This document shows positions 1 through 64,000 of a DNA stretch of 64,000 nucleotides, in pieces. The number at the start of each line of letters is the position of its first letter. The stretch's first letter is position 1. A model generated the notes under the pieces. It did no database searches, was not told where the DNA came from, and saw nothing but the letters and a program-made list of their open reading frames with translations. The stretch comes from Actinacidiphila glaucinigra (lineage in GTDB: Bacteria; Actinomycetota; Actinomycetes; Streptomycetales; Streptomycetaceae): assembly GCF_900188405.1 (NCBI RefSeq), contig NZ_FZOF01000016.1, positions 62,001 to 126,000 of the forward strand, read 5' to 3'. The translations under genes and the position numbers were made by a program.

Positions 1-27
1 GCCGGAAGCCGACCGGGACCGTTTCTG

Positions 28-63
28 CCGCCTGGCGCGCTCCCGCAGAAGCGCGCCAGGCGG
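28..63 (-). terminator. Strong GC hairpin, likely terminator of the leftward membrane-protein gene
   Basis: A perfect 14-bp inverted repeat (CCGCCTGGCGCGCT at 28-41 pairing with 50-63) encloses an 8-nt loop. It begins 27 bases past the stop of the leftward gene that ends at 91. There is no T-run, as is usual for Streptomyces terminators. The position and perfect stem are seen directly; the terminator role is inferred. Confidence 0.7.
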
Positions 64-90
64 GGTGGCGGTCCCGCCGCCGACTCCCCC

Positions 91-816
91 TCAGGCGGCG
101 GGCGGGACCTGGGCAGTGGCTCGGGTCGCCCGCAGGGCGTACCCGGAGATGAGGACCATGGTGGCCGTGGCGGGCAGCGCGACCAGGACTCCCGCGAGAC
201 CACTGCTGATCACGAAGCCGGCGAGCGTGCCGATGAAGAAGATCACCGGGATCCAGCGCGGCACGGCGCGGCCGCGCCACAGGGCGACGGCGATCAGCGC
301 CATCGCGATGATGCCGCAGAGGGCTCCGGGGGTCACCAGGGCGGTGAAGCGCCAGGTGTGGTCGTTGGCGTGGTCCACGAAGGCCCGGCCGGCCGCCGGG
401 TCGAGAACGGCAGGGTCGGTGGCGTAGCCGTACAGCACCGCGATCGAGGCGAGGCCGGCGCTGAGCAGCGCACCCGACAGGACCGACAGGACCGCTCCCA
501 CCCGGGCCAGCACGCTGCCCCGGGTGCGTACCAGCAGACAGACCGCGAAGGCGGTACCGGTGGTCAGCAGGGCCTGACCGATGCCGCCGAAGGCGGTGAG
601 AGCCCAGAAGCGGTCGGGGTGCCCGGCGATCTCCTGGAAGGCGAAGCCGTGGCTCGGATCCCCGTTCGGGGTGAACCCCGTGAGCAGCAGGCTGAGCGCG
701 TTGCCCACCACGACGAGACCAAGGGCGGCCACGGCGAGCGGGCGCAGGAAGGACCGCGTTTCTGCGGGGACGGAGGCGGTGGTCTGCGGGACCAGGAGTG
801 CGGGCTGATCGGACAT
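91..816 (-). CDS. Hypothetical multi-pass membrane protein (241 aa)
   Basis: An integral membrane protein of unknown function. After a polar N-terminus of about 25 residues it has about six hydrophobic stretches (roughly residues 27-47, 70-95, 100-125, 155-180, 190-212 and 215-235). No enzymatic motif is visible. The reading frame stays open far upstream, but the ATG at 816 was chosen because it begins a sensible polar N-terminus (MSDQPALL), sits after GGGGGAGAC-type ribosome-binding bases, and leaves a 219-bp divergent intergenic region. It is transcribed away from the histidine kinase gene, so it may be a target of that two-component system, but nothing in the sequence proves this. The family assignment is open. 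Confidence 0.8.
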   Translation of the reverse strand: MSDQPALLVPQTTASVPAETRSFLRPLAVAALGLVVVGNALSLLLTGFTPNGDPSHGFAFQEIAGHPDRFWALTAFGGIGQALLTTGTAFAVCLLVRTRGSVLARVGAVLSVLSGALLSAGLASIAVLYGYATDPAVLDPAAGRAFVDHANDHTWRFTALVTPGALCGIIAMALIAVALWRGRAVPRWIPVIFFIGTLAGFVISSGLAGVLVALPATATMVLISGYALRATRATAQVPPAA

Positions 817-1035
817 GACGGTCTCCCCCTTGAGCGATGGACTCTGCGATGCCTCGTGGCGTTCCGACACCTCTCCGGCCGTGGACGGGTGTTCCGGGAC
901 GGCGATGAAGAGAGCGTGCGTGTGGAGCCTCCACGCTGGCAGCGCCGGCCCGGCGCGCACATCGGTGCGGGCACGGGAGACGCTCCGCGTGTCAGCACGG
1001 ATGACGAGGACCGCCTCCGCCTCTACCGTTGGTCC

Positions 1036-2985
1036 ATGCCATGGCCCCGCCGAGTCTCGTTGGCCGTCGCGCTGTTGACCGCAGGAAGTGTCGTGGCGGT
1101 CTGCGCTCTGACTCCCCTTGCCGCCGTGTCCGCCGGCCAAGTCATGGACCTCGTGATGTCCGTGGCCGCCGGCGTGCTGGCCACGTTCCTGGGCCTGTTC
1201 GTCTCGCGCCGGCGCCCCGCCAACCCGGTCGGCCCGCTGCTTGGTCTCGTCGGGCTGGCACCGCCGTTGGTCATGCTGACCGACACCTATGACCATGTGA
1301 ACCTCTCCCGGCCACTGCCCGGCGCCGAGGCGATCCATCAGCTCGCGGCCGGGCTGTGGACGATCTGGTACGTGCCGGTCCTGCTGCTGATGCTGGTCTT
1401 TCCCAGCGGACGGCTGCCATCGGGCCGTTTTCCGCGTCTGGTGCTGTACGGGGTGCTGAGCGACACGCTTGTTTTCAACGTGACGGCCGTCATGGACCCC
1501 ACGCGGTACATGCCGCCGTTCGAGGACTACGGGCATCCCCTGCCCACGCTGCCCGAGTCCGCGGTCTGGATGTCCTTCCTGGCGCTCGGGCTGTTCATGG
1601 TCCTGCTCGTCTGCGCGGGCCTGGTCATGCGCGGCCGCTACCGTGCGGCGGGCCCCGTCGAGCGGGCGCAGTTGAAGTGGTTCGCGCTCGGTGCCGTCGC
1701 GCTGCCCGGCACGTTGCTCCTGTGCTGGACGGACTACCTGCTCTTCGGGCACGTCGGCGTCCTGATCTGGGTGGGCTTGATCTCGCTCTGTCTCGGGGTG
1801 CCCTCGCTCGCCGCGCTCGCCATCCTGCGTCACGATCTGTACGACGTGGACCGCGCCACCAGCGCCGTCGTCACCTGGGGCCTGGTGACCGCCGGGCTGC
1901 TCGCGGTCTACAGTGCCGCGTCCTTCACCGGCGGCCTCGCGCTGGGGCGGGGCAGCGCGATGGCGGCTTCTGCGGTGACGGCGCTGGTCGCCGTCGTACT
2001 GGTGCCGGTGAAGAACCGGGTGCGCCGGTCGGTGGACCGGCGCTTCTATCCCGTACGGGAACGGGCGCTGGCGGCGGTGAACGAGCTGGAACGCGAGGTG
2101 CACGCGGGACGGGCGCGGCCCGAGCAGTTGGAGGAGGTGCTGCGGGACGCACTGCGCGAACCGCGGCTGCGGGTCGGATATCTGCTGCCTGGCGGCACGG
2201 AGTTCCATGACACGGCCGGGGCACCGGTGGTCCAGGGCGCCGAGGTGCGGCTCGCCGGGCGCCCCATCGGGATCATCGACGGGCCGTGCCCGCGCGAGGT
2301 CGCGACCGCCGGCGCCCTGCTCGTCGAAACCGTACGGCTGCGGCTCGAACTCCACCGAGCGCTCGACGAGGTGGAGGCCAGCCGCAGCCGGTTGCTGCGG
2401 ACCGGATACCGTGAGCGGCGCCGCCTGGAGCGGGATCTGCATGACGGCGCCCAATCGCGGCTGGTCAGCCTCGGCATGGCGCTGCGGCTCGCGCAACGCC
2501 ATCTCGCCGACGGCAGCGTCGACGTCGACGGGCTCCTCGACCAGGCCGTGGCTGAACTGGGCACAGCAGTGGCCGAGTTGCGTAAACTGGCGCATGGCCT
2601 GCGGCCGAGCTCACTTGACGACGGGCTGGGCCCGGCCCTGGAGGCACTGGCGGCACGAGCCCCCGTGCGACTTGACTGGCGGCTGGACGGACGCCCGCTC
2701 CCGGACGACATCGCCACCACCGCGTACTACGTAGCCAGCGAGGCCGTCACCAACGCCGTCAAGCATGCCGAGGCCACCAGCATCGGAGTGGCCGTCGGCG
2801 GGAACGAGGACGGGGCGCTGTACGTGACCATCCGGGACGACGGGCGCGGCGGGGCCGACCCGGGCAGGGGATCGGGGCTGTCGGGGCTCAAGGATCGCGT
2901 CGCCGCACTCGGCGGACTGCTGCACATCACCAGCACCCCGGGTGGCGGTACGACCGTGGAGGCGGTGCTGCCATGCGCATCGTGA
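1036..2985 (+). CDS. Membrane sensor histidine kinase, NarL/FixJ-partner type (649 aa)
   Basis: A two-component sensor kinase. The N-terminal half (about residues 5-320) holds several transmembrane helices. It is followed by a linker and an HPK7-type dimerisation domain (HisKA_3) with the phospho-acceptor in [12 protein letters not shown] (His469). A C-terminal HATPase_c domain has an N-box ([11 protein letters not shown]) and G-boxes ([17 protein letters not shown]). The upstream frame is open, but ATG 1036 gives a credible start ([11 protein letters not shown]) leading straight into the first membrane helix. The stop overlaps the response regulator start by 13 bases, so the pair is translationally coupled. 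The domains are clear; the signal sensed is unknown. Confidence 0.93.
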
Positions 2986-3617
2986 TCGGCGAGGACTCCG
3001 CGCTGTTCCGCGAGGGCCTGGCACGACTGCTCGCGGACGCCGGGCACGACATCGTGGCCCGCGCCGCCGATGCGCCCACCCTTGTCACCGCCGTCACCGA
3101 TCACCGCCCCGACCTGGCCGTCATCGACATCCGGATGCCACCGGATCTCACCGACGACGGCGCCCGCGCCGCCCGGCGGATCCGGGACGTCTTCCCCGAC
3201 CTCGGTATCGTGCTGCTCTCCCAGCACATCGAGACCCGCAACGCCGTGGAACTCGTCACCAGCGGCCGTTTCGGCTACCTCCTCAAGGACCGCGTCTTCG
3301 ACGTGGACGACTTCATCGACGCCCTGCGCCGCGTCGCCGCGGGCGGCTCCGCGCTCGACCCCGAAGTCGTGTCCCGCATGATCGGCACCCACCGCGACCC
3401 GCTCGCCGCGCTCACCCCACGCGAGCTCGAAGTGCTGGCCCTGATGGCCGAAGGCCGCACCAACCTCGGCATCGCGCGGCGACTGTGGCTGACGGAACGA
3501 ACCGTGGAGACACACGTCGGCTCGATCATGACCAAGCTGGGTCTCACCACGAGCGCGGAACACAACCGCCGCGTCATGGCGGTACTCGCCTACCTCACCG
3601 CCCGAGACGGCCGATAG
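2973..3617 (+). CDS. NarL/FixJ-family response regulator (214 aa)
   Basis: The DNA-binding partner of the preceding kinase. The receiver domain (about residues 1-120) has the acidic pair Glu7/Asp8, the phospho-acceptor Asp52 in VIDIRMP and the conserved Lys105 in YLLKD. A LuxR-type helix-turn-helix follows (about 146-205: [18 protein letters not shown], then a recognition helix with TERTVETHV). The length is normal for the family. The gene begins inside the 3' end of the kinase, an arrangement typical of Streptomyces two-component operons. Regulon unknown; the adjacent divergent membrane-protein gene is a candidate. Confidence 0.95.
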
Positions 3618-3929
3618 CAGGAGGCGACCGACGGGCACGACACTCCCGCGAGAGGCGATGGCGAGGCCGAGGATGCCCGATGGTCCAGGGCATGAAAGCC
3701 CACGCGGCCCGCCCGGCTGCACTGGACGCAGCGGATCTCGGTGCTGTGTGTGGGGACCGCGTCGGCCGGCGCCCCGTGGCCGGCCGCCCGAACGCCCGGA
3801 CGCCTGGTCGTGGGTACGGGTATGGGAACGCCTCGCGCCCTCGGCTTCCGTGGTCCGGCTTCCCGGCGCAGCGTGTGCCAGCCTTCCGCGAACCGCGCAC
3901 GGCGGCCGTGGCGGGAGAGCCAGCCCGGG
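3618..3929. other. Convergent intergenic region, no gene recognised
   Basis: This stretch of 312 bases lies between the rightward response regulator and the leftward membrane protein. Frames across it are open but have no recognisable protein features or start signals. No clean hairpin longer than about 8 bp was found by eye. Confidence 0.5.
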
Positions 3930-5021
3930 TCACGCGATGGCCGGGTCCGACTCCTCGAGCACCGTCCAGGTCGGGCCGTCCGGGAGGGCCCGGCTGGCCG
4001 CGCCGATCCCCCGCAGCGGCAGGTGGACGGCCGCCGCGGCGGCCAGGGCGCACAGGAGCCAGGTGACGAACCAGGGCAGCCGGTCGGGCCCGAACCAGAG
4101 GACGGGTGCGGCGATCACGGTCGCGAGAAGGGCGCCGCCGAGGATGGGTACGTGCACCTGCGCGGAGAACTTGGCGGTGCGCGGCACGCGGCGGACGGCG
4201 CGGTCGGCTGCGCCGGGACTGGCGGCGCCCTTGAGGTAGGGGCGTGCCTCGTCCGGGTCCGTGAGACCCATGACCGTCTCGCCGTTGTCGGCGACGAACG
4301 CCGCGGGCAGTTCGTCCTCGATCAGCTTCCAGCGTTCCGGCCAGCAGAGCCATCCGTCCTGGCCGCCGAGGCGCTGGGCCGCCCGGCCCACCTCCGCGTT
4401 GGGGCCTGCGAGTCTGATCTCGCGTCCGCCCTCCTGGAGGACGATCCAGTGGAACTGTGTGACGTCCAACTGACCTGGTTTGTCTCCGCGCTTGAGGTAG
4501 CGCATCCGCACCGGCTCCCCGGCCCGGACGCGCACGGCGTGGAGCCCGCCTCGGCCCGCGTCCTCGGACAGCACACGCATCTTGGCGCGGAGGTCGGCCT
4601 GCCTGGTCTGGCGGCGGGCGAACTGGAGCGTCTTCGCCGTCAGGATGAAGATGAGGATGATCAGCACGCCGGCGAGCACCCCGCCGGTCCCTGCGGTCAG
4701 CCGGGTGAGGAAGAACGGCGTCACGATGAGGAGTACGGCACCTGTCGCGCGCCCGGCGTCACGGGCGGGCATCGGAAGCCGGCGCGGCACGGGTGGCGGT
4801 GAGGACGGCTTCGCGGCGGAGGGCCCCGGGCGCAGCGGCGGTGCCAGGCGGCAGGCGAGCGCCCAGGCCCCGGCGGCGGCCGCTGACGCCCCGAGCGCCG
4901 TCAGGATGTCCCACCGCGGGGCGGGCGCGTCGTAGCGCACGAAGACCAGCGCCAGGGCGACCGCGGCGCACGCCAGGGCGCCGCCGCCGAAGCCGCGGGT
5001 CAGCAAGGTGGAGTGTCGCAT
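3930..5021 (-). CDS. Hypothetical membrane protein (363 aa)
   Basis: A membrane protein of unknown function. Two hydrophobic segments lie near the N-terminus (about residues 12-28 and 38-58), a pair near 105-140 (GAVLLIVTPFF, LAGVLIILIFIL) and two near 295-340. Between the second and last groups is a soluble, beta-rich region of about 150 residues with a basic start. The start at ATG 5021 was chosen over longer in-frame options because AAAGGAC lies five bases upstream. The gene is convergent with the two-component operon and lies downstream of the subtilase gene, but is separated from it by a strong terminator. No family was recognised. Confidence 0.8.
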   Translation of the reverse strand: MRHSTLLTRGFGGGALACAAVALALVFVRYDAPAPRWDILTALGASAAAAGAWALACRLAPPLRPGPSAAKPSSPPPVPRRLPMPARDAGRATGAVLLIVTPFFLTRLTAGTGGVLAGVLIILIFILTAKTLQFARRQTRQADLRAKMRVLSEDAGRGGLHAVRVRAGEPVRMRYLKRGDKPGQLDVTQFHWIVLQEGGREIRLAGPNAEVGRAAQRLGGQDGWLCWPERWKLIEDELPAAFVADNGETVMGLTDPDEARPYLKGAASPGAADRAVRRVPRTAKFSAQVHVPILGGALLATVIAAPVLWFGPDRLPWFVTWLLCALAAAAAVHLPLRGIGAASRALPDGPTWTVLEESDPAIA

Positions 5022-5309
5022 GGGCGTCCTTTGCCGGAGGTTGAGCCGGGTGGGGCACCGTCTCGCGAGGCTGGGTGGGCGTACGCCGACGGGCTTTCGG
5101 GCGAGGTGCGTGGGGGCGAAGAGAGCCGACGGCCGTGCGGTGCACCAGTGTCGTCGGTGATCCACTGCGAAGTAAAGGGCCGAAGCCGCCGCGTTCATCA
5201 GCGGCGCAGCGGGATGCAAGTCCCGTGTCCGTGACGTGGATTCGTCCGGGCGAGCCACCCGCGGCACCCACTCCTGCGCCCGATGCCGCGACCGGATAGG
5301 TTCGCCCGG

Positions 5310-5350
5310 CCGGGGGGCGAGAAGCGGTGACCCCGCTTCTCGCCCCCCGG
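5310..5350 (-). terminator. 18-bp perfect hairpin, terminator of the subtilase gene
   Basis: CCGGGGGGCGAGAAGCGG (5310-5327) pairs perfectly with 5333-5350 around the loop TGACC. It starts 18 bases beyond the stop codon of the leftward protease gene. This is one of the strongest hairpins noticed in the window. The structure is seen directly; the terminator function is inferred from position. Confidence 0.85.
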
Positions 5351-5367
5351 CACAGATCGCCCCGCGC

Positions 5368-8300
5368 TCAGTAGGAGAACTGGCGGATCTGACCGTCGTA
5401 CGCCCCGTACGCCCCGTACGTCCAGCCCGTGCGGGTCGCCGGGTCCAGTTGGACGGAGTTCATCACACCGCCGTGGACCAGGGGACCGCCGTGGCCCGTG
5501 ATCTGGAACCCGGTCAGCGTCCGTATCACCTCGCCCGTCGTGACGTCGATGACGAGCAGCTGACCGGTGGCGTTGTTGTCCGTGACGACGGCGGTGCCGG
5601 AGCCGGCGTAGCTCGTGCCCTCCGGCGCTGTGAACGCCGCCACCGCGAGCCCGTTGGCGCCGTCCACCGCCATCCCCGTGGCGGGGCCGCGCCGTACCGC
5701 CACCGGGTCGTCCGTCTCGCCGGTCGCCACGTCGAGCGAGCCGAGGACGCTGGTCGGGACGATCTTGGTGCTGATCGCGGTGGCCGACAGGTTGTAGAGC
5801 GTGCCGGCGCCGTCGGAGCCGAAGCCGTTGCTGCAACCGGACATGGTCCCCACGAGGCTCACGTTGCGGGTCTGCGTGTCCACGCGCGGGATCTGCACGC
5901 CGCCCAGGCAGAGGGCGATGGGGGCGCCCTTCGCCAGGTAGACGTCCCCGGTTGAGGAGTCGATGTCAAGGAGGCTGTACGAGCCCTTGGCGACGCCCGG
6001 CAGGTCGGCGGGGATGGGATCCTCGGTGGTGCCGTCCTTCAGGTCGACGGGCAGCACCAGGTCGGTGTTGTCGGTGCCGCCTCGCAGCAGCAGCGCGCCG
6101 CGGGCGCGGGCGGCGTCGACGCGTCCGACGACGAAGCGGTAGTCGGCCGCCGCGAGCGTGGTGCGTCCGACAAGGGTGTTGCGGGCGGTGTCCCAGGTTT
6201 CCACCTGCACGTCGCCGTCCGGCGTCGCCTGGTGCACGACGAGCGCGCGGTGCGTGGCGGGTGCCGCGCCGAGGACCTCGTACTCCGAACCGTCGCCGCC
6301 GTCCGAGGCGATGACCGGGCCGTAGATCCCGGTCCTGGTGGAGTAGTGCCGGATCTCGGTGGTGCCGGAGACGGTCCGCAGTGCGGCGACGGAGTCGTCG
6401 CCCGCAGCGGCGAAGGACAGCACCGTGCTTCCGTCCGGGGCGAGGCCGTCGTCGACCTCGAGGGTGGACACGGGCGACGCCTGGCCGATGACCCGGTGTC
6501 GGCTGTCCAGGGCCATGACACGCAGGCCGTAGACGGTGGAGGTGGAAAGCCCCAGCCGCAGGGCGTCGAGGTCGACGGTGCCCTTGGTGGCGGTCAGGAC
6601 GCGGTGTGCGCTGGAGGGCGTGTCGACGCCGTTGTCGTCCAGGGCCGTGCCGTTGGCGTTGGTGAAGGTGTTCAGCGAGTTGTGGAGCGTCGGGGCGGGC
6701 GCGGCGAACTCCACCTGCGCGTACTTCGCCCCCGGGATGTCGCGTACGTCGTACCTCAGGGTGAAGCCGGCCTTGGCGCGGGTGACCACGGCACTGTGCG
6801 CGGGGACACCCTGCTGTCCGGTGACCAGCGGCGCCTGCGGGCGCTGCTCGGCGGTTTCGCCGTCGACGCGGACGGGGGCGAACTCCCCGTAGGTGGTGAG
6901 GGCGGGGTTGCCGCCGAATCCGGCCTGGGCGATGCCGATGCCGTAGAGGCCACCCCCGGCGCCGAACGCGTCGGCGGGGACGGTGACCGTCCCGGAAGTG
7001 GCGGTCAGGGACTGGTGCCACGCGGCGCTGAACAGCGGCGCGAGGGCGGGGTTCCAGTGGCCGACGGTGGACACGACGAGTTGCGGGTCGTTGAGCTTGG
7101 CGACGCCGGTCAGGTCGTAGGTGACGGTGACCGCGTTGCCGACCTTCACCACCGCGGGGGCCTTGGGCGCGGTGCTCTCCACGTAACGGCCGTCGCTCGG
7201 GCTGACGGTGAGGGTGCGGCGCACGGTAGCCTGGGTCCGGCCGCCGGTCAGGACGCGGTAGGTGGCGGTGATCGTGCGGTCGGAGTCGGAGACGACCGGG
7301 AGTCCCGCGGCGTCCAGCAGCTCCGAGGGCGTCACCCGGATCGCCGGGGTGGCGGAGCGCCAGGTCCGCGCGCCCACGGTGAGCGTGTACGTGGGGCTGG
7401 TGCCCTTGGGGAGGCCGGTGACGTCACCGGCGAAGGTGACCGGGCCCACCAGGCCCATGCCGTTGCCGCCGGAGGCCATGTCGCCGAGGTCGATGTGGTT
7501 GGGGTCGGTCGTCTCCAGGAACTGCCCGCCCAGGCCGGCGTTGGTGACCCGGTGGGCGACCGACAGCCGTACGGCCGCGGTGGCGCCGCCGCGGTGCCCG
7601 AGGACGTCCTCGACGGCGGCGGTGACGTCGATCTGCCGGCCGACGTTGAGCTCGCGGTCGATCTGCGCCGGGGTGGCGACCTCACGGCCGGTCCGCTTCA
7701 GCACGTCCCGTACCTGTGCGGGCGTCAGGTGGTGTCCGGCAAGACCGGCGGCCTGGAGCACGACGGCGGCGGCCGCGGCGATCTCGGGTGCGGACGCGGA
7801 CGTGCCGCCGTTGAGGACGGGGGTGACGGACTGTGCGTCGCCCCGCTCGGTGTGGGTGAAGGCGACGATGTTGTCGCTGGGCGCCGAGAGGTCGATACGG
7901 GTACCGAAGCCGGAGGAGAAGGTGCCGAAGCCGCTGATCCGGGTCTCGGCGGTGGTGGCGGGCCCGGTCCGGGAGGCGAGCGTGTCGTCCAGGGTGGTGC
8001 CGCCGGCGGCTATCGCACCGCTGTCGGGGACGCGTGACGGGGTGGTGGAGTAGGCCACGTCGTTGATGTCGGTGGCCGACTTGTCGTTCTTCACGGTGTC
8101 GGTGGGCGTGCTGCCGCCGTCGGGGCCGACGGCGGCCGGGGTGTAGAGGCGTGTTCCGTCGTTGGAGGAGATCACCACCACGACGTGGTCCTTCTGGACG
8201 ATCGAGGCGACGACGGACCGTATGTACGGGTCGTCCTCGAGGTAGCGCCCCGGGAAGCCCTGGGCGTCGGTGCCGAAGCCGAGGCTGGCGGTGATGACGT

Positions 8301-9444
8301 CCGGCTTGGGCGACTGGTGGGCGGCGGCCAGGAGCGCGGTCGCGATCTGGTCCATCGTCGGCTGCTGCGGGACGACGAGGCGGTAGTCGGCGCCGGGGGC
8401 GACACCGAGCAGGTCGGTGTAGTCGCTTCCGGTCCGGTCGGGGCGCTGCCGGTCGTGAGCGAGGGGCGCCATGACGCTGAAGTCGAGGAGGACTTCGCCG
8501 AGGCCGGGGTCCTGGTCCTTGGTGGACGCCGAGCCGCTGAGGCTCCCGTCGGGAGCCGCGACGTAGGCGGGGATCAGCGGCATGGAGGGGAGGTCGAGGT
8601 AGCGCTGACCGTCCTTGAGGACGGTGGTCGGGCCGTGGCCCTGCACGTACGGGTCACCGGCGTCGGCCATGGCCTGGTCGGTGAGGTCGCCGATGGAGAC
8701 GTTGGTGATGGTCCGACCGGTGCCGGGTTGCTGCCCGTAGCGGCCCTGGAGGATGTCGAAGGCGCCCACCGCGTTGACGCCGCCGGCGTTGAGGAACGCC
8801 TGGGCGGAGTTGGTGAGGGCGAAGTTGGTGGGGAGGGGGGAGGCGCCCGGCGCGGTCGCCGGCGCGTGCTTCGCGGACGCCCTTGCGGTGGTGGGCAGTT
8901 GCCGCCCTCCGGTGTTCATGGTGTTCACGTAGCGGTTGGGCTCGGCACCGGCGATCCCCGGCGTGCCCTGGAAGGCGCGGGCGACGGCGGCGGAGTCGCG
9001 GTTCCCGGTCCGTACGACGTAGGTGCGCGACAGGTCGGCCGCGTCATCGCCCAGGCGCGTGCGGGCGGTTGTGGTCATCGACTCGGTGGCCGCGGCGGAC
9101 AGGGAGGGGAAGAGCGGCTGGAGCGAGGTGGCGCCGACCGCGTTCAGCTTCTTGTTGACGGCGGCGCTGCTGGTCCCGGGGGCGTGGGCCTGAGACCTGT
9201 TGCCCGGCAGCTTGCGGCCGGTCACGGCGGTCTGCGGGGAGAGGGTCACCAGCACCTGGCCCGGGACGACGCCGGAGCGCTGGGCGGGCAGCGCCTTCTG
9301 CGGCGACGCGTCACCGAGGGGCGTACGGCCGGCGGGAACGGGAGCGGCGGAGGCCGGGAGCGCGGCGGTGAGGGCCAGGAACACGACGGACGTGACGGAT
9401 ACGGCTCCGAGCCGTCGTCTTCCGTGCGGATGGGCACGCGACAT
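5368..9444 (-). CDS. Very large secreted subtilase-like (S8/S53) serine protease (1358 aa)
   Basis: A predicted exported protease. The N-terminus has a basic segment, a hydrophobic core (about residues 13-30) and a signal-peptidase-like ASA-AP site near 33. A propeptide-like region follows to about 225. The peptidase domain (about 225-600) carries the nucleophile motif GGTSASAP (Ser549), an oxyanion-hole-like Asn428 in VVVVISSNDG and an Asp in SIGDLTD (Asp253). A canonical subtilisin HGTxVA histidine motif is not visible. Instead GEVLLD (Glu317, Asp321) resembles the Glu-Asp pair of sedolisins. The remaining 750 residues are beta-rich, with WD/beta-propeller-like segments towards the C-terminus. 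The start ATG 9444 has AAAAGGTG just upstream. It is divergent from a TrmB/LuxR regulator that probably controls it. Confidence 0.85.
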   Translation of the reverse strand: MSRAHPHGRRRLGAVSVTSVVFLALTAALPASAAPVPAGRTPLGDASPQKALPAQRSGVVPGQVLVTLSPQTAVTGRKLPGNRSQAHAPGTSSAAVNKKLNAVGATSLQPLFPSLSAAATESMTTTARTRLGDDAADLSRTYVVRTGNRDSAAVARAFQGTPGIAGAEPNRYVNTMNTGGRQLPTTARASAKHAPATAPGASPLPTNFALTNSAQAFLNAGGVNAVGAFDILQGRYGQQPGTGRTITNVSIGDLTDQAMADAGDPYVQGHGPTTVLKDGQRYLDLPSMPLIPAYVAAPDGSLSGSASTKDQDPGLGEVLLDFSVMAPLAHDRQRPDRTGSDYTDLLGVAPGADYRLVVPQQPTMDQIATALLAAAHQSPKPDVITASLGFGTDAQGFPGRYLEDDPYIRSVVASIVQKDHVVVVISSNDGTRLYTPAAVGPDGGSTPTDTVKNDKSATDINDVAYSTTPSRVPDSGAIAAGGTTLDDTLASRTGPATTAETRISGFGTFSSGFGTRIDLSAPSDNIVAFTHTERGDAQSVTPVLNGGTSASAPEIAAAAAVVLQAAGLAGHHLTPAQVRDVLKRTGREVATPAQIDRELNVGRQIDVTAAVEDVLGHRGGATAAVRLSVAHRVTNAGLGGQFLETTDPNHIDLGDMASGGNGMGLVGPVTFAGDVTGLPKGTSPTYTLTVGARTWRSATPAIRVTPSELLDAAGLPVVSDSDRTITATYRVLTGGRTQATVRRTLTVSPSDGRYVESTAPKAPAVVKVGNAVTVTYDLTGVAKLNDPQLVVSTVGHWNPALAPLFSAAWHQSLTATSGTVTVPADAFGAGGGLYGIGIAQAGFGGNPALTTYGEFAPVRVDGETAEQRPQAPLVTGQQGVPAHSAVVTRAKAGFTLRYDVRDIPGAKYAQVEFAAPAPTLHNSLNTFTNANGTALDDNGVDTPSSAHRVLTATKGTVDLDALRLGLSTSTVYGLRVMALDSRHRVIGQASPVSTLEVDDGLAPDGSTVLSFAAAGDDSVAALRTVSGTTEIRHYSTRTGIYGPVIASDGGDGSEYEVLGAAPATHRALVVHQATPDGDVQVETWDTARNTLVGRTTLAAADYRFVVGRVDAARARGALLLRGGTDNTDLVLPVDLKDGTTEDPIPADLPGVAKGSYSLLDIDSSTGDVYLAKGAPIALCLGGVQIPRVDTQTRNVSLVGTMSGCSNGFGSDGAGTLYNLSATAISTKIVPTSVLGSLDVATGETDDPVAVRRGPATGMAVDGANGLAVAAFTAPEGTSYAGSGTAVVTDNNATGQLLVIDVTTGEVIRTLTGFQITGHGGPLVHGGVMNSVQLDPATRTGWTYGAYGAYDGQIRQFSY

Positions 9445-9631
9445 GGGACACCTTTTCAGCGGGGCGAGGGTGTGCGGGGGGACACACCGTGGCGCGCTGA
9501 CGCCCACCTCAACGCAGGGCAGCGCGCTCGTTGCTGGAAGATGTCAAGTGCGGCGGATGAGCCGCAAGGTGGGAAAGGTGGCCTACCTCCGCCAGGTGGC
9601 CGGTTGGTGCCACGGAGGTGTGGGAGCGGGC
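9445..9631. promoter_or_regulatory. Divergent promoter region with AGGTGGCC direct repeat
   Basis: This 187-bp region separates the protease from its likely regulator. AGGTGGCC occurs at 9576-9583 and again at 9594-9601, 18 bases apart, close to the regulator start. Such repeats could be an operator for the adjacent regulator. The repeat is seen; its role is a guess. Confidence 0.35.
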
Positions 9632-10609
9632 ATGGATTTTAACGTTCTGGGGTTCACGGCGGACGCGGAGCGCGTATATACGGCGCTGGTGGGGATGCCG
9701 CGGTGCACGGCGGCGGAGGTCGCGGACGCGTGCGGCCTTGCCGCGCCCGCGGCGGGGAAGCTGCTGTCCGGCCTGGTCAGGGACGGCCTGGCGGTGCGCA
9801 GCGCGGGGCGGCCGCCGAGGTTCTCCGCCACGGCTCCCGATGTCGCGGTCGGCGCGCTGATCCACGAACGCGAGCAGCAGCTCGGCGAGGCGCGGGCGCT
9901 GGTGCAGCGGCTCGTCGAGACCCACCGGGAGGCGGGCAGGATCAGCCACCCGGACATGGCCGCGGAACTGCTCACGGACCGCGAGGACATCAGCAAGGCC
10001 GTGCACCGGCTGACGACCGGGGCGCGCCGCGAGGTGTGCGCCTTCGACCGTCCTCCGTACGTCGACCGGCCCGGCAGCAACCTCGATGGCCAACTGGAGC
10101 GGCAGCGGACCGGGGTGACCCACCGGGTGATCTACGACCGCGAGGCGGTGGCGTGGCCCGGCAGGCTGCAGGACGACATCATGCCGAGCATGCGGGCCGG
10201 GGAACAGGCCCGGATGCGGCCGGAGTTGCCGCTGAAGCTGGTGATCAGCGACAGCCGGGCGGCGATCATCCCGTTCAGCCTGGCGCCGGGCGGTCAGTCC
10301 GCGGCGTACCTGATCCATCCGTCGCCGATGCTGGTCGCTCTGCAGTCGCTCTTCGAGGCGCAGTGGGAGCGGGCGATCCCGCTGGGGGAGGCGGCGCCCA
10401 CGACTTCGGCGGAACCGGGGCAGCCGGACGCGGAGACGCTGGCCCTGGTCAGCCTGCTGGCTTCAGGGCTCACGGACGCGGCGATCGCCCGCACGCAGGG
10501 CTGGAGCGCCCGGACCACGCAGCGGCGCATCCACCGCCTGATGACGGAACTCGGGGCGTCCACCCGCTTCCAGACCGGACTGGCGGCGGCGCGGCGGGGC
10601 TGGCTCTGA
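9632..10609 (+). CDS. TrmB/LuxR-type transcriptional regulator (325 aa)
   Basis: A transcription factor with two DNA-binding-like ends. Residues 1-65 form a TrmB-like winged helix (AERVYTALVGMPRCTAAEVADACGL region). A central region of about 200 residues is a likely sensor or dimerisation part. Residues about 265-325 form a LuxR-type helix-turn-helix (LALVSLLASGLTDAAIAR, then TTQRRIHRLMTELGA). The architecture is common in Streptomyces, and such genes are frequently next to secreted subtilases. The ATG at 9632 was preferred to upstream in-frame starts because GGGAGCGGG lies just before it and because it begins the conserved wing fold. Control of the neighbouring protease is inferred from the divergent layout. 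Confidence 0.85.
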   Translation: MDFNVLGFTADAERVYTALVGMPRCTAAEVADACGLAAPAAGKLLSGLVRDGLAVRSAGRPPRFSATAPDVAVGALIHEREQQLGEARALVQRLVETHREAGRISHPDMAAELLTDREDISKAVHRLTTGARREVCAFDRPPYVDRPGSNLDGQLERQRTGVTHRVIYDREAVAWPGRLQDDIMPSMRAGEQARMRPELPLKLVISDSRAAIIPFSLAPGGQSAAYLIHPSPMLVALQSLFEAQWERAIPLGEAAPTTSAEPGQPDAETLALVSLLASGLTDAAIARTQGWSARTTQRRIHRLMTELGASTRFQTGLAAARRGWL

Positions 10610-11520
10610 GCCTTAGACCGCGGGCGTAATTCCCTTGCCGAGGGTCGCGGCCCGGTGGCACGGCGGAAAGGAGAAGCTGGTACGGGTGTTGTGCCCATGC
10701 TGGGGCCGCGTCGTTTGCCGGGGGCTGTGGGTGGGTGGATAGTGCCAGAGGTGCGTCCGATGGTTGGGGCGACGTGGCCGTGTGGTGTCCCGGTCTGCGC
10801 CAGGGGCGGCGGGTACCGGCGCCGGGGTGTGCGTGGTCTCGCCGTGAACGCTGCGCGTGACGGGATGATGCCCCCGCACATCACGCCCGCGAGCGCCGCC
10901 CGGTCTGGCACGCGTAGGCGTCCGGGCAGGTCAGTAGCCGCGGTCGTAGATCGCCCGCAGCCACGGTTCGCGACGGCGGGTATGCGGGCCAGTGTGTACG
11001 GGAAAAGCGGCGCGGAATGGCCGCAGGGGCATCGGCGGGTGTGGTGGCAGGGGATCGTCGCGTTCCACGCCTTCAGGTAGTCCTCCGGCGTGACGGCAGG
11101 CGGTGATCCCCGGCGCTGCCACGTACTCGACTTTCCCGGTGTCGGCCGTCCCCGACGACGGCGTCGAAGCCGTCGGCAATCGCGCCCCACTGATCTGCTG
11201 GGTCGAGCGAGAGCCCTGCGATCGCAGCCTGCCGTTCTACTTATGGCGCCCTCGGGGCCGTCCCGACCATGGGCAGGTGGACACCCGATGGCGACCGCGT
11301 CCTCCCTATGGCGAACCCCATCGGCCCCAGCCGTCGTCGGCTACGTCAGCGCGGCCGTAGGGCAGAGCCCCGTCCTGCAGATCAACAGGCTGATGCGGAC
11401 CGCCGTTTCCGAGGTCGGCCCGCTGCCTTGCAGTAGCCGGGGAAGGGGGTGTTCCGCCGACCGTGGAGACGCAAGCCAGTAGCCTGATCGAGCGGAGTTC
11501 GTGAGACATGGGGGTGGTGA
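10610..11520. other. 911-bp stretch with no confident gene
   Basis: Only one weak coding candidate was found here (listed separately at 10931-11179). Other frames are open because of high GC but give low-complexity Arg/Pro-rich translations. Two minus-strand frames carry protein-like pieces in turn (a CxC-containing piece, then a piece ending in WLRAIYDRGY), which hints at a decayed gene. No RNA gene or strong hairpin was identified. Confidence 0.5.
10931..11179 (-). CDS. Possible small hypothetical protein or gene remnant (82 aa)
   Basis: An 82-residue frame with consistent G/C in third codon positions and a protein-like ending (EPWLRAIYDRGY). No domain is recognised. An overlapping minus-strand frame gives an alternative CxC-containing piece over the same bases, so this may be the frameshifted remains of a longer gene rather than an intact small one. 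Not connected to either flanking operon. Confidence 0.3.
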   Translation of the reverse strand: MPTASTPSSGTADTGKVEYVAAPGITACRHAGGLPEGVERDDPLPPHPPMPLRPFRAAFPVHTGPHTRRREPWLRAIYDRGY

Positions 11521-12171
11521 GTGCAGGCGCCTGCGACCGTCGTGCAACTCGTTCTGCTCGTTCTTCTGGTGCTGCCCGGGGTCACCTATCAGTTCGTCCG
11601 GGAACGCCGCCGTGGTCCGGTGCCCGGTGAGCGTGATCTGGGTGAGCGGGTGTTGCGGGCGATCGTCGCGTCGATCGCGCTGGACGCCCTGTACGCAGTG
11701 GTGGCGGGGCCGGCGCTGGTTCGCCTGGCTCGAGGCGCCGGCGGTGGCTGGGACGGCTTCGTGGACCGGCCGCGAGTGGTCGGCTTCGTCGCCGTGGTGC
11801 TGTTCCTCGTCGTGCCGGCCATGGCGGCGGTCACCGTTTCCCTGGTGGATCGGCAGCGGCGCAAGGCTCGGTTCCTGCGCACGCCCAGCGCCTGGGACCA
11901 CGCATTCCGCGACCGCGAACCATGCTTCGTGCGCGTGCGGCTCAAGGACGGCAACTGGGCGGGCGGCTGGTACGGGAACCGGTCGTACGCCTCCTCGTAC
12001 CCCCACCCGGCCGAGCTGTACCTCGAATCGGCGCGCGTGATGGGTGCCGACGGGGCGTTCGGCGTGCGCGTGCGCGGGACGGCGGGCCTGCGGCTGCGGG
12101 CGGAGGACTTCGACGTGCTGGAGTTCGTCGAACCCGGAGAACCGGTGACCGTGCCGGAGGAGGAGCGATGA
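11521..12171 (+). CDS. DUF6338-like membrane protein (216 aa), first gene of CHAT operon
   Basis: A membrane-anchored protein. A hydrophobic N-terminal helix (about residues 6-22, LVLLVLLVLPGVTYQ) is followed by a basic stretch (RERRRG). Two more membrane segments lie near 45-65 and 88-108. The C-terminal half is soluble and contains WGGWYG-like and ELYLESA strands. This pattern fits the actinobacterial DUF6338 family from memory. The start is GTG 11521 after GGGGGTGG. The stop overlaps the ATG of the next gene (ATGA), so it is co-translated with a 55-residue protein and then a TPR-CHAT protease. It may tether the complex to the membrane. Confidence 0.75.
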   Translation: MQAPATVVQLVLLVLLVLPGVTYQFVRERRRGPVPGERDLGERVLRAIVASIALDALYAVVAGPALVRLARGAGGGWDGFVDRPRVVGFVAVVLFLVVPAMAAVTVSLVDRQRRKARFLRTPSAWDHAFRDREPCFVRVRLKDGNWAGGWYGNRSYASSYPHPAELYLESARVMGADGAFGVRVRGTAGLRLRAEDFDVLEFVEPGEPVTVPEEER

Positions 12172-12335
12172 TGGTGCACGAACCCGTGCCCCCGCCCGAA
12201 CCCGATCTCTCGCCAGAAGAGTTGGCACTGCTGCAGGAGGTCGCGGAACGCGGCTACACCCCGAAACGCACGGTCGCCGAACCGGATGAGGCGCCTGGCG
12301 GCCCGGCCGGCACCTCGAACGGCAACGAGGACTGA
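12168..12335 (+). CDS. Small acidic Pro-rich protein in CHAT operon (55 aa)
   Basis: A 55-residue acidic protein with a short predicted helix (SPEELALLQEVAERGY) and a disordered, Pro/Gly/Glu-rich tail. Its ATG overlaps the stop of the DUF6338-like gene by four bases, and the CHAT protease gene begins 18 bases after its stop. No family is recognised. Being sandwiched between a membrane protein and a protease, it could be an adaptor or the protease's substrate. That is inference from position only. Confidence 0.7.
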   Translation: MMVHEPVPPPEPDLSPEELALLQEVAERGYTPKRTVAEPDEAPGGPAGTSNGNED

Positions 12336-12353
12336 CGGGTGGGAGGCGGGCCC

Positions 12354-15300
12354 GTGAACGGCCTGGCCGAGCGGTTCTGGGAGGCGTTCCACGTGGCCCG
12401 GCACAGCGCGGACCCCGCGTCGGTCGAGAAGGCGATCGACCTCGGCCGTGCCGTGCTGGCCGCGGAGGACGTGGCCGAGCGCCGCTTGGTCCTGTCCAAT
12501 CTCGGGGGCCTTTTGCAGACCCGCTACCACCAGACCGGCGACTTCGAGTTCCTGCAGGAAGCCGTCCGCATGGTCACGGAGGCTTACTTACTGGCATACG
12601 AAAGCCCGGAGGACTCGGCCAGCTACGCCAACAACATCGGCATGCTGCTGCATACCGCGTTCGGGCAGAACCAGGACCGTGGAACCCTGGCTGACGCGCT
12701 GGAGTGGAGCCGGACGGCCGTTGACGAGGAACCGTCCACGGAGAAGGCGTTCTACCTGGGTAACCTCATTGTCGCGCTGCGGACGGCGTTCACTGTGACG
12801 CAGGACCTCGCTTCCCTGGCTGAAGCCGTGGAGCATGCGCGGGCCGCCGTCGAGTGCTCTCCCGATGACGTGCTTACCGCGAGGAGTCTGCACTTCCTTG
12901 CCGTGGTCCTGCGCGACTGGTCCCATGAGACCGGGGAGACCGGTGTCGTGGAGGAGGCTGTCGACGCCGCGCGGCGAGCGGTGGAGCTCACGCCGGCCGG
13001 GTCGTCCGACGTGCTCGACCGGTTGAAGAACCTCGCGTACCTTCTCGACGACCGCTACCAGGCTCGCGGAGCGCGGGATGATCTGTCCGAACTGCTTCGG
13101 GTCCGGCAGACGCTGGTGGCCCACACCCCGGTCACCGATCCGCGGCACTCGCAGAACCTCGTCGAGCTGACGACCACGGAACGAGACTGGGCCGCGCTCA
13201 CCGGCGAGCGCCCGAAAGGGACCCCCGACTGGGAACGCGCCGACACCGAAGCCGAAGCGTGCGGCCGCTACGCCGCCGAGTTCGAGCTGACCCGGGACTC
13301 GGCCCTGCTCGAGCGGGCGATCGAGCTGGGACGCTCGGTGGTGGCGGCAACCCCTGCCGGGCACCCACGCCGCGGTGTGCGGCTGGACCACTTCGCTGCG
13401 GCGCTGGCCACTCGCGGTGAAGCGTTCGGGGACCGCGTCGCGCTCGCGGAGGCCGTCGTGATCGAGCGGGAGGCCGTCGCGTGCACATCCGCGGGGAATC
13501 CGCGGCGGGTCCAGTTCATGGGCAACCTCGCCGTCAACCTGCACGCGTTGTTCCATGCAACAGGAGAGCTGGCTCATGTCATGGACGCGATCGACGTTGC
13601 CCGCCGTGCCGCTGAGGTCACGGCAGGGCAGGACCGCCACCCGTATGTACTCGAGATCCTCGCCGCCGTGCTGCACACCCGGTTCCGGGTGACCGGTGAA
13701 CTGCAGGTTCTGTCGGAGGCGGTCGACCGCGCGCGGGAGTCCGTCCGCCTCGGCGCGAGCCTCGTCCCCGGGCAGGCCCGGCGGCTCTCGAACCTTGGCG
13801 CCATACTGTCGGACTGTTTCGTCAGGACGGGCGAGGCGGGCGTGCTCGACGAGGCGATCGACGCGCACCGCGCGGCCACGGATGTGACGGCGGACGGCGA
13901 CCCGGACCGGGCTGTGCGGCTGGCTAATCTCGGCGGTGTGCTGGAGAAGGCGTATGAGAAGTTCGGCGACCGGAACGCGTTGCGGGACGCCATCGCCGCG
14001 CGGCGCGCGTCCGTGGCCGCGACTGCGGAGGACAGCCCGCACTGGCCTCGGTACACCTCGAGCTTGGCCGCTGCGCTCGGCGACTGGTGCACGAACCCCG
14101 TCGCGCCCGCCGTCGCGCGACGGGACCCGCCGGATCCGCAGGTCCTCGCCGAGGCGGTCGGCCTGGCCCGGAGTGCGGCGCGGAGGCCCGAGCAGGACGC
14201 CTATTGGCGGGCGAGTTCACTGACCCGGGTCGCCGACGTGCTGGCGCTCGGCTTCCGGCACTTCGGCGACGGCGACGCGCTGGCCGAGGCACTCGGCTGC
14301 TATCGGGAGGCCGCGGCGTCTGCCGGATCGCCGACGGCGAGTCGGGCGGAAGCGGCGGACCGGTGGGGCGCTCTGTCAGCCGAGGCGGGGCAGTTCGACG
14401 TGGCCGCCGAGGGGTACGCCGCCGCGGTCCGGCTGCTGCCCCGGCTTGCCGGGCGCCGCCTGGGCCGCGAGGACGCCCAGTACTGGCTCGGCCGGTTCGC
14501 CGGGGTTGCCGCCGACGCGGCTGCGTGCGCGCTGGCCGTCGGCGACGAGGTGAGCGCGGTGACCCTGCTTGAATCCGGGCGCTGCGTGCTCGCTGCCCAG
14601 GCACTCGACAGCCGCAGCGATCTTTCCGGTCTGCGCGAGCAGGCACCCGAGCTGGCCGAGCGCTTCCGGACGCTCACCGCGGAGTTCGAAACCGACACCA
14701 CGAGCGACCGCGTGGCGCTCGCCGACGAGCTCGACGCGGTGACCGACCGGATCCGTGCGCTGCCCGGGATGGAGCGGTTCCTACGGCCGCCGCTGCTCAC
14801 CGACCTCACCGCGCAGGCGCACGAGGGCCCGATCGTGTACATCAACGTCAGCCGGTACCGGTGTGACGCGCTGATCGTCACTGCGGACGGGGTCCGGTCA
14901 CGCGCGCTGGACGGTCTGAGCGAAGAGACCGTGAGTCACCGCGTACGCGCTCTGCACACCGCGTTCACGGAAGGGCGGCTGATCGCCGAGCAGGCGATCC
15001 ATGACACGCTCGAGTGGCTGTGGGACACCGTCGTGGGCCCTGTGCTGGGCGAACTGAGGCTGACGGCGGAACCGGCGGCGGATGGTCCGTGGCCAAGGAT
15101 CTGGTGGGCCCCGGTCGGATCGCTCAGCCTGCTCCCGCTGCACGCGGCGGGCCACCACCGCGACGGCGGACCTGTGCTCCTCGACCGCGTCGTCTCCTCG
15201 ACGACGCCGACGATCCGCGCCCTGGGGCACGCCCGCGCGGGCCGCCGCGACGACCGGAACGAGCCGCGGCTGCTGGTGGTCGCGATGCCGCACACTCCGG

Positions 15301-15857
15301 ACGCCCCGGACCTGCCCGGTACACAGGCCGAAGCAGACCACCTGGCCGCTCTCATACCCGGCGCCACGGTCCTGGTCGGCGCGGACGCGACTCGTGACGC
15401 CGTTCTCGACGCATTGCCGGCCAGTGGCTGGGCGCACTTCGCCTGCCACGGGTACAGCGACCCGGACAACCCTTCGGACAGCCACCTCGCGCTGCACGAC
15501 CACGATCGCACGCCGTTTCGGGTGTTGGACATTTCCGGGCTGCGCCTGCGGAACGCGGAGTTCGCTTTCCTGTCGGCCTGCGATACGGCCCGCACCACCG
15601 CGCGCCTGTCCGACGAGGCGATCCACCCGTTGGCGGCTTTTCAGATAGCCGGGTTTTCCCAGGTGGTCGGCACGCTCTGGCGCGTCGACGACGCCGTGGC
15701 ACCAGCCTTCAGTCAGCAGATCTACGGCGAGTTGATCGCGGATCGATCCGGTGCGTTGTGCGCGTCGGCGGCGGTCCATCGCACGGTCAGGCGGCTGAGG
15801 ACGAAGTATCCGAACCTGCCGTCGGTGTGGGCCGCGCACGTCCACGCGGGCGCCTGA
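12354..15857 (+). CDS. TPR-repeat CHAT-domain protease (1167 aa)
   Basis: A large caspase-like protein. Residues about 1-830 form TPR-like helical repeats with the recurring LxEAVxxxRxAVxxTPxxxPxRxxxLxNLGxxL pattern found in Streptomyces TPR-CHAT proteins. Residues about 860-1160 form the CHAT peptidase domain. The predicted catalytic His1032 lies in HFACHG and Cys1076 in FLSACDTA, both intact. The start GTG 12354 was chosen over an in-frame GTG 15 bases upstream because GGGAGG lies seven bases before it. It is the third gene of an operon with a DUF6338-like membrane protein and a 55-residue protein. CHAT proteases act in programmed cell death and phage-defence circuits in other bacteria; the substrate here is unknown. 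Confidence 0.9.
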   Translation: MNGLAERFWEAFHVARHSADPASVEKAIDLGRAVLAAEDVAERRLVLSNLGGLLQTRYHQTGDFEFLQEAVRMVTEAYLLAYESPEDSASYANNIGMLLHTAFGQNQDRGTLADALEWSRTAVDEEPSTEKAFYLGNLIVALRTAFTVTQDLASLAEAVEHARAAVECSPDDVLTARSLHFLAVVLRDWSHETGETGVVEEAVDAARRAVELTPAGSSDVLDRLKNLAYLLDDRYQARGARDDLSELLRVRQTLVAHTPVTDPRHSQNLVELTTTERDWAALTGERPKGTPDWERADTEAEACGRYAAEFELTRDSALLERAIELGRSVVAATPAGHPRRGVRLDHFAAALATRGEAFGDRVALAEAVVIEREAVACTSAGNPRRVQFMGNLAVNLHALFHATGELAHVMDAIDVARRAAEVTAGQDRHPYVLEILAAVLHTRFRVTGELQVLSEAVDRARESVRLGASLVPGQARRLSNLGAILSDCFVRTGEAGVLDEAIDAHRAATDVTADGDPDRAVRLANLGGVLEKAYEKFGDRNALRDAIAARRASVAATAEDSPHWPRYTSSLAAALGDWCTNPVAPAVARRDPPDPQVLAEAVGLARSAARRPEQDAYWRASSLTRVADVLALGFRHFGDGDALAEALGCYREAAASAGSPTASRAEAADRWGALSAEAGQFDVAAEGYAAAVRLLPRLAGRRLGREDAQYWLGRFAGVAADAAACALAVGDEVSAVTLLESGRCVLAAQALDSRSDLSGLREQAPELAERFRTLTAEFETDTTSDRVALADELDAVTDRIRALPGMERFLRPPLLTDLTAQAHEGPIVYINVSRYRCDALIVTADGVRSRALDGLSEETVSHRVRALHTAFTEGRLIAEQAIHDTLEWLWDTVVGPVLGELRLTAEPAADGPWPRIWWAPVGSLSLLPLHAAGHHRDGGPVLLDRVVSSTTPTIRALGHARAGRRDDRNEPRLLVVAMPHTPDAPDLPGTQAEADHLAALIPGATVLVGADATRDAVLDALPASGWAHFACHGYSDPDNPSDSHLALHDHDRTPFRVLDISGLRLRNAEFAFLSACDTARTTARLSDEAIHPLAAFQIAGFSQVVGTLWRVDDAVAPAFSQQIYGELIADRSGALCASAAVHRTVRRLRTKYPNLPSVWAAHVHAGA

Positions 15858-16512
15858 TTTCGCACTCCGTCGTATCGGCGGTTGACCCGCAGTCGACTCG
15901 GCCGACTGCGTCGGTAGCTGTCTGTCATCGGCATCCGCTCGTGGCTCCCCTTTGTGTCAAGCCGTGGGATCGGTTTTGATCTCGGGCCAGATGAGCCGCT
16001 GAACGAGGTGCGGACCGCCGCCACACGGGCCTTCGAGGTCGTGCTCGGCGCTGCAGGCGCCACGTATGAGACCGGTGTTTTCACGAGGACGGTGCCGACC
16101 GGCCAGAGCCGCAGGCCGCGCCGTTCAGCCGGGCGCCGGGACAAGAGTGCACTCATATTCCCTCAGGACACTCCAGACCGACCACCGGTTGCACCCCTTT
16201 GCCAGGCGCCCGAAGGGAAACCCGGAAGGTGAGCATGGTCTGACCCACCAGCCCACACCTCGCGACCCACGCGTCGCGCCCCGCCGTCCGAGGTTGCACC
16301 CGGTTTGTCCGGCTCTTCAGCGGCCGCATGCGTCAGCAGGGCACAATCGCGGTGACGGCGGCCCCGGTTGCTGGAGACGGAGTACCCGCGGGGTGAGATG
16401 CGGGCTTCCGGCTTCTCCGTTCAACCCCTTCGTGCCGCTGATCAACGAGTTGGCGGCGAACGACGAGGAGTGACCTGGCAACGGTTCCCCCTCGCCGTCC
16501 GTTGTCACGCGA
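15858..16512. other. 655-bp intergenic stretch, no gene recognised
   Basis: This lies between the rightward CHAT gene and the leftward DUF2786 gene. One plus-strand frame ends in PFNPFVPLINELAANDEE at 16473, which reads like the tail of a protein but has no credible upstream domain or start. Probably decayed DNA. No strong hairpin was seen. Confidence 0.45.
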
Positions 16513-18858
16513 TCAGTCGACCAGTTGCTCAGTGGGTGTGTCGGGAACGATGGTCGGCCCACCGATGTCGGCTCGTCGGCCGTCGACGCGGCCTTGCCAG
16601 TAGCCCGTACCCTTGAACTTCGTGGGCCGAGTCTTGCCCAGCTTGGGATAGCGGTCGTTCAGATGTGCGGTCACCAAGGTCGACCGGTCGGCGAGGACCA
16701 GGGCCACACTGCGACTCGACCTTTCCGTGCCCTCCGCTGCCTTCTGTTCGTGCTCGGCGGATGCCCGCGCCGCCTCATGCGCGGCCTTGACCCGGTCGGT
16801 CACCTCACGGATGAACCCGAGCATCCAGGAACGCTTGTAGGCGCGCGCGTCCTCCGCCGCCGGTCGGTGGAGGCGGTCGGCGCGGTCGGCTCCGTCCAGC
16901 ATCTGCAGCCTCAGGCTGGCGAACAGGACCTCGCTCGCTTGGATGTCGCCTTCGAAACCGAAGAGGTGGACCCGGTGCCGGTGCGTCTTGCCTCCGGGAT
17001 AGACCGAACGGCAGCGCATGGCCCCGGCGATCCAGCTGAGCAGCCGTCGCATCTCCTTGGCGTAGGGCGGGTGGACCTCGACGACCTTGTCCATGGGTCC
17101 TGCGGGTCGGTCCAGGTCTTCGAGCATGGCCTGTTCGATGCCGTACTTGGCCATGAGTTCCGTGGCCTTGGCGAGGAAGGCGCGGGCCTCCTCCTCCGTA
17201 GCGGCCTGGTCCTCCGCCTTACGGAGCAGGGCCCGGACCTTGCCGAGTAGTTCGGGCGGAAGGGCGCCGTTCGCGGTGCGGCGGGGGGAGGTGGCACCAC
17301 CCGGGCCCGGGGAGTGGATCCCGCCGGGACCGGTGTCGGAACCGGGGCCCTTCTTTCCGTCGGACCCGGTGGTCCCGTCCGCGTTGTCCGAGCTCTCCTC
17401 CTCATCGGCCAGGAGGTCGGCGAGGTCCTCCGGGTCGGGAACCAGGTCCGCCAATGCGGCCAGGGCCCAGCGCCGGTAGGCCTTGGCGTCGTCTTCGCGC
17501 ACATGGGCGCGGACCGAGCGCAGGGTGCGTACTGTTCCGTCCGGGTGAACCGTCAGGAACTCCAGCCTGGCATGGCCGAGTTGTGCCAGCGCGAGAAGCG
17601 CGCACAAGTCGAAGGCGCTGTCCGGCTCATACGGGACGTCGATGCCGGGATGGGGATACCAGTCCGCCGACTCGTCGGCCTCGTCGAAGAATCCCTCGAA
17701 CAGCGAGGGGCCTGGGACCGTCACGTTGTCGTCGCCCGTCCGGACGCGGACGACGGAGGCCGACGGCCGTCCCGAGTAGGCGAGGGCGGCGGCCTTCTCT
17801 TTCGGGGAGGTGACGATGTGGTACCAGACGGGCACGGAACCCCGCATCCCCTGCCAGGTCGTCTCTCCCCGCTCGTGGTGCTCACGCGCCTGCCGTACCA
17901 AGTCCGCGCTGGGGGCCCCGTCGCACCAGGCGTCCTCGTCCGATTGCACCTGCCAGTCGAGGAACATGTCCAGGTAGTCAGAGGCATTGCGGTGTGCGTC
18001 AGGCCGACTGCCGTTCAGGAGCGCGCGTTCGCAGGCGGAGAGCGCGTCGACGACGGGCTGCAGCACCAGCATGGCGTAGCGCTTGACGGTCTCGGACAGC
18101 TCCGCCAGGAAGGCCCGTGTGGCCTCGGACCCGGTTGCCTGCTGGGCTTTGCGCCACGCTTCGAGCTGGTCGGTGCAGGCCTGCTGTTCCGCCAGCCACC
18201 TCAGGTGTCCCGCGCCCTGAAGATGCTCCTCGCGCAGCAGAACGGCGTCCTCGACGGCGGCGGCCGTTCGGGGCGACCTGAGCACCGCGTGGGCGAGCAG
18301 TCTCAGCGGTTCGGGTTCCGAGGCGAAGAACTCCCCAGGCGTGACGAGCGTACGACCGTGCTGTCTAGGCGCCTGCTCGGGCTCGTCGATGTCGCCGTTC
18401 CAAGGAATCTCTGCGGACCAGCGCGAGCGCCACTCGGCGAAGTCCCGTGCGGGATCACCGGTGCGCGGCTGATGCCGTCTCCACCACCACAGGGCCATCT
18501 CCTCCCATGCGGCGGCGTTCCACGACCAGACGGCCTGCTCACCGCAGGTCGCCAGCCGCGAACGGAGCGCTCGGGCTGCGCCCGTCAGGTCGTGGCGGTG
18601 CCCGCCCGGAATCAGGCGCTCGAGCAGGCGAACCGTCTCCGTCACAGGGCGGGCGCGCGCCTCGTCCGTGGCCACCCTGGCCACGGTGACTGCCGCGGCT
18701 AGGCGCCGCTCCCCGAGATCGGCTGGTAGCAGCTTGTACAGATCCGGGCCGGCGCTCTCAAGCACGTTGGCAAGGTCCTGGATCCTGCTTTCGATCCACT
18801 CCTTACGCGCCTGCCGGAACTCCACCGCCGAGGGTCCGTCTGCGCGGTTGTCCGTCAT
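16513..18858 (-). CDS. DUF2786-domain protein (781 aa)
   Basis: A large soluble protein. The N-terminal 480 residues are mostly helical with no recognised domain. An acidic Gly/Ser/Pro-rich linker (about residues 480-530) leads to a C-terminal DUF2786 domain (about 532-580; LLGKVRALLRKAEDQAATEEEARAF region) and an associated metal-protease-like region (HRHRVHLFGFEGDIQASEVLF). DUF2786 proteins are often phage- or plasmid-linked and of unknown activity. The ATG at 18858 has GGGGGGAAAT immediately upstream, so it is preferred to a GTG 12 bases earlier. It stands alone with no operon partners. The domain identification is from memory of the family; its function is not known. Confidence 0.8.
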   Translation of the reverse strand: MTDNRADGPSAVEFRQARKEWIESRIQDLANVLESAGPDLYKLLPADLGERRLAAAVTVARVATDEARARPVTETVRLLERLIPGGHRHDLTGAARALRSRLATCGEQAVWSWNAAAWEEMALWWWRRHQPRTGDPARDFAEWRSRWSAEIPWNGDIDEPEQAPRQHGRTLVTPGEFFASEPEPLRLLAHAVLRSPRTAAAVEDAVLLREEHLQGAGHLRWLAEQQACTDQLEAWRKAQQATGSEATRAFLAELSETVKRYAMLVLQPVVDALSACERALLNGSRPDAHRNASDYLDMFLDWQVQSDEDAWCDGAPSADLVRQAREHHERGETTWQGMRGSVPVWYHIVTSPKEKAAALAYSGRPSASVVRVRTGDDNVTVPGPSLFEGFFDEADESADWYPHPGIDVPYEPDSAFDLCALLALAQLGHARLEFLTVHPDGTVRTLRSVRAHVREDDAKAYRRWALAALADLVPDPEDLADLLADEEESSDNADGTTGSDGKKGPGSDTGPGGIHSPGPGGATSPRRTANGALPPELLGKVRALLRKAEDQAATEEEARAFLAKATELMAKYGIEQAMLEDLDRPAGPMDKVVEVHPPYAKEMRRLLSWIAGAMRCRSVYPGGKTHRHRVHLFGFEGDIQASEVLFASLRLQMLDGADRADRLHRPAAEDARAYKRSWMLGFIREVTDRVKAAHEAARASAEHEQKAAEGTERSSRSVALVLADRSTLVTAHLNDRYPKLGKTRPTKFKGTGYWQGRVDGRRADIGGPTIVPDTPTEQLVD

Positions 18859-19291
18859 ATTTCCCCCCACCTATGTATGAGTGATCATCTTAAGAAGGCG
18901 CACGTAGGCATTCACAACCCTCCGGCGCCAGTGGTGCTCGTGGACGGCGGCAAGCAGCACCGGTCGCGACAGGTGGGAGAGCAGCAGTCGTGGTCTGGCA
19001 GTGAAGGCGCGGTCCCGGCTGGTGGCGGTCTTGTACACCCAGGGTCATGCCCACTCTTGTGCCGTCGTCCCTGTGCCCGGGTACAGCAGTTATGGGCTGT
19101 CACGTGCGGGGCATGTTGGCCCGGGGGTGGATGGGCGCTGTCGTCGGGCATGGCGATTCGCCCCGTCTGCGTCCGCACAGGGTTGACTCGTGCCGCCGCT
19201 TCGGCTTGCACCCGCAGGCGATGTGCATGACCTTTGCTGACTACGTCGGCATGGGTCATCTGCCGGACGGTGAGGAACAGGGCGTGCCCTA
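18859..19291. other. 433-bp intergenic stretch, nothing recognised
   Basis: This lies between the barstar gene stop and the DUF2786 gene start, both leftward. Frames are open but lack protein-like composition. The promoter of the DUF2786 gene should lie at its right end, but no clear -35/-10 pair could be picked by eye. Confidence 0.5.
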
Positions 19292-19681
19292 TCACCGCAG
19301 CCGTAGGGCTCCAGGTGCGCGGTCCTGGAAGATCTCGATCAGCCAGTCGAAGACGGTGGTTCCGCGTTCTTCGCGTGCCGCTGCCAGGTCGGCGCTGACA
19401 GCGGGACGGTTCGTAGGGTGGCACTTTGACAGGCGAAGTTCCAACTGGCGCACTGTTTCGGGGTAGCCGAGGTGCTCACGGGATACGGCATGGTCGCGCC
19501 ATTCGACGATGTACTGGTCGACCTCGGGGTGCCCAGGTCCGCCGCTGAGGCAGTCTGCGAAGGCGTTGAGGTTGCGGCCGAAGTACAGGCGTCCGGTGCC
19601 GTCGAACGCGTCCATGAGGACCTGCCAGAAATCCTCCAGCGTTCTGATCCGAGTTCCGTCCAGCACGAAGGTTGCCGTCAC
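19292..19681 (-). CDS. Barstar-family ribonuclease inhibitor (129 aa)
   Basis: Barstar-like proteins bind and block barnase-type ribonucleases. Supporting features are the N-terminal strand-helix (TFVLDGTRIRTLEDFWQVLM), the conserved GRNLNAFADCLSGG segment (about residues 35-50) that in barstar carries the RNase-contacting region, and a C-terminal TTVFDWLIEIF helix. The start is GTG 19681. No barnase-type toxin was recognised next to it; the small gene immediately upstream on the same strand (19715-19996) is not obviously an RNase. Orphan barstars in Streptomyces are common, so it may act on a self or invading RNase. Confidence 0.85.
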   Translation of the reverse strand: MTATFVLDGTRIRTLEDFWQVLMDAFDGTGRLYFGRNLNAFADCLSGGPGHPEVDQYIVEWRDHAVSREHLGYPETVRQLELRLSKCHPTNRPAVSADLAAAREERGTTVFDWLIEIFQDRAPGALRLR

Positions 19682-19714
19682 GATCGGCAGGATACGTCCC
19701 CCTCAAAGTCACGC

Positions 19715-19996
19715 TCACCCTGGTTGGAACCTCATGTTCAGGCACCGCCTCGCACGAGTTCGCCGGAACACGTGCGTTGTGCCGGACGACTCGCTCGAGA
19801 CGATGGCGGCGTTGTACTTCTCCTTGCCTACGGTCAGGAATCTGGAGGGGAGAGGTTCGGCGCCGTGCCAGTTGAGTTCCTTGTAGCCGGGTTCGTCGAT
19901 GCGTAGCAGGTCGACGCGACCGTGGCAGGCGATCGTCTTGCTGCAGGCCTGTTTCAGCCGGCTTGTGGTGCGCGTCTTTACGCGCGGTCCGCGCAC
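19715..19996 (-). CDS. Small hypothetical protein upstream of barstar, possibly truncated (93 aa)
   Basis: It lies 33 bases upstream of the barstar gene on the same strand. The central part (RVDLLRIDEPGYKELNWHGAEP and KEKYNAAIVSSES) has strong Streptomyces codon bias and looks like genuine protein, while both ends are basic and irregular. An adjacent frame continues protein-like sequence beyond its end, so a frameshift is possible. No toxin family could be assigned. Candidates are an RNase-like partner of barstar or the leftover of another gene. Confidence 0.4.
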   Translation of the reverse strand: MRGPRVKTRTTSRLKQACSKTIACHGRVDLLRIDEPGYKELNWHGAEPLPSRFLTVGKEKYNAAIVSSESSGTTHVFRRTRARRCLNMRFQPG

Positions 19997-20133
19997 CGGC
20001 TTGATTGCCCTCGCCCTCCACGGGGCCGTGGCGTCATGTCCTGAGTCGGCCAGCCCCGCAGGGGCTGCTGCGCCGGTTGCGTGTCGGTTGGTTCAGGCGG
20101 GCTGTGTCGGGGGCTGGTTGAGGCTCTCGGGGT

Positions 20134-20466
20134 GTGCGGCCGCAGCCGGCCCCCACCTTCCGAGGGCGGAACTGTCGGGACGTGCTGGGTAGGACGGCGG
20201 CGTGTCTGGCGGTGTCCGCGGGTGCGGGTGGGGTGCTTGTGTGGTGGCGGATGCCCGCGGTGGGGTGGCGGGGCGATCCAGATCCTCCTCTGGTGCGGGT
20301 GGATGCGTCTCGCACCTCTGGCACTGTGGCGGTCGGGGTGGCGGCGGGTGGGCCGGGTCCCGTCGTGCGGCACGCCATACGTGATTGTTTTCCGGGGTGG
20401 GGGAGGCTGGCGGGCTGGGCCGTAGCGGGAGGTGTTTGCTGTGATGCCGTGGCGGGGTGGGCATGA
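20134..20466 (+). CDS. Possible small protein translationally coupled to the relaxase (110 aa)
   Basis: A frame beginning at GTG 20134 and ending in TGA that overlaps the relaxase ATG (ATGA at 20463-20466). Third codon positions are G/C-rich across the frame, and the overlap is typical of real gene pairs. The translation is Val/Gly/Ala/Trp-rich with no recognised domain, and the start is uncertain. Without homologues it remains a weak call. Confidence 0.35.
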   Translation: MRPQPAPTFRGRNCRDVLGRTAACLAVSAGAGGVLVWWRMPAVGWRGDPDPPLVRVDASRTSGTVAVGVAAGGPGPVVRHAIRDCFPGWGRLAGWAVAGGVCCDAVAGWA

Positions 20467-23400
20467 CGGTGAAGGGCATTTCCGCGGGGAACTACCCCTA
20501 TTACCGGCGCAATATCGCCAAGTGCGATGGGGCGTGCGGTGGTGGGGTGGCGGTGTCCTCGAGCACGCCCGGGGTGCCGGTGGGGCGGTGGCATGGGCGG
20601 GGCGCGGCCGTGCTGGGGCTTGCCGGTGAGGTGAGCGAGCCGCAGATGCGGGCGTTGTTCGGGCTGGGGATGCACCCGGACGCCGAGGCGATCCTGACGC
20701 GCGAAACACGGGCCGGCGCGTCGAAGAAGCGAGCGTGGGATGCGGCGAAGCTGGGCCCTGCGCTACCGGAGCTTGCCGAAGGGACCCCGCTGGACCGGCA
20801 GATCGAGCAGGTGCTGCAGCACGAGAGTGAGCAGTTGTGCCGGCCGCTGACCGGGACCGAAACGAAGAACCTGAAGATGCAGGTTGCAGCGCAGGCGTTC
20901 CGCGCCGAGTACCGGCGGGCGCCGGATGACGGGAAGGAACTCGCCCGGTTCCTGGCCTCGCGCACCGGAAAGCAGCGCCAGGCGCGTACCGGGTATGACC
21001 TGACGTTTTCCAGCGAGGAGTTGTCGCTGCTGTTCGCGCTGGGCGACGAGCAGGTGCGCCAGGTCGTGCTGGAGGTGCTGTCGCAGGCCAGGACCGAGAC
21101 GGTCGCGTGGATCGAGGACCATGCGCTGGCGGTGCGGAGAGGGACCGGCGGGACGGCGCAGCTGCAGGCCAGGCCCGGTGTGCTGGCGACGGTGTATCTG
21201 CACTACGAGTCCCGGGCTGGGGACCCGATGCTGCACGAGCATGTCGTGATCAGCCCGCGCGTCCAGGGCCCGGACGGGAAGTGGCAGAACCTCGATGCCC
21301 GCCTGCTGTACCGGGAGATCGTTTCGGCGTCGGAGCTGTTCAACCAGCGGTCCCTGGAACTGATCTGTGGGCGGTTGGGGTTGCGTACCGAGCCGGTGGA
21401 AGTGACGGCCGGGCAGCGCCCGGTGATGCAGCTCGTGGGCATCGACGTGCGGCTGCGGGAGCTGTTCTCCCAGCGCGGGAGCGCGATACGGGAGGTGGTT
21501 GAGGAACTGGAGGCGGACTACCGGCACCGTCATGGCCGGCAGCCCGGTCTGGCTGCTCGCAAGGGGCTGCAGGAGCGGGCGCGGGTCTCTACGAAACAGG
21601 CCAAGCGAACAGCGCGGTCGCTGGACGATCTGCTGGCCGGCTGGCGGCGGCGGGCGATCGCGGCCACGGACCAGGCGACGGTGGACGGTGTTGTGCGGGC
21701 GGCGCAGGCCGCAGCGCGCACCGCCGGTGAGGCAGCCACTGCGCGCGGCGCCGGTGGGGCAGCCGCCGGGATGGCTGCCGACCCGGAAGGGGCTTCCGGC
21801 GCCGCCGGTGAACATGCTCCCGGTACGGGGGCGGAGGTCGTAGGGGCGGGTGGTGACGGTGTGGTGGAGGTGGATGTGGTGGGGGCGGCGGCGGTGGTGC
21901 TCGCGGAAGTGTCCGCGTACCGCACGACGTTCCGTCGTCGGCATGTGCTGGCGGAGGCCCGCCGGTATCTCATGCGGACGCTGGCGGGGGCGACCGCGCC
22001 GGTGGGTGTCGCTGATGCGATCGCCGACCGGGCGCTGGCCGGGGCGGAGTGTGTGGAGCTGACTCCGCCCGATCTTCATCCCGGGCTGCCGGAGCTGACC
22101 CGCGCGGACGGCGAGAGCGCCTACCGGGGGATCGGGTCGCGGACCTACACCACCGCCTCGCTGCTGGCGGCCGAAGAGCGGCTGGTGGCCGCAGCGGGCA
22201 GGGGTGTGGTGGCGCCAGTCGGCCGGGATATTTTCGCCCGGGTGGCCGCGGAGCACGGTGGCGGGCTGGATGCCGGGCAGCGTGAGCTGGCCGCGGCTTT
22301 CGCGACCTCGGACAGGCTGCTGCTGGCGGGTATCGGCCCGGCCGGGTCGGGGAAGACCAGCGCGATGCGGCTGCTGGCTCGCGCGGTGGACGCGACGGGC
22401 GGCCGGCTGGTACCGCTGGCGCCTTCCGCCCGTGCCGCCGCCGTATTGGGCACCGACCTTGGGCGGTCCGCGCACACCCTGCATTCCTGGCTGCGCGGGC
22501 GTGAGCTGGCCGCCCAGGGCCACCTGGCCGGTGAGGGGTTCGGTCTGCGGCCGGGTGATGTGGTCGTGGTCGACGAGGCCGGCACGGCCGGCACCCGCCT
22601 GCTGGACCGGGTGGTGGCCGATGCCGCCATGGCCGGGGCGGTGGTGCGGCTGCTGGGCGATCCCCGCCAGTTGGCTGCGGTCGAGTCCGGTGGCGCGCTG
22701 CGCCTGATCGCCTCCGGCGGGGGAGTGGTCGAACTGGACCGCCTGCACCGCTTCCGCACCGACGGTGAGGCCGACGCGTCGCTGGTCTTACGTGACGACG
22801 ACCGCCCGGAGCAGGTGTTCGCCTGGTACCGGGAGCGGGGCCGGATCACCGCCGGCACCCCCGGTGCGATGCAGCAGGCCGTGCTCGACGCGTGGGCCAA
22901 AGATACCGAGGCCGGGTGCAGCACGGTGATGACGGCCGCCGACACCGCCACCGTTTCCGCGCTCAACGCCCGGGCGCAGGCCTGGCATCTTTCCCGCGGC
23001 ACTGTTACGGCCGGACCCGCAGCCGTCTTGCGCGGGGGGCTGCGCGCGCATGCCGGCGACATCGTGGTTACGCGCCGCAACGAACGCCGCCGGATCGTGC
23101 GTGGCGCCCGCGATTTCGTGAAGAACGGCGACACCTGGACCGTCCAGGCCGTCGAGCCCGACGGTGCCCTGACCGTCCGTCACACTGTCCATCGCGGCCG
23201 TCTGCGGCTGCCGGCCGGCTACGTGGCCGCGTACTGCGAGCTCGGCTACGCCTCCACCATCCACCGCGCCCAGGGCATGACCGTCGACACCTCCCACGCC
23301 CTGGCCACGCCCGCCTCGGCTCGTGAGGGTGTCTACGTCCAGCTGACCCGCGGCCGGCACACGAACCGCCTCTACCTGGCCTTGGATTATGACGGCCAGG

Positions 23401-25643
23401 ACGTTGCGGGGGTGCTGGAGACGATCGCGGCCCGGCGCGGCACGCAGGTGTCGGCGACCGAGACCACCGCCGAACTGCAGCAGCGGGCCATCGACCCGGC
23501 CACGCTGGCCGCGCAGTACGCGGATGCCGCAGCCCAGGCCACCACCGCCCGCCTGTCGGCCGTGCTGGAGCAGGCCCTGGGCGCGGACCGGGCCGCCGTG
23601 GTGCTTGCCGCGGACACCTTCCCCGCCGTGACCCGCGCGCTGCTGGATGCCGAACGCGCCGGATCCGATCTGCCCGGCCTGCTCGCGAAGGCCACCACAT
23701 CCGGCCCGAGTACCACCGGCGCCGGCCCGGACGCCACCGGCGACGGCCCGAACACCACCAACGACGGCCCGAACACCACCAACGACGGGCCGGACGTCAC
23801 CGATGACGTCCGGGACTCCACGGAGGATGGTGGAGGCTCCGCGGGCGCCGCGGGCCTCGCCGGGCGCCTGCTCCGCCTGGTACGTGCCGCGGGGTCCGGG
23901 CAGGCGGGTGTGACGGGCCCGGCCGGGCAGGCCCCAGCCGCCACTTCGGCGGCCCCAGTGGCTGGTTCCGCCTCCTCGGCTGCGGCTGGGCTGGCCGTGG
24001 TGCCGTCGTACCGGCTGCACGCGCTCATGGCCTGGGCCGCATCTTTGCGTGCGGCCGCTCACAGTGAACTGCAGGCCGCCGAAGCCGCCGCCGGCATGCT
24101 GCCGGTCCCGGTCACCACCGGCAGCGGCTGTACCCATGCGGCCTGGCCGCACCGCCCTTACGGTCCGCTGACCCGCACCGAACTGGACACCCACCTGGCT
24201 GCTGTCCGCGCTGTCTGCCGGGATGCCGAACGCAGCGGCACCCCCTTGTCGCCGGCCGCCTCGAACACCGTTGCCGCGCTGACCGCCGAGGATGCCCTGC
24301 GCTGCGCCCTGCCCTGGCGGGAGGCGGCGCGCGAGGACTGGCAACGTGAGCGCACCCCGCACCTGTCGCAGTCCTCGCTGGCCGCGATACGCCGCCACCA
24401 CAGCGTCCGCGTTTTCGACACTGATCAGCGGCTGCGGCACGCCCGGACCGTTCTTGCCGGGGCCGATGCGCTCAGCGACGCCTTCCATGCCGAACTCAGC
24501 CGCCGCGTGGGGCTGCCGGGCAGGTGCGCGCAGCGGCCCTGGCACCCGGCCGACGTGCCGGACTGGGTAGCCGACCGCACCGCGCAGGACCACCCCGGCA
24601 CACCTGGCCACTGGCGCCGCCACCTGACCGAACGCCACCGCATCCTGACCTGGGCCCTGGCCCAGCGTGGCCGCACCCTGGCCGGGTCGCCCCCCGCCTG
24701 GGCCGAGCCGCTGGGCCCGCCCCCGCCCGCCGACGCGCCCGAACGCCGCACTGCCTGGGCGCTGACCTGCGCCCTGACCGAGCTGTGGCGTATCCGCCAC
24801 GCCATCACCACCGTTCCCGGTCTCGGCCCCCGCCCCGACGACCCGGTTGAGGCCGCGGCCTGGGACGCCATGACCGCCCGCATCCGCGCTCTGGCCTCCG
24901 CCCGGCTTCCTGCCCGCACCCAACCCCCAGGGGTGTTGAGCCCGGCGCTGCTGCCCGCCCCCCGCACCCGTTCCGTCAGACCACCCGCCGCTCCCGTCCC
25001 CACCCCGCTGCCCAAGGTGCCGGCCCGGCCATCCAAGGTTCCTACGCCGGCGCCCAAGGTCGCGGCCCCGGTGGTGCCGCCCCCACCCCCCGTACCGCCA
25101 GTCAGCCCACCGGTCGGTCCGGCTCCCACCCAGCCCCCGCACCTCACCCAGCCGCCCCCTGCCCCGGGCGGCGGTGACGGCCTGATCGCCCCCTACCCCC
25201 CTCGCGCCGCCCAGGCCTTCCAGGCTTCCCAGGCTGTCCGGGCGGCCGTGTTGGCGCGTCGTGCTCTGACCGCCGCTCTCACCGGCGGGCCCGCTCCGGA
25301 ACCCTGGATCGAGAACATCACCGCCCCCGGCCGTGACCACGCCGGCGAACAGCACGCTTACACCCGTCTCATCACGGCCATCGCGGACTATCGGAGGCGC
25401 CGCGACCACGCCGGCCCGGACGTCCTCGGCCCCCGCCCCACCGGCGATGACGGCCGGGAATGGGACCACCTCACCGATGCCCTCGACCGCTACACCCAAT
25501 CCCGCATCCAAGCCCGCCTGGACGCCCTGCGCCGGCGCAGCGCCGCCGCACCGCAGCAGCCCTCCCCTGCGCCCCGGCTAACGGGTCCACCACCCGGCTC
25601 ACGGGCGTCTGATACTCGCCCGGTCCCGCGGCGGCACCTGTGA
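20463..25643 (+). CDS. MobF-family conjugative relaxase-helicase (TrwC/TraA-like, 1726 aa)
   Basis: It nicks plasmid DNA at oriT and unwinds it for conjugation. The relaxase domain (about residues 1-330) has N-terminal tyrosines in GNYPYYRRN and the metal-binding histidine region in DPMLHEHVVISPRVQG (near residue 256). A RecD-like helicase follows: Walker A GPAGSGKT (about 625-632), Walker B VVVVDEAG (about 702), GDPRQLAAVESGG, and the late motif YASTIHRAQGMTVD. The last 700 residues are Ala/Pro-rich with a repeated DGPNTTN segment and long proline runs. ATG 20463 was chosen over a GTG six bases earlier because of the GGGGTGG spacing. No translocase or oriT was recognised nearby, so the transfer system is partial in this window. 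Confidence 0.92.
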   Translation: MTVKGISAGNYPYYRRNIAKCDGACGGGVAVSSSTPGVPVGRWHGRGAAVLGLAGEVSEPQMRALFGLGMHPDAEAILTRETRAGASKKRAWDAAKLGPALPELAEGTPLDRQIEQVLQHESEQLCRPLTGTETKNLKMQVAAQAFRAEYRRAPDDGKELARFLASRTGKQRQARTGYDLTFSSEELSLLFALGDEQVRQVVLEVLSQARTETVAWIEDHALAVRRGTGGTAQLQARPGVLATVYLHYESRAGDPMLHEHVVISPRVQGPDGKWQNLDARLLYREIVSASELFNQRSLELICGRLGLRTEPVEVTAGQRPVMQLVGIDVRLRELFSQRGSAIREVVEELEADYRHRHGRQPGLAARKGLQERARVSTKQAKRTARSLDDLLAGWRRRAIAATDQATVDGVVRAAQAAARTAGEAATARGAGGAAAGMAADPEGASGAAGEHAPGTGAEVVGAGGDGVVEVDVVGAAAVVLAEVSAYRTTFRRRHVLAEARRYLMRTLAGATAPVGVADAIADRALAGAECVELTPPDLHPGLPELTRADGESAYRGIGSRTYTTASLLAAEERLVAAAGRGVVAPVGRDIFARVAAEHGGGLDAGQRELAAAFATSDRLLLAGIGPAGSGKTSAMRLLARAVDATGGRLVPLAPSARAAAVLGTDLGRSAHTLHSWLRGRELAAQGHLAGEGFGLRPGDVVVVDEAGTAGTRLLDRVVADAAMAGAVVRLLGDPRQLAAVESGGALRLIASGGGVVELDRLHRFRTDGEADASLVLRDDDRPEQVFAWYRERGRITAGTPGAMQQAVLDAWAKDTEAGCSTVMTAADTATVSALNARAQAWHLSRGTVTAGPAAVLRGGLRAHAGDIVVTRRNERRRIVRGARDFVKNGDTWTVQAVEPDGALTVRHTVHRGRLRLPAGYVAAYCELGYASTIHRAQGMTVDTSHALATPASAREGVYVQLTRGRHTNRLYLALDYDGQDVAGVLETIAARRGTQVSATETTAELQQRAIDPATLAAQYADAAAQATTARLSAVLEQALGADRAAVVLAADTFPAVTRALLDAERAGSDLPGLLAKATTSGPSTTGAGPDATGDGPNTTNDGPNTTNDGPDVTDDVRDSTEDGGGSAGAAGLAGRLLRLVRAAGSGQAGVTGPAGQAPAATSAAPVAGSASSAAAGLAVVPSYRLHALMAWAASLRAAAHSELQAAEAAAGMLPVPVTTGSGCTHAAWPHRPYGPLTRTELDTHLAAVRAVCRDAERSGTPLSPAASNTVAALTAEDALRCALPWREAAREDWQRERTPHLSQSSLAAIRRHHSVRVFDTDQRLRHARTVLAGADALSDAFHAELSRRVGLPGRCAQRPWHPADVPDWVADRTAQDHPGTPGHWRRHLTERHRILTWALAQRGRTLAGSPPAWAEPLGPPPPADAPERRTAWALTCALTELWRIRHAITTVPGLGPRPDDPVEAAAWDAMTARIRALASARLPARTQPPGVLSPALLPAPRTRSVRPPAAPVPTPLPKVPARPSKVPTPAPKVAAPVVPPPPPVPPVSPPVGPAPTQPPHLTQPPPAPGGGDGLIAPYPPRAAQAFQASQAVRAAVLARRALTAALTGGPAPEPWIENITAPGRDHAGEQHAYTRLITAIADYRRRRDHAGPDVLGPRPTGDDGREWDHLTDALDRYTQSRIQARLDALRRRSAAAPQQPSPAPRLTGPPPGSRASDTRPVPRRHL
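23702..23803 (+). repeat. In-frame tandem repeat encoding GP-x-x-T-x-D units in the relaxase
   Basis: The 21-base unit GACGGCCCGAACACCACCAAC occurs twice in tandem (23742-23783), flanked by degenerate copies. This gives six or so repeats of the pattern GPxxTxx in the linker after the helicase domain. The copies keep the reading frame. Such a linker is likely flexible and prone to length variation. Confidence 0.75.
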
Positions 25644-26111
25644 CCCCCGCCCAGCGCCTGGCCGGCCGTTGTCCTCACCCTCGACTGCCGAAGCCGGGGT
25701 GTGAGCCTTGGGACGGGCTGATGAGGTGAGGGCTGCGGTGTCATGGTGAGGGATGGCGGTTCGCTGCGGTGGTCGCTGGCCGCGGAAATTCCTGCAGCAT
25801 CGGCAGCAGCCACGACCTGTCGCCGCCCTCGTCAGCGTCACCGGCTGCGTGCGCGGCGCCGGTGTCGGATTCCGTCGAGCGGGATGTTCTCCAAGGCGGC
25901 GTTGCGGGGCTTGAGATGCCGCTGCAGGACGGGCGTCTCATCTCTCGTGCGGCTGGTGCACTGCTGGGGTGACAACGACCTTCAGAACCAATGTATCGGC
26001 CCATGATGGCCACTGCCGTCAGGCCGCGATCCGCGCCCCGGGTGCAGATCTCGCCCGCACCCGCCTCGCATGTATGGCAATCCGTTCTCACACCTGGGCA
26101 AGGAGTCTGCG
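25644..26111. other. 468-bp intergenic stretch, no gene recognised
   Basis: This lies between the relaxase and the next rightward membrane-protein gene. Frames are open but have no protein-like features. It could hold oriT or a promoter; no long inverted repeat was found by eye. AAGGAG at 26099-26104 is the ribosome-binding site of the following gene. Confidence 0.45.
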
Positions 26112-27728
26112 GTGAACAGCCTGCTCGACCAATTTTCTCAGCACCCCTTGGCCGTCGGCCTGTTCGTCCTCGCGCAGATCACCACGGTGACTCTGGCTGC
26201 CGTCTTCTGGCGCCGCCGGCTGCGGGCTGCGGCTGCGCAGCCGCAGCCGCCGAATGCGCGGTCCACCCGCGGTAATCACGGCCGGGCGGGCGCCAAGCGG
26301 AAGCCGACCGGTGACAAGTCGGAGGACGACGAGTCGAAGCCCGTTGACGGCAAGCGGCATCCGGTTGCTGTGGTGGTGGCTGCGCTGGCTGCTGCCGCGT
26401 GCACTGCTTACAGCGGCGACACTTCCTGGCGGTTCGCCGAGGAGCACCTCGGCATGCACTCCCTGCGCGAGCGCGGCTTCCTGTTCTTCGCCGGCGAGCT
26501 TGCACTGTTCGGCTGCGCACTCATGGCGCGCAGCAACATGCACTACAAGAACAAGCCGGGTGCGCCCGGGATGCTGGTGTGGCTGATCACCACCGTCCAG
26601 GTCATCCCCGCCTACACCGAGAGCCCCGACATCTGGGGAGGCACCGTCCGGGCCTTTGTCGGGCCGGTCCTGGCCGCCTTGCTGTGCCACCTCGCGCTCG
26701 GCCTGGACCTGTGGCACGCCAAACCCGGGGCCCAATCCAACAGCGTCCCGGCGGTCATCGTCCGCGAACTTCGTGAGCGCATGCTGTCCCGTCTGGGCCT
26801 GGCCGACCGCGGCCGCAACGCCGAGCAGATCACGCGCGACCGCGCCACCCGCAAGGCCGTGCGCCTTGCGGCATTGCCGGAGCCCCCGCGCTGGTTGCCA
26901 AACGTCAGGAACCGGCGGCTTGGGGCCGCCGTCGCCCGCGCTGAAGTCGGACAAGACCCCGAGCAGCTCCGGAAGTTGCTTCGTCTCCTTGCCGTCCGGC
27001 GTCACGCGGGCGAGCTTGCCACCAGAGAGATCCCCTCGCCATGGGACGATGCGCTGCGAGAGGTCTTTCCCGGGCACGTGGCAGTCAGCCCTGCCCTGTC
27101 CGCAACGCTGGGTACGCTCGCGCACCAGGACTTGAGGCGGATGCAGCCGCTCGACGCCATCCGCACCATCGTGGACGCCTACCCGTATGCATCCGTGGTC
27201 GAGATCGCAGCCCGGTGCGGAGCGGCCGGCCTCAGGGTGTCGGAAGCCCTCATTGGTGTCGCCCTCGACCGCGCGAACACCGCACTCAAAACTGCCGTGG
27301 CGGATGCCGGGAAGGAGACTGTGCCCGACATGCAGCCCGCGCCCGGCCCGCAGCCTGCCGTTGCAGCCCCGCCCCGCACGGAGGCCGTGCACGCCCGCAT
27401 CGCGGCCCAGCCGGCTCCGGCGGGTGCGCAGCCGGGTGCAGACAGCAGGGCAGATGCGCAGCCGCATGCAGCCGACGACGAGGCGGATGCGCAGCCGCCC
27501 GCCAAGGCACCCGCCCCGGATGCGGATGCGTCGGGGCTCCGGTCCGGCCTGGACAGGGACGAACTTTTGGGGGAGGCGCGCCGTCTTGACTTAGTCGTCC
27601 GCGCCGACGGCGGCCGCAACGCATCGAGGGGCGTGTCGCTGCGGCAGCTGCAGATGCAGCTGCACATCGGTCAGCGTCGCGCGCAGCGCCTGCAGCGTCT
27701 GCTCAAGCAGGACCCGCAACAGTGGTGA
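26112..27728 (+). CDS. Plasmid-type membrane protein with C-terminal HTH-like region (538 aa)
   Basis: About five membrane segments (residues 11-35, 85-108, 125-145, 155-175, 180-205) are followed by a soluble region, an Ala/Pro/Gln-rich linker (about 410-480) and a C-terminal helix-turn-helix-like segment (VSLRQLQMQLHIGQRRAQRLQRLL). The IPAYTESPDIWGGTVRAFVGPVLAALLCHLALGL stretch resembles DUF2637/Spd-like proteins seen on Streptomyces plasmids and integrative elements, recalled from memory. GTG 26112 was chosen because AAGGAG lies six bases upstream. The location after a relaxase suggests a role in intramycelial plasmid spread or element maintenance. Confidence 0.65.
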   Translation: MNSLLDQFSQHPLAVGLFVLAQITTVTLAAVFWRRRLRAAAAQPQPPNARSTRGNHGRAGAKRKPTGDKSEDDESKPVDGKRHPVAVVVAALAAAACTAYSGDTSWRFAEEHLGMHSLRERGFLFFAGELALFGCALMARSNMHYKNKPGAPGMLVWLITTVQVIPAYTESPDIWGGTVRAFVGPVLAALLCHLALGLDLWHAKPGAQSNSVPAVIVRELRERMLSRLGLADRGRNAEQITRDRATRKAVRLAALPEPPRWLPNVRNRRLGAAVARAEVGQDPEQLRKLLRLLAVRRHAGELATREIPSPWDDALREVFPGHVAVSPALSATLGTLAHQDLRRMQPLDAIRTIVDAYPYASVVEIAARCGAAGLRVSEALIGVALDRANTALKTAVADAGKETVPDMQPAPGPQPAVAAPPRTEAVHARIAAQPAPAGAQPGADSRADAQPHAADDEADAQPPAKAPAPDADASGLRSGLDRDELLGEARRLDLVVRADGGRNASRGVSLRQLQMQLHIGQRRAQRLQRLLKQDPQQW

Positions 27729-27817
27729 CCGCCGAGTCGCAGGCTCTTGAGGCTGCTTGTCCTTCCCTGAGACCGCGGTTATCTGAGTGCCTGATGGGTG
27801 GGCGTGCGTGCTGGTTT

Positions 27818-28315
27818 TCAGGCGAAGGCGGTCTCCACGAATGAGATCCCTCCGCGCTCGCTGTGTGAGAGGTCAAGCCGCTGCGCGTGCTGGGGTGCCT
27901 GCCGTAGGTACTGGTGGAATCCCGTGGCCCGGAACGTGAGGTTGAAGAAGTGACCTTCGATGTGCCACTGCGGGTCGCCGTGACTGTCCTGTGGGGTTGA
28001 GCGCCGAAGGTGGTCGATGTCGAGGCTCAAGGCCATCTGCTTGAAGTCGAGGTCGCCCTCGACGTCCCAGACATCGTCGAACACGAGCGTGGACGGCGCG
28101 ATCCAGAAGCTGAAGTGTGTCTGCGGGGCGACTGGATGCACCCAGCGGACGATGTAGTCGATGTCCAGGAGCAGGCGCGGCAGCGAGTCGTCGGAGGCGC
28201 CCGGCTGGACGCAGAGTCCGTGGATGGTGCAGTAATGCCATCCCATTGCGTCGGAGTCGGCGTCGCTCCAGATGCTTTTCGTCAGACCGGATTCTGGATG
28301 AGTGCCTGTGCTCAT
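27818..28315 (-). CDS. Hypothetical protein (165 aa)
   Basis: A soluble protein with a GWHYCTIHGL motif near the N-terminus, beta-strand pattern (LLLDIDYIVRW, THFSFWIAPSTLVFDDVWDVEGDLDF) and WHIEGHFFNLTFRATGFHQYLR near the C-terminus. The overall layout recalls small Streptomyces proteins of unknown function with an immunity-protein-like fold, but no family is assigned. ATG 28315 was preferred to a TTG 12 bases upstream. It is convergent with the plasmid-type membrane protein gene, has no operon partners, and composition matches its neighbours. Confidence 0.75.
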   Translation of the reverse strand: MSTGTHPESGLTKSIWSDADSDAMGWHYCTIHGLCVQPGASDDSLPRLLLDIDYIVRWVHPVAPQTHFSFWIAPSTLVFDDVWDVEGDLDFKQMALSLDIDHLRRSTPQDSHGDPQWHIEGHFFNLTFRATGFHQYLRQAPQHAQRLDLSHSERGGISFVETAFA

Positions 28316-28806
28316 GGCGGCATCCAACCAGAACGGGCAGGTGAGGGCTCAGCTGGTTGCCTTCGAGAGCGGTCGCGGGCGGGGCGTGTCACGGGGTGGC
28401 CGCGGGCGTGCTGGCGGACCATGGTGCCTGCCATCGCCCAGACCGGGTGGGGCTGTTTGCGGTGTCCGGTTGGGCTTCGGCCGGACGTGCGCGGGTGCGC
28501 CCGGCCGCATCGCTGAGAAGCGTGCGGCGGACGAGGTGGTCAAGGCGTCCGGCACGGTGCTGTTCACGGTGCGGAACCGACTTGGGGGTTGCATGTGTCT
28601 GACGCAGCCGACCGCAGTGAAGGCGATCACGACGGAGATCGACGTGTCGGCATCAGCGGCATGGTGACGCGCTAGGGTGCGGCTCAACTCAACGGCACAT
28701 CCGTTCGGCAGATGTGTCGGTTATTGAGTCACCGTGTTGAGACGTCAGTGTTGTCCCGTGCCTGGCATCCTGGCTCCACGCTGTACCACCCTGGGGGGAA
28801 CTGGTC
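28316..28806. other. 491-bp divergent intergenic region
   Basis: This lies between the leftward hypothetical gene and the rightward EcsC-like gene. The right end is less GC-rich (around 28690-28760) and probably contains the promoter for the EcsC-like gene; GGGGGGAA at about 28793-28800 is its ribosome-binding site. No gene was recognised in the remainder. Confidence 0.45.
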
Positions 28807-29934
28807 ATGACCGAAGCCCGCATTGACGCTGTCGACATCGACACCGATGGGGAGGACGATGCCGACCGGGAGGCTGTCGAGCACGAGCGGGAAGAGATAC
28901 GGGAGTTCGTCAAGGGACTGAGCGCGGACGACATCAAGTCGGGCAGCTGGTTCACCAAGCTCAGCGCTCAGGCCCTGAGCTCCTACACCGACAAGGTCGA
29001 CTGGCAGTACTTCCAGGAGCGGTATGAGGGCGTACCCGCGGATGCCATCGTCGATCAGCGGATGAAGATGGCGGCTCGGTACGCTGCGCTCGAGGGCGGG
29101 CTGTCTGCCGGGGCCTATACGGCGGCAGTCGTCGCCACCCTTGGAAGCCTTGGTGGTGCCTCGCCGGCGACTGTCCCGGCTGCCGTCGCAACAATGATGG
29201 TCGATGTCGCTTTCATCACCCGGCTCCAGCTGCGCCTGGCCTACGACATTGCAGTCCTCTACCGGGTCCCGCTCGACCTGTCAGACCCCGAAGACATGTG
29301 GAAGCTCATTCGAGTGGCCTTCACGATCAAGAGTGGGGAAGCGGTCCGGGAAGGCGCGATCAAGGTGGTTCCGGCCCTCGTGCGGCCGCTGATCAAGCGC
29401 TTCTACTCCAGAGCGGTACTGGCCGCCGGGAGGGGGCTCCCGGTCGTCGGGAAGTTCCTCCTGCAACGCAACGTCATCAAGATCGGTATCCCCCTGGTCG
29501 GCGTTCCCCTCGCGGTGGTGCTGAACCGCTATACGACGCTGCTCGCGGGACGGCATGCGCAAGCCGTCTTCCGGAACGAGGCGCGTGTGATCGAACTCGC
29601 CGAGGGCCTGAGCAAGCGGAGCCGGCACCCGCAGTTGATGCTGTGGGTCGCGTGGCTCGTCATCATGGCGGACGACAAAATCGCCGACGATGAGGCGCTG
29701 TTGATCCGGCATCTGGTCAGGCTGGTGCGGGATCACCATCAGGTGGTCGACGAACAGCTCGCTCACCTTGTTGACATCGACCCCGCCGAGGTGTGGCGGC
29801 GCATAGACGCCGAGCCGGGGGATCTGAGCGACATCCTCGATGCGGCCGACCGGGTGGCCACTGTGGACGGTGCCGTCAACGCGTCCGAGAAGGCCGTCAT
29901 CTCCGAACTTCGAGATCGCTGCCTGCGCGCCTGA
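28807..29934 (+). CDS. EcsC/TerB-like protein (375 aa)
   Basis: An acidic N-terminus (rich in Asp/Glu, about residues 1-45) is followed by an EcsC-like region with hydrophobic segments (about 95-160: EGGLSAGAYTAAVVATLGSL and MVDVAFITRLQLRLAYDIAVLYRVPLD). A C-terminal TerB-like helical domain (about 275-375) contains LMLWVAWLVIMADDKIADDEALLIRHLVRL. EcsC-like proteins are membrane-associated proteins of unclear function; TerB-like domains occur in tellurite-resistance and stress or phage-linked systems. The start ATG 28807 has a strong GGGGGGAA site. It stands alone. The domain calls are from motif resemblance. Confidence 0.7.
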   Translation: MTEARIDAVDIDTDGEDDADREAVEHEREEIREFVKGLSADDIKSGSWFTKLSAQALSSYTDKVDWQYFQERYEGVPADAIVDQRMKMAARYAALEGGLSAGAYTAAVVATLGSLGGASPATVPAAVATMMVDVAFITRLQLRLAYDIAVLYRVPLDLSDPEDMWKLIRVAFTIKSGEAVREGAIKVVPALVRPLIKRFYSRAVLAAGRGLPVVGKFLLQRNVIKIGIPLVGVPLAVVLNRYTTLLAGRHAQAVFRNEARVIELAEGLSKRSRHPQLMLWVAWLVIMADDKIADDEALLIRHLVRLVRDHHQVVDEQLAHLVDIDPAEVWRRIDAEPGDLSDILDAADRVATVDGAVNASEKAVISELRDRCLRA

Positions 29935-30117
29935 CGCCGTTACGCGCCACCTCCCACACTGGTCAAGGCTCCTCTTCACCGCTTGGCTGACCCGGGTCGG
30001 AGCGCCGGGTCTTGCTCTGGGTGCGGATGCGGCTCGGCGCGGCATGAACGTCGTGCGGCCGCGGTCCGGCTCTCCTGGTGCTCTTTCCTGGCGCGCGGGC
30101 CGGCCCTCGCGCCCGTG

Positions 30118-31239
30118 TCACCGGGCGTGGGGCCAGGTGTAGGCGTGGCGCCCGTCGGGTGTGATGGTGATGCGGAACTGGTCCAGGGCGGGGGATCCGT
30201 CGTGGCGCCACCGTTGGAGGTGGTCTTCGATGGCGTCCCAGAGGCGTTCGGGGCCGCCTTGCCGTACTCGCCAGCCGTGCGGGCCGGGCTGGAGCAGGGC
30301 CCAGCTTCCCGCGTCGGTGTCCACGAGCAGCTGGCCCCGGTCGCCGAGGTGGAGGCGCTGGGCTGCGGGTGCGGCGATCTGGGCGACGAACCGGGCCGCC
30401 CAGTCGTCGAGGATGCCGGCGTCAATGGTGGTGTCGCGTGCGCTGCCGGCGTCGAGGTCGGGGAGCGTCCCGAGGGGTGGGGGCTGGTGGGGGCGGGCGA
30501 TCATGAACGAGACCTGCCCGCCGAGCAGCCGTCCGGTCGCGGTGCCGTCGTCGTGGACGGTCAGGCGCGCCAGTTCCGTCGAGTGCATCCAGCCGGACAG
30601 GGTGGCCAGGATCTGGCCGCCGGGGCGGGTCTGGGCGATCCACTGCTCGGGGACGGTGAGTACGCCGCAGGTGGCGATGATCCGGTCATAAGGGGCGCCG
30701 TCCTTGTGTCCGGCCAGACCGTCGCCGGTGATCATCTCGGGTGCGTGGCCGAGGGTGGCGAGCGTGGTCGCGGCCCCGGCCGCCACCACGGGGTCGATCT
30801 CCACCGAGGTGACCAGGTCGTCTCCCAGGCGGTGGCACAGCAGCGCGGTGCAGTAGCCGGTGCCGGTGCCGATCTCCAGTACCCGCATGCCGTCCTGAAC
30901 CTCGAGGTCTTCCAGCATGCGTACCACCAGGCCGGGGGCGGTGCTGGAACTGGTCGGCTGGCGCAGGATCCGGCCGTGGATGTCGCCGGGCACGATCGTG
31001 CCGGCGACCTGGGTGACCACCGAGACGTCGGAGTAGCAGCCGGACAGCCAGCCTTCGTCGCCGGGCATCACCGGCTCCCACGCGGTGGGCGCCGAACCGG
31101 GCACCTGGCGGAAGAAGCCTCCGCGCAGGAACTCGTGTCGCCCGGTGACCGCGACGGCCTGCCGCCATTGCGGCGAGCGCACACTGCGGCCAGCCGTGAG
31201 GTAGACCAGCAATTGCCGGCGCAGGTCTTGCTCGTTCAC
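30118..31239 (-). CDS. PIMT-like SAM-dependent methyltransferase (373 aa)
   Basis: A protein-isoaspartate-methyltransferase-like enzyme. The Rossmann SAM-binding motif is RVLEIGTGTGYCTALL (about residues 145-160), with post-I acidic VTSVEID and a DRIIATCGV segment; RQPTSSSTAPG upstream matches the PIMT substrate-pocket region. In Streptomyces, close relatives are often called 'ATP-grasp peptide maturase system methyltransferase' and partner ATP-grasp enzymes, but no ATP-grasp gene lies in this window. The GTG at 31239 overlaps the stop of a 63-residue frame (GTGA) and follows GGAAGGGAAG; a GTG directly before it is an equal alternative. It is the last gene of the leftward small-gene run. Confidence 0.85.
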   Translation of the reverse strand: MNEQDLRRQLLVYLTAGRSVRSPQWRQAVAVTGRHEFLRGGFFRQVPGSAPTAWEPVMPGDEGWLSGCYSDVSVVTQVAGTIVPGDIHGRILRQPTSSSTAPGLVVRMLEDLEVQDGMRVLEIGTGTGYCTALLCHRLGDDLVTSVEIDPVVAAGAATTLATLGHAPEMITGDGLAGHKDGAPYDRIIATCGVLTVPEQWIAQTRPGGQILATLSGWMHSTELARLTVHDDGTATGRLLGGQVSFMIARPHQPPPLGTLPDLDAGSARDTTIDAGILDDWAARFVAQIAAPAAQRLHLGDRGQLLVDTDAGSWALLQPGPHGWRVRQGGPERLWDAIEDHLQRWRHDGSPALDQFRITITPDGRHAYTWPHAR

Positions 31240-31427
31240 CACGTCTTCCCTTCCAGTAGATCGTCCATGGCCGCCAGCGTCGCTGCAGCCGCGAGGTGCC
31301 GTGCGGCCGGACCGGCCGGGCAGTTCGTCGGCATGGCCGCGCCGGACCGCGGCCCGCCCAGGAGCCTCAGGCCGCGGTGCTGCCGCCACGGCCGGTGTCC
31401 CGCTTCACCGGGCCGTTGCGCCGTCAT
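31236..31427 (-). CDS. Possible 63-residue peptide coupled to the methyltransferase
   Basis: This short frame starts at ATG 31427 inside the end of the Cys-rich gene and stops at TGA 31236-31238, overlapping the methyltransferase GTG by four bases. The tandem overlaps at both ends are what a real coupled gene would show. The peptide is basic in the first half, with LRLLGG and MPTNCPAGP segments, and ends in a short acidic helix (MDDLLEGKTW). No ribosome-binding site stands out. It could be a small substrate of the methyltransferase, but homology would be needed to support it as a gene at all. Confidence 0.4.
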   Translation of the reverse strand: MTAQRPGEAGHRPWRQHRGLRLLGGPRSGAAMPTNCPAGPAARHLAAAATLAAMDDLLEGKTW

Positions 31428-31905
31428 CCCACCCCCACACTTCTGCGGGGCCGCCGCTGCAGTCCACGACGAACGGGGACACGTAACTCGCCGGTTCCAC
31501 GTCCCGGGCTGGGCCGTGGCCCAGGGGCGTGACCTGTGGCTCGGGCACGGTGGCTGCCTGCGGTGTGGCCGTGCTGCAGGCGTGGCAGGTGTCGGCCAGA
31601 CGCCATCGGCGGCCTCCCGCGCAGCGCACCAGCACCAGCTGGACCAGACCGTCACACCCGCGGTGCCGCGGATGCCAGCGGCAGCCGTACTGGCCGCACT
31701 GGCACGTCCTCAGGTGCGATGCGAGCGGCGCGGCACGGACATGCGCCACCAGGTGCGCCACGACCGCGCCACGCACCGGCTCCGCCCTCGGCAGGTCACG
31801 GAGCTGGCCGCATTCCTCGCACGTCATGACCGCCACTGCTGCTATGGGCCGGACCTCCACCGTCCAGGTCCGGCGCGTCGGATCCGGGCTCGTGTCACGC
31901 CGCAT
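31405..31905 (-). CDS. Cys-rich hypothetical protein of mobile elements (166 aa)
   Basis: Cysteines occur in metal-site-like patterns: CEECG, RTCQCGQYGCRWHPRHRGC and TCHAC. The C-terminal quarter is acidic and probably flexible. Similar Cys/His-rich proteins are found near transfer genes of Streptomyces integrative elements, recalled from memory. They may bind zinc and nucleic acid, which is inferred from the cysteine spacing. ATG 31905 was chosen because it precedes the conserved-looking WTVEVRPIAAVAV strand. It belongs to the same leftward run as the methyltransferase and the small genes to the right, though 470 bases separate it from the latter. Confidence 0.65.
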   Translation of the reverse strand: MRRDTSPDPTRRTWTVEVRPIAAVAVMTCEECGQLRDLPRAEPVRGAVVAHLVAHVRAAPLASHLRTCQCGQYGCRWHPRHRGCDGLVQLVLVRCAGGRRWRLADTCHACSTATPQAATVPEPQVTPLGHGPARDVEPASYVSPFVVDCSGGPAEVWGWDDGATAR

Positions 31906-32374
31906 GGGCTCCGGCCCCCTTCCTGGCTCCGGGTTGCCGGCCTCCGGCGGGTTGCCGGGCGTGGAGGGCGGCGCCACCCAAACCCGCGCCCCGCCCAGCC
32001 CCCGTGCTCGAGGGCGTGCCCCGCCGCTCGTCCGGAACAGCGCTGGACCATTGCCGCGGCACGCGGATGCCGCCGGACCGGCAACCGGACCCAGGGCCGT
32101 CCGCGGCACACCGCACGGCGGCGGGCGGGTCAGGCCGGACCGGCGGCAGCGGTACTGCGGACGCAAGCCGGAGAGAAGAAGCGAACACGGTGGTCTTCCA
32201 AGATCGTGGGTGGAACCGGGCGGGGGCCCGCCACGCGCGCTGGGTGACGATCCGGGCAGGCTCGCCAGCGCGCGCGGCGGGATCGCACGGCCCGCCTGGT
32301 ACGGGCCGTGCGCGTCGTCGTCGTGGAGCGGGGGCGTCCTCCCCGAAGAACAGGGAGGAAACAGGGGGCCGGCG
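31906..32374. other. 469-bp intergenic stretch containing a strong hairpin
   Basis: This lies between the SpdD-like gene and the Cys-rich gene, both leftward. The only structure found is the 11-bp perfect hairpin listed separately (32284-32312). Nothing else is recognisable as a gene. Confidence 0.5.
32284..32312. terminator. 11-bp perfect hairpin, likely terminator
   Basis: CGCACGGCCCG (32284-32294) pairs exactly with 32302-32312 around a 7-base loop. It lies 63 bases past the stop of the leftward SpdD-like gene and so could end or attenuate the first part of that operon before the Cys-rich gene. The hairpin is seen directly; the function is inferred. Confidence 0.65.
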
Positions 32375-32590
32375 TCAGACCACCTCGATGGCGACGTCCG
32401 GCGAACTCAGAGCGGTCGGAGGCCGGATGTCGTGCTGAGCGGCGGCGACTTGCATCCACAGCAGCGGCACGGCGGCACTGTTGCCCAGCAGCCACACCAG
32501 GCTCAGCACACCGGACCGGTGCGGCCCGGCATCACGGGACGCACGATGTCTCGAGCGGGCACGGGATAACACGGCCGAACGGGAGCGCAT
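32375..32590 (-). CDS. Small SpdD-like membrane peptide (71 aa)
   Basis: A 71-residue protein: basic N-terminal half (many Arg/Ser), one hydrophobic segment (about residues 33-52, LSLVWLLGNSAAVPLLWMQVA) and an acidic end. This resembles the small spread (Spd) proteins of Streptomyces conjugative plasmids, but similarity is only general. Its ATG overlaps the stop of the preceding gene (TGATG), and GGAGGAGA lies just upstream, so it is certainly placed to be translated. It may help plasmid spread between hyphal compartments. Confidence 0.65.
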   Translation of the reverse strand: MRSRSAVLSRARSRHRASRDAGPHRSGVLSLVWLLGNSAAVPLLWMQVAAAQHDIRPPTALSSPDVAIEVV

Positions 32591-33042
32591 CAGATCTCCT
32601 CCAACAAGCAAGGCGGTGCTGCAGGCGCTGTGGCACGCAAGCGCTGGCATCCCGCGATCGGGTGCCGAACCGCGTGGCCGGCCACGCCCTTGTCCCTGTC
32701 GCTGGCGCCGCCGACGGTCGCACACCACCCGCCGGCCTCCCGCACCCGCAGCTGAAGCTGCGCCCGGGATGCCTCATCGCCCAGCCGGGCCCAGCTGCTG
32801 ACCAGGCAGATGACAGGCCGCGCGTGCGAGAAGGCACGCACCAGGTGAACCAGGGCGTCGAGCTGCGGCCGATCGGTGGCGCTGTGCGCATGAGGCCCGT
32901 GCTCGATCCAGATGCCCTTGTGTTCCCAGTCCGCCTCGGCTGCGTACTGCTCACAGTCGCTCAGCCGCTCGATGAGCAGACTCGGCCCTGGACGCGTGAG
33001 CCGGTCGTAAATCAGCGCGATGGGTCTGGTCGCCGCCGTCAC
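32590..33042 (-). CDS. Resolvase-fold hypothetical protein (150 aa)
   Basis: It resembles the N-terminal part of serine recombinases: ALIYDRLTRPGPSLLIERLSDCEQYAAEADWEHKGIWIE, then RPQLDALVHLVRAFSHARPVICLVSSWARLG. The C-terminal DNA-binding part of a recombinase is missing, and the catalytic serine in the first strand is not obvious, so it is probably a regulatory or inactive relative. Such proteins recur in Streptomyces mobile-element operons. It starts with GTG 33042, overlapping the stop of the preceding gene (GTGA). Confidence 0.7.
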   Translation of the reverse strand: MTAATRPIALIYDRLTRPGPSLLIERLSDCEQYAAEADWEHKGIWIEHGPHAHSATDRPQLDALVHLVRAFSHARPVICLVSSWARLGDEASRAQLQLRVREAGGWCATVGGASDRDKGVAGHAVRHPIAGCQRLRATAPAAPPCLLEEI

Positions 33043-33365
33043 GCTGCCCTCCGCGGGAGATGCTCAGGGCAGACGACGACCGGCCATATACGCCACCCGC
33101 CGTCAACGGCGACGCGCACCATGCCCGCTCCGTCGAGGTGACCGCAGGTGGAACCGCACCAAAGGCAGGCTTCACCACGGAGGCGGGCTGGATCGATGTC
33201 AGGTGACGCTGCCGGAATCTTGGCCAGTGCCTCCAGCCGGGGCGTCTGTTCGTCCGGGCCGTCTGTCTGGGCAGTGACCGGCTCGCGCCCCCCGCCCAGG
33301 CGGGGCATCCCCAGCTTGGCCATGCCGAAGGCGATGCCGTATCCGCCGACGTGCCGGTCGCTCAT
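33039..33365 (-). CDS. Small Cys-containing hypothetical protein (108 aa)
   Basis: This 108-residue protein has a Gly-rich N-terminus (SDRHVGGYGIAFGMAKLGMPRLGGG), a CLWCGSTCG motif (about residues 65-75) likely to bind metal, and a C-terminal VVVCPEHLP that may add a ligand. The start ATG 33365 overlaps the stop of the upstream gene (ATGA), and its stop overlaps the next start (GTGA). Function unknown; it belongs to the mobile-element operon. Confidence 0.7.
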   Translation of the reverse strand: MSDRHVGGYGIAFGMAKLGMPRLGGGREPVTAQTDGPDEQTPRLEALAKIPAASPDIDPARLRGEACLWCGSTCGHLDGAGMVRVAVDGGWRIWPVVVCPEHLPRRAA

Positions 33366-33628
33366 TGTGTACCTCCGGTGATCAGGGCCCACGCCTGCTG
33401 AGTGCCGTCCCCCGCGTGGTCATGGCCGTAGTCGTCAGCGTCGGCCAGAGCGGCGAGGAGGAAGGCACGGTGTGGTTCGTCGAGCTCCTCTGGGAGAGCG
33501 ACGATCAGGCGCACGCCTGTCTGGTCCTCCCGGCGCTCGACTTCTGTGCCGGTGGCCGCGAGGAGCCGTGCGGCGATGCTTTCGATGCGTGGACGCACAG
33601 GTATCCCCTGGTCACTGGTTGATCGCAC
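33362..33628 (-). CDS. Small hypothetical protein, first gene of the leftward operon (88 aa)
   Basis: The first gene of a leftward run with four-base overlaps. The 88-residue product is acidic in its second half (EELDEPHRAFLLAALADADDYGHDHAG) and predicted alpha/beta. GTG 33628 is the chosen start, about 20 bases from a predicted promoter. No family is recognised. It is divergent from a GntR regulator that likely represses this operon. Confidence 0.7.
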   Translation of the reverse strand: MRSTSDQGIPVRPRIESIAARLLAATGTEVERREDQTGVRLIVALPEELDEPHRAFLLAALADADDYGHDHAGDGTQQAWALITGGTQ

Positions 33629-33647
33629 TGCGTAATGCTTCTTAAGT

Positions 33648-33677
33648 AGGTTATCCCTTATGCAGTAGCTTTGTCAA
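33648..33677 (-). promoter_or_regulatory. Sigma-70-type promoter for the leftward small-gene operon
   Basis: Read on the minus strand, TTGACA (33677-33672) and TAACCT (33653-33648) are separated by 18 bases. The region is also much lower in GC than its surroundings. It lies in the divergent space next to the GntR gene, where KorSA-type regulators normally bind. The boxes are seen; the start site and repressor binding are inferred. Confidence 0.6.
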
Positions 33678-33729
33678 TGACGACGTCAGCCTCAACTCGC
33701 CCCCTCGCTGGGGCAGCACGGAGAGTGCC

Positions 33730-34491
33730 ATGCCCCGCGAAGCCCCCTACCTCGAGGTGGCCGACGATTTGCGTCGCCGCATCAAGGCAGGGGAGTGGGG
33801 TATCGGCGAAAAACTTCCCTCGGGCGCCGTCTTGGCGACCGAATACAACGTCGGCCGCAACGTGACGCAACGCGCCTTGGACCGGCTCGTCATCGAAGGC
33901 CTACTCGAAGGACGGGCTGGCTCCGGACGGTTTGTTCGCCCACCACGCGAGCGCATGCGCATGATCCGGTCCCGCCACCGCGAGCACCGCGGCGGCAGCC
34001 CGTTCCACGCGAACATGGATGAACAAGGCAAGGCCGGCACTTGGGAGTCGCACAGTCAGGCCAGAGTGCCCGCTTCAGAGGACGTTGCGCAGCGCCTCGC
34101 CATCCAGCCCGGGGATCACTGCGTGCGCACGACATATGAGTTCATGGCTGACGGTCAGCCTGTACAACTGTCGACGTCCTGGGAGCCGATGGTCATCACG
34201 GACGGCACGCCCATTGTGCTGCCGGAGATGGGTCCGCTTGCCGGCGAGGGAGTCGTGAAGCGGATGCGGACCATCGGCGTCACCGTCGATACCGCCGTCG
34301 AGGTGCCGCGGCCGGGGCGCGCCACGCAAGAAGAGGCCAACCTGCTGGGGATCAGCGTCGGAGACCTGCTGATGCGGATCGAGCGCACGTACTACGACGG
34401 CGACGGTCGGCCTGTGGAGACGGCCGACCTTGTAGTGCCTGACGTCCGCTGGGAGATCGCGTACGAAATCGGCATAGACCGCGGCGAGTGA
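33730..34491 (+). CDS. GntR/UTRA-family transcriptional regulator (253 aa)
   Basis: An N-terminal GntR winged helix (about residues 5-70: YLEVADDLRRRIKAGEWGIGEKLPS, then a recognition part with NVTQRALDRLVIEGLL) and a C-terminal UTRA effector-binding domain (about 105-245, containing DHCVRTTYEFMADGQPVQLSTSWEP and LMRIERTYYDGDGRPVETAD). These are the HutC-subfamily features of Streptomyces KorSA and plasmid repressors. ATG 33730 starts right at the domain. It is divergent from the small-gene operon starting at 33628, which is its most likely target. The effector is unknown. Confidence 0.9.
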   Translation: MPREAPYLEVADDLRRRIKAGEWGIGEKLPSGAVLATEYNVGRNVTQRALDRLVIEGLLEGRAGSGRFVRPPRERMRMIRSRHREHRGGSPFHANMDEQGKAGTWESHSQARVPASEDVAQRLAIQPGDHCVRTTYEFMADGQPVQLSTSWEPMVITDGTPIVLPEMGPLAGEGVVKRMRTIGVTVDTAVEVPRPGRATQEEANLLGISVGDLLMRIERTYYDGDGRPVETADLVVPDVRWEIAYEIGIDRGE

Positions 34492-34986
34492 CGGCTGAAT
34501 TCTGGAGTACGGGCTGCCGGTCGTGTCGGTGGGGACGCTAAGCCTCCTCCGAGCCAAATGAGTTGCAGGTACGGCCGCGTCCCCGCACGCTCGTGCTGAC
34601 GAACGCGCCGTTGCAGCGCTGGTTACGGTCGTTCTGTTGGCAAGGGCCGCCTCAATCGATGCCTCCAGGGTGTCAGGTTCGGCGATGAGCCCATGCGACG
34701 GAGATCATCTTGGACCAGGCGCAGGGCGAGGCCGCGTTTCTGCGGCCCCTGTCGCAGCCGACCGCATGAGCGACGGGTGTTGAGTGCACAGGCTGGATGG
34801 GTGGTCAGTCGCGTCGGCGGTCGAAGGGGGGTGCACGGCGCCCTTGTGTGCATCGACCGGTTCGAGGGGCTCATGGAACGCATGAGCTAGTGAGCGAACT
34901 CTTGTGCGGCTTGAAGGGGTCGGTAGGGTGACTTCCTCGGCTTGGTCGTCCGTGTGGTGGCGTGTTGGGCGTCACCGTCTGCGGTC
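34492..34986. other. 495-bp intergenic stretch, nothing recognised
   Basis: This lies between the GntR gene and the DUF6083-like gene, both rightward. Open frames exist on both strands, but none has a protein-like composition or a good start. No hairpin or promoter pair stood out. Confidence 0.45.
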
Positions 34987-36348
34987 ATGCGCTCGACGAA
35001 CAATTCCTTCGCTGACGATGGTTTTGCCTGGGATGGCAGCCGGAAGAATTACCGGCCGCGCCGGTCCCTGCACATTGCCGAGGACAGTCCGAGCCGGTTG
35101 CTGCGGTCTGCGCAAGGCGGCCGGTGTGATCTCTGCGGGAATCCCGTTGAGTGGTACCAGCGCCCGGGTAGTCCTGCTGTTCCGCTGCATCCGGTAGAGC
35201 TGCCCGTGGGGTCGGTGCCGCTTGGGGAGCGCTGGCATGTTTCTTCCGGTTTTGCTCATGCTTCCCATGACGGGAGCGCGTGGTGTCGGGTGCGGCACCA
35301 CGCCCTGTGCCCTGCATCGCCAGTGGGCAACCGTAGCCCGCTCCTGGAGGAGATGTGCCGGGCCCTCGCGCTGAACTCCCGCCGCATGCAAGATGCGGGC
35401 CTCTTCACGCCCCGGCCTGAGCAGCCGGCCCAGGCCGCGCCGGATGTGTCTGTCCGGCCGGTCGTGCGCGTCCTCGGCACGCGCTATGTGGCCCCCGGTC
35501 CTGTCGAGGACGTCCAGTGTGTGGCCCAGACCCGCACCCGCCGTCGCTGCTGCCTGCCCGTCCTGGACCCCGCGGCCCTGCCTGGTACGTGGCGGCTCGA
35601 GATCGTCGATCCGCTCCTTCGCCCCGGCGACGGGCACCTGCCGGCCGACCCGGAGGTGATGGCCCTGTACGACCTCACTGGCTTGCCGTACGCCGAGCAG
35701 CTGCGCTGGCGCGCCCAGCGTTGTACCGCTCATGCCACTGTTCGCGGTGCTGCGGACAGCGCTCTGGTTGCCTGGGAGCCCTTTGACTCGGTCCGCCACC
35801 GCTTGTGTATCTGCGACCGGCTTCCCGACCCGTCGCCTGCCTCGGGCGGTGGTCTGGGGTTAGCCCGCTGCCCTCCAGGGGCCGTTCCGCTCGGCTGCTC
35901 CGCCCGCGTCGGCCTCGCGGCCACCACGGCCACTTTCCTGCCGCATCACTTGCTGCGCCGGATTCGCTGCTCTTGTCCTGGCCGTTTCGGAGGCCTCTGG
36001 TGTCCAAGACCTTGGTCGGTACTCCCGACCCGGACCAGCCGCCGCCCTGTCCTGCCCTGTGTGATGAGCATGCCGAGCGCGTGGTCCTGGCGTCGTTGCT
36101 CCGCTACCCGCAGCTGGTCCCCTACTTGGTGGCGGTACCGCATGCGACGTACTTCAGCGGCCCGGCCTGCCGGGAGGTCTTCCTTGCTGCGGTCGCAGTT
36201 CATCACCACAAGGGGGCCTGCACTGCGGCGGCCGTCTCGGCCGAGCTCGCCCGGCGGCAGCGAACGAGCAGGGCCTCCTTCCTCGAGCAGGCTAAGCACC
36301 TGGTCACCGAGTTTGACCGTGTCGCGGTACCGGCGGAGCCGGTCGTAG
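34987..36348 (+). CDS. DUF6083-like protein with overlong C-terminal frame (453 aa as read)
   Basis: Residues about 20-110 match the actinobacterial DUF6083 pattern: PSRLLRSAQGGRCDLCGNPVEWYQRP, then VPLHPVELP and RWHVSSGFAHASHDGSAWCRVRHHALCPA. A second Cys-containing region follows (CLPVLDP, RCTAHA, CICDRLPDP, to about residue 285). After about residue 285 the sequence becomes irregular and Arg/Ser-rich, and the last 349 bases overlap the DnaB-like gene in another frame. A one-base shift near 35860 would give a stop (TAG), so the tail is probably not real protein or marks a small indel. ATG 34987 was chosen. Domain function unknown. Confidence 0.65.
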   Translation: MRSTNNSFADDGFAWDGSRKNYRPRRSLHIAEDSPSRLLRSAQGGRCDLCGNPVEWYQRPGSPAVPLHPVELPVGSVPLGERWHVSSGFAHASHDGSAWCRVRHHALCPASPVGNRSPLLEEMCRALALNSRRMQDAGLFTPRPEQPAQAAPDVSVRPVVRVLGTRYVAPGPVEDVQCVAQTRTRRRCCLPVLDPAALPGTWRLEIVDPLLRPGDGHLPADPEVMALYDLTGLPYAEQLRWRAQRCTAHATVRGAADSALVAWEPFDSVRHRLCICDRLPDPSPASGGGLGLARCPPGAVPLGCSARVGLAATTATFLPHHLLRRIRCSCPGRFGGLWCPRPWSVLPTRTSRRPVLPCVMSMPSAWSWRRCSATRSWSPTWWRYRMRRTSAARPAGRSSLLRSQFITTRGPALRRPSRPSSPGGSERAGPPSSSRLSTWSPSLTVSRYRRSRS

Positions 36349-36467
36349 TGCACTACGCGGCGATCGTCCGGGACCTGGCCGCGCTGCGCCGCCATCCGAC
36401 CGCTCACCCTGAGGGCCTGCCGCCGGTGCCGATGCGCGGCTTCCTCATGGACGACGACACCACCTGA
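36000..36467 (+). CDS. Stand-alone DnaB-helicase N-terminal domain protein (155 aa)
   Basis: The N-terminal collar domain of replicative helicase DnaB without the RecA-like ATPase part. The pattern AERVVLASLLRYPQLVPYLVAVPHATYFSGPACREVFLAAVAVH is the usual first two helices, followed by ELARRQRTSRASFLEQA and a final YAAIVRDLAALRR. GTG 36000 is supported by GGAGG six bases upstream. DnaB-N-only proteins occur on Streptomyces plasmids; they may block or recruit the host helicase. The gene sits between the DUF6083-like gene and a UvrD-like helicase gene. Confidence 0.8.
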   Translation: MSKTLVGTPDPDQPPPCPALCDEHAERVVLASLLRYPQLVPYLVAVPHATYFSGPACREVFLAAVAVHHHKGACTAAAVSAELARRQRTSRASFLEQAKHLVTEFDRVAVPAEPVVVHYAAIVRDLAALRRHPTAHPEGLPPVPMRGFLMDDDTT

Positions 36468-36518
36468 CCACCCCTGCGCGCCACGTACCGCGCACTCACA
36501 GAACGACGATGCTCAACG

Positions 36519-37982
36519 ATGCTGCAGCCCACCGACGAACAGATCGCGGCCGCCGACGCTTTCGCCACCGGGGACCACCTGGTGATCCAGGCCGGAGCCG
36601 GCACCGGAAAGACCACCACCCTCACCCAGCTCGCTGCCGGCACCTCCCGACGCGGCCTGTACGTCGCGTTCAACCGGGCCATCGCCCAGGACGCCGTCGG
36701 CCGCTTCCCCGGCACGGTGCTGTGCAAGACCGCCCACTCCCTGGCCTACGCCGCCATCGGCCACCGCTACCAGGCCCGCCTGAACGGACCCCGCCTTCCC
36801 GGCCGCCACACCGCCGACGCGCTTGGCATCACCAAGCCCATGCGCATCGGCGACCGAACCGTGTATCCGCCCACGCTGACCTCCACAGCGCAGCGCACCG
36901 TGACCCGCTTCTGCCATTCCGCCGACCCGGTCATCGACCGCCACCACGTGCCCCCGCTGCGCGGCCTGGACACCGAGGACCTGCACGCCGAGCTCGCCTG
37001 CCGCATCCTGCCTTACGCCCGCGCCGCCTGGGCCGACCTGCAGCACCCCGACACCGGCGCGGTCCGCTTCGAACACGACCACTACCTGAAGCTCTGGGCC
37101 TTGTCCGACCCGAAACTGCGCACCGACTTCGTGCTCCTGGACGAGGCCCAGGACACCAACCCCGTCCTCGAGCAGGTCCTGATGGCCCAGCGCGGCCACG
37201 CCCAGCTGGTCATGGTCGGCGACTCCGCGCAGGCCATCTATGGCTGGCGCGGCGCCAAGGACGTCATGACCGGCTTCGACGGCACCGCCCTGTCCCTGAC
37301 CCGGTCCTTCCGGTTCGGCCCCCTGCTGGCTTTGGAGGCCAACCGGTGGCTGACGATCGCCAATGCTCCGATCCGCCTGGAAGGCAGCCGGTCGATCGCC
37401 ACCGATGTCGGTAAGGTGACGCAGCCGGACGCGGTGCTGTGCCGCAGCAACATCGGCGCCATGGCACAGATTTTCCGCTTCCTCGCTCTCGGCCGCAGGG
37501 TCGCGCTGGCCGGGGGAGGAGCGGCCCTTCGTGCTCTGGCGCTGGCCGCCCGGGACCTGCAGGACGGACGCCGGACCTCCCACCCCGAGTTGGTGCTGTT
37601 CAGCTCCTGGGGTCAGTTGCAGGACTACGCCGAACACGATCCCGCCGGCAGTGACCTGCAGCCCCTGGTCGACCTCGTCGACTTTCACGGCACGGACGCC
37701 GTCCTAGCCGCGGTCAACCGCCTCGACCAGGAAGAGAACGCGCAGGTGACGGTGTCCACCGCGCACAAAGCCAAGGGCCGCGAATGGCCCCAGGTCGAGA
37801 TCGCAGACGACTTCCACCCACCCAGGGACAGCGACGAACAAGACGAGCACGGGAACCCGCTGCCCGGGCCGATCGACGACGCCGACGCCCGCCTCGCCTA
37901 CGTTGCCGTCACCCGCGCCCGCACCCGCCTCGACCTCGGCGGGCTGACCTGGATCAACGACCACCCCGACGGAAACCCGTAG
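36519..37982 (+). CDS. UvrD/PcrA-like SF1 DNA helicase (487 aa)
   Basis: A compact SF1A helicase. It shows the Q-motif-like start, Walker A QAGAGTGKTTTL (Lys31), Walker B LLDEAQDTN (near 208), GDSAQAIYGWRGA (motif III), SFRFG, VSTAHKAKGREWPQV and the final AYVAVTRAR (motif VI). It is shorter than UvrD (about 720 aa) and lacks most of the 1B/2B subdomains, so it is more like plasmid or phage helicases. ATG 36519 was selected. It follows the DnaB-like gene by 51 bases, suggesting a replication module. Confidence 0.9.
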   Translation: MLQPTDEQIAAADAFATGDHLVIQAGAGTGKTTTLTQLAAGTSRRGLYVAFNRAIAQDAVGRFPGTVLCKTAHSLAYAAIGHRYQARLNGPRLPGRHTADALGITKPMRIGDRTVYPPTLTSTAQRTVTRFCHSADPVIDRHHVPPLRGLDTEDLHAELACRILPYARAAWADLQHPDTGAVRFEHDHYLKLWALSDPKLRTDFVLLDEAQDTNPVLEQVLMAQRGHAQLVMVGDSAQAIYGWRGAKDVMTGFDGTALSLTRSFRFGPLLALEANRWLTIANAPIRLEGSRSIATDVGKVTQPDAVLCRSNIGAMAQIFRFLALGRRVALAGGGAALRALALAARDLQDGRRTSHPELVLFSSWGQLQDYAEHDPAGSDLQPLVDLVDFHGTDAVLAAVNRLDQEENAQVTVSTAHKAKGREWPQVEIADDFHPPRDSDEQDEHGNPLPGPIDDADARLAYVAVTRARTRLDLGGLTWINDHPDGNP

Positions 37983-38172
37983 TGCAGTGCGACGGGTGGT
38001 GAAGAGCGGTCCGCCACGGGGATGGCAAATGCGAGGGGGCTGCCTTTCAGCATTGCGGCTCGCATTGCGCCGGCAGCCCCCGGGACGTCCGGCGCCGTCG
38101 CGTGGTGCGGTGGGCTAGACGAGTCTGTCCGAATGGCTGCGGGCATGAAGGGAGGGTGTTCAAGATCCGTTT

Positions 38173-38640
38173 GTGACGACAGAACTGAACACCCTCGTGA
38201 CCACACTGTACGTGAAGATCGACGATGAGTGGGCCGGGATCGCGCGTCTGCCGGGACGTCCGCCGAAGCTCAGTCACTCGGAGTCGTTGTGTCTGGCGGT
38301 CAGGCAGGCACTGCTGGGCTTTCACAGCGAGGCCCGCTGGCTGCGGCACCTGCGCGCGCACCACCGACACCTGTTTCCGTACATCCCGCAGGACTCCGGC
38401 TATAACAAGCGGCTGCGGGCAGCGCTGCCGCAGGTCAAGCGGGTGATCCGGACGCTGGCGAGGGATACGGACTTCTGGCACGACACCGTGCGGGTCGCCG
38501 ACTCCACTCCGGTGCCGTGCGGGATGTCCCGTCCCACGGTCAGCCGGTCGAAGCTGGCGGGCTGGGCGAACTACGGCTACTGCGCGTCGCATTCACGGTT
38601 CTTCTGGGGGCTGCGGCTGAACGATGGCAAGGCTTCACCA
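38173..38640 (+). pseudogene. Truncated IS982-family transposase
   Basis: The first 155 residues resemble the IS982 transposase N-terminus: helical DNA-binding part (SHSESLCLAVRQALLGFHSE), catalytic start VADSTPVPCGMSRPTVSRSK and WANYGYCASHSRFFWGLRLN. After that the match ends abruptly, and the frame continues into sequence opposite the GIY-YIG gene. The later catalytic Asp and Glu are missing, so the gene is not functional. The start GTG 38173 is intact. The right end of the element has been deleted. Confidence 0.8.
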
Positions 38641-38705
38641 CGGTGTCCGACACCATCCCCGGCGCCCGTTGGGCCGTCGACAACTGACGGGCTGGGGACT
38701 GTTGT

Positions 38706-39242
38706 TCACGGGGCGCTGTTCGTGTCCGTTTCCGGAATCTTTCGGGCGTTGTTCCTGAGGTTGGCGAAAGGCAGAACTCCTCCGTGGAGTTCTTTGAATT
38801 CATCGATCAGGTCCTGCTCGGCCTCACCGGCGTCGTCCTCGGTCGTCGGCCGCCAGGCGACGAGCAGTGCGTCCGAGTCGACCAGCTGCCAGATGTAGCG
38901 GCCGCCCCAATGGCCGGCCAGCAGACCGGTGCCATGGCGGCGGTAATCGGCAAGCCGCTGATTCAGTCCGTCCTGGCCCGCGGCCTTGCCGATGTACACG
39001 ACCGTTGCCCCATCCACCCAGGCATCGCCGAGCTTGTCGGCCGTCACGGACGGGTCGCGGCCTTTGAGGTGCCCGGCAGGGCTGGTGGGGAGGAAGGACG
39101 GGGGCGCGGTGTCGGTGCGGAGCACCACGTAGATTCCGTGCCCGGTAGGGACGTTGCTGTCGGGCAGTTCACGGAACGGCACGAAGCCGCGGAAGCCGCG
39201 CTCGGTCAGGGTCTTCTGCGTCAACTCTGGTGTCCGGCTCAT
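38706..39242 (-). CDS. GIY-YIG nuclease-domain protein (178 aa)
   Basis: A single-domain GIY-YIG protein. The signature is GHGIYVVLR (about residue 32) and, after an insertion of about 45 residues, VVYIGKA. Next come the Arg-containing helix [10 protein letters not shown] and a C-terminal acidic helix with [27 protein letters not shown], likely supplying the metal-binding Glu and final Asn. ATG 39242 was selected; ATG 39251 is a close alternative. It is convergent with the truncated IS982 gene. GIY-YIG domains act in repair, recombination or restriction. The exact role is unknown. Confidence 0.8.
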
Positions 39243-39815
39243 GCCCGGCATCGTGCCAGGCGCATCTGACAGTCCTCGGTCGGAGAGTGTGGAGATCACA
39301 GTCACAGAGGAGGTAGCCCTCCGCATCGGCACCGCCGCTCGTGGGTGGAGATGGACATGTGGCCCTGGCCGACGTCATTGCCGGACCGCGGCATCATCTC
39401 GGTCAGGCCCGTCCTCGTCCGGGGAACCGGTCACGGCACAACACCTCGTCGAAGGCTGGGCACCACTGCCCGGGCACGGCGGCGGCTTCCTCGACGGCCT
39501 CGCGCCGTTTGCGGACCGGCCCAAACTGCGCGTCGGCCACGACGGCCTGGTGGGCAGGGCTCATAGACGAATTGCGAGACCTTTTGGCCGTGGGTAGCCG
39601 CGCTGGTCCCTACCTCGCGTGTCTGGGGAGGAGTTGCCCATGAACTGGCAGTTGCGAGTGAGGGGCCTTGGATCAAGCCCAGGACACCCTATGTACATGT
39701 CGGGCCGTAGTATCCGTCTCCCGGGCGATTCGTGGCGATGGACTGGATACTCGTCCGTCGCGCTGGATGGTGGGCAGCCCTCTGGTCCGGACAGCGGACG
39801 ACTCCCGTAATGCCT
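39243..39815. other. 573-bp intergenic stretch, nothing recognised
   Basis: This lies between the GIY-YIG gene start and the HTH-methylase stop. Frames are open but not protein-like. It marks the boundary between the mobile-element region and the defence island and may contain decayed DNA. Confidence 0.45.
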
Positions 39816-41801
39816 TCAGGCGATCAGCCCACCCGCTGCGAGTCGATCGCTCACATCGTTCACCAATCCCTTGCCCAGGGCATCAGTCTTCGTGAGGAGC
39901 GCCTCGAATGCCATGAGGCGCCGGAAGGTATCGGCATAGGCCGTCTGTTCCTCCAGGGGAAGTTGGAGCACCTGGAGGCGCCTGATGTCGACCCGGGAGG
40001 AACTCGAGGCGTGCGTGCCTGCCTGGCGTCCGTTGGCCGGAGCACGCAGACAGCCGGCGAGGAAGTGGGCGTCCAGTTTCTCCGGGTCCACTCGCAGGGT
40101 GTAGAGCTGGGCGCCCAGGGCCACCGGCGGCCCCTCGTGCACCCAGGCTTTGAAGGCCCGAACCACTCCTGCGACCACGACGTCACCCTCCTCGGCGACG
40201 GCTTGTGCCGAGTTTGCGGGGAGCACTCCGCTGGGACGGCCGTCCATCAACAGATCGGCGACCGTGAGAAGGGGGATGGTGGGATCGCGACGAGACTCCA
40301 TGGTTTCCAGGGAGTGTTGTCCGGCACGCAGAGTGAGGGCGCCAGCCTTGACCAGGTCCCCCACAGCGGCCGTGGTTTGCAGTACCTCGGTCTCGAAATC
40401 AAGTTTGGACAGATGTTGCGCGTGGCCGGCCAGGTCGGCCAATGATTCCGCCAACTCTTGCCACGACGCTGCGAGTTCAACGCCGGAAGGTTCAGTGCTC
40501 GATGCGGTGTAGCGACCCGGAGTGACGTCTACCTCGTCGTCGAGAAGATCCAGAAGCGGGATGCGAACGGCGCTTTCCGGTGGATCGTCGTCCGGGCGGT
40601 CGAGGGTTTCGAGGGCGGAGAGGACGAAGCAGTCGAGAGCGTCCCAGTTCGGTCCCGGTTCGCGTGAGCCCGGTCTTGCGAAGCGTGTGGCATCTACCAG
40701 TAGGACGTCCTGGTAGGTCGGGCCGGGGGCAGAGCTGTCCGGGGCGGCTCTGAGAACCCACAACTGAAGTGACACGCTGTGCGGTTGTGCGCTGCCGGGC
40801 GGCAAAGCGACGACCGCTCGAAGTGCGCCCGTACGCAGCAGGGAACCTCGGATGCGGCGGCCCGCCTTGCGGGACGCAACAGCGGGTGGAAGGACGATGA
40901 CGGCCACTCCGCCGGGTTTGAGGTGGGAGAGCAGGTGCTGCACCCAGGCCAGTTCCGGCTCGGTCCTAGGCGGTAGACCGTGAGCCCAGCGCTGGTCGGT
41001 GGCGAGTTCTTCGTAGCCCCAGTCGCGTTCGTTGAACGGTGGGTTGCAGAGCGCGATGTCGGCACGAGCCCCGGCGAAGGGGTCTTCGCGCAGTGCGTCG
41101 GCTGTAGCGATCTCGGAACGGACCTGTCGGTCCTCCGTGATGAATCCGAGTCGTGCGGAAGCCAGAGCGGCGAGTGCCGGATCCTGCTCACACGCCAGTA
41201 CCGCCAGGTCTGAGCCGTCGTATTCTTGCGCAGCCGCGGCAGGTAGATGTCCGGTTCCGCAGGCCGGATCGAAGACGGTCAATCCCCCTTCAGCTTCGCC
41301 GAGACGGGAGGCGAGGGCGATCCGGGCCATCAGCGCGGCAAGTCTTGGAGGCGTGGTACTGAGCTGCCGCACGTGTGTTTCGAGCCATCGCTGCAGGAGG
41401 AATTCAAAGGTTTCGCGTGGTCCCTCGCTGCGGCCCAGTCGCGCCGCTTCATCCGCCAGGTCCCTTGCTTCCGCGGAGAGCTCGAACGCTGCGGCCCGAG
41501 CGTGAGGAGAACGCATTCGCCGGGCCGCCTCGGCAACGGCCAAGCCTGACTCGTCCCTGCTGCCGAGGGCCTCGAACCGGGGCCAGAGGAACTCGCGACC
41601 ACCGTTGTCCTTGAGCTTGCCGTTGTCGCGTAGCCACAGCTCGACCTCCCCCAGTGAGAACTGGGGGCTGACGTCGGTGCCACCAATACGAGTGGGGAAC
41701 GAGTCGTGACGGCGGCGCCAGTTGCTCACTGCCGCGCGCCCCACGCCGGCGATCCGGGCGATCTCGGCCAAGCTGACGGGTACGGCGCTGGGTGCACTCA
41801 T
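39816..41801 (-). CDS. HTH-fused N6-adenine DNA methylase (661 aa)
   Basis: It resembles the methylation/specificity parts of type I-like systems. A MerR/excisionase-like HTH is at residues about 10-60 (SLAEIARIAGVGRAAVSNWRR). A helical region follows, then the SAM motif TVFDPACGTGHLP (about 175-187) and the N6-adenine catalytic motif IALCNPPFNE (NPPF at 253-256). The C-terminal third (about 420-661) resembles an S-subunit-like target-recognition part ending in VDIRRLQVLQLPLEEQ. ATG 41801 is preceded by GGAGACC. It is divergent from two Ser/Thr kinases and shares their promoter region. No restriction subunit adjoins it. Confidence 0.85.
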   Translation of the reverse strand: MSAPSAVPVSLAEIARIAGVGRAAVSNWRRRHDSFPTRIGGTDVSPQFSLGEVELWLRDNGKLKDNGGREFLWPRFEALGSRDESGLAVAEAARRMRSPHARAAAFELSAEARDLADEAARLGRSEGPRETFEFLLQRWLETHVRQLSTTPPRLAALMARIALASRLGEAEGGLTVFDPACGTGHLPAAAAQEYDGSDLAVLACEQDPALAALASARLGFITEDRQVRSEIATADALREDPFAGARADIALCNPPFNERDWGYEELATDQRWAHGLPPRTEPELAWVQHLLSHLKPGGVAVIVLPPAVASRKAGRRIRGSLLRTGALRAVVALPPGSAQPHSVSLQLWVLRAAPDSSAPGPTYQDVLLVDATRFARPGSREPGPNWDALDCFVLSALETLDRPDDDPPESAVRIPLLDLLDDEVDVTPGRYTASSTEPSGVELAASWQELAESLADLAGHAQHLSKLDFETEVLQTTAAVGDLVKAGALTLRAGQHSLETMESRRDPTIPLLTVADLLMDGRPSGVLPANSAQAVAEEGDVVVAGVVRAFKAWVHEGPPVALGAQLYTLRVDPEKLDAHFLAGCLRAPANGRQAGTHASSSSRVDIRRLQVLQLPLEEQTAYADTFRRLMAFEALLTKTDALGKGLVNDVSDRLAAGGLIA

Positions 41802-41885
41802 CGAAAGGTCTCCGAGGGGCTTGGCCGGCTGAGCTGGTCGGCGTCCCAGCGGCCGTGTTGCATGGAAGGGTACTACGCTTATTGA

Positions 41886-41910
41886 CTCTGTTCACAGCGA
41901 AAAACTGTGA
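41886..41910. promoter_or_regulatory. Shared divergent promoter/operator with GTTCAC core and palindrome
   Basis: The 143-bp space between the HTH-methylase and kinase genes carries TTGAC followed nine bases later by GTTCAC (within CTCTGTTCACAGC, 41886-41898). It also has an inverted repeat TCACAG (41892-41897) / CTGTGA (41905-41910) around AT-rich bases. The same 13-base motif recurs at 44274-44286. This region is much less GC-rich than the genes. Role as operator is inferred. Confidence 0.55.
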
Positions 41911-41944
41911 GTCGGCTGTGTGGGAAGTGTAGAGGGTGGGAGAA

Positions 41945-42880
41945 ATGCAGAGATTCAAGCCGGGAATGGTGCTTCGCGACCGCTACCAGCTGAAGTCCGT
42001 CCTCGGCCGAGGAGTGATGGGGCAGGTGTGGCAGGGCCGTGACCTGTATCTGGACCGGCCGGTGGCGGTGAAGACCATTGCCGCGGAACTGCTGGCCGTC
42101 CCCCGGAGCCGCGATGAGGCACTGGCTCGTTTCAAAAGAGAGGCACAGGCCGCGGCGCGCCTCGGCCATCCCAACATCACCACGGTTTTCGATGCCTCGA
42201 TCACGGACGACACCTGTTGTCTGGTGATGGAGCTGATCGAGGGCACCACTCTGGAGCACCTTTTCGATCAACATGAGGACGGACGATTCGACGTGCCCTC
42301 GGCCGCCGCGGTCGCCGCCCAGCTGTGCTCCGGACTGTCCGCTGCCCACGCCGCCGGCTTGGTGCACCGTGACCTCAAGACGCAGAACGTCATGGTCCGA
42401 CGGGACGGAGTCGTGAAGATCCTGGACTTCGGACTGGTGAAACTGCTCGCCGATACCGATCCACGCCTGACCATGACAGGCGAAGGCATCGGCAACATCC
42501 TCTGCGCGTCGCCAGAACTGCTGTCCGGCGGGAACGAGCTCGACGGCCGCAGCGATCTCTACGCGGTGGGCTGCCTGCTGCACCACATGCTCACAGGTGA
42601 GACGCCTTTCGCCAGCGACCAGCCGGCGCTCCTGGCCTCCCACCATCTGAGTTCGCCCCCGCCCGCCATCTCCGACTCTGACATCCCCGACGACCTTCGG
42701 GAGCTGGTGACGGCTCTGCTCGCGAAGCATCCGGACGACCGTCCCTCTTCGGCAGTCGAGGTCTACGCGACTCTCGCTCGCTACCTGCCGGACCCGAACC
42801 CGGTGCTGGCCACCCGTCGCGCGCGGCCCGAGGATCCCCGCCGCCCATTTCTGGTTCCGCAAGGGCCGTGGCCGGTGTGA
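41945..42880 (+). CDS. Hanks-type Ser/Thr protein kinase 1 (311 aa)
   Basis: A complete cytoplasmic kinase domain: glycine loop GRGVMG (21-26), Lys43 in VAVKTI, HRDLKTQN (Asp143, Asn148), DFG (161-163), the APE-like segment CASPELLSGG and a final R in DDRPSS. No transmembrane helix or sensor domain follows, unlike PknB-type kinases. ATG 41945 is preferred to GTG 41936 because GGGTGGGAG precedes it. A second kinase follows 98 bases later. Substrates are unknown; nearby DNA methylases and helicases are candidates. Confidence 0.92.
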   Translation: MQRFKPGMVLRDRYQLKSVLGRGVMGQVWQGRDLYLDRPVAVKTIAAELLAVPRSRDEALARFKREAQAAARLGHPNITTVFDASITDDTCCLVMELIEGTTLEHLFDQHEDGRFDVPSAAAVAAQLCSGLSAAHAAGLVHRDLKTQNVMVRRDGVVKILDFGLVKLLADTDPRLTMTGEGIGNILCASPELLSGGNELDGRSDLYAVGCLLHHMLTGETPFASDQPALLASHHLSSPPPAISDSDIPDDLRELVTALLAKHPDDRPSSAVEVYATLARYLPDPNPVLATRRARPEDPRRPFLVPQGPWPV

Positions 42881-42978
42881 ACGGTGAGAGGATGGGTTCA
42901 GCCGACCGGGTGCGCCGCGCCGCCCCGGTCGCAGGGGTGTGACAGGCGCCACCGGCGCCGGGACTGGGGACGGGCGCA

Positions 42979-44241
42979 ATGCGGCGAAGCCTTCGGCAGT
43001 ACGAGCTGACGCGCGAGCTGGGCCGGGGCGGCATGGGAGTCGTCTGGGCGGCGTACGACCGCGACCGTGGCCGTGAAGTCGCTGTCAAGCTTCTCGCTCC
43101 CCGCGGCCTTGGCGCTGAACTCAGCACGCTGGAGCGCCGGTTCCTGCGTGAGGCGCACCTCACCAGTCGGCTGGAACACCCGGGCATCCCCGCCGTCCAC
43201 GATCATGGCAGCCACGAGGGCGAGCTTTACCTGGTCATGGATCTTGTCCGGGGTCGTGGCCTCGATGCCGCGCTCGAGAGCGATGGCCCGCTGCCCGTCG
43301 AACGAGCCGCGGACGTTGCCCGGCGGGCTGCCGAGGTGCTCGCCTACGCCCACGGGCAGAATGTCGTACACCGCGACCTGAAGCCGTCGAACCTGATGAT
43401 CACCCCGAACGGCGAGATCAAGGTCCTCGACTTCGGCGTTGCCGCGGCCCTGGAGCCCCAGCCCGGCGAGACCCGCTTCACCGCTGCCAACGCCACCCCC
43501 GGCACGGTCGTCTATATGGCGCCCGAGCAGGCAGTGGGAAAGGCCGTCGCCGCCAGCGACCTCTACTCGCTGGGGTGCGTCCTGTATGAGCTTCTCACCG
43601 GCGTTCCGCCTTTCAGCGGTGGCAGCCCCTTCATGCTGTACCACCAGCACGCGCACGAACCCGTGCCTCCACTGGCCGACCGCCGCTCCGGTGTTCCGAT
43701 CGGGCTGAGGGCATTGGTGGCGGGGCTTCTGGAGAAGAAGCCCGAGGACCGGCCCGCCTCCGCGGCGGAGGTGGCCGCCCTGCTCGCCCCCTGGATCCCG
43801 CAGCAGGGTCCGGGACCCGCGGCGGCGCCCGCGCATCCACGTCTGACCGAGATCGCCGCCGTTCGCCGGTCAGGACGCCCCGCCCGAGCCCTGGAGGAAT
43901 ATCGCGACCTCATGGACGTTCCCGGCCTCGGGCACGCCGACCTTCTCGCCGCCAGAGCCGGATCCGCCCTCTGCGCCGGCGCGCTCGGCCGCACGCGCGA
44001 GGCTTTGGACGAGCTGAAGTCGGTCCTCGCCGAACAGCGCAGCTTTCTCGGATCGGGTGACACGGCGGTGCTGGACACGCGGTATGAGATCGGTGTGCTC
44101 CTGGTGCGCACGGGAGAGCGGCTCGCTGCCGAGGAACTGCTGCGGCGCCTGGCAGACGAGGAGGAGAGGGTCCTGCCGGTGGCCGATGCCCGGCGCGGAC
44201 GCAGTCGAGCCCTACTGGACCGGCTGCGGCGGATGGCCTGA
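42979..44241 (+). CDS. Hanks-type Ser/Thr protein kinase 2 with helical C-terminus (420 aa)
   Basis: Glycine loop GRGGMG (15-20), Lys37 in VAVKLL, HRDLKPSNLM (Asp133), DFG (151-153) and MAPEQA with DLYSLGCVLYELLTG. The kinase domain ends near residue 270. The remaining 150 residues are helical and TPR-like (EIAAVRRSGRPARALEEYRDL, then GALGRTREALDELKSVL). No membrane helix is present. The activation segment and all catalytic residues are kept. It lies between kinase 1 and DrmD in the same direction. Confidence 0.92.
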   Translation: MRRSLRQYELTRELGRGGMGVVWAAYDRDRGREVAVKLLAPRGLGAELSTLERRFLREAHLTSRLEHPGIPAVHDHGSHEGELYLVMDLVRGRGLDAALESDGPLPVERAADVARRAAEVLAYAHGQNVVHRDLKPSNLMITPNGEIKVLDFGVAAALEPQPGETRFTAANATPGTVVYMAPEQAVGKAVAASDLYSLGCVLYELLTGVPPFSGGSPFMLYHQHAHEPVPPLADRRSGVPIGLRALVAGLLEKKPEDRPASAAEVAALLAPWIPQQGPGPAAAPAHPRLTEIAAVRRSGRPARALEEYRDLMDVPGLGHADLLAARAGSALCAGALGRTREALDELKSVLAEQRSFLGSGDTAVLDTRYEIGVLLVRTGERLAAEELLRRLADEEERVLPVADARRGRSRALLDRLRRMA

Positions 44242-44273
44242 GTCCTTCTCCGCACCGACCATGGTTTTGTAAT

Positions 44274-44286
44274 CTCTGTTCACAGC
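44274..44286 (+). promoter_or_regulatory. CTCTGTTCACAGC motif upstream of drmD
   Basis: These 13 bases are identical to those at 41886-41898. They lie 95 bases before the drmD start in a locally AT-richer stretch. This suggests that the methylase/kinase genes and the drmD-drmMI pair answer to the same factor. The identity is seen; regulation is inferred. Confidence 0.5.
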
Positions 44287-44380
44287 AAATTGTTCGTGTT
44301 ACGCTGCGATCGCTCCGTTTCGGTGGGGAGACAGGACACTGTCTACGGACGGCAGCAGAGACACCGAGGGGACAGCGCCC

Positions 44381-47300
44381 ATGACGCCAGCAGCTCAGCG
44401 CGAGACCGAGCGCACCGAGGCGGGACAGCTCCCCGAGGAGGGCAACCTCGTCGAGGTGCGCGGCCAGTCCTGGGTGGTCTCCCGCGTCGAGCCGTCACCC
44501 GCCGCCGACGGAGACGACGAGCGCAGGCCCGCCACCCTCGTCCACCTCCAGTCCGTCGCCGACGGACGCTTCGGCGACACCCTCTCCGTCATCTGGGAGG
44601 TCGAGCCCGGCCGCCGTGTGCTGCCCGCCGGTTCCCTCCCCGACGCCTCCACCGGCTCCTACGACTCCCCGGGCCGCCTCGCCGCCTTCCTCGACGCCGT
44701 CCGCTGGTCCGCCGTCGCCTCCGCCGACGCCAAGACGCTCCAGGCCCCGTTCCGCTCCGGCGTCGCCGTCGAGCCGTACCAGCTGGAACCGGTCTCCCGA
44801 GCCGTCGGCGCGCCGCGCGTCAACCTGCTCCTGGCCGACGACGTCGGCCTCGGCAAGACCATCGAGGCCGGCCTCGTCGTCCAGGAACTGCTGCTGCGCG
44901 GCCGAGCCCGCCGCACCATGGTCGTCTGCCCCGCTGGCCTGACCCTGAAGTGGCGCGACGAGATGGCCGAGAAGTTCGGCCTGGAGTTCACCATCGTCGA
45001 CTCCGAGCACTGCGCCCGGCTGCGCCGCACCCACGGCACCGCCGCCAACCCCTTCCGCGTCCACCCGCTCACCATCGTCTCGCTGCCCTGGCTGCGCGGA
45101 CAGAAGGCACAGCGCCTCCTCGACGAGGTCATCGGCGCGCCCGAGGAGAGCTCCGACGGGGAGCACAAGCGCTTCTTCGACCTGCTGGTCCTCGACGAGG
45201 CCCACCACGTCGCGCCCGCCGCGCCCAAGCAGGTGTACGCCGTCGACTCCCAGCAGACCAAGCTGATCCGGCGCCTCGTCCCGCACTTCGAGCACCGGCT
45301 CTTCCTCTCCGCCACCCCGCACAACGGCTATCCCGAGTCCTACACCGCGCTCCTGGAGCTCATCGACGACCAGCGCTTCGCCCGCGGCGTGGACCCGGAC
45401 AAGGAAGCCCTCAAGGACACCGTCGTACGGCGCCTGAAGTCGACCGTCACCAACGCCGACGGCACGCCCCGCTTCCGCACCCGCAAGACCCTTGAGCTCT
45501 CCGTCGACTACACGCCGCAGGAGCGCGAGATCCACCAGCTGCTCGGATCGTTCGCCGAGCTGCGCCGTAAGAAGCTGACACCCACGGCTCGCGGCGGGCG
45601 CCGCGCCGCCGACCTGGTCACGCTGCTGCTGAAGAAGCGCCTCTTCTCCTCCCCGGCGGCCTTCCTCCACACCGTCCAGGTGTACCTCTCCCACCTGGAC
45701 GACACCGGCCCCGCGCGCGGCCGTGCGGCCGCGGCCGAGGTGCCCGAGTGGCTGGAGGAGTTCGCCGACCTCGTCGCGGACCTGGACGACACCGGCCTCG
45801 TCGACGCCGAGGACGACGCCCTGACCCGCTCCACCTCCCTCACCCCGGCCGAGGACGGTCAGGAACTCGACCTGCTGCAGGAGATGGAGCGCTGGGCCCT
45901 CACCCACGAGGCCGCGCCGGACTCCAAGGCCGATGCCCTGATCCGCACCCTCAAGGCGCTCTGCCGTCCCGACGGCAGGAACTGGACCAATGAGCGGGTC
46001 GTCATCTTCACCGAGTACCGCGACACCCAGGAGTGGCTGCACGACCTGCTCCAGCAGGAGGAACTCACCGACGGCGGCCGCGTCGAACGCCTCCACGGCG
46101 GACTGTCCGCCGAGGAACGCGAGCGCATCCGCCTCGGCTTCCAGGCCGAGCCGTCCCGCGTCGAGGGCAAGGTCCGCATCCTCCTCGCCACCGACGCCGC
46201 CGGCGAGGGCATCGACCTCCAGAACCACTGCCACCGCCTGATCAACTACGACATCCCGTTCAACCCCAACAAGCTCGAACAGCGCATCGGCCGCATCGAC
46301 CGCTGGGGCCAGAAGAACGACCCGGAGATCACCCACTTCATCGGCTCCGGCTGGCAGCAGGCCCAAGCCGGCTCCTACGAGGCCGACCTGGAGTTCCTCT
46401 CCCGCGTCGCCAAGAAGGTCGCCCGCATGGAGCACGACCTCGGCTCCGTCAACGCCGTCCTCGCAGACGCCGTCCAGCGCCGCATGACCGGCGACACGGC
46501 GCCCGTCGACATCGAGAACGCCAAGCCCAGGCCCATCAAGGGCCGTCGCACGGGCGGCGACGTGGCACCCGAGCAGAACGTCACCGCACAGACCAAGAGG
46601 CTCGCCGACCAGTACGAGGAGACCGTCGACTCCCTCGGCCTCACCCCGGCCAGCGTCAAGCGCGTCGTCGATACCGCCCTCGCGCTCGACCACCAGCCCG
46701 CGCTCCTCCCCTCCCTCCTCCGCGCGGAGGACTTCGAGCCGGGCGACCTCTTCGACGTGCAACCCCTGTCCGGCAGCTGGGAGCGAGCGACCCGGGGCCT
46801 GGCCCACAAGCTCCGCGAGGGCGAGCAGCGGCCGCTCACCTTCTCCCCGGCGGTCGCCGCGCAAGGCCGCGACGACGTGGTCCTCGCCCACCTCAAGCAC
46901 CCGCTCGTCGCCCTCTCCACGCGCCTGCTCACTGCCGCCGTGTGGAACGCCGACTCGGTCGGCCTCAACCGCGTCACCGCCGTCGTCTCCGACGACCCGG
47001 CCGTCACCACGACCCTGGTCTCCGCCTATGCGCGCTACGTCCTCGTCGGCACCGACGGCACCCGCCTCCACGAGGAAGTCCTGCACGCGGGCGGCTGGTT
47101 CGGCGACACCGGCCGCTTCCGCCGCTGGGAGTCGGTCGGTGAACAGGGCAGGGTCCTGTCCCGCGCCCTCACCGAGGGAAGCGAGGCCGCCCCGCACCTG
47201 CGCAAGGAGCTGACCGACGCCTGGCCGAAGCTCCGTGACCCGCTGTACCGGTCACTGAGGACGCGGGCCGACGAGCTCGGCCGCCAGCTGGAGAGCCGGC

Positions 47301-47620
47301 TCGCCGACCGCCGGGCCGAGGAGGAGCGCCGCATCACCGCCACCCTCGACCGCTTCGAGGCCACCCTGCGCGCCAAGCTCAAGGAGGAGGGGGACGGCGA
47401 GGGCGAACAGCTCGCCCTGCTGTCGACCCACGAGCTGACCGGCCACGAGCGCCGGCAGTTCGAGGACGACCGCCGCCGCTGGCAGGAACGCCTCGAAGGC
47501 CTTCCTGGCGAACGCGAGCGCGAACTCGCCGCCATCGCCGCCCGCTACCGCGAGCCCCGCTCCCACGTCTTCCCCGCCGCAGTCGTCTTCGTCATTCCCG
47601 CAAAGGACGCCCGCCGATGA
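44381..47620 (+). CDS. drmD: DISARM-type SNF2-like helicase DrmD (1079 aa)
   Basis: An SF2/SNF2-like ATPase. Walker A DDVGLGKTIEAG (GLGKT 156-160), DEAH box VLDEAHHVAP (near 271), motif III SATPHNGYPES, helicase C-terminal VIFTEYRDTQEWL (near 541), TDAAGEGIDLQ and motif VI QRIGRIDRWGQ (near 634). The overall sequence pattern and length fit DrmD of class 1 DISARM, recalled from memory. It overlaps the methylase drmMI by four bases (ATGA), matching the class 1 order. Partners drmA, drmB and drmC are absent from the visible flanks. The third codon positions show strong C bias, unlike the later part of drmMI. Confidence 0.85.
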   Translation: MTPAAQRETERTEAGQLPEEGNLVEVRGQSWVVSRVEPSPAADGDDERRPATLVHLQSVADGRFGDTLSVIWEVEPGRRVLPAGSLPDASTGSYDSPGRLAAFLDAVRWSAVASADAKTLQAPFRSGVAVEPYQLEPVSRAVGAPRVNLLLADDVGLGKTIEAGLVVQELLLRGRARRTMVVCPAGLTLKWRDEMAEKFGLEFTIVDSEHCARLRRTHGTAANPFRVHPLTIVSLPWLRGQKAQRLLDEVIGAPEESSDGEHKRFFDLLVLDEAHHVAPAAPKQVYAVDSQQTKLIRRLVPHFEHRLFLSATPHNGYPESYTALLELIDDQRFARGVDPDKEALKDTVVRRLKSTVTNADGTPRFRTRKTLELSVDYTPQEREIHQLLGSFAELRRKKLTPTARGGRRAADLVTLLLKKRLFSSPAAFLHTVQVYLSHLDDTGPARGRAAAAEVPEWLEEFADLVADLDDTGLVDAEDDALTRSTSLTPAEDGQELDLLQEMERWALTHEAAPDSKADALIRTLKALCRPDGRNWTNERVVIFTEYRDTQEWLHDLLQQEELTDGGRVERLHGGLSAEERERIRLGFQAEPSRVEGKVRILLATDAAGEGIDLQNHCHRLINYDIPFNPNKLEQRIGRIDRWGQKNDPEITHFIGSGWQQAQAGSYEADLEFLSRVAKKVARMEHDLGSVNAVLADAVQRRMTGDTAPVDIENAKPRPIKGRRTGGDVAPEQNVTAQTKRLADQYEETVDSLGLTPASVKRVVDTALALDHQPALLPSLLRAEDFEPGDLFDVQPLSGSWERATRGLAHKLREGEQRPLTFSPAVAAQGRDDVVLAHLKHPLVALSTRLLTAAVWNADSVGLNRVTAVVSDDPAVTTTLVSAYARYVLVGTDGTRLHEEVLHAGGWFGDTGRFRRWESVGEQGRVLSRALTEGSEAAPHLRKELTDAWPKLRDPLYRSLRTRADELGRQLESRLADRRAEEERRITATLDRFEATLRAKLKEEGDGEGEQLALLSTHELTGHERRQFEDDRRRWQERLEGLPGERERELAAIAARYREPRSHVFPAAVVFVIPAKDARR

Positions 47621-50600
47621 GCCCCCGCCGCCCGATGAGCCCCGGACTCGCCGCCGCCAAGGCCCAGGCCGCCGACGGCCGCAGGCAGCACCAGGAGTGG
47701 CTCGACCTCAGCGAGGTCTCCGGCCCCTTCCTGACCATGCCTGTCCTGCTGCGGGCCTGGCCCCAGCTCGACCCCCTGGAGAAGGACGAGCGGGCCCGGC
47801 TGCGCGCCCGCCACGCCGACTGGCAGACCGACACCACCGCGGGCCGCGACGAGTGGGTGGCCTACATCCTGCGCCGTCTCCTCGGCTGGGACGATGCCCT
47901 GACCTTCCGGCAGGGCGAAACCGAGCACCATGGCCTGGACCGCCTCACCCTGCGTGTGGCGGAGCACAACACCGAAGTCCGCCCCGACTTCGCCCTGGTG
48001 GAGCCCGGCTACGATCTCGCGGCCGAACCCGACACCGCGTCCGCCGCCAAGCGCGTACGCCTCCTCGGCATCACCGTCCCCGCCGGCACCGCGCCCACCG
48101 CCCGCGCCGGCGGGGGCGGCGACTGGGCCGCCGCCCCCGCCGACCGTCTCGCGCGGCTCCTGCGGCACCACGGCGTCCCCCTCGGCCTCGTCACCGACGG
48201 CCGCTGGTGGTGCCTGGTGTGGGCACCCCTCGGCGGCGTCACCACCACTGCCGTCTTCGACTCCATCGGCTGGAACGAGGCCGCCGAGCGCAACGTCGTC
48301 CGCGCCTTCGCCTCCCTGCTCAGCCGCCGCCGCTTCTTCGAGTACGAGGAGGCCGAGACCCTCGTCGGCCTCCTCAAGGCCAGCCTCGCGGCCGGCGAGG
48401 ACGTCACCGAGGCCCTGGGCATCCAGGTCCGGCAGGCCGTGGAACTCCTCGTCGACGCCATAGGGCGCGCCGACGTCCGCGCCGTCGAGCACGGCGCACC
48501 CGGCCTGCACGCCTCGGGCGTGGCCGCGGGCGAGGTCTACCGCGGCGCGGTCGCGGTGATGATGCGCGTCGTCTTCCTCCTCTTCGCCGAGGAACGCGGC
48601 CTGCTCCCCGCCGACAACGAGGTCTACGCGCGCTCCTACTCCGCCCGCTTCCTGCGCGACGAGCTCAAGGCCCGCGCGGACGAGGAGGGCGAGACCTCGC
48701 TCGAGCACACCACCTCGGCCTGGCACCGGCTGATCGCGCTCTTCCACGCCGTGCACGGGGGAGTGGACCACCCGGGCTCCGGCTTCCACCTGCCCGCGTA
48801 CGACGGCTCGATCTTCGACCCCGACACGTACCCCTGGATGGAGCGCACCACCCCGCTCCTGCCGATCGACGACCGCACGGTGCTCCACATGCTCCAGGCG
48901 GTGCAGGAGGTCCGCGTCGGCAAGGGCAAGGACCGCGAGGTCCGCACCCTCAGCTTCCGCGCCCTGGACGTCGAGCAGATCGGCTACGTCTACGAGGGCC
49001 TGCTCTCGTTCGACGGGCGCCGGGCGACCGAGCACATGGTGGGGCTGATCGGCCCGGAAGGGCTGGAGCACGAGGTGCCGCTGCGGGAACTGGAGTCCCT
49101 GGCGGCGAAGGCGGGATCGGTCAAGACGCTGGCGAAGGCCGTCTTCGACAAGTGGAAGGACCCCAAGCCCCCGGCGACGGCGGGCCAGTTGGAGAAGCGC
49201 CTCGCCCCGCTCGGGGCGGAGGACGCGGCGGAGGCACGGCGCCGGCTGAACGCGGTGACCAAGGACCCGGCACTGACGGAGAGGCTGCTGTCGTTCGTCG
49301 GCATCCTGCGTGACGACCTGCGGGGCCTGCCGACGGTCATCCCGAACGGCGCCCTCTACATCACCGAGTCCTCGCTGAGGAAGAACACGGGCACCCACTA
49401 CACGCCCCGTTTCCTGGCGGAGGAGGTCGTGCTGCACGCGCTGGAGCCCCTGGTGTACGAACCGGGCCCGCTCCAGACGGCGGACACGGGGGAGTGGCGT
49501 CTGAAGTCGGCTGAGCAGATTCTCGACTTGAAGGTCGCGGACATCGCGATGGGCTCGGCGGCATTCCTGGTGGCGGCCTGCCGCTACCTGGCGGACCGAC
49601 TGATCGAGGCCTGGGAGTCCGAGGGCCGCGTGGACGCGATGACGTACCGGGCGGGGCGGGCGGTGGACGCCGTGACGGCGGCCGACGCCGAACAGGACTC
49701 CGTGGTCGTGGAGGCCCGACGCCAGATCATCGAGCACTGCCTGTACGGGGTGGACATCAACCCCATGGCGGTGGAGATGGCCAAGCTGTCGCTGTGGCTG
49801 GTCTCCATGGACCCGGGCCGGCCGTTCACGTTCCTGGACGACCGGCTGGTGGCGGGTGACTCGCTGCTGGGCGTGCACAGCCTGGAGCAGATCCAGGCCG
49901 TACACATGAAGCCGGGTCAGCAGGCCGACATCCTGGCGGAGCAGGCCCGGCAGTTGGTGGACGAGCTGACGCGGGAACGACTGGCGATCACCGCGATCAA
50001 GGGCGTCGACCTGCCCGCGCTCCAACAGAAGCGGCAGCGTCTGGCTGAAGTCAACCGCCACTCCCGGCGCCTACGGCTGGTCGGCGACCTGATCGCGGGC
50101 GCGGCACTGGCGACGTGCGCCTCGGGGCGGGTGGAGTGGTACGCGCAGAACGGTGGCGATCGCGTCAGGGACCTGTTCCCGCAGGCGGCCTGGATCGTGC
50201 GGCAGATCATCGGCGAGGGGGTTGAGGATGACGCGCATGTGGTGCGCGAGGCTAAGGCGACAGCGGAAGAGTGGTTGGCGGCGGAGTCGCCGCAGGGGTC
50301 CCTTGAGCGGCGGCCGGTGCACTGGCCACTGGTGTTTCCGGAGGTCTTCAATAGACGGGCGGGATTTGACGCGATCGTAGGTAACCCGCCGTTCTTGGGC
50401 GGGCAGAAACTCACTGGTGCAATGGGGGAGGCATATCGAGAGTACATGGTTGAATACCTTGCGAACCGAAGGCGGGGTAGTGCAGATTTGGTCGCGTACT
50501 TTGAGCTACGCACTCATCGATTGCTTGCTTCCCGGGGGCAAACGGGACTTATTGCGACGAACACCCTGGCTCAGGGGGATACACGCACGGTTGGCCTGGA

Positions 50601-51951
50601 TCAGTTGGCTGAAGAGGGGATTCTGATCCGGAGAGCGATTAAGAGCGCGCCCTGGCCTTCACGGTCTGCCGTGCTTGAATACTGTGCAGTATGGACTAGT
50701 AAGGCGCCCATCATGGGCGCCGCGGAACGATTCGTGGGTGATTTGCCTGCCCCGCAGGGAATCTCAACCGCACTGAATCCGGCAAGTCGCGTAGCATCGT
50801 GGATCGAGTCGCTTCGCGAGAATGGGGGAGTTTCATTCCAGGGGTCTATCGTGCTCGGCCTAGGATTTACACTCCCTGAAGCCGATGCGAAAAAATGGAT
50901 CGCCGAAGATGAGAATTATGCCGAGGTTTTGTTTCCGTATCTAAATGGGCAGGACGTCAATAATCATCCGCAGCATCTGAGTTCTCGTTGGGTTATTAAT
51001 TTCCGCGATTGGTCGGAGAGTCGAGCGCGGGAGTTCCCAAGGGCATTTTCTAAGATCGAGGCAGACGTTAAGCCTGAGCGACAGCGGCGCAAGCCCGATG
51101 GTTCCTACGTACTGCGCAAACCCCTTCCTGAGCGCTATTGGCACTATGCAGAAAAGCGACCTGCTTTGATGGCAGCGCTTGCTCCCCTGGAGCGTTGCAT
51201 GGTGATTACCCGCCATACACACACAGTCATTCCTGCAATGGTGCCAACTGGATCGGTGTTCAGTGAGGCAACTGTCGTGTTTGCCTCCAGCGACCATGCA
51301 CTATTGGCCGTTCTTAGTAGCTCCCCTCACTACTGGTGGGCGATTAATTGCGCGTCTACGATGAAGGGGGATCTACGTTACACGTCAACGGACGTGTTCG
51401 AAACGCTCGTTCGCCCGACTAAGACTGACAGGCTTCGTGCCGCTGGTGCCCTTTTGGATTCCTACCGACGTAATCTTATGGCGGCTCGCCAGATAGGGCT
51501 TACTGCCACCTATAATCTAGTCCACGACCCTGACTGCCAGGACGAGGAAATCGTCGAACTCCGCCGCATCCACGAGGAGATCGACAAAGCCACGGTCGAG
51601 GCGTATGGCTGGAACGATCTGCTGGACGACTCTGGGCGGACATTGCCCGCAGATCCGACCCACGAGACTTTCCCGCTCGACCATGGCTTCCAAGATACCG
51701 ATCAGGGGAAACGCTACACTGTTGGTCTACTCGCTCGGACCGAGATTATCGACCGTCTGCGACAGTTGAACCACCAGGTCTTCGCCGACGAGGTTCACCT
51801 TGGGTTGCATCCGATGCAAGAGAAGAAGGCGAAAGAAAATCATCGCGATATGCCCTTGCCTTCTCCGGAAGCCGTGATGAGGCGCAGGGAGCAGCTTGCC
51901 AGGCGAGGTAATACGGATTTCGGTGAGGGCACCGAAGGAGCTCTCTTCTAA
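47617..51951 (+). CDS. drmMI: DISARM-type N6-adenine methylase DrmMI (1444 aa)
   Basis: A large Eco57I/PglX-like methylase. The SAM motif region is VADIAMGSAAFLVAACRYLA (near 640), where the usual GSG is GSA. Next are VDINPMAVEMAKLSLWLVSM, FLDDRLVAGDSLLG and the N6-adenine motif NPPF (923-926). The remaining 520 residues form the target-recognition and helical C-terminus. GC content and codon bias change sharply near 50370-50420, just after NPPF: the first 2.75 kb is very GC-rich and the last 1.5 kb clearly less so. This suggests replacement of the specificity domain by recombination. It overlaps drmD and is followed by a broken IS110. Confidence 0.85.
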   Translation: MSPRRPMSPGLAAAKAQAADGRRQHQEWLDLSEVSGPFLTMPVLLRAWPQLDPLEKDERARLRARHADWQTDTTAGRDEWVAYILRRLLGWDDALTFRQGETEHHGLDRLTLRVAEHNTEVRPDFALVEPGYDLAAEPDTASAAKRVRLLGITVPAGTAPTARAGGGGDWAAAPADRLARLLRHHGVPLGLVTDGRWWCLVWAPLGGVTTTAVFDSIGWNEAAERNVVRAFASLLSRRRFFEYEEAETLVGLLKASLAAGEDVTEALGIQVRQAVELLVDAIGRADVRAVEHGAPGLHASGVAAGEVYRGAVAVMMRVVFLLFAEERGLLPADNEVYARSYSARFLRDELKARADEEGETSLEHTTSAWHRLIALFHAVHGGVDHPGSGFHLPAYDGSIFDPDTYPWMERTTPLLPIDDRTVLHMLQAVQEVRVGKGKDREVRTLSFRALDVEQIGYVYEGLLSFDGRRATEHMVGLIGPEGLEHEVPLRELESLAAKAGSVKTLAKAVFDKWKDPKPPATAGQLEKRLAPLGAEDAAEARRRLNAVTKDPALTERLLSFVGILRDDLRGLPTVIPNGALYITESSLRKNTGTHYTPRFLAEEVVLHALEPLVYEPGPLQTADTGEWRLKSAEQILDLKVADIAMGSAAFLVAACRYLADRLIEAWESEGRVDAMTYRAGRAVDAVTAADAEQDSVVVEARRQIIEHCLYGVDINPMAVEMAKLSLWLVSMDPGRPFTFLDDRLVAGDSLLGVHSLEQIQAVHMKPGQQADILAEQARQLVDELTRERLAITAIKGVDLPALQQKRQRLAEVNRHSRRLRLVGDLIAGAALATCASGRVEWYAQNGGDRVRDLFPQAAWIVRQIIGEGVEDDAHVVREAKATAEEWLAAESPQGSLERRPVHWPLVFPEVFNRRAGFDAIVGNPPFLGGQKLTGAMGEAYREYMVEYLANRRRGSADLVAYFELRTHRLLASRGQTGLIATNTLAQGDTRTVGLDQLAEEGILIRRAIKSAPWPSRSAVLEYCAVWTSKAPIMGAAERFVGDLPAPQGISTALNPASRVASWIESLRENGGVSFQGSIVLGLGFTLPEADAKKWIAEDENYAEVLFPYLNGQDVNNHPQHLSSRWVINFRDWSESRAREFPRAFSKIEADVKPERQRRKPDGSYVLRKPLPERYWHYAEKRPALMAALAPLERCMVITRHTHTVIPAMVPTGSVFSEATVVFASSDHALLAVLSSSPHYWWAINCASTMKGDLRYTSTDVFETLVRPTKTDRLRAAGALLDSYRRNLMAARQIGLTATYNLVHDPDCQDEEIVELRRIHEEIDKATVEAYGWNDLLDDSGRTLPADPTHETFPLDHGFQDTDQGKRYTVGLLARTEIIDRLRQLNHQVFADEVHLGLHPMQEKKAKENHRDMPLPSPEAVMRRREQLARRGNTDFGEGTEGALF

Positions 51952-52058
51952 TACTCCAGCAGGATTTTTCTGTCCGACCTGCGGGTTTCGCTGGGCGGCT
52001 GGAGTTTAGCGGGCCACGGCAAGGTCAGTGACTGCAAAAAGAACGGCACCTCTCTGTG

Positions 52059-52720
52059 TCAAGCGGGGGCGATCAGAGAGGGATCCCGGTCGCGGAGCAT
52101 CGTGCGGTAGACGACATCGGCCAGCCGGCGCTTGAGGCAGCGGAGGGCTTCTTTGTGGCCTTTTCCTTCTGCGCGTTTCCGCTGGTAGTAGGCCTGTCCC
52201 GGGGTGGGGTGGCGGATCTGGGTGATGGCCATGACGTGCAAGGCGGAGTTCAGTTGCCGGTCCCCTGCTCGCGAGAGCCGGTGTCGTTTCACGTCCCCGG
52301 AGGACACCTCCAGGGGTGCGACGCCGCAGTAGGAGGCGAATGCGGCCTCCGAGCGGAAGCGGCCGACGCCCGCGGTGCGGGTGAGGATCTTCGCGGCCAG
52401 CAGGTCCCCGATGCCGTGGAGTTCGGTGAGGGTGGTGCTGGACTCGGCCACTGCTGTAGTGATCTGCTCGGTGACGGTGGTGATCCGGCGGTCCAGGCGG
52501 CGGATCTCGGTGACGAGGTCCGTGGCCAGGGCGCGCAGGGTGCGGGCCAGGGACGCCTTGGGCCGGATGGCCCCGCAGGGCTGCGGCAGCAGTATCGGCG
52601 GTCAGCTTGCGCGGCAGGCCGGCGGGCACGAGCTTGGTCATCAACGCGTGGAGGCGGTTGACGGTCTGGGTGCGGGTCCGGACCAGGTCGTCGCGGTGCT
52701 CGGTCCTCGGCCTGTGGGTG
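52059..52720 (-). pseudogene. Frameshifted, truncated IS110-family transposase
   Basis: The C-terminal transposase_20 (HhH-like) domain is intact in frame: LTELHGIGDLLAAKILTRTAG, SYCGVAPLEVSSGDVKRHRLSRAGDRQLNSAL and YYQRKRAEGKGHKEALRCLKRRLADVVY. Upstream the match (AEHRDDLVRTRTQTVNRLHALM) is in another frame. An extra base in CTGCGGGGCC near 52575 explains the shift. The N-terminal DEDD catalytic domain is gone. It sits between DrmMI and the low-GC methylase/MBL pair, where DISARM drmA might be expected. Confidence 0.85.
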
Positions 52721-52958
52721 GGCGACGGCGGCGAAGGCGCCAAGTACTGGCTCCAGGTCCCAAGGTCCGGTTGGAGTATCAACCAGTCCTACGCGAAATC
52801 CGGACCCTGGTCGAGCGAGTCGTCGTCATGGCGAACCTCCCCAAACTCAGGTCCCCAACCACCCGCATCACGACCCTCATCCAGGCCATCCTCTGTCTAC
52901 ATCTGGCCTGCTCAGAGCGGTGATGGAGAAAGCTCAATGTTGCCAGCGCAGGGACATC

Positions 52959-53954
52959 CTAAACCTCTTTGCAGAGGGGGCTGGGCCACTGATTAATTCG
53001 CATCTGCTGGTCCGCTGGGTGTGTTGATATTACAACCGTTGACGGCATTACAAGGGCTTGAACAGATCCAGCACATTGAGTTGATCTCAAGCCAGCAAGA
53101 GCACTCTGAGCGGTTCCAGAGTTTCGACTTTCGCGGGTTACGTAGCCAAAGCAGCCTGGCGTAACTTGCGTGCACATCACTTTTGAATGAACGGCAGCTG
53201 AAGCCACGATCGTCGCCGATGGATGTCCGTATCTGTTGGATGCCCCTGTCGATATAATTAGGTGCTCAGGGGCCACAGTCTCCAATACATCTTTGCGTAT
53301 TTCCCCATCGCGGTCTCCGTGAAGATCAGCACCATGGTGCGGCCAGCGGAGAATGTCCGCATCTATCCGTACTCCATCGTGAATCAGGCGTTCCCATGTG
53401 GACCCCACAGCATCCCCGCCTATCAGGATTCGCGTGGCCCCAATTTGGACAAGAACAATCGCGCTAGCTAAATTCCTCTTCTTTCGTGCGTAAGCTTCGG
53501 TCAGCTCCCTTTGATCAGGAGCTAGCATGCACCAACTGATTGCACCCAGCATCCCGCGTGCACCTTCTATAGCCCCGTCCAATCGGGTTTGAGACCGGTC
53601 AAAATCAAGGAACTGCAGGAGTGTGGTTCGTATTTTGAACCCCGACTTTTTATCGTCAGAGAATAGGGTGTCATGATTGTAGATTATTCGGCTTGGCGTG
53701 CTTGCCGAGGCGACGCGCGCTATGCCTCCATAATGATCCACATCCCAGTGAGTCGCAATTACAGTATGAATACTTATCCCTCTGCTGCGGGTAAATTCCA
53801 CTATCTGTTCAGCTCTACCCGCTGGGCAGTCAATCAAGAGTGCACTGTTAGTGATGGGATCGATTATGATCGTGCAGTCACCTTGGCCGACATCCAAGAA
53901 CCAAACTTCGGCAATCGGTGACTCTGCTGTCAGCGTGAGATCGACGGCGTTCAT
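52959..53954 (-). CDS. ComEC-like metallo-beta-lactamase-fold hydrolase (331 aa)
   Basis: An MBL-fold enzyme of the ComEC/Rec2-like type. It shows the early VGQGDCTII motif (22-30), the metal motif THWDVDHYGG (HxxxDH, 69-74), a GGDAVG segment and PHHG. There is no membrane part, so it is a free-standing nuclease or hydrolase. ATG 53954 overlaps the stop of the upstream methylase (ATGA), so the two are coupled. Base composition is far lower in GC than the rest of the window, indicating recent transfer. MBL proteins of this type occur in some defence operons; the substrate is unknown. Confidence 0.8.
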   Translation of the reverse strand: MNAVDLTLTAESPIAEVWFLDVGQGDCTIIIDPITNSALLIDCPAGRAEQIVEFTRSRGISIHTVIATHWDVDHYGGIARVASASTPSRIIYNHDTLFSDDKKSGFKIRTTLLQFLDFDRSQTRLDGAIEGARGMLGAISWCMLAPDQRELTEAYARKKRNLASAIVLVQIGATRILIGGDAVGSTWERLIHDGVRIDADILRWPHHGADLHGDRDGEIRKDVLETVAPEHLIISTGASNRYGHPSATIVASAAVHSKVMCTQVTPGCFGYVTRESRNSGTAQSALAGLRSTQCAGSVQALVMPSTVVISTHPADQQMRINQWPSPLCKEV

Positions 53955-56584
53955 AGCGCCCCCGTCGCTTGCGGATCTCCGTACTCGCCGTCGGGGAGCC
54001 AATCGAACTTGTGTAGCTTCATGGGCGCCGAAGCTAGATCCTTGAGATCGCCAGAAACCTGAAAGTCAATGCCTGCCTGGCAGATCCACCCCGAAGCACG
54101 TATGGGCGGGTTAATTCGCATGCCTTCGTCACTTGTAACCCCGGAGACCCAGATGAGAAGGCCGTCCTCATTTGCCTCGATCACGTGTCCGAATGCGGGA
54201 ACCTCTCTTCCGCTGTGATTATTTTCGATCTTTCCTGATTGGATAGGGTAACGAATCACGCCCTCCGGGCCAGGTAGCCCTCCAAGCGCTTTCCTAAGGA
54301 GATCAAGGATCTCTGCAGGCAAGTGGTAGACGGAAGCAACGACTTTTTCCAGATGGATAGTAGCTGTCGATACTTCGGATTCCTTGCCGCCCTCGACAGC
54401 CGCCCTTACGCCCTTGGCGGCCGCAGCCAACTTTCGAAGATGGAGCGGGTCTTTCGGCACTGGCAAGGATTGAATTACGCTCGGTGGGATATTCCGCCCA
54501 GGCGCACGCTCATCGACCCAGCATGAAGCGAGGCCCGATCCTAGGATTGCGAGCAACGCGAAGAGGCGATCCCCCATTGGGATGGTTCCCCAGCCATGCC
54601 AACTGCCATTGGGGAGCACCATGTGAAAACTCTCTCTTGGGACCACACCCTGCAAGTCGATACCAGTCTTAATCCGCCACGGGTTTGCCGTGTTCCAGCG
54701 CTTTGCCACAACTAGCAGCTTTGGGCTTCGCACGAATTCATCCGACTTCCCGGATTTACTGAAATCCTCCGGGTACTTTACTGGAATCAGTTTTTCGACA
54801 ATCGGAGAACCGAATGGAATGAGATGCCTAAGTGAAGAAATCTCCCAATGTGTAGCCTCGGTATCTGTATCTCTCCGCTTCGGCCTACCCGGCTGATGCG
54901 GACGCCCGTTCCTGACGGTGGCTACATTTTCTAGAATATCGAAATCTGTGCTCTTTTCAAAGTAGCGAGTCAGGGGACCCTGTAGCAGGCCTTGGCCGTC
55001 TCTTCCAGGATTTGCCAAGTAAGCGTAGTCGGGTCTTCCGGTCTCGAAGAATTGCGACAAGGCGCCAGGCCGGCCAGAAATTCTCTTCACCAGGGTTGGC
55101 CTTCCGCTCCTATGCCCTCCGGGGTTTTTCTGTGCGATGACTACTGCTGGAGCTATTGCATCCGTGGTTGACTGGAAGGTTTCACCGGGGAGGCGCCATA
55201 TTTCTAGCAGGCTAGCCTCATTTAGCAGACTTGAGCGAGCCTTCCTACTCGTCGCAGAGTTAATCCAGCTCAGGGGTAGAATGCATGCCAGGAATCCATT
55301 AGTCGTGAGACTCGCCAGCATCCAACTAATGAATTCGTTAGCGCGCTCTGTAGCTGGCTTGCCTTGGCGGGAGTGCTGCCAAGGGGGGTTGCAAACGATG
55401 ACGGAGGGTCTATCGGATTCATCCAACTTTGCAGTGAGTGCATCCTTCGCCTCGACACGCCAGCTACTCCCTGGAGACAAGTCGGTCATGAGTAGTGACA
55501 ATTTCGCCACTTCTGTGGCAAACACGTCCTTGTCGTAACCTCGCACATGTTTGGCAACGTATTGATGTTTCGCTAGCGCGTCAGCTGAGTGTGGGTGTAG
55601 CTTTCGAAGGCGATTGGACGCCGCAAGGAGCATTGTTCCGGAGCCGCAAGCCGGGTCCAGGATGAAGCGGTCCTGAGGGGCAATTGTTTCGATGGGCACC
55701 ATTTCTAGGATTTGCTGTGCTATTGGTGGAGGGGTGTAATAGGTCCCCTGAACGCGGCGTTGCGAATGAGTGACCAGCGCCTGCTCGTATACATCGCTTA
55801 CTGTTGAGGGCTCTAGCCCGGCAAAATTCACCCGAGAGTCAAATTCTCTTATAGCGGAGTCAAAGGCTGTGAGGTGGTTTGTGTCAACTCCATTTAGCCA
55901 CTCAAAGTAACCCGGGTAACGCTGCTGTGCTACGTCGGTCAGGACTGAAGGGGTTGCGTAGCCGACTTTTCCCTTGTCTCTGAGCATCAGTGCGGACAAG
56001 GCTCCAATGACGATCCGCGCGACACTTCCTGTTGGGTCGCCACCGATTGAAGAGGCGGTCATTTCCATCACCGCCTCGACTTGTGCTGTGAGGTAGCTCC
56101 TAGACTTTTTTCTTGAAACCTCAACAAGCTTCAGGTCTACTGGGAAAAGGGGGTTCTGTGTAAGGTTGAGCTTCGCGCGATTCACTGAATCGGGTGTCAG
56201 TGACGAAAGTGTGCGAATGACTAGAGTGCTAGACTCAATGGGGACTGATTCGATTTCTCGAGTTGTATTCTCGTCTGCGCCTACGTTCCAAAGACTCAGT
56301 CGATCCGGGAGTGCAATCAACATGGCTGGTGTCGCAAGAGATGAGGCTGCTCGCAGCCATAGGCTGCGAATTTCATCTTCATGATCCGCGACGGAGGCCA
56401 TGATGGCGCTAGTGGATAGGTCTTGCTGGTCGGCCTCAGTGAAAGCTACAAGGGGGGCTCGAACCTCGTCGCCCTCCATAGGCCAAATTGGAAAGTTATG
56501 TTGGATGAGGCGATCTTCGTAGCCGCATTGGGTAAGGATTCCAGCCAACACTGCGCGGCGTTGTTCATGCGTCGCAGTAACCAT
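53951..56584 (-). CDS. Low-GC N6-adenine DNA methylase (877 aa)
   Basis: A type I/IIG-like methylase. The SAM motif is FILDPACGSGTMLLAA (about 314-330), followed by YDKDVFATEVAKLSLLMTDL and the catalytic motif VIVCNPPWQHS (NPPW near 396). The N-terminal 270 residues are helical and carry no nuclease motif that can be recognised; the C-terminal half is probably a target-recognition part. ATG 56584 was selected. Low GC and mixed codons mark it as foreign compared with its neighbours. It is coupled to a metallo-beta-lactamase-fold gene. Confidence 0.85.
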   Translation of the reverse strand: MVTATHEQRRAVLAGILTQCGYEDRLIQHNFPIWPMEGDEVRAPLVAFTEADQQDLSTSAIMASVADHEDEIRSLWLRAASSLATPAMLIALPDRLSLWNVGADENTTREIESVPIESSTLVIRTLSSLTPDSVNRAKLNLTQNPLFPVDLKLVEVSRKKSRSYLTAQVEAVMEMTASSIGGDPTGSVARIVIGALSALMLRDKGKVGYATPSVLTDVAQQRYPGYFEWLNGVDTNHLTAFDSAIREFDSRVNFAGLEPSTVSDVYEQALVTHSQRRVQGTYYTPPPIAQQILEMVPIETIAPQDRFILDPACGSGTMLLAASNRLRKLHPHSADALAKHQYVAKHVRGYDKDVFATEVAKLSLLMTDLSPGSSWRVEAKDALTAKLDESDRPSVIVCNPPWQHSRQGKPATERANEFISWMLASLTTNGFLACILPLSWINSATSRKARSSLLNEASLLEIWRLPGETFQSTTDAIAPAVVIAQKNPGGHRSGRPTLVKRISGRPGALSQFFETGRPDYAYLANPGRDGQGLLQGPLTRYFEKSTDFDILENVATVRNGRPHQPGRPKRRDTDTEATHWEISSLRHLIPFGSPIVEKLIPVKYPEDFSKSGKSDEFVRSPKLLVVAKRWNTANPWRIKTGIDLQGVVPRESFHMVLPNGSWHGWGTIPMGDRLFALLAILGSGLASCWVDERAPGRNIPPSVIQSLPVPKDPLHLRKLAAAAKGVRAAVEGGKESEVSTATIHLEKVVASVYHLPAEILDLLRKALGGLPGPEGVIRYPIQSGKIENNHSGREVPAFGHVIEANEDGLLIWVSGVTSDEGMRINPPIRASGWICQAGIDFQVSGDLKDLASAPMKLHKFDWLPDGEYGDPQATGAL

Positions 56585-57015
56585 GTAGCTGGCCTCGTTC
56601 CTCGACTTCGAAGATCAAATGGTTCTACTAGTGCTATGTTGAGCCGTGGACATGACACGGCTCCGGGCTTACCACGTCAAGTCCCCAGCACCATGTTCCG
56701 TTGGGAGAACTCGATGGTGAGTTCCACGAACGCGGCCGGCTCGTCCCGGCCGACCCGCAGTGCTGGTGTGTCGTCCACGATTCTTCGAGTCCTCTATGGA
56801 CACGGCGCCCGTTCTGGCAGCCGCCTCGACGCGATACCCGCCGCATGTCTGCTGTACCTGCTCTCGAATCACGGGAGCCTCGTGGCCTGGATGGCGTACC
56901 GATCGACGCTCATAGCTCCGGTCCCATGCGCTCTCTAAGCTCGCCGACTGTTCGTGTGCCTCCCGCCTGATCGATACCGCTGCGGCCTACGATCAAGACC
57001 TAATTATCGCGGTGT
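56585..57015. other. 431-bp intergenic stretch with a DUF397 relic
   Basis: This lies between the low-GC methylase start and the DUF262 gene stop, both leftward. It contains a frameshifted DUF397 remnant (listed separately). GC rises again to the right of it, so it marks the edge of the low-GC insert. Confidence 0.5.
56677..56872 (-). pseudogene. DUF397-domain gene remnant
   Basis: One minus-strand frame reads VEAAARTGAVSIEDSKN, the typical middle of a DUF397 protein. A neighbouring frame then continues with VDDTPALRVGRDEPAAFVELTIEFSQ, the typical end. A one-base frameshift at the DSKN junction joins the two. No complete start or HTH partner gene remains. DUF397 genes usually pair with Scr1-type regulators in Streptomyces. 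Confidence 0.55.
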
Positions 57016-59562
57016 TCAGGCCCGCCGCGCCAGGTCCAGTGCTGCAGTGTGCACGAACCAGTCCAGTACCTCGCAGATCTCGTCGCCGTGCTCCGCGAAG
57101 GCCTGCACCGAGAAGGACGGACGCAGCTCCAGCTTCGCCTCGGGCAGCTCGATGCCCTCGATCTTGTTGAGGCGGCGTAGGAGCTCGCGGCGCTGTTCCG
57201 TGTCGTCGAAGGGACTGCGGTTCTTGAGGTACTGGAAGACGACCTCGACCGTTCCGCTCACGGGGTAGATCCCGACGGGCCACATCAGGTGGGGCCGCTC
57301 GCTCGTCCCGGCGTCGAGCATCGGGAAGCAGCTGGTCTCGTCGTAGCGGCCGTAATTGACGTAGCCGCCCTGGCGACGCCAGAAGTCGAGCGCCGCCAAG
57401 ACGCCGTCGGACGCCTCCGCCCAGTGTTCCCGCAACTGCGTACGGAAGCGCTCGGCCGCCGCCCTGTCCTCCCCGTCGGGGAGCGGGTCATACGAGACCG
57501 GCTGCGTGACGTCCTTGCCCAGGAGCGTGGCCAGCTCGGCGGCGGTCAGGCGCTGTGAACGATGGGCTCGGCCAGAGGGGTCGAACTTCACTCCCTCACT
57601 CATCAGGATTTCTTGCGGGGGCAGCCTGTCGTTGCCCTCCGGCCAGCGGAACGAGGGGGAGATCCTGCCCTCCGCGGTGAGCACCCGATAAGCCCCGATC
57701 ACCGCCGAGTTGGAGCCCAGGAACGAGCCCACGGGGACGGGGTGGCTCCCGATGAGCTCGGCGACGTCGCCGTACGTCGTCCACGTGCCGCTGGGCATCG
57801 CCACCAGGGCCGAACGCAGTTCGGCCCAGCCCGGCCACTCCTCTCCGGCCGGCTTGATCCCGCCGATCGGACCGGGCCACAGTTCCACCGCCCGCTCCGT
57901 CAGGCGGTCCGCGCGCTCCAGGATCTCCGCCTTGCCCCAGCGCTCCGCCGAGGCGATCTCCAGGTTCATGCGAAGTGCGCTTGACTCGAGGATCTGCTGC
58001 TTGCGCTCGAAGGGATGGTTGGAGAGCTTCGAGTTGTCACCGGTCAGCGTGAGGTTGCCGAGGGTGTGGACCAGCAGGTCGTGCAGCTCCTGGGGAGTCT
58101 GGTTCGGCTCGGTCTCCTTGGCGAGCAGCTCGAACCACGCCGGTGCGGGACGCTGCGGGAGGACGTGCTCGACGCTGATGGAGGCCTTGACGAAGTCGAC
58201 GGGTTCGCTGGGCCGGTAGCTCTCCTCCAGGCGGCGCAGGATGTAGCTGCGCTGCGGAGGGCGACCACTCCAGTAGAAGGGCTTGCTGCGGATCGCCTCG
58301 CGCAGTTCCTCGTTGCCGGGCCACCGCCGGCGCCGACTGGACAGGAACCGCTGGACGGCCTCGGCCGCCGGGCGATCCGTTTCCAGTTCCTTCGGGGCTT
58401 CCATGAAGATCCGGTTGAGGCCGGTGGTCGGTGTCTGGCAGATGAGGCGCCGCACCAGATAGGACTCGACGTAGAGCAGTGCCTGTGCCGCATCGTCCGG
58501 AGTCGTATTGCCGGCGTCGACAAGATCCATCAGGTGGAGCGCGAGCGGATAGTGGGTCTGGCCTCCCCACATGGCGAGGCGCTCCAGCACCGCCCGGAGT
58601 GCCGGCGAGCTCTCTCGATGGGGCTCGACGATGCGCAGGAACCTCCGCCCGCGGTCGGCCAGCTGGGCGACCTCGTGCTGCAGCGCGTCCTCGTTGCCGG
58701 CGAGCGGTTGGAGCCGTTTCTGCTGCTCGCGGTAGATCTCGCTCTGCTTGGTCTTGTAGTGGCCGCGCACGATCAGGTCGAGCCACACGAGGAGCTCGAG
58801 GTTCTTCGGGCCGAGGCTCTGCTGCATGGGCAGCCACAGCTCCTGGTAGACCCGCTCACCTCGTTTGGGGAGGAGCATGAAGACGTAGTTGCGCAGCAAG
58901 TCGCTCTGGCTGAGCCCGACACCTGTGTTGTTGATCGACTCGAAGATGCGGTAGACGTTGTCGCCGGGCTCGGCGGTGATCTCCACGATCGACAGCAGGT
59001 CCTTGAGGACGGTCTCGACCGTTCCGATCCACCGCTCGTCGCCGGCCTCCCGGCCCTCGGCGAACGCACCGCGGAAGAACCGGTAGGCGGCGCCGATGTT
59101 GTCGCTCCCGCCGGCCTCGGCCCGGGACTGGATACAGGCGGTGTACGCCTCCCGGTCCGCTTGCGTGGGAAGCAGCCGGTAGTGGTCGAGGCCTTCGTGG
59201 AACTCGTTGACGAGTATCTGCCGGTGGACGCGGTCCACTCCGCGCAGGTCACCGCTCTCCTTGAGGTGGTCGCGCAGAGCGGTGAAGGCGAGCATCAAGG
59301 TGGTCAGCCGCTGCTGACCGTCGACGACCAGCCACCGCTGTACGCCGCCTGCCTGGATCTGGCCGGGGGCCAGGACCACCGAGCCGAGGAAGTGCGGCGT
59401 CGTGGAGTCCCCGGAGAGGTGCTGGTCGACGAGTTCACCGACGTCCTCCCAGAGGCGTTGGAGCTGCTCCGTGCCCCAGCTGTACGTGCGCTGATAGAGC
59501 GGCACTTGGAACTGCTTGTCCCCTTGGACGAGCTTGAGGAAGGTGATTTCCTGCGCGCGCAT
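57016..59562 (-). CDS. GmrSD-like DUF262-DUF1524 protein with alkyltransferase-like domain (848 aa)
   Basis: A single-chain GmrSD-type restriction protein. The DUF262 part has PLYQRTYSW and VVDGQQRLTTLMLAF (near 80). A DUF1524 HNH-like nuclease follows, with VEHVLPQ (near 465) and GNLTLTGDNSKLSNHPFERK. Residues about 590-645 resemble the DNA-binding part of MGMT/ATL proteins: GTWTTYGDVAELIGS and AYRVLTAEGRIS, where the usual PCHR cysteine is replaced by AYR. That implies recognition rather than repair of modified bases. The last 150 residues match none of these. ATG 59562 has AAAGGAAG upstream. It probably cuts modified phage DNA. Confidence 0.85.
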   Translation of the reverse strand: MRAQEITFLKLVQGDKQFQVPLYQRTYSWGTEQLQRLWEDVGELVDQHLSGDSTTPHFLGSVVLAPGQIQAGGVQRWLVVDGQQRLTTLMLAFTALRDHLKESGDLRGVDRVHRQILVNEFHEGLDHYRLLPTQADREAYTACIQSRAEAGGSDNIGAAYRFFRGAFAEGREAGDERWIGTVETVLKDLLSIVEITAEPGDNVYRIFESINNTGVGLSQSDLLRNYVFMLLPKRGERVYQELWLPMQQSLGPKNLELLVWLDLIVRGHYKTKQSEIYREQQKRLQPLAGNEDALQHEVAQLADRGRRFLRIVEPHRESSPALRAVLERLAMWGGQTHYPLALHLMDLVDAGNTTPDDAAQALLYVESYLVRRLICQTPTTGLNRIFMEAPKELETDRPAAEAVQRFLSSRRRRWPGNEELREAIRSKPFYWSGRPPQRSYILRRLEESYRPSEPVDFVKASISVEHVLPQRPAPAWFELLAKETEPNQTPQELHDLLVHTLGNLTLTGDNSKLSNHPFERKQQILESSALRMNLEIASAERWGKAEILERADRLTERAVELWPGPIGGIKPAGEEWPGWAELRSALVAMPSGTWTTYGDVAELIGSHPVPVGSFLGSNSAVIGAYRVLTAEGRISPSFRWPEGNDRLPPQEILMSEGVKFDPSGRAHRSQRLTAAELATLLGKDVTQPVSYDPLPDGEDRAAAERFRTQLREHWAEASDGVLAALDFWRRQGGYVNYGRYDETSCFPMLDAGTSERPHLMWPVGIYPVSGTVEVVFQYLKNRSPFDDTEQRRELLRRLNKIEGIELPEAKLELRPSFSVQAFAEHGDEICEVLDWFVHTAALDLARRA

Positions 59563-59651
59563 GCGCTTCCTTTCCCTGCCGGGTGCGCGGGTCTTGCCGG
59601 TCCATCCAGCGGCCCCGCCCTGGGATGGCACAACGGTCACTCGAATCTAAC

Positions 59652-59666
59652 GTGAACACTGTCAAC
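59652..59666 (-). promoter_or_regulatory. GTTGAC-N3-GTTCAC motif upstream of the DUF262 gene
   Basis: Read on the minus strand, GTTGACAGTGTTCAC lies 90 bases before the DUF262 start in a lower-GC stretch, followed by GTTAGA, a possible -10. The same spacing of TTGAC and GTTCAC is found at 41885 and 60692. The role is inferred. Confidence 0.5.
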
Positions 59667-59788
59667 GTATGGCGTTTTTGCGCGACTCCTGTGACCTTTC
59701 GCGGCAAGTGGAAGAAGAAACCACCAGGTTGAGTGGCTGTCGGGTGCTCCGGCAGCGGCATGCGGCACGGATACCGGAGGCTTGCCGG

Positions 59789-60628
59789 TCAGGCCTTCGC
59801 GACCGTTTGCGCGACGCCCGACTGACGGGAGATCCGGGGCATCGTCTCGTTGGGGGACCGGCGGAGGAGCTTGACGTTCCGGCCCTCGACCCAGGCGTTC
59901 CACGACTTGAGGTAGTACAGCAGGTGCTCGCGTGAGTCGTCGCGGCGGCGGTGCGCACTGCCCGCGGCCAGGCCGAGCATGGTGTTGCGCAGGGTGAGGC
60001 GAGGGTCGCCCGATTCCAGCAGCGCTCCGGTGACTACCCCTTCGAGCCAGGAGGACTGGTCGATCTCGGGCCGCGCGGTCGTCGTGACGTACCAGCCGAT
60101 CGTCGCCGCCGTGACCGTGATGCGGCATCCGCGGTTGAGGGCGATGCCGTGGTTGAGGGAGTCGCGGATGCCGGGGTGCTGGTCGAGGATGACAAGGAGC
60201 TGGTCGTTGCTGGTGACGGATGAGGCGCCGCTCCACGCGGAGTTCGGAGCGTGCAGGTACAGGTGAAGCCCACGCAGGGCCGCTGCGAGGTGTGTCGCGT
60301 TGGCCTCGCCGGCGAGCGCCAGCGCGTCGCGGCCTGTGCGCTTGCGCCCGGTGTCCATCACGGTGAAGGCGGTACGGGGAACGCCATGGGTGACGGTCAA
60401 TGGCACCGTGACCCCGGCCCTGACGATCGCGGCCAGCCGGTGCTGACCGTCGATGAGTACGTCGTCCTCGTCGAAGGCGATGCCCTGGTGCGTGAGTTGC
60501 CACTCTCCGCGCTGGATCTGGCCGGCCAACTGCTGCACTGTGTTCTTGCTGAGGGGACGGTTGTTGGTGTTGCGAGTGAGCCACTGTGAGGCCAACTCGG
60601 GGGTGACGTCGAAGACTTCTGTCTGCAT
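59789..60628 (-). CDS. ParB-like DGQHR-motif protein (279 aa)
   Basis: The motif LIDGQHRLAAIVRAG (near 58) follows an N-terminal ParB/sulfiredoxin-like strand and helix (NRPLSKNTVQQLAGQIQRGEW). The rest is helical and unrecognised. DGQHR or ParB-like domains occur in DndB and in other modification-linked proteins. ATG 60628 was selected, with AAGGAG upstream. It is the gene before DUF262 in the same direction with its own motif-bearing promoter region. Confidence 0.75.
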   Translation of the reverse strand: MQTEVFDVTPELASQWLTRNTNNRPLSKNTVQQLAGQIQRGEWQLTHQGIAFDEDDVLIDGQHRLAAIVRAGVTVPLTVTHGVPRTAFTVMDTGRKRTGRDALALAGEANATHLAAALRGLHLYLHAPNSAWSGASSVTSNDQLLVILDQHPGIRDSLNHGIALNRGCRITVTAATIGWYVTTTARPEIDQSSWLEGVVTGALLESGDPRLTLRNTMLGLAAGSAHRRRDDSREHLLYYLKSWNAWVEGRNVKLLRRSPNETMPRISRQSGVAQTVAKA

Positions 60629-60691
60629 GGCGAGTGAGCCTTCTCCTTGTGTGACACCGGGCGTGTGACGCCTGCAGGCTTGCATGGAAAT

Positions 60692-60706
60692 GTGAACTCA
60701 GTCAAC
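60692..60706 (-). promoter_or_regulatory. GTTGAC-N3-GTTCAC motif upstream of DGQHR gene
   Basis: Read on the minus strand, GTTGACTGAGTTCAC lies about 64 bases before the DGQHR start. It matches the motif before the DUF262 gene in arrangement. The role as promoter element or regulator site is inferred. Confidence 0.5.
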
Positions 60707-60891
60707 CGAGAAACCGTGCCCTCGGTGCGTACTCGTGGGATTGGGTGACCCTTTGCCGGGTGATCCAAGGGGTCGGCGACCCTGTGGGTGGATCCGTCGG
60801 GCTCCGACCGGCTCGAGAGCGCTGCCGGTTCGCAAGGTTTCATAGGGGGTGACCTTGGCGGTCTTCCTGATACCCTCGCCGCGTGTGCTCA

Positions 60892-60927
60892 GTTCACACC
60901 CAACTTGACGCGCAGGGGGGCGCGTCA
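60892..60927 (+). promoter_or_regulatory. GTTCAC core and 8-bp palindrome upstream of helicase gene
   Basis: GTTCAC (60892-60897) is followed by TGACGCGC (60906-60913) and its inverted copy GCGCGTCA (60920-60927) around a 6-base loop. It lies 79 bases before the helicase start. The palindrome could be an operator or short hairpin. Confidence 0.45.
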
Positions 60928-61005
60928 CAGTCGCGCTGGGTGTGGCCAGGGGCGGGATTTCACAAGGCGGCCACCAGGTGGCCCTCAGCAGCAGTGGGGT
61001 GGCGT

Positions 61006-64000
61006 GTGAGCCAGGGTGAGAGTGGCCTGAGCGATGGCGTGCAGCCGGTCGGTTCCGTCTACCAGTACGACGACGGGCTGTACGTCCGGGTCGATGACGT
61101 CGTGCCCTACGAGCTCGTCGACCCCGGGGACTCCTACGGATACCGGCAGGGCGACGACCTGGTCCGCTGCACGCTGTATCTGAGCAACGGCGCCGGTCAG
61201 CCCATCGAGGTGGACGGCATCAGCCTGCTCGTGCGGAGCGGGCCGTACGGCAAGACGGGCCGCCAGGTACAGGACCACAAGTCGGACGCGCTCGACGACG
61301 AGCTCGACGGCACGCTGCGCAAGGGGCGCAGAATCTCGGCGACCTGGGCATACAGCATTCCTGCAGGTACCGCCCAGGAGCTGGACATCGAGGTGCGGTT
61401 CCCGGCCGCGCACGCTCGTGAGAGCATCACTTTCACCACGGCCGACCTGTCGTCCGCTTCCCCCGGCTTGCAAACGTCGGTCACGCGTTCCACAGCTGTG
61501 CCTCTTCCGGATCAGGCGCCGCTCTTCGGCGACCAGCAGGATTCCCTGTTCGCGGAGACCGGTTCGGAGTCCGCCGGCGGCCGCGGCGGGCTTGCCGAGT
61601 CGAGCGCATCCCGGCTGCGGGGACGGGTGACTCTTGGTGCCGGAGCCGCGCGGTCGACCGTTCCCGGACGACAGGGCACCCACGCGGGTGCGCACGAGCC
61701 GTCCGCCGACGAGACCGACGCCACGCGAGTCCGGCAGATCTTCCGGTTCCTCGCCGAGGCGGAGGAGTCGAAGGCCCGGCCCGTGCGCACGCTCGACGGG
61801 GCAGCCGGCACCGTGTGGTTCGAGGAACTGCCGGACATGCCGGGTGTCGAAGTGATGCTGGACGGAGTGCTCGCCACTGACGACCCGTCCTGGCTGACCG
61901 TCTCCCGACCCGAACGCGAGGACGCTCCGCACCCCAAGCCCCCGCTCGCGCCGTGGGTGGACGAGACGCGCATCCGGGACTTCAAGCAGACACGTGCCCC
62001 CCATTTGCGCCGGCGGATCGAGCCCGAGTTCCCGGACTGGTCCCGGGGCATACCGCTTGAAAAGGCCTACCACGAGCTCGACGAGCACCCGGAGCGGGAG
62101 AAGATCGAGAAGCTGTACGCCGCCTGGGAACAGGACTGGCTCGTCTGGGCGGAGCGGCGACGGGCCATCGACCCGCACGTCAAGCTGTACGACCGGCTCC
62201 ACAAGATGCACGAGGACGCCGCCAACCTGGGTGAAGCGTACGAGCTGGTGCTCGGGCTGGGTCGGCTGACCTGGCAGACGACGGGTGGCCAGCGCGTGGA
62301 ACGGCACCTGGTCACCCACCGGGCCACCATCCAGCTCGATCCGTCCACCGGAACGCTCACCGCTGCCCCGGATCCGACCGGCGTGGGCCTGGAACTGGAG
62401 GAGGGCATGCTGGAAGGAGCCCAGCATGTCCCTGGTCCTGTACGGGAGGCGATCGTCGAGGAGTTGGAGGGCGCTTCCGACCTGACGGATCCCGAACACC
62501 TCGAGGCCCTGCACACCGCCCTGCGCAGCTGGGTGAACGCCGCGCACAGTGCCGGAAGCTACCTGCCGACCCTGGAACGCGCCAAGCCGCGGACCCTTGA
62601 CGTTCCACAGGTGGGACTCACCCCGGCGCTCGTCCTGCGCGAACGCAACCGCCGGTCGACGATGGACGCCCTCAAGGCCATCGCCCGCCAGATCGACGCG
62701 GGGACTCCTCCCACCGAACTGCTCGGCTACATCGCCGGTCGGGACGGGGCGCTGACCGCGGCCGACATGGCAGCGGCCGAGGACGACGGGACGGCGAACG
62801 GTACGCGGGAGATGTACTTCGCACTCCCCGCCAACGAGGAACAGCGCACGATCGCCGAGCGCCTGCGCGCCAACCGGCTCGTCGTCGTACAGGGCCCGCC
62901 CGGCACCGGCAAAACGCACACCATCGCCAACCTGGTCACGGACCTGCTCGCACAGGGCAAGCGGGTCCTCATCACCAGCCACACCCCGCGCGCGCTGCGC
63001 GTCCTGCGGGACAAGCTCCCGGAGTCCATCCGCGACCTGTGCGTGAGCCGTACCGAGGACGGCGCGGCCGCGCAACGGGAGCTCGAGGCGTCCGTACAGA
63101 GGATCCTCAGCGAATACGCCGGTTACGATCCCAAGGCCTCACAGAAGGAGATCCGTACCCTCCAGACTCGGCTCGCCGCGGCCCGGTCGGCCCAGCAGAC
63201 CATGCTGCGCGACCTCGCTGTGTTGCGCGAGCAGGAGACCCACCGCTTCGAGGCGGAGATCGGCGACTACCGCGGCAGCCTCCAGGAGATCGCCGAGCGC
63301 CTCACCGCCGAGACGGATCAGTACCAATGGCTTGGCACGGTCCCGCAGGAGCGGCCCACCATCAGCGCCGACGACGCCCTGCGCCTCCTGCACGCCACCC
63401 GCGCCTTCACACCCCATCACCAGGCCCTGGCGGCCGAGGTGCCCGGCCCCTCCGAGCTGCCGAGCCCCGGCGACTTCGAGGAGGCCGTGTCCGTCGTGCG
63501 TTCGGCCGAGGAAGCCCACGCGGCGGTACGTCAGGATCCGCTGTGCCAGGAGTACGACCTCGCTGTGCGCGGCCTCGGTGAGGCCGAACAGCGGACGATC
63601 TCGTCGGCCCTCGACGGGTTCTCCGCCGCTCGTGGCCGCGCCGCGTCGCTTGCCGCCGCGGCCGGCGAGTGGGCCGTGGCGCTCCTCAGGGAAGTGACCG
63701 CGGGACAGGACTGGCAGGCGCGCAGCCGGAAGGCCGCCGTCACCGATGCGCTCGCAGCGATCGACGTCTCGCTCTCCACGCTGGGGGCCGCGATGGTCAG
63801 CGGTCTGGAAGCCTACGATCCGGCCGCCGCACTCGGTCAGGCCACCGCCCTGCACGACGGGCTCCTCCAGGGACAGAAGCTCCGCGGTCCCCTCGGCACG
63901 CGCTCGAAGCTGGCCAAGGCCACCGGCCCGTTCGTGGGGGCCGTACGGGTCGACGGGCGTGCTCCGGAGGATGTCGCGACCGCGGCTGTAGTGCTCGCCC
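61006..64000 (+). CDS. Large SF1 (DNA2/NAM7-like) helicase, 3' end beyond window (998+ aa)
   Basis: The frame stays open to the window end, so the product is longer than 998 residues. The N-terminal 140 residues are beta-rich (VYQYDDGLYVRVDDVVPYEL). A helical middle follows, then Walker A VVQGPPGTGKTHTIANLV (near 630-640), and LITSHTPRALRVLRDKLP (motif Ia). Beyond this is a long coiled-coil-like insertion, as in DNA2/NAM7-type and SMC-like helicases. Later motifs are outside the window. GTG 61006 was selected because of the GGGGTGG just upstream. It is divergent from the DGQHR and DUF262 genes and may be their effector partner. Confidence 0.85.
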   Translation, partial: MSQGESGLSDGVQPVGSVYQYDDGLYVRVDDVVPYELVDPGDSYGYRQGDDLVRCTLYLSNGAGQPIEVDGISLLVRSGPYGKTGRQVQDHKSDALDDELDGTLRKGRRISATWAYSIPAGTAQELDIEVRFPAAHARESITFTTADLSSASPGLQTSVTRSTAVPLPDQAPLFGDQQDSLFAETGSESAGGRGGLAESSASRLRGRVTLGAGAARSTVPGRQGTHAGAHEPSADETDATRVRQIFRFLAEAEESKARPVRTLDGAAGTVWFEELPDMPGVEVMLDGVLATDDPSWLTVSRPEREDAPHPKPPLAPWVDETRIRDFKQTRAPHLRRRIEPEFPDWSRGIPLEKAYHELDEHPEREKIEKLYAAWEQDWLVWAERRRAIDPHVKLYDRLHKMHEDAANLGEAYELVLGLGRLTWQTTGGQRVERHLVTHRATIQLDPSTGTLTAAPDPTGVGLELEEGMLEGAQHVPGPVREAIVEELEGASDLTDPEHLEALHTALRSWVNAAHSAGSYLPTLERAKPRTLDVPQVGLTPALVLRERNRRSTMDALKAIARQIDAGTPPTELLGYIAGRDGALTAADMAAAEDDGTANGTREMYFALPANEEQRTIAERLRANRLVVVQGPPGTGKTHTIANLVTDLLAQGKRVLITSHTPRALRVLRDKLPESIRDLCVSRTEDGAAAQRELEASVQRILSEYAGYDPKASQKEIRTLQTRLAAARSAQQTMLRDLAVLREQETHRFEAEIGDYRGSLQEIAERLTAETDQYQWLGTVPQERPTISADDALRLLHATRAFTPHHQALAAEVPGPSELPSPGDFEEAVSVVRSAEEAHAAVRQDPLCQEYDLAVRGLGEAEQRTISSALDGFSAARGRAASLAAAAGEWAVALLREVTAGQDWQARSRKAAVTDALAAIDVSLSTLGAAMVSGLEAYDPAAALGQATALHDGLLQGQKLRGPLGTRSKLAKATGPFVGAVRVDGRAPEDVATAAVVLA

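What the first reader, a model, noticed from the sequence alone, without database searches (positions are those of the whole stretch)
39816..51951. Candidate kinase-associated DISARM variant: HTH-methylase, two Ser/Thr kinases, DrmD and DrmMI without drmABC
DrmD and DrmMI are sequence-typical class 1 DISARM components and overlap by four bases. Known class 1 systems also carry drmA, drmB and drmC, none of which is seen in the window. Instead the genes upstream are two complete cytoplasmic Hanks kinases, and a divergent HTH-N6-methylase with a probable specificity tail. Shared 13-base promoter motifs link the two halves. A phosphorylation-controlled, two-methylase helicase system would be new.
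Basis: partly seen in the sequence, partly recalled or inferred. Interest (0 to 1): 0.85.

Follow-up and report, generated by a model that had tools for sequence, protein, structure and literature searches.

The report
Split DISARM defence locus with kinases
A known type of anti-phage system (class 1 DISARM) is present here complete but cut in two by other defence genes, and in Streptomyces and its kin it has gained two protein kinases, and often a second DNA methylase, that appear to share a genetic switch with it.

Summary
The five genes are real and at the stated coordinates. The central claim, "without drmABC", is wrong: drmA, drmB and drmC lie on the same strand of the same contig, starting about 5.4 kb past the window end and 17.4 kb after drmMI. 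This is a complete class 1 DISARM split by other genes.

DrmD with kinase neighbours is one clade of Streptomycetaceae (32 of 32 rows; 0 of 46 others). In 394 family genomes all 14 K2 orthologs sit just upstream of drmD. The HTH-methylase is within 6 kb in 20 of 34 kinase loci and 8 kinase-less ones.

An operator-like element, TGTGAACNNAGTYMAC, marks the methylase|kinase 1, drmD and uvrD|drmA promoters and a helicase-nuclease module inside the split; its exact form occurs four times in 9.8 Mb, three here.

Best reading: an operator-linked, probably phospho-regulated extension of class 1 DISARM, with the drmMI/drmA junction as a slot for other defence genes (2.2-34.9 kb in 27 of 27 measurable genomes). 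Kinase substrates and regulator are unknown. New variant of a known kind.

The parts
39816..41801 (-). HTH-N6-adenine methylase with one C-terminal TRD-like part and a long C-terminal helix (MT)
   Evidence: N6_Mtase 1.7e-28; PADLOC MTase_I PDLC03037 6e-86; AlphaFold2 model mean pLDDT 82; Foldseek matches are type I and other adenine methylases, TM-score 0.29-0.42 by query length
41880..41896 (-). operator-like element TGTGAACAGAGTCAATA between MT and kinase 1
   Evidence: equivalent site in 18 of 26 loci, the 18 with MT divergent upstream
41936..42880 (+). cytoplasmic Ser/Thr kinase 1 (K1); ATG at 41945 is another possible start
   Evidence: Pkinase 3.4e-44; motifs intact; dN/dS 0.19 against 10 relatives
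42979..44241 (+). cytoplasmic Ser/Thr kinase 2 (K2) with a C-terminal region of weak TPR-like match (below Pfam cut-off)
   Evidence: Pkinase 1.3e-47, TPR_12 19.8 bits against a cut-off of 30.1; motifs intact; 14 of 14 orthologs just upstream of drmD
44268..44284 (-). operator-like element TGTGAACAGAGATTACA in the drmD promoter (weaker second half)
44381..47620 (+). drmD, SNF2/RapA-like helicase
   Evidence: NCBIfam DISARM_DrmD 1361.6 bits; PADLOC DrmD 1413.7 bits
47617..51951 (+). drmMI, Eco57I/MmeI-like N6-methylase
   Evidence: PADLOC DrmMI 1749.2 bits; Eco57I, MmeI_Mtase, MmeI_TRD
51952..57015 (.). variable slot between drmMI and gmrSD; here an MBL-fold gene 52959-54002 (-) and an N6-methylase gene 53951-56584 (-)
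   Evidence: slot content differs between the 27 mapped loci
57016..59640 (-). GmrSD-type (type IV-like) restriction enzyme
   Evidence: GmrSD_N 3.5e-34, GmrSD_C 9.3e-27; cluster in 21 of 27 mapped loci, 15 of them between drmMI and drmA
59789..60685 (-). 298-aa protein (likely start 60628) with an invariant DGQHR motif, next to gmrSD
   Evidence: cluster in 12 of 27 loci; alignment of 12, mean column identity 78%; only about the first 80 residues of the model are confident; no Pfam or PADLOC match
60691..60707 (+). operator-like element TGTGAACTCAGTCAACC upstream of the 298-aa gene
60882..60898 (-). second operator-like element TGTGAACTGAGCACACG at the start of the helicase-nuclease ORF
60883..64000 (+). 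~2,000-aa SF1 helicase-nuclease gene; runs out of the window to C37:128954 (window position 66954). Beyond it, outside the window: UvrD-like helicase C37:129036-131207 (-), operator-like element 131298-131314, drmA about 131376-135218 (+), drmB 135212-137107 (+), drmC 136978-137868 (+)
   Evidence: AAA_11, AAA_12 and MTES_1575 nuclease domain; PADLOC PDC-S37 2.8e-50, partial Hhe match; cluster in 15 of 27 loci; drmABC and UvrD

Best explanation
This is a complete class 1 DISARM (drmD, drmMI, drmA, drmB, drmC) of Streptomycetaceae that has gained two cytoplasmic Ser/Thr kinases and, in most of the mapped loci, an HTH-N6-methylase, and that is split between drmMI and drmA by a slot that fills with other defence genes. 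Shown by sequence: gene content, linkage, a single kinase-bearing DrmD clade, and an operator-like element at the MT|K1, drmD and uvrD|drmA promoters and at the helicase-nuclease module in the slot. Inferred: DrmMI and the HTH-methylase each mark host DNA; DrmAB, helped by DrmD and the UvrD-like helicase, loads on unmarked or 5'-overhang DNA; DrmC or the helicase-nuclease degrades it; GmrSD covers phages with modified DNA; one DNA-binding regulator co-expresses the halves. The least certain step (I give it about 0.4) is that the kinases act as a switch that phosphorylates DISARM parts (DrmD, DrmMI and the DrmA trigger loop are candidates) or the regulator. The score below is for the genomic reading (kinase-bearing, split, operator-linked class 1 DISARM).
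For: All five class 1 genes in one genome. drmA downstream on the same strand in 27 of 27 genomes with both genes on one contig, of 33 examined. Kinase loci are one clade, SH-aLRT 99. K2 orthologs in 14 of 394 family genomes, 14 of 14 just upstream of drmD. Kinase motifs intact here and in nearly all close relatives. dN/dS 0.16 (MT), 0.19 (K1), 0.18 (K2), near DrmMI's 0.18. Element: at least 12/15 in 27 of 27 drmD promoters, at least 13/15 in 26 of 27 drmA promoters and 18 of 26 K1 promoters, against 10 of 600 random windows reaching 13. 107 sites at 14/15 or better in 27 loci and none in three block shuffles of each. Exact form 4 times in 9.8 Mb, 3 of them here, reversed-pattern control 0.
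Against: No biochemical or genetic data: no kinase substrate and no regulator is known. The HTH-methylase is missing from the upstream position in 8 of 26 loci (in G023 and G028 a 46-55% relative lies on the far side of drmC instead) and occurs with kinase-less DISARM (8 loci), so it is optional. K1 shows none of five motifs tested in G026, and only VALK and DFG in G031; K1 of G020 lacks the glycine loop pattern; K2 of six distant loci reads HRDLT. drmA carries in-frame stops in G020 and G022 and is in pieces in G024, so not every copy need work. Seven of 21 family genomes with DrmD lack K2 at the threshold. Slot content differs, so some slot genes are passengers. The consensus was read from these same promoters, so its scores there are partly circular. 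Palindromic relatives of the element also occur in kinase-less loci, so it is not tied to the kinases.
Confidence: 0.7

Rival explanations
1. One reading: drmD-drmMI with kinases and HTH-methylase is a free-standing defence system that works without drmABC.
For: Inside the window no drmA, drmB or drmC is seen; the halves are 2.2-34.9 kb apart.
Against: The own genome has drmA, drmB and drmC; all 32 other kinase-type genomes searched have a strong DrmA match; same strand in 27 of 27; shared element.
Confidence: 0.05
2. Ordinary defence island: kinases, methylase, GmrSD and helicases are independent neighbours of a normal DISARM, kept together only because defence genes cluster.
For: Slot content is variable; the methylase and gmrSD also occur near kinase-less DISARM; kinase-less DrmD makes up 46 of 78 tree rows.
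Against: K2 orthologs were seen only just upstream of drmD (14 of 14 in 394 genomes); one kinase clade; fixed order and a shared promoter element across up to 35 kb.
Confidence: 0.2
3. The element is the site of a general host regulator (for example of stress or development), so the shared motif says nothing about a joint machine.
For: No regulator gene common to all loci was identified; palindromic relatives TGTG-N9-CACA occur upstream of drmD in 12 of 46 kinase-less loci; one exact copy lies elsewhere in the genome.
Against: The exact form has only four copies in 9.8 Mb, three at this locus, too few for a broad regulon of exact sites; looser sites were not counted genome-wide.
Confidence: 0.3

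Closest known systems
Class 1 (type I) DISARM
   Same: DrmA, DrmB, DrmC, DrmD and DrmMI all present; PADLOC asks for these five genes and forbids drmE (PMC9252829, passage seen).
   Different: Split by 17.4 kb here; two Ser/Thr kinases, and often an HTH-methylase and a UvrD-like helicase, as companions; promoter element shared by both halves.
ARMADA (DISARM-related)
   Same: Also pairs a BrxHII/RapA-like helicase and a PglX-like methylase with a YprA-type helicase (PMC12458937, passages seen).
   Different: The DrmA here matches DISARM DrmA models; the word kinase does not occur in that paper's text.
BREX type 2 / Pgl
   Same: A Streptomyces phage defence that combines a kinase (PglW) and an adenine methylase (title of a reference seen; details recalled).
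   Different: Kinases score 55 and 84 bits against PglW (cut-off 990), DrmMI 19.8 bits against BREX-2 PglX (cut-off 400).
MADS (methylation-associated defence system)
   Same: Methylase plus kinase; weak profile similarity of MT and of both kinases.
   Different: MAD2 20 bits against a cut-off of 720; MAD6 144 and 155 bits against 460.
BREX with embedded GmrSD enzyme BrxU (plasmid pEFER)
   Same: A type IV GmrSD-family enzyme inserted in a methylation-based system, for complementary cover (PMC8565348, abstract start and passages seen; that BrxU is GmrSD-family is recalled).
   Different: Here the host system is DISARM, and gmrSD sits beside a helicase-nuclease whose promoter region carries the DISARM promoter element.

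Membership tests
Class 1 DISARM | drmD and drmMI present | tested here: met
Class 1 DISARM | drmA, drmB and drmC present in the same genome and locus | tested here: met
   PADLOC DrmA 1.2e-300, DrmB 7.9e-69, DrmC 4.9e-115; same contig and strand, 17.4 kb after drmMI
Class 1 DISARM | no drmE (PADLOC rule) | not tested
   no drmE search was made in the genome
Class 1 DISARM | anti-phage activity dependent on these genes | not testable with these tools
   needs a bench test
MADS | MAD2 methylase and MAD6 kinase by curated cut-off | tested here: not met
   20 bits against 720; 144 and 155 bits against 460
BREX type 2 / Pgl | PglW kinase and PglX methylase by curated cut-off | tested here: not met
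   55 and 84 bits against 990; 19.8 bits against 400; PglZ not searched
ARMADA | ARMADA-type YprA helicase | tested here: inconclusive
   DrmA matches DISARM DrmA models strongly; no ARMADA model was run

The most novel reading that the evidence does not exclude
The MT|K1-K2-drmD-drmMI half, the gmrSD/298-aa/helicase-nuclease module and the uvrD|drmA-drmB-drmC half form one regulon and one layered immune machine: a kinase-gated DISARM with built-in type IV restriction and a helicase-nuclease, switched on together through TGTGAACNNAGTYMAC, with the drmMI-gmrSD interval as a loading bay for further defence genes.
Probability: 0.35. Interest if true: 0.8.

Novelty: new variant of a known kind. 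Interest (0 to 1): 0.6.

Why it matters
How DISARM is switched on and regulated is unclear: the DrmAB structure paper leaves the interplay with DrmD and DrmE to future work (PMC9142583, passages seen). A clade in which two kinases are tied to drmD gives a direct way in: delete or kill the kinases and measure protection, methylation and phosphorylation. The shared element makes DISARM transcription testable with reporters. In the library searched no paper came up that describes kinases or a shared operator in DISARM (searches, seen as listings; the word 'kinase' sought in three papers: 0, 0 and 1 unrelated occurrence). The original DISARM paper was not held, so this is no proof of absence from print.

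Tried and rejected
Rejected: 'no drmABC'. MADS and BREX type 2 as the family, since scores are far below cut-offs. The minus-strand ORF 60985-63075, first taken as a gene, is an antisense shadow of the 2,023-aa ORF at 60883-66954. The element as a kinase-clade invention: a palindromic form TGTG-N9-CACA is also upstream of drmD in 12 of 46 kinase-less loci, against 24 of 4,000 random windows and 0-3 of 46 for 11 other spacings.

Led nowhere or weak: the structure of the 298-aa protein (mean pLDDT 48); genus-level co-occurrence (only 35 genomes held: DrmD in 3, K2 in 1); plasmid search (24 records, all under 60% identity); the fourth exact motif site (C33:104909) was fetched and its ORFs listed but not interpreted; one paper search gave nothing.

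Caveats on counts: the DrmD scan kept the best 80 of 111 confirmed loci. L020 and L021 are near-copies, and L031 and L032 come from one genome. L008, L010, L067 and others are cut by contig ends. Six of 33 kinase-type genomes have drmD and drmA on different contigs. L001, L008 and L032 were left out of the tree. Gaps subtract a nominal 4,335 bases for drmMI, those a nominal 4,050 (in L080 drmMI is not next to drmD). In one search contig identity was not checked; L053, L061 and L063 have drmA at lower coordinates than drmD, L050, L055 and L073 on the other strand; L039 was searched but not placed. Gene calls in relatives come from my own GC-frame script, so small genes may be missed and some starts are too far upstream. 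K1 of G012 gave no motif because the cut began before its start; one search shows a 313-aa ORF there. K2 of G032 is cut by the contig end. The shuffles are two-base block shuffles, three per locus. Synonymous distances run from about 0.3 to 1.0 in the rows printed.
Full report
What is there. The window is contig C37, bases 62001-126000, of a 9.8 Mb genome in 80 contigs. DrmD and DrmMI are sequence-typical and overlap by four bases. Kinases 1 and 2 have complete catalytic motifs here. The HTH-methylase model (mean pLDDT 82) has a helical HTH-like N-terminal part, a Rossmann methylase core and one TRD-like part ending in a long helix (domain names are my reading of the model). Its best Foldseek matches are type I methylases and other adenine methylases, though superposition over the full length is poor (TM-score 0.29-0.42 by query length).

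drmABC are present. A search of the own genome with a DrmA relative finds C37:131376-134855, and with a DrmB relative C37:135221-137068. Family scans name the three frames DrmA (1.2e-300), DrmB (7.9e-69) and DrmC (4.9e-115). They start about 5.4 kb past the window end and 17.4 kb past drmMI, on the same strand.

Conservation. One scan of one-genome-per-species contigs with DrmD returned the best 80 of 111 confirmed loci. A kinase just upstream of drmD is found in 34 of these 80, plus the own locus L001. In a tree of 78 DrmD rows the 32 kinase rows are one clade (SH-aLRT 99, one change; shuffled labels need 25 on average, 0 of 500 as low). The nearest sister rows (L043, L056, L058, L059) are Streptomyces DISARM loci without kinases that carry a gmrSD gene upstream of drmD. 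The HTH-methylase lies within 6 kb of drmD in 20 kinase loci and 8 kinase-less loci. In 394 genomes of the family, DrmD (E at most 1e-250) is in 21 and K2 (E at most 1e-75) in 14; all 14 K2 genes lie within about 0.9 kb upstream of drmD on the same strand. Seven genomes have DrmD without K2 at that threshold: G289, by coordinates the L020 locus, where a 42%-identical K2 is present, and six others (DrmD 52-71% identical) not looked at further.

Split layout. Of 33 kinase-type genomes (32 reached through loci, plus the own), 27 have drmD and drmA on one contig. In 27 of 27 drmA is downstream on the same strand, with a gap after drmMI of about 2.2 to 34.9 kb; in the other six the genes are on different contigs. 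The DrmA match has in-frame stops in G020 and G022 and is in pieces in G024. Among 38 kinase-less loci compared by coordinates, drmA is downstream on the same strand in 32: nearly contiguous (under 0.6 kb) in 11, and 2.0-14.6 kb away in 21; the other six are at lower coordinates, on the other strand or not comparable. So the drmMI/drmA junction is a frequent insertion slot, not peculiar to kinase loci.

What fills the slot. A UvrD-like helicase gene is present in 26 of 27 mapped loci: divergent from drmA in 16, after drmC in 8, upstream of kinase 1 in 2 (in two pieces in G024, not seen in the stretch of G030). A GmrSD gene cluster occurs in 21 of 27 (15 between drmMI and drmA, 6 elsewhere in the mapped stretch), the 298-aa neighbour in 12 of 27 and the ~2,000-aa SF1 helicase-nuclease in 15 of 27. 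The helicase-nuclease has AAA_11/AAA_12 and a restriction-endonuclease-like MTES_1575 domain and matches PADLOC PDC-S37 and, partly, Hhe. The 298-aa protein has an invariant DGQHR motif. The rest of the slot differs between genomes; a large methylase cluster (k16), of which the one member scanned is type ISP-like, recurs in 6 of 27.

Operator-like element. It scores at least 12 of 15 in 27 of 27 drmD promoters, at least 13 in 26 of 27 drmA promoters (G026 is the miss), and at least 13 in 18 of 26 K1 promoters; those 18 are the loci with the methylase divergent upstream. Ten of 600 random windows from the same loci reach 13, true sites not removed. The consensus was read from these promoters, so this comparison is partly circular; the genome-wide and shuffle counts are the better controls. 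At a threshold of 14 (with slightly looser letters) there are 107 sites in the 27 loci and none in three two-base block shuffles of each; all 15 loci with the helicase-nuclease have at least one site at its start. In the own genome the exact form TGTGAACNNAGTCAAY occurs four times, three of them in this locus (MT|K1, window 60691-60706, uvrD|drmA), with a reversed-pattern control of zero; the drmD site is a weaker variant. A palindromic relative, TGTG-N9-CACA, is upstream of drmD in 12 of 46 kinase-less loci. The element is therefore probably an older DISARM feature; the regulator is unknown.

Selection. Mean dN/dS against ten relatives is 0.16 (MT), 0.19 (K1), 0.18 (K2), 0.13 (DrmD), 0.18 (DrmMI), 0.10 (UvrD, DrmA and DrmB) and 0.23 (DrmC), so the companions are kept like the core. 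Against the reading: in the distant part of the clade K1 shows none of five motifs in G026 and only two in G031, and K2 of six loci reads HRDLTPRN.

Mechanism. From published work, DrmAB is autoinhibited by a DrmA trigger loop and opened by DNA with a 5' overhang (PMC9142583, passages seen). I infer that the kinases add a control layer, by phosphorylating DISARM proteins or the regulator, and that the two methylases mark host DNA at different sites. None of this is shown. GmrSD beside a methylation-based system recalls BrxU inside BREX (PMC8565348, abstract start and passages seen).

Verdict. By gene content it is class 1 DISARM (drmE absence untested), in a kinase-bearing, split and operator-linked form for which I found no description in the library searched.

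Noticed in passing
G000:C37:143132-145285 (L003:17132-19285, -): A second HTH-N6-methylase, 37% identical to the one in the window, lies about 5 kb past drmC and matches PADLOC MTase_I PDLC03037 over nearly its full length.
   Followed up: partly
window 52959-56584 (-): An MBL-fold gene (ComEC-like by NCBIfam, below cut-off) and an N6-methylase gene overlap by 52 bases in the variable slot; the methylase fell in no gene cluster shared with the other mapped loci.
   Followed up: partly
window 20457-25643 (+): A TrwC-type relaxase with an AAA_30 helicase part, which suggests a mobile element near the defence region.
   Followed up: no
L182:9909 (G000:C33:104909-104924): The only exact copy of the operator-like element outside this locus in the own genome; the gene it may control was not worked out.
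   Followed up: partly
L036, L039, L041, L046, L051, L057, L061, L062, L065, L068, L070, L071, upstream of drmD: Palindrome TGTG-N9-CACA within 300 bases upstream of drmD in these kinase-less loci: a probable wider actinobacterial DISARM operator.
   Followed up: partly
L004:18923-19420, L006:17865-18719 and like places after drmMI: HTH_31-DUF5753 regulators and small HATPase_c_2 proteins recur in the slot or nearby (clusters k9 and k10 in 18 and 15 of 27 loci; one member of each scanned).
   Followed up: no
window 36519-37982 (+): A UvrD-like helicase ORF upstream of the methylase, in no cluster shared with the other mapped loci.
   Followed up: no
PADLOC model PDLC02572 against window 44381-47620: A PADLOC model named DrmA matches DrmD over its full length (1227 bits), so that model seems to be mis-named or to mix the two helicases.
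   Followed up: no
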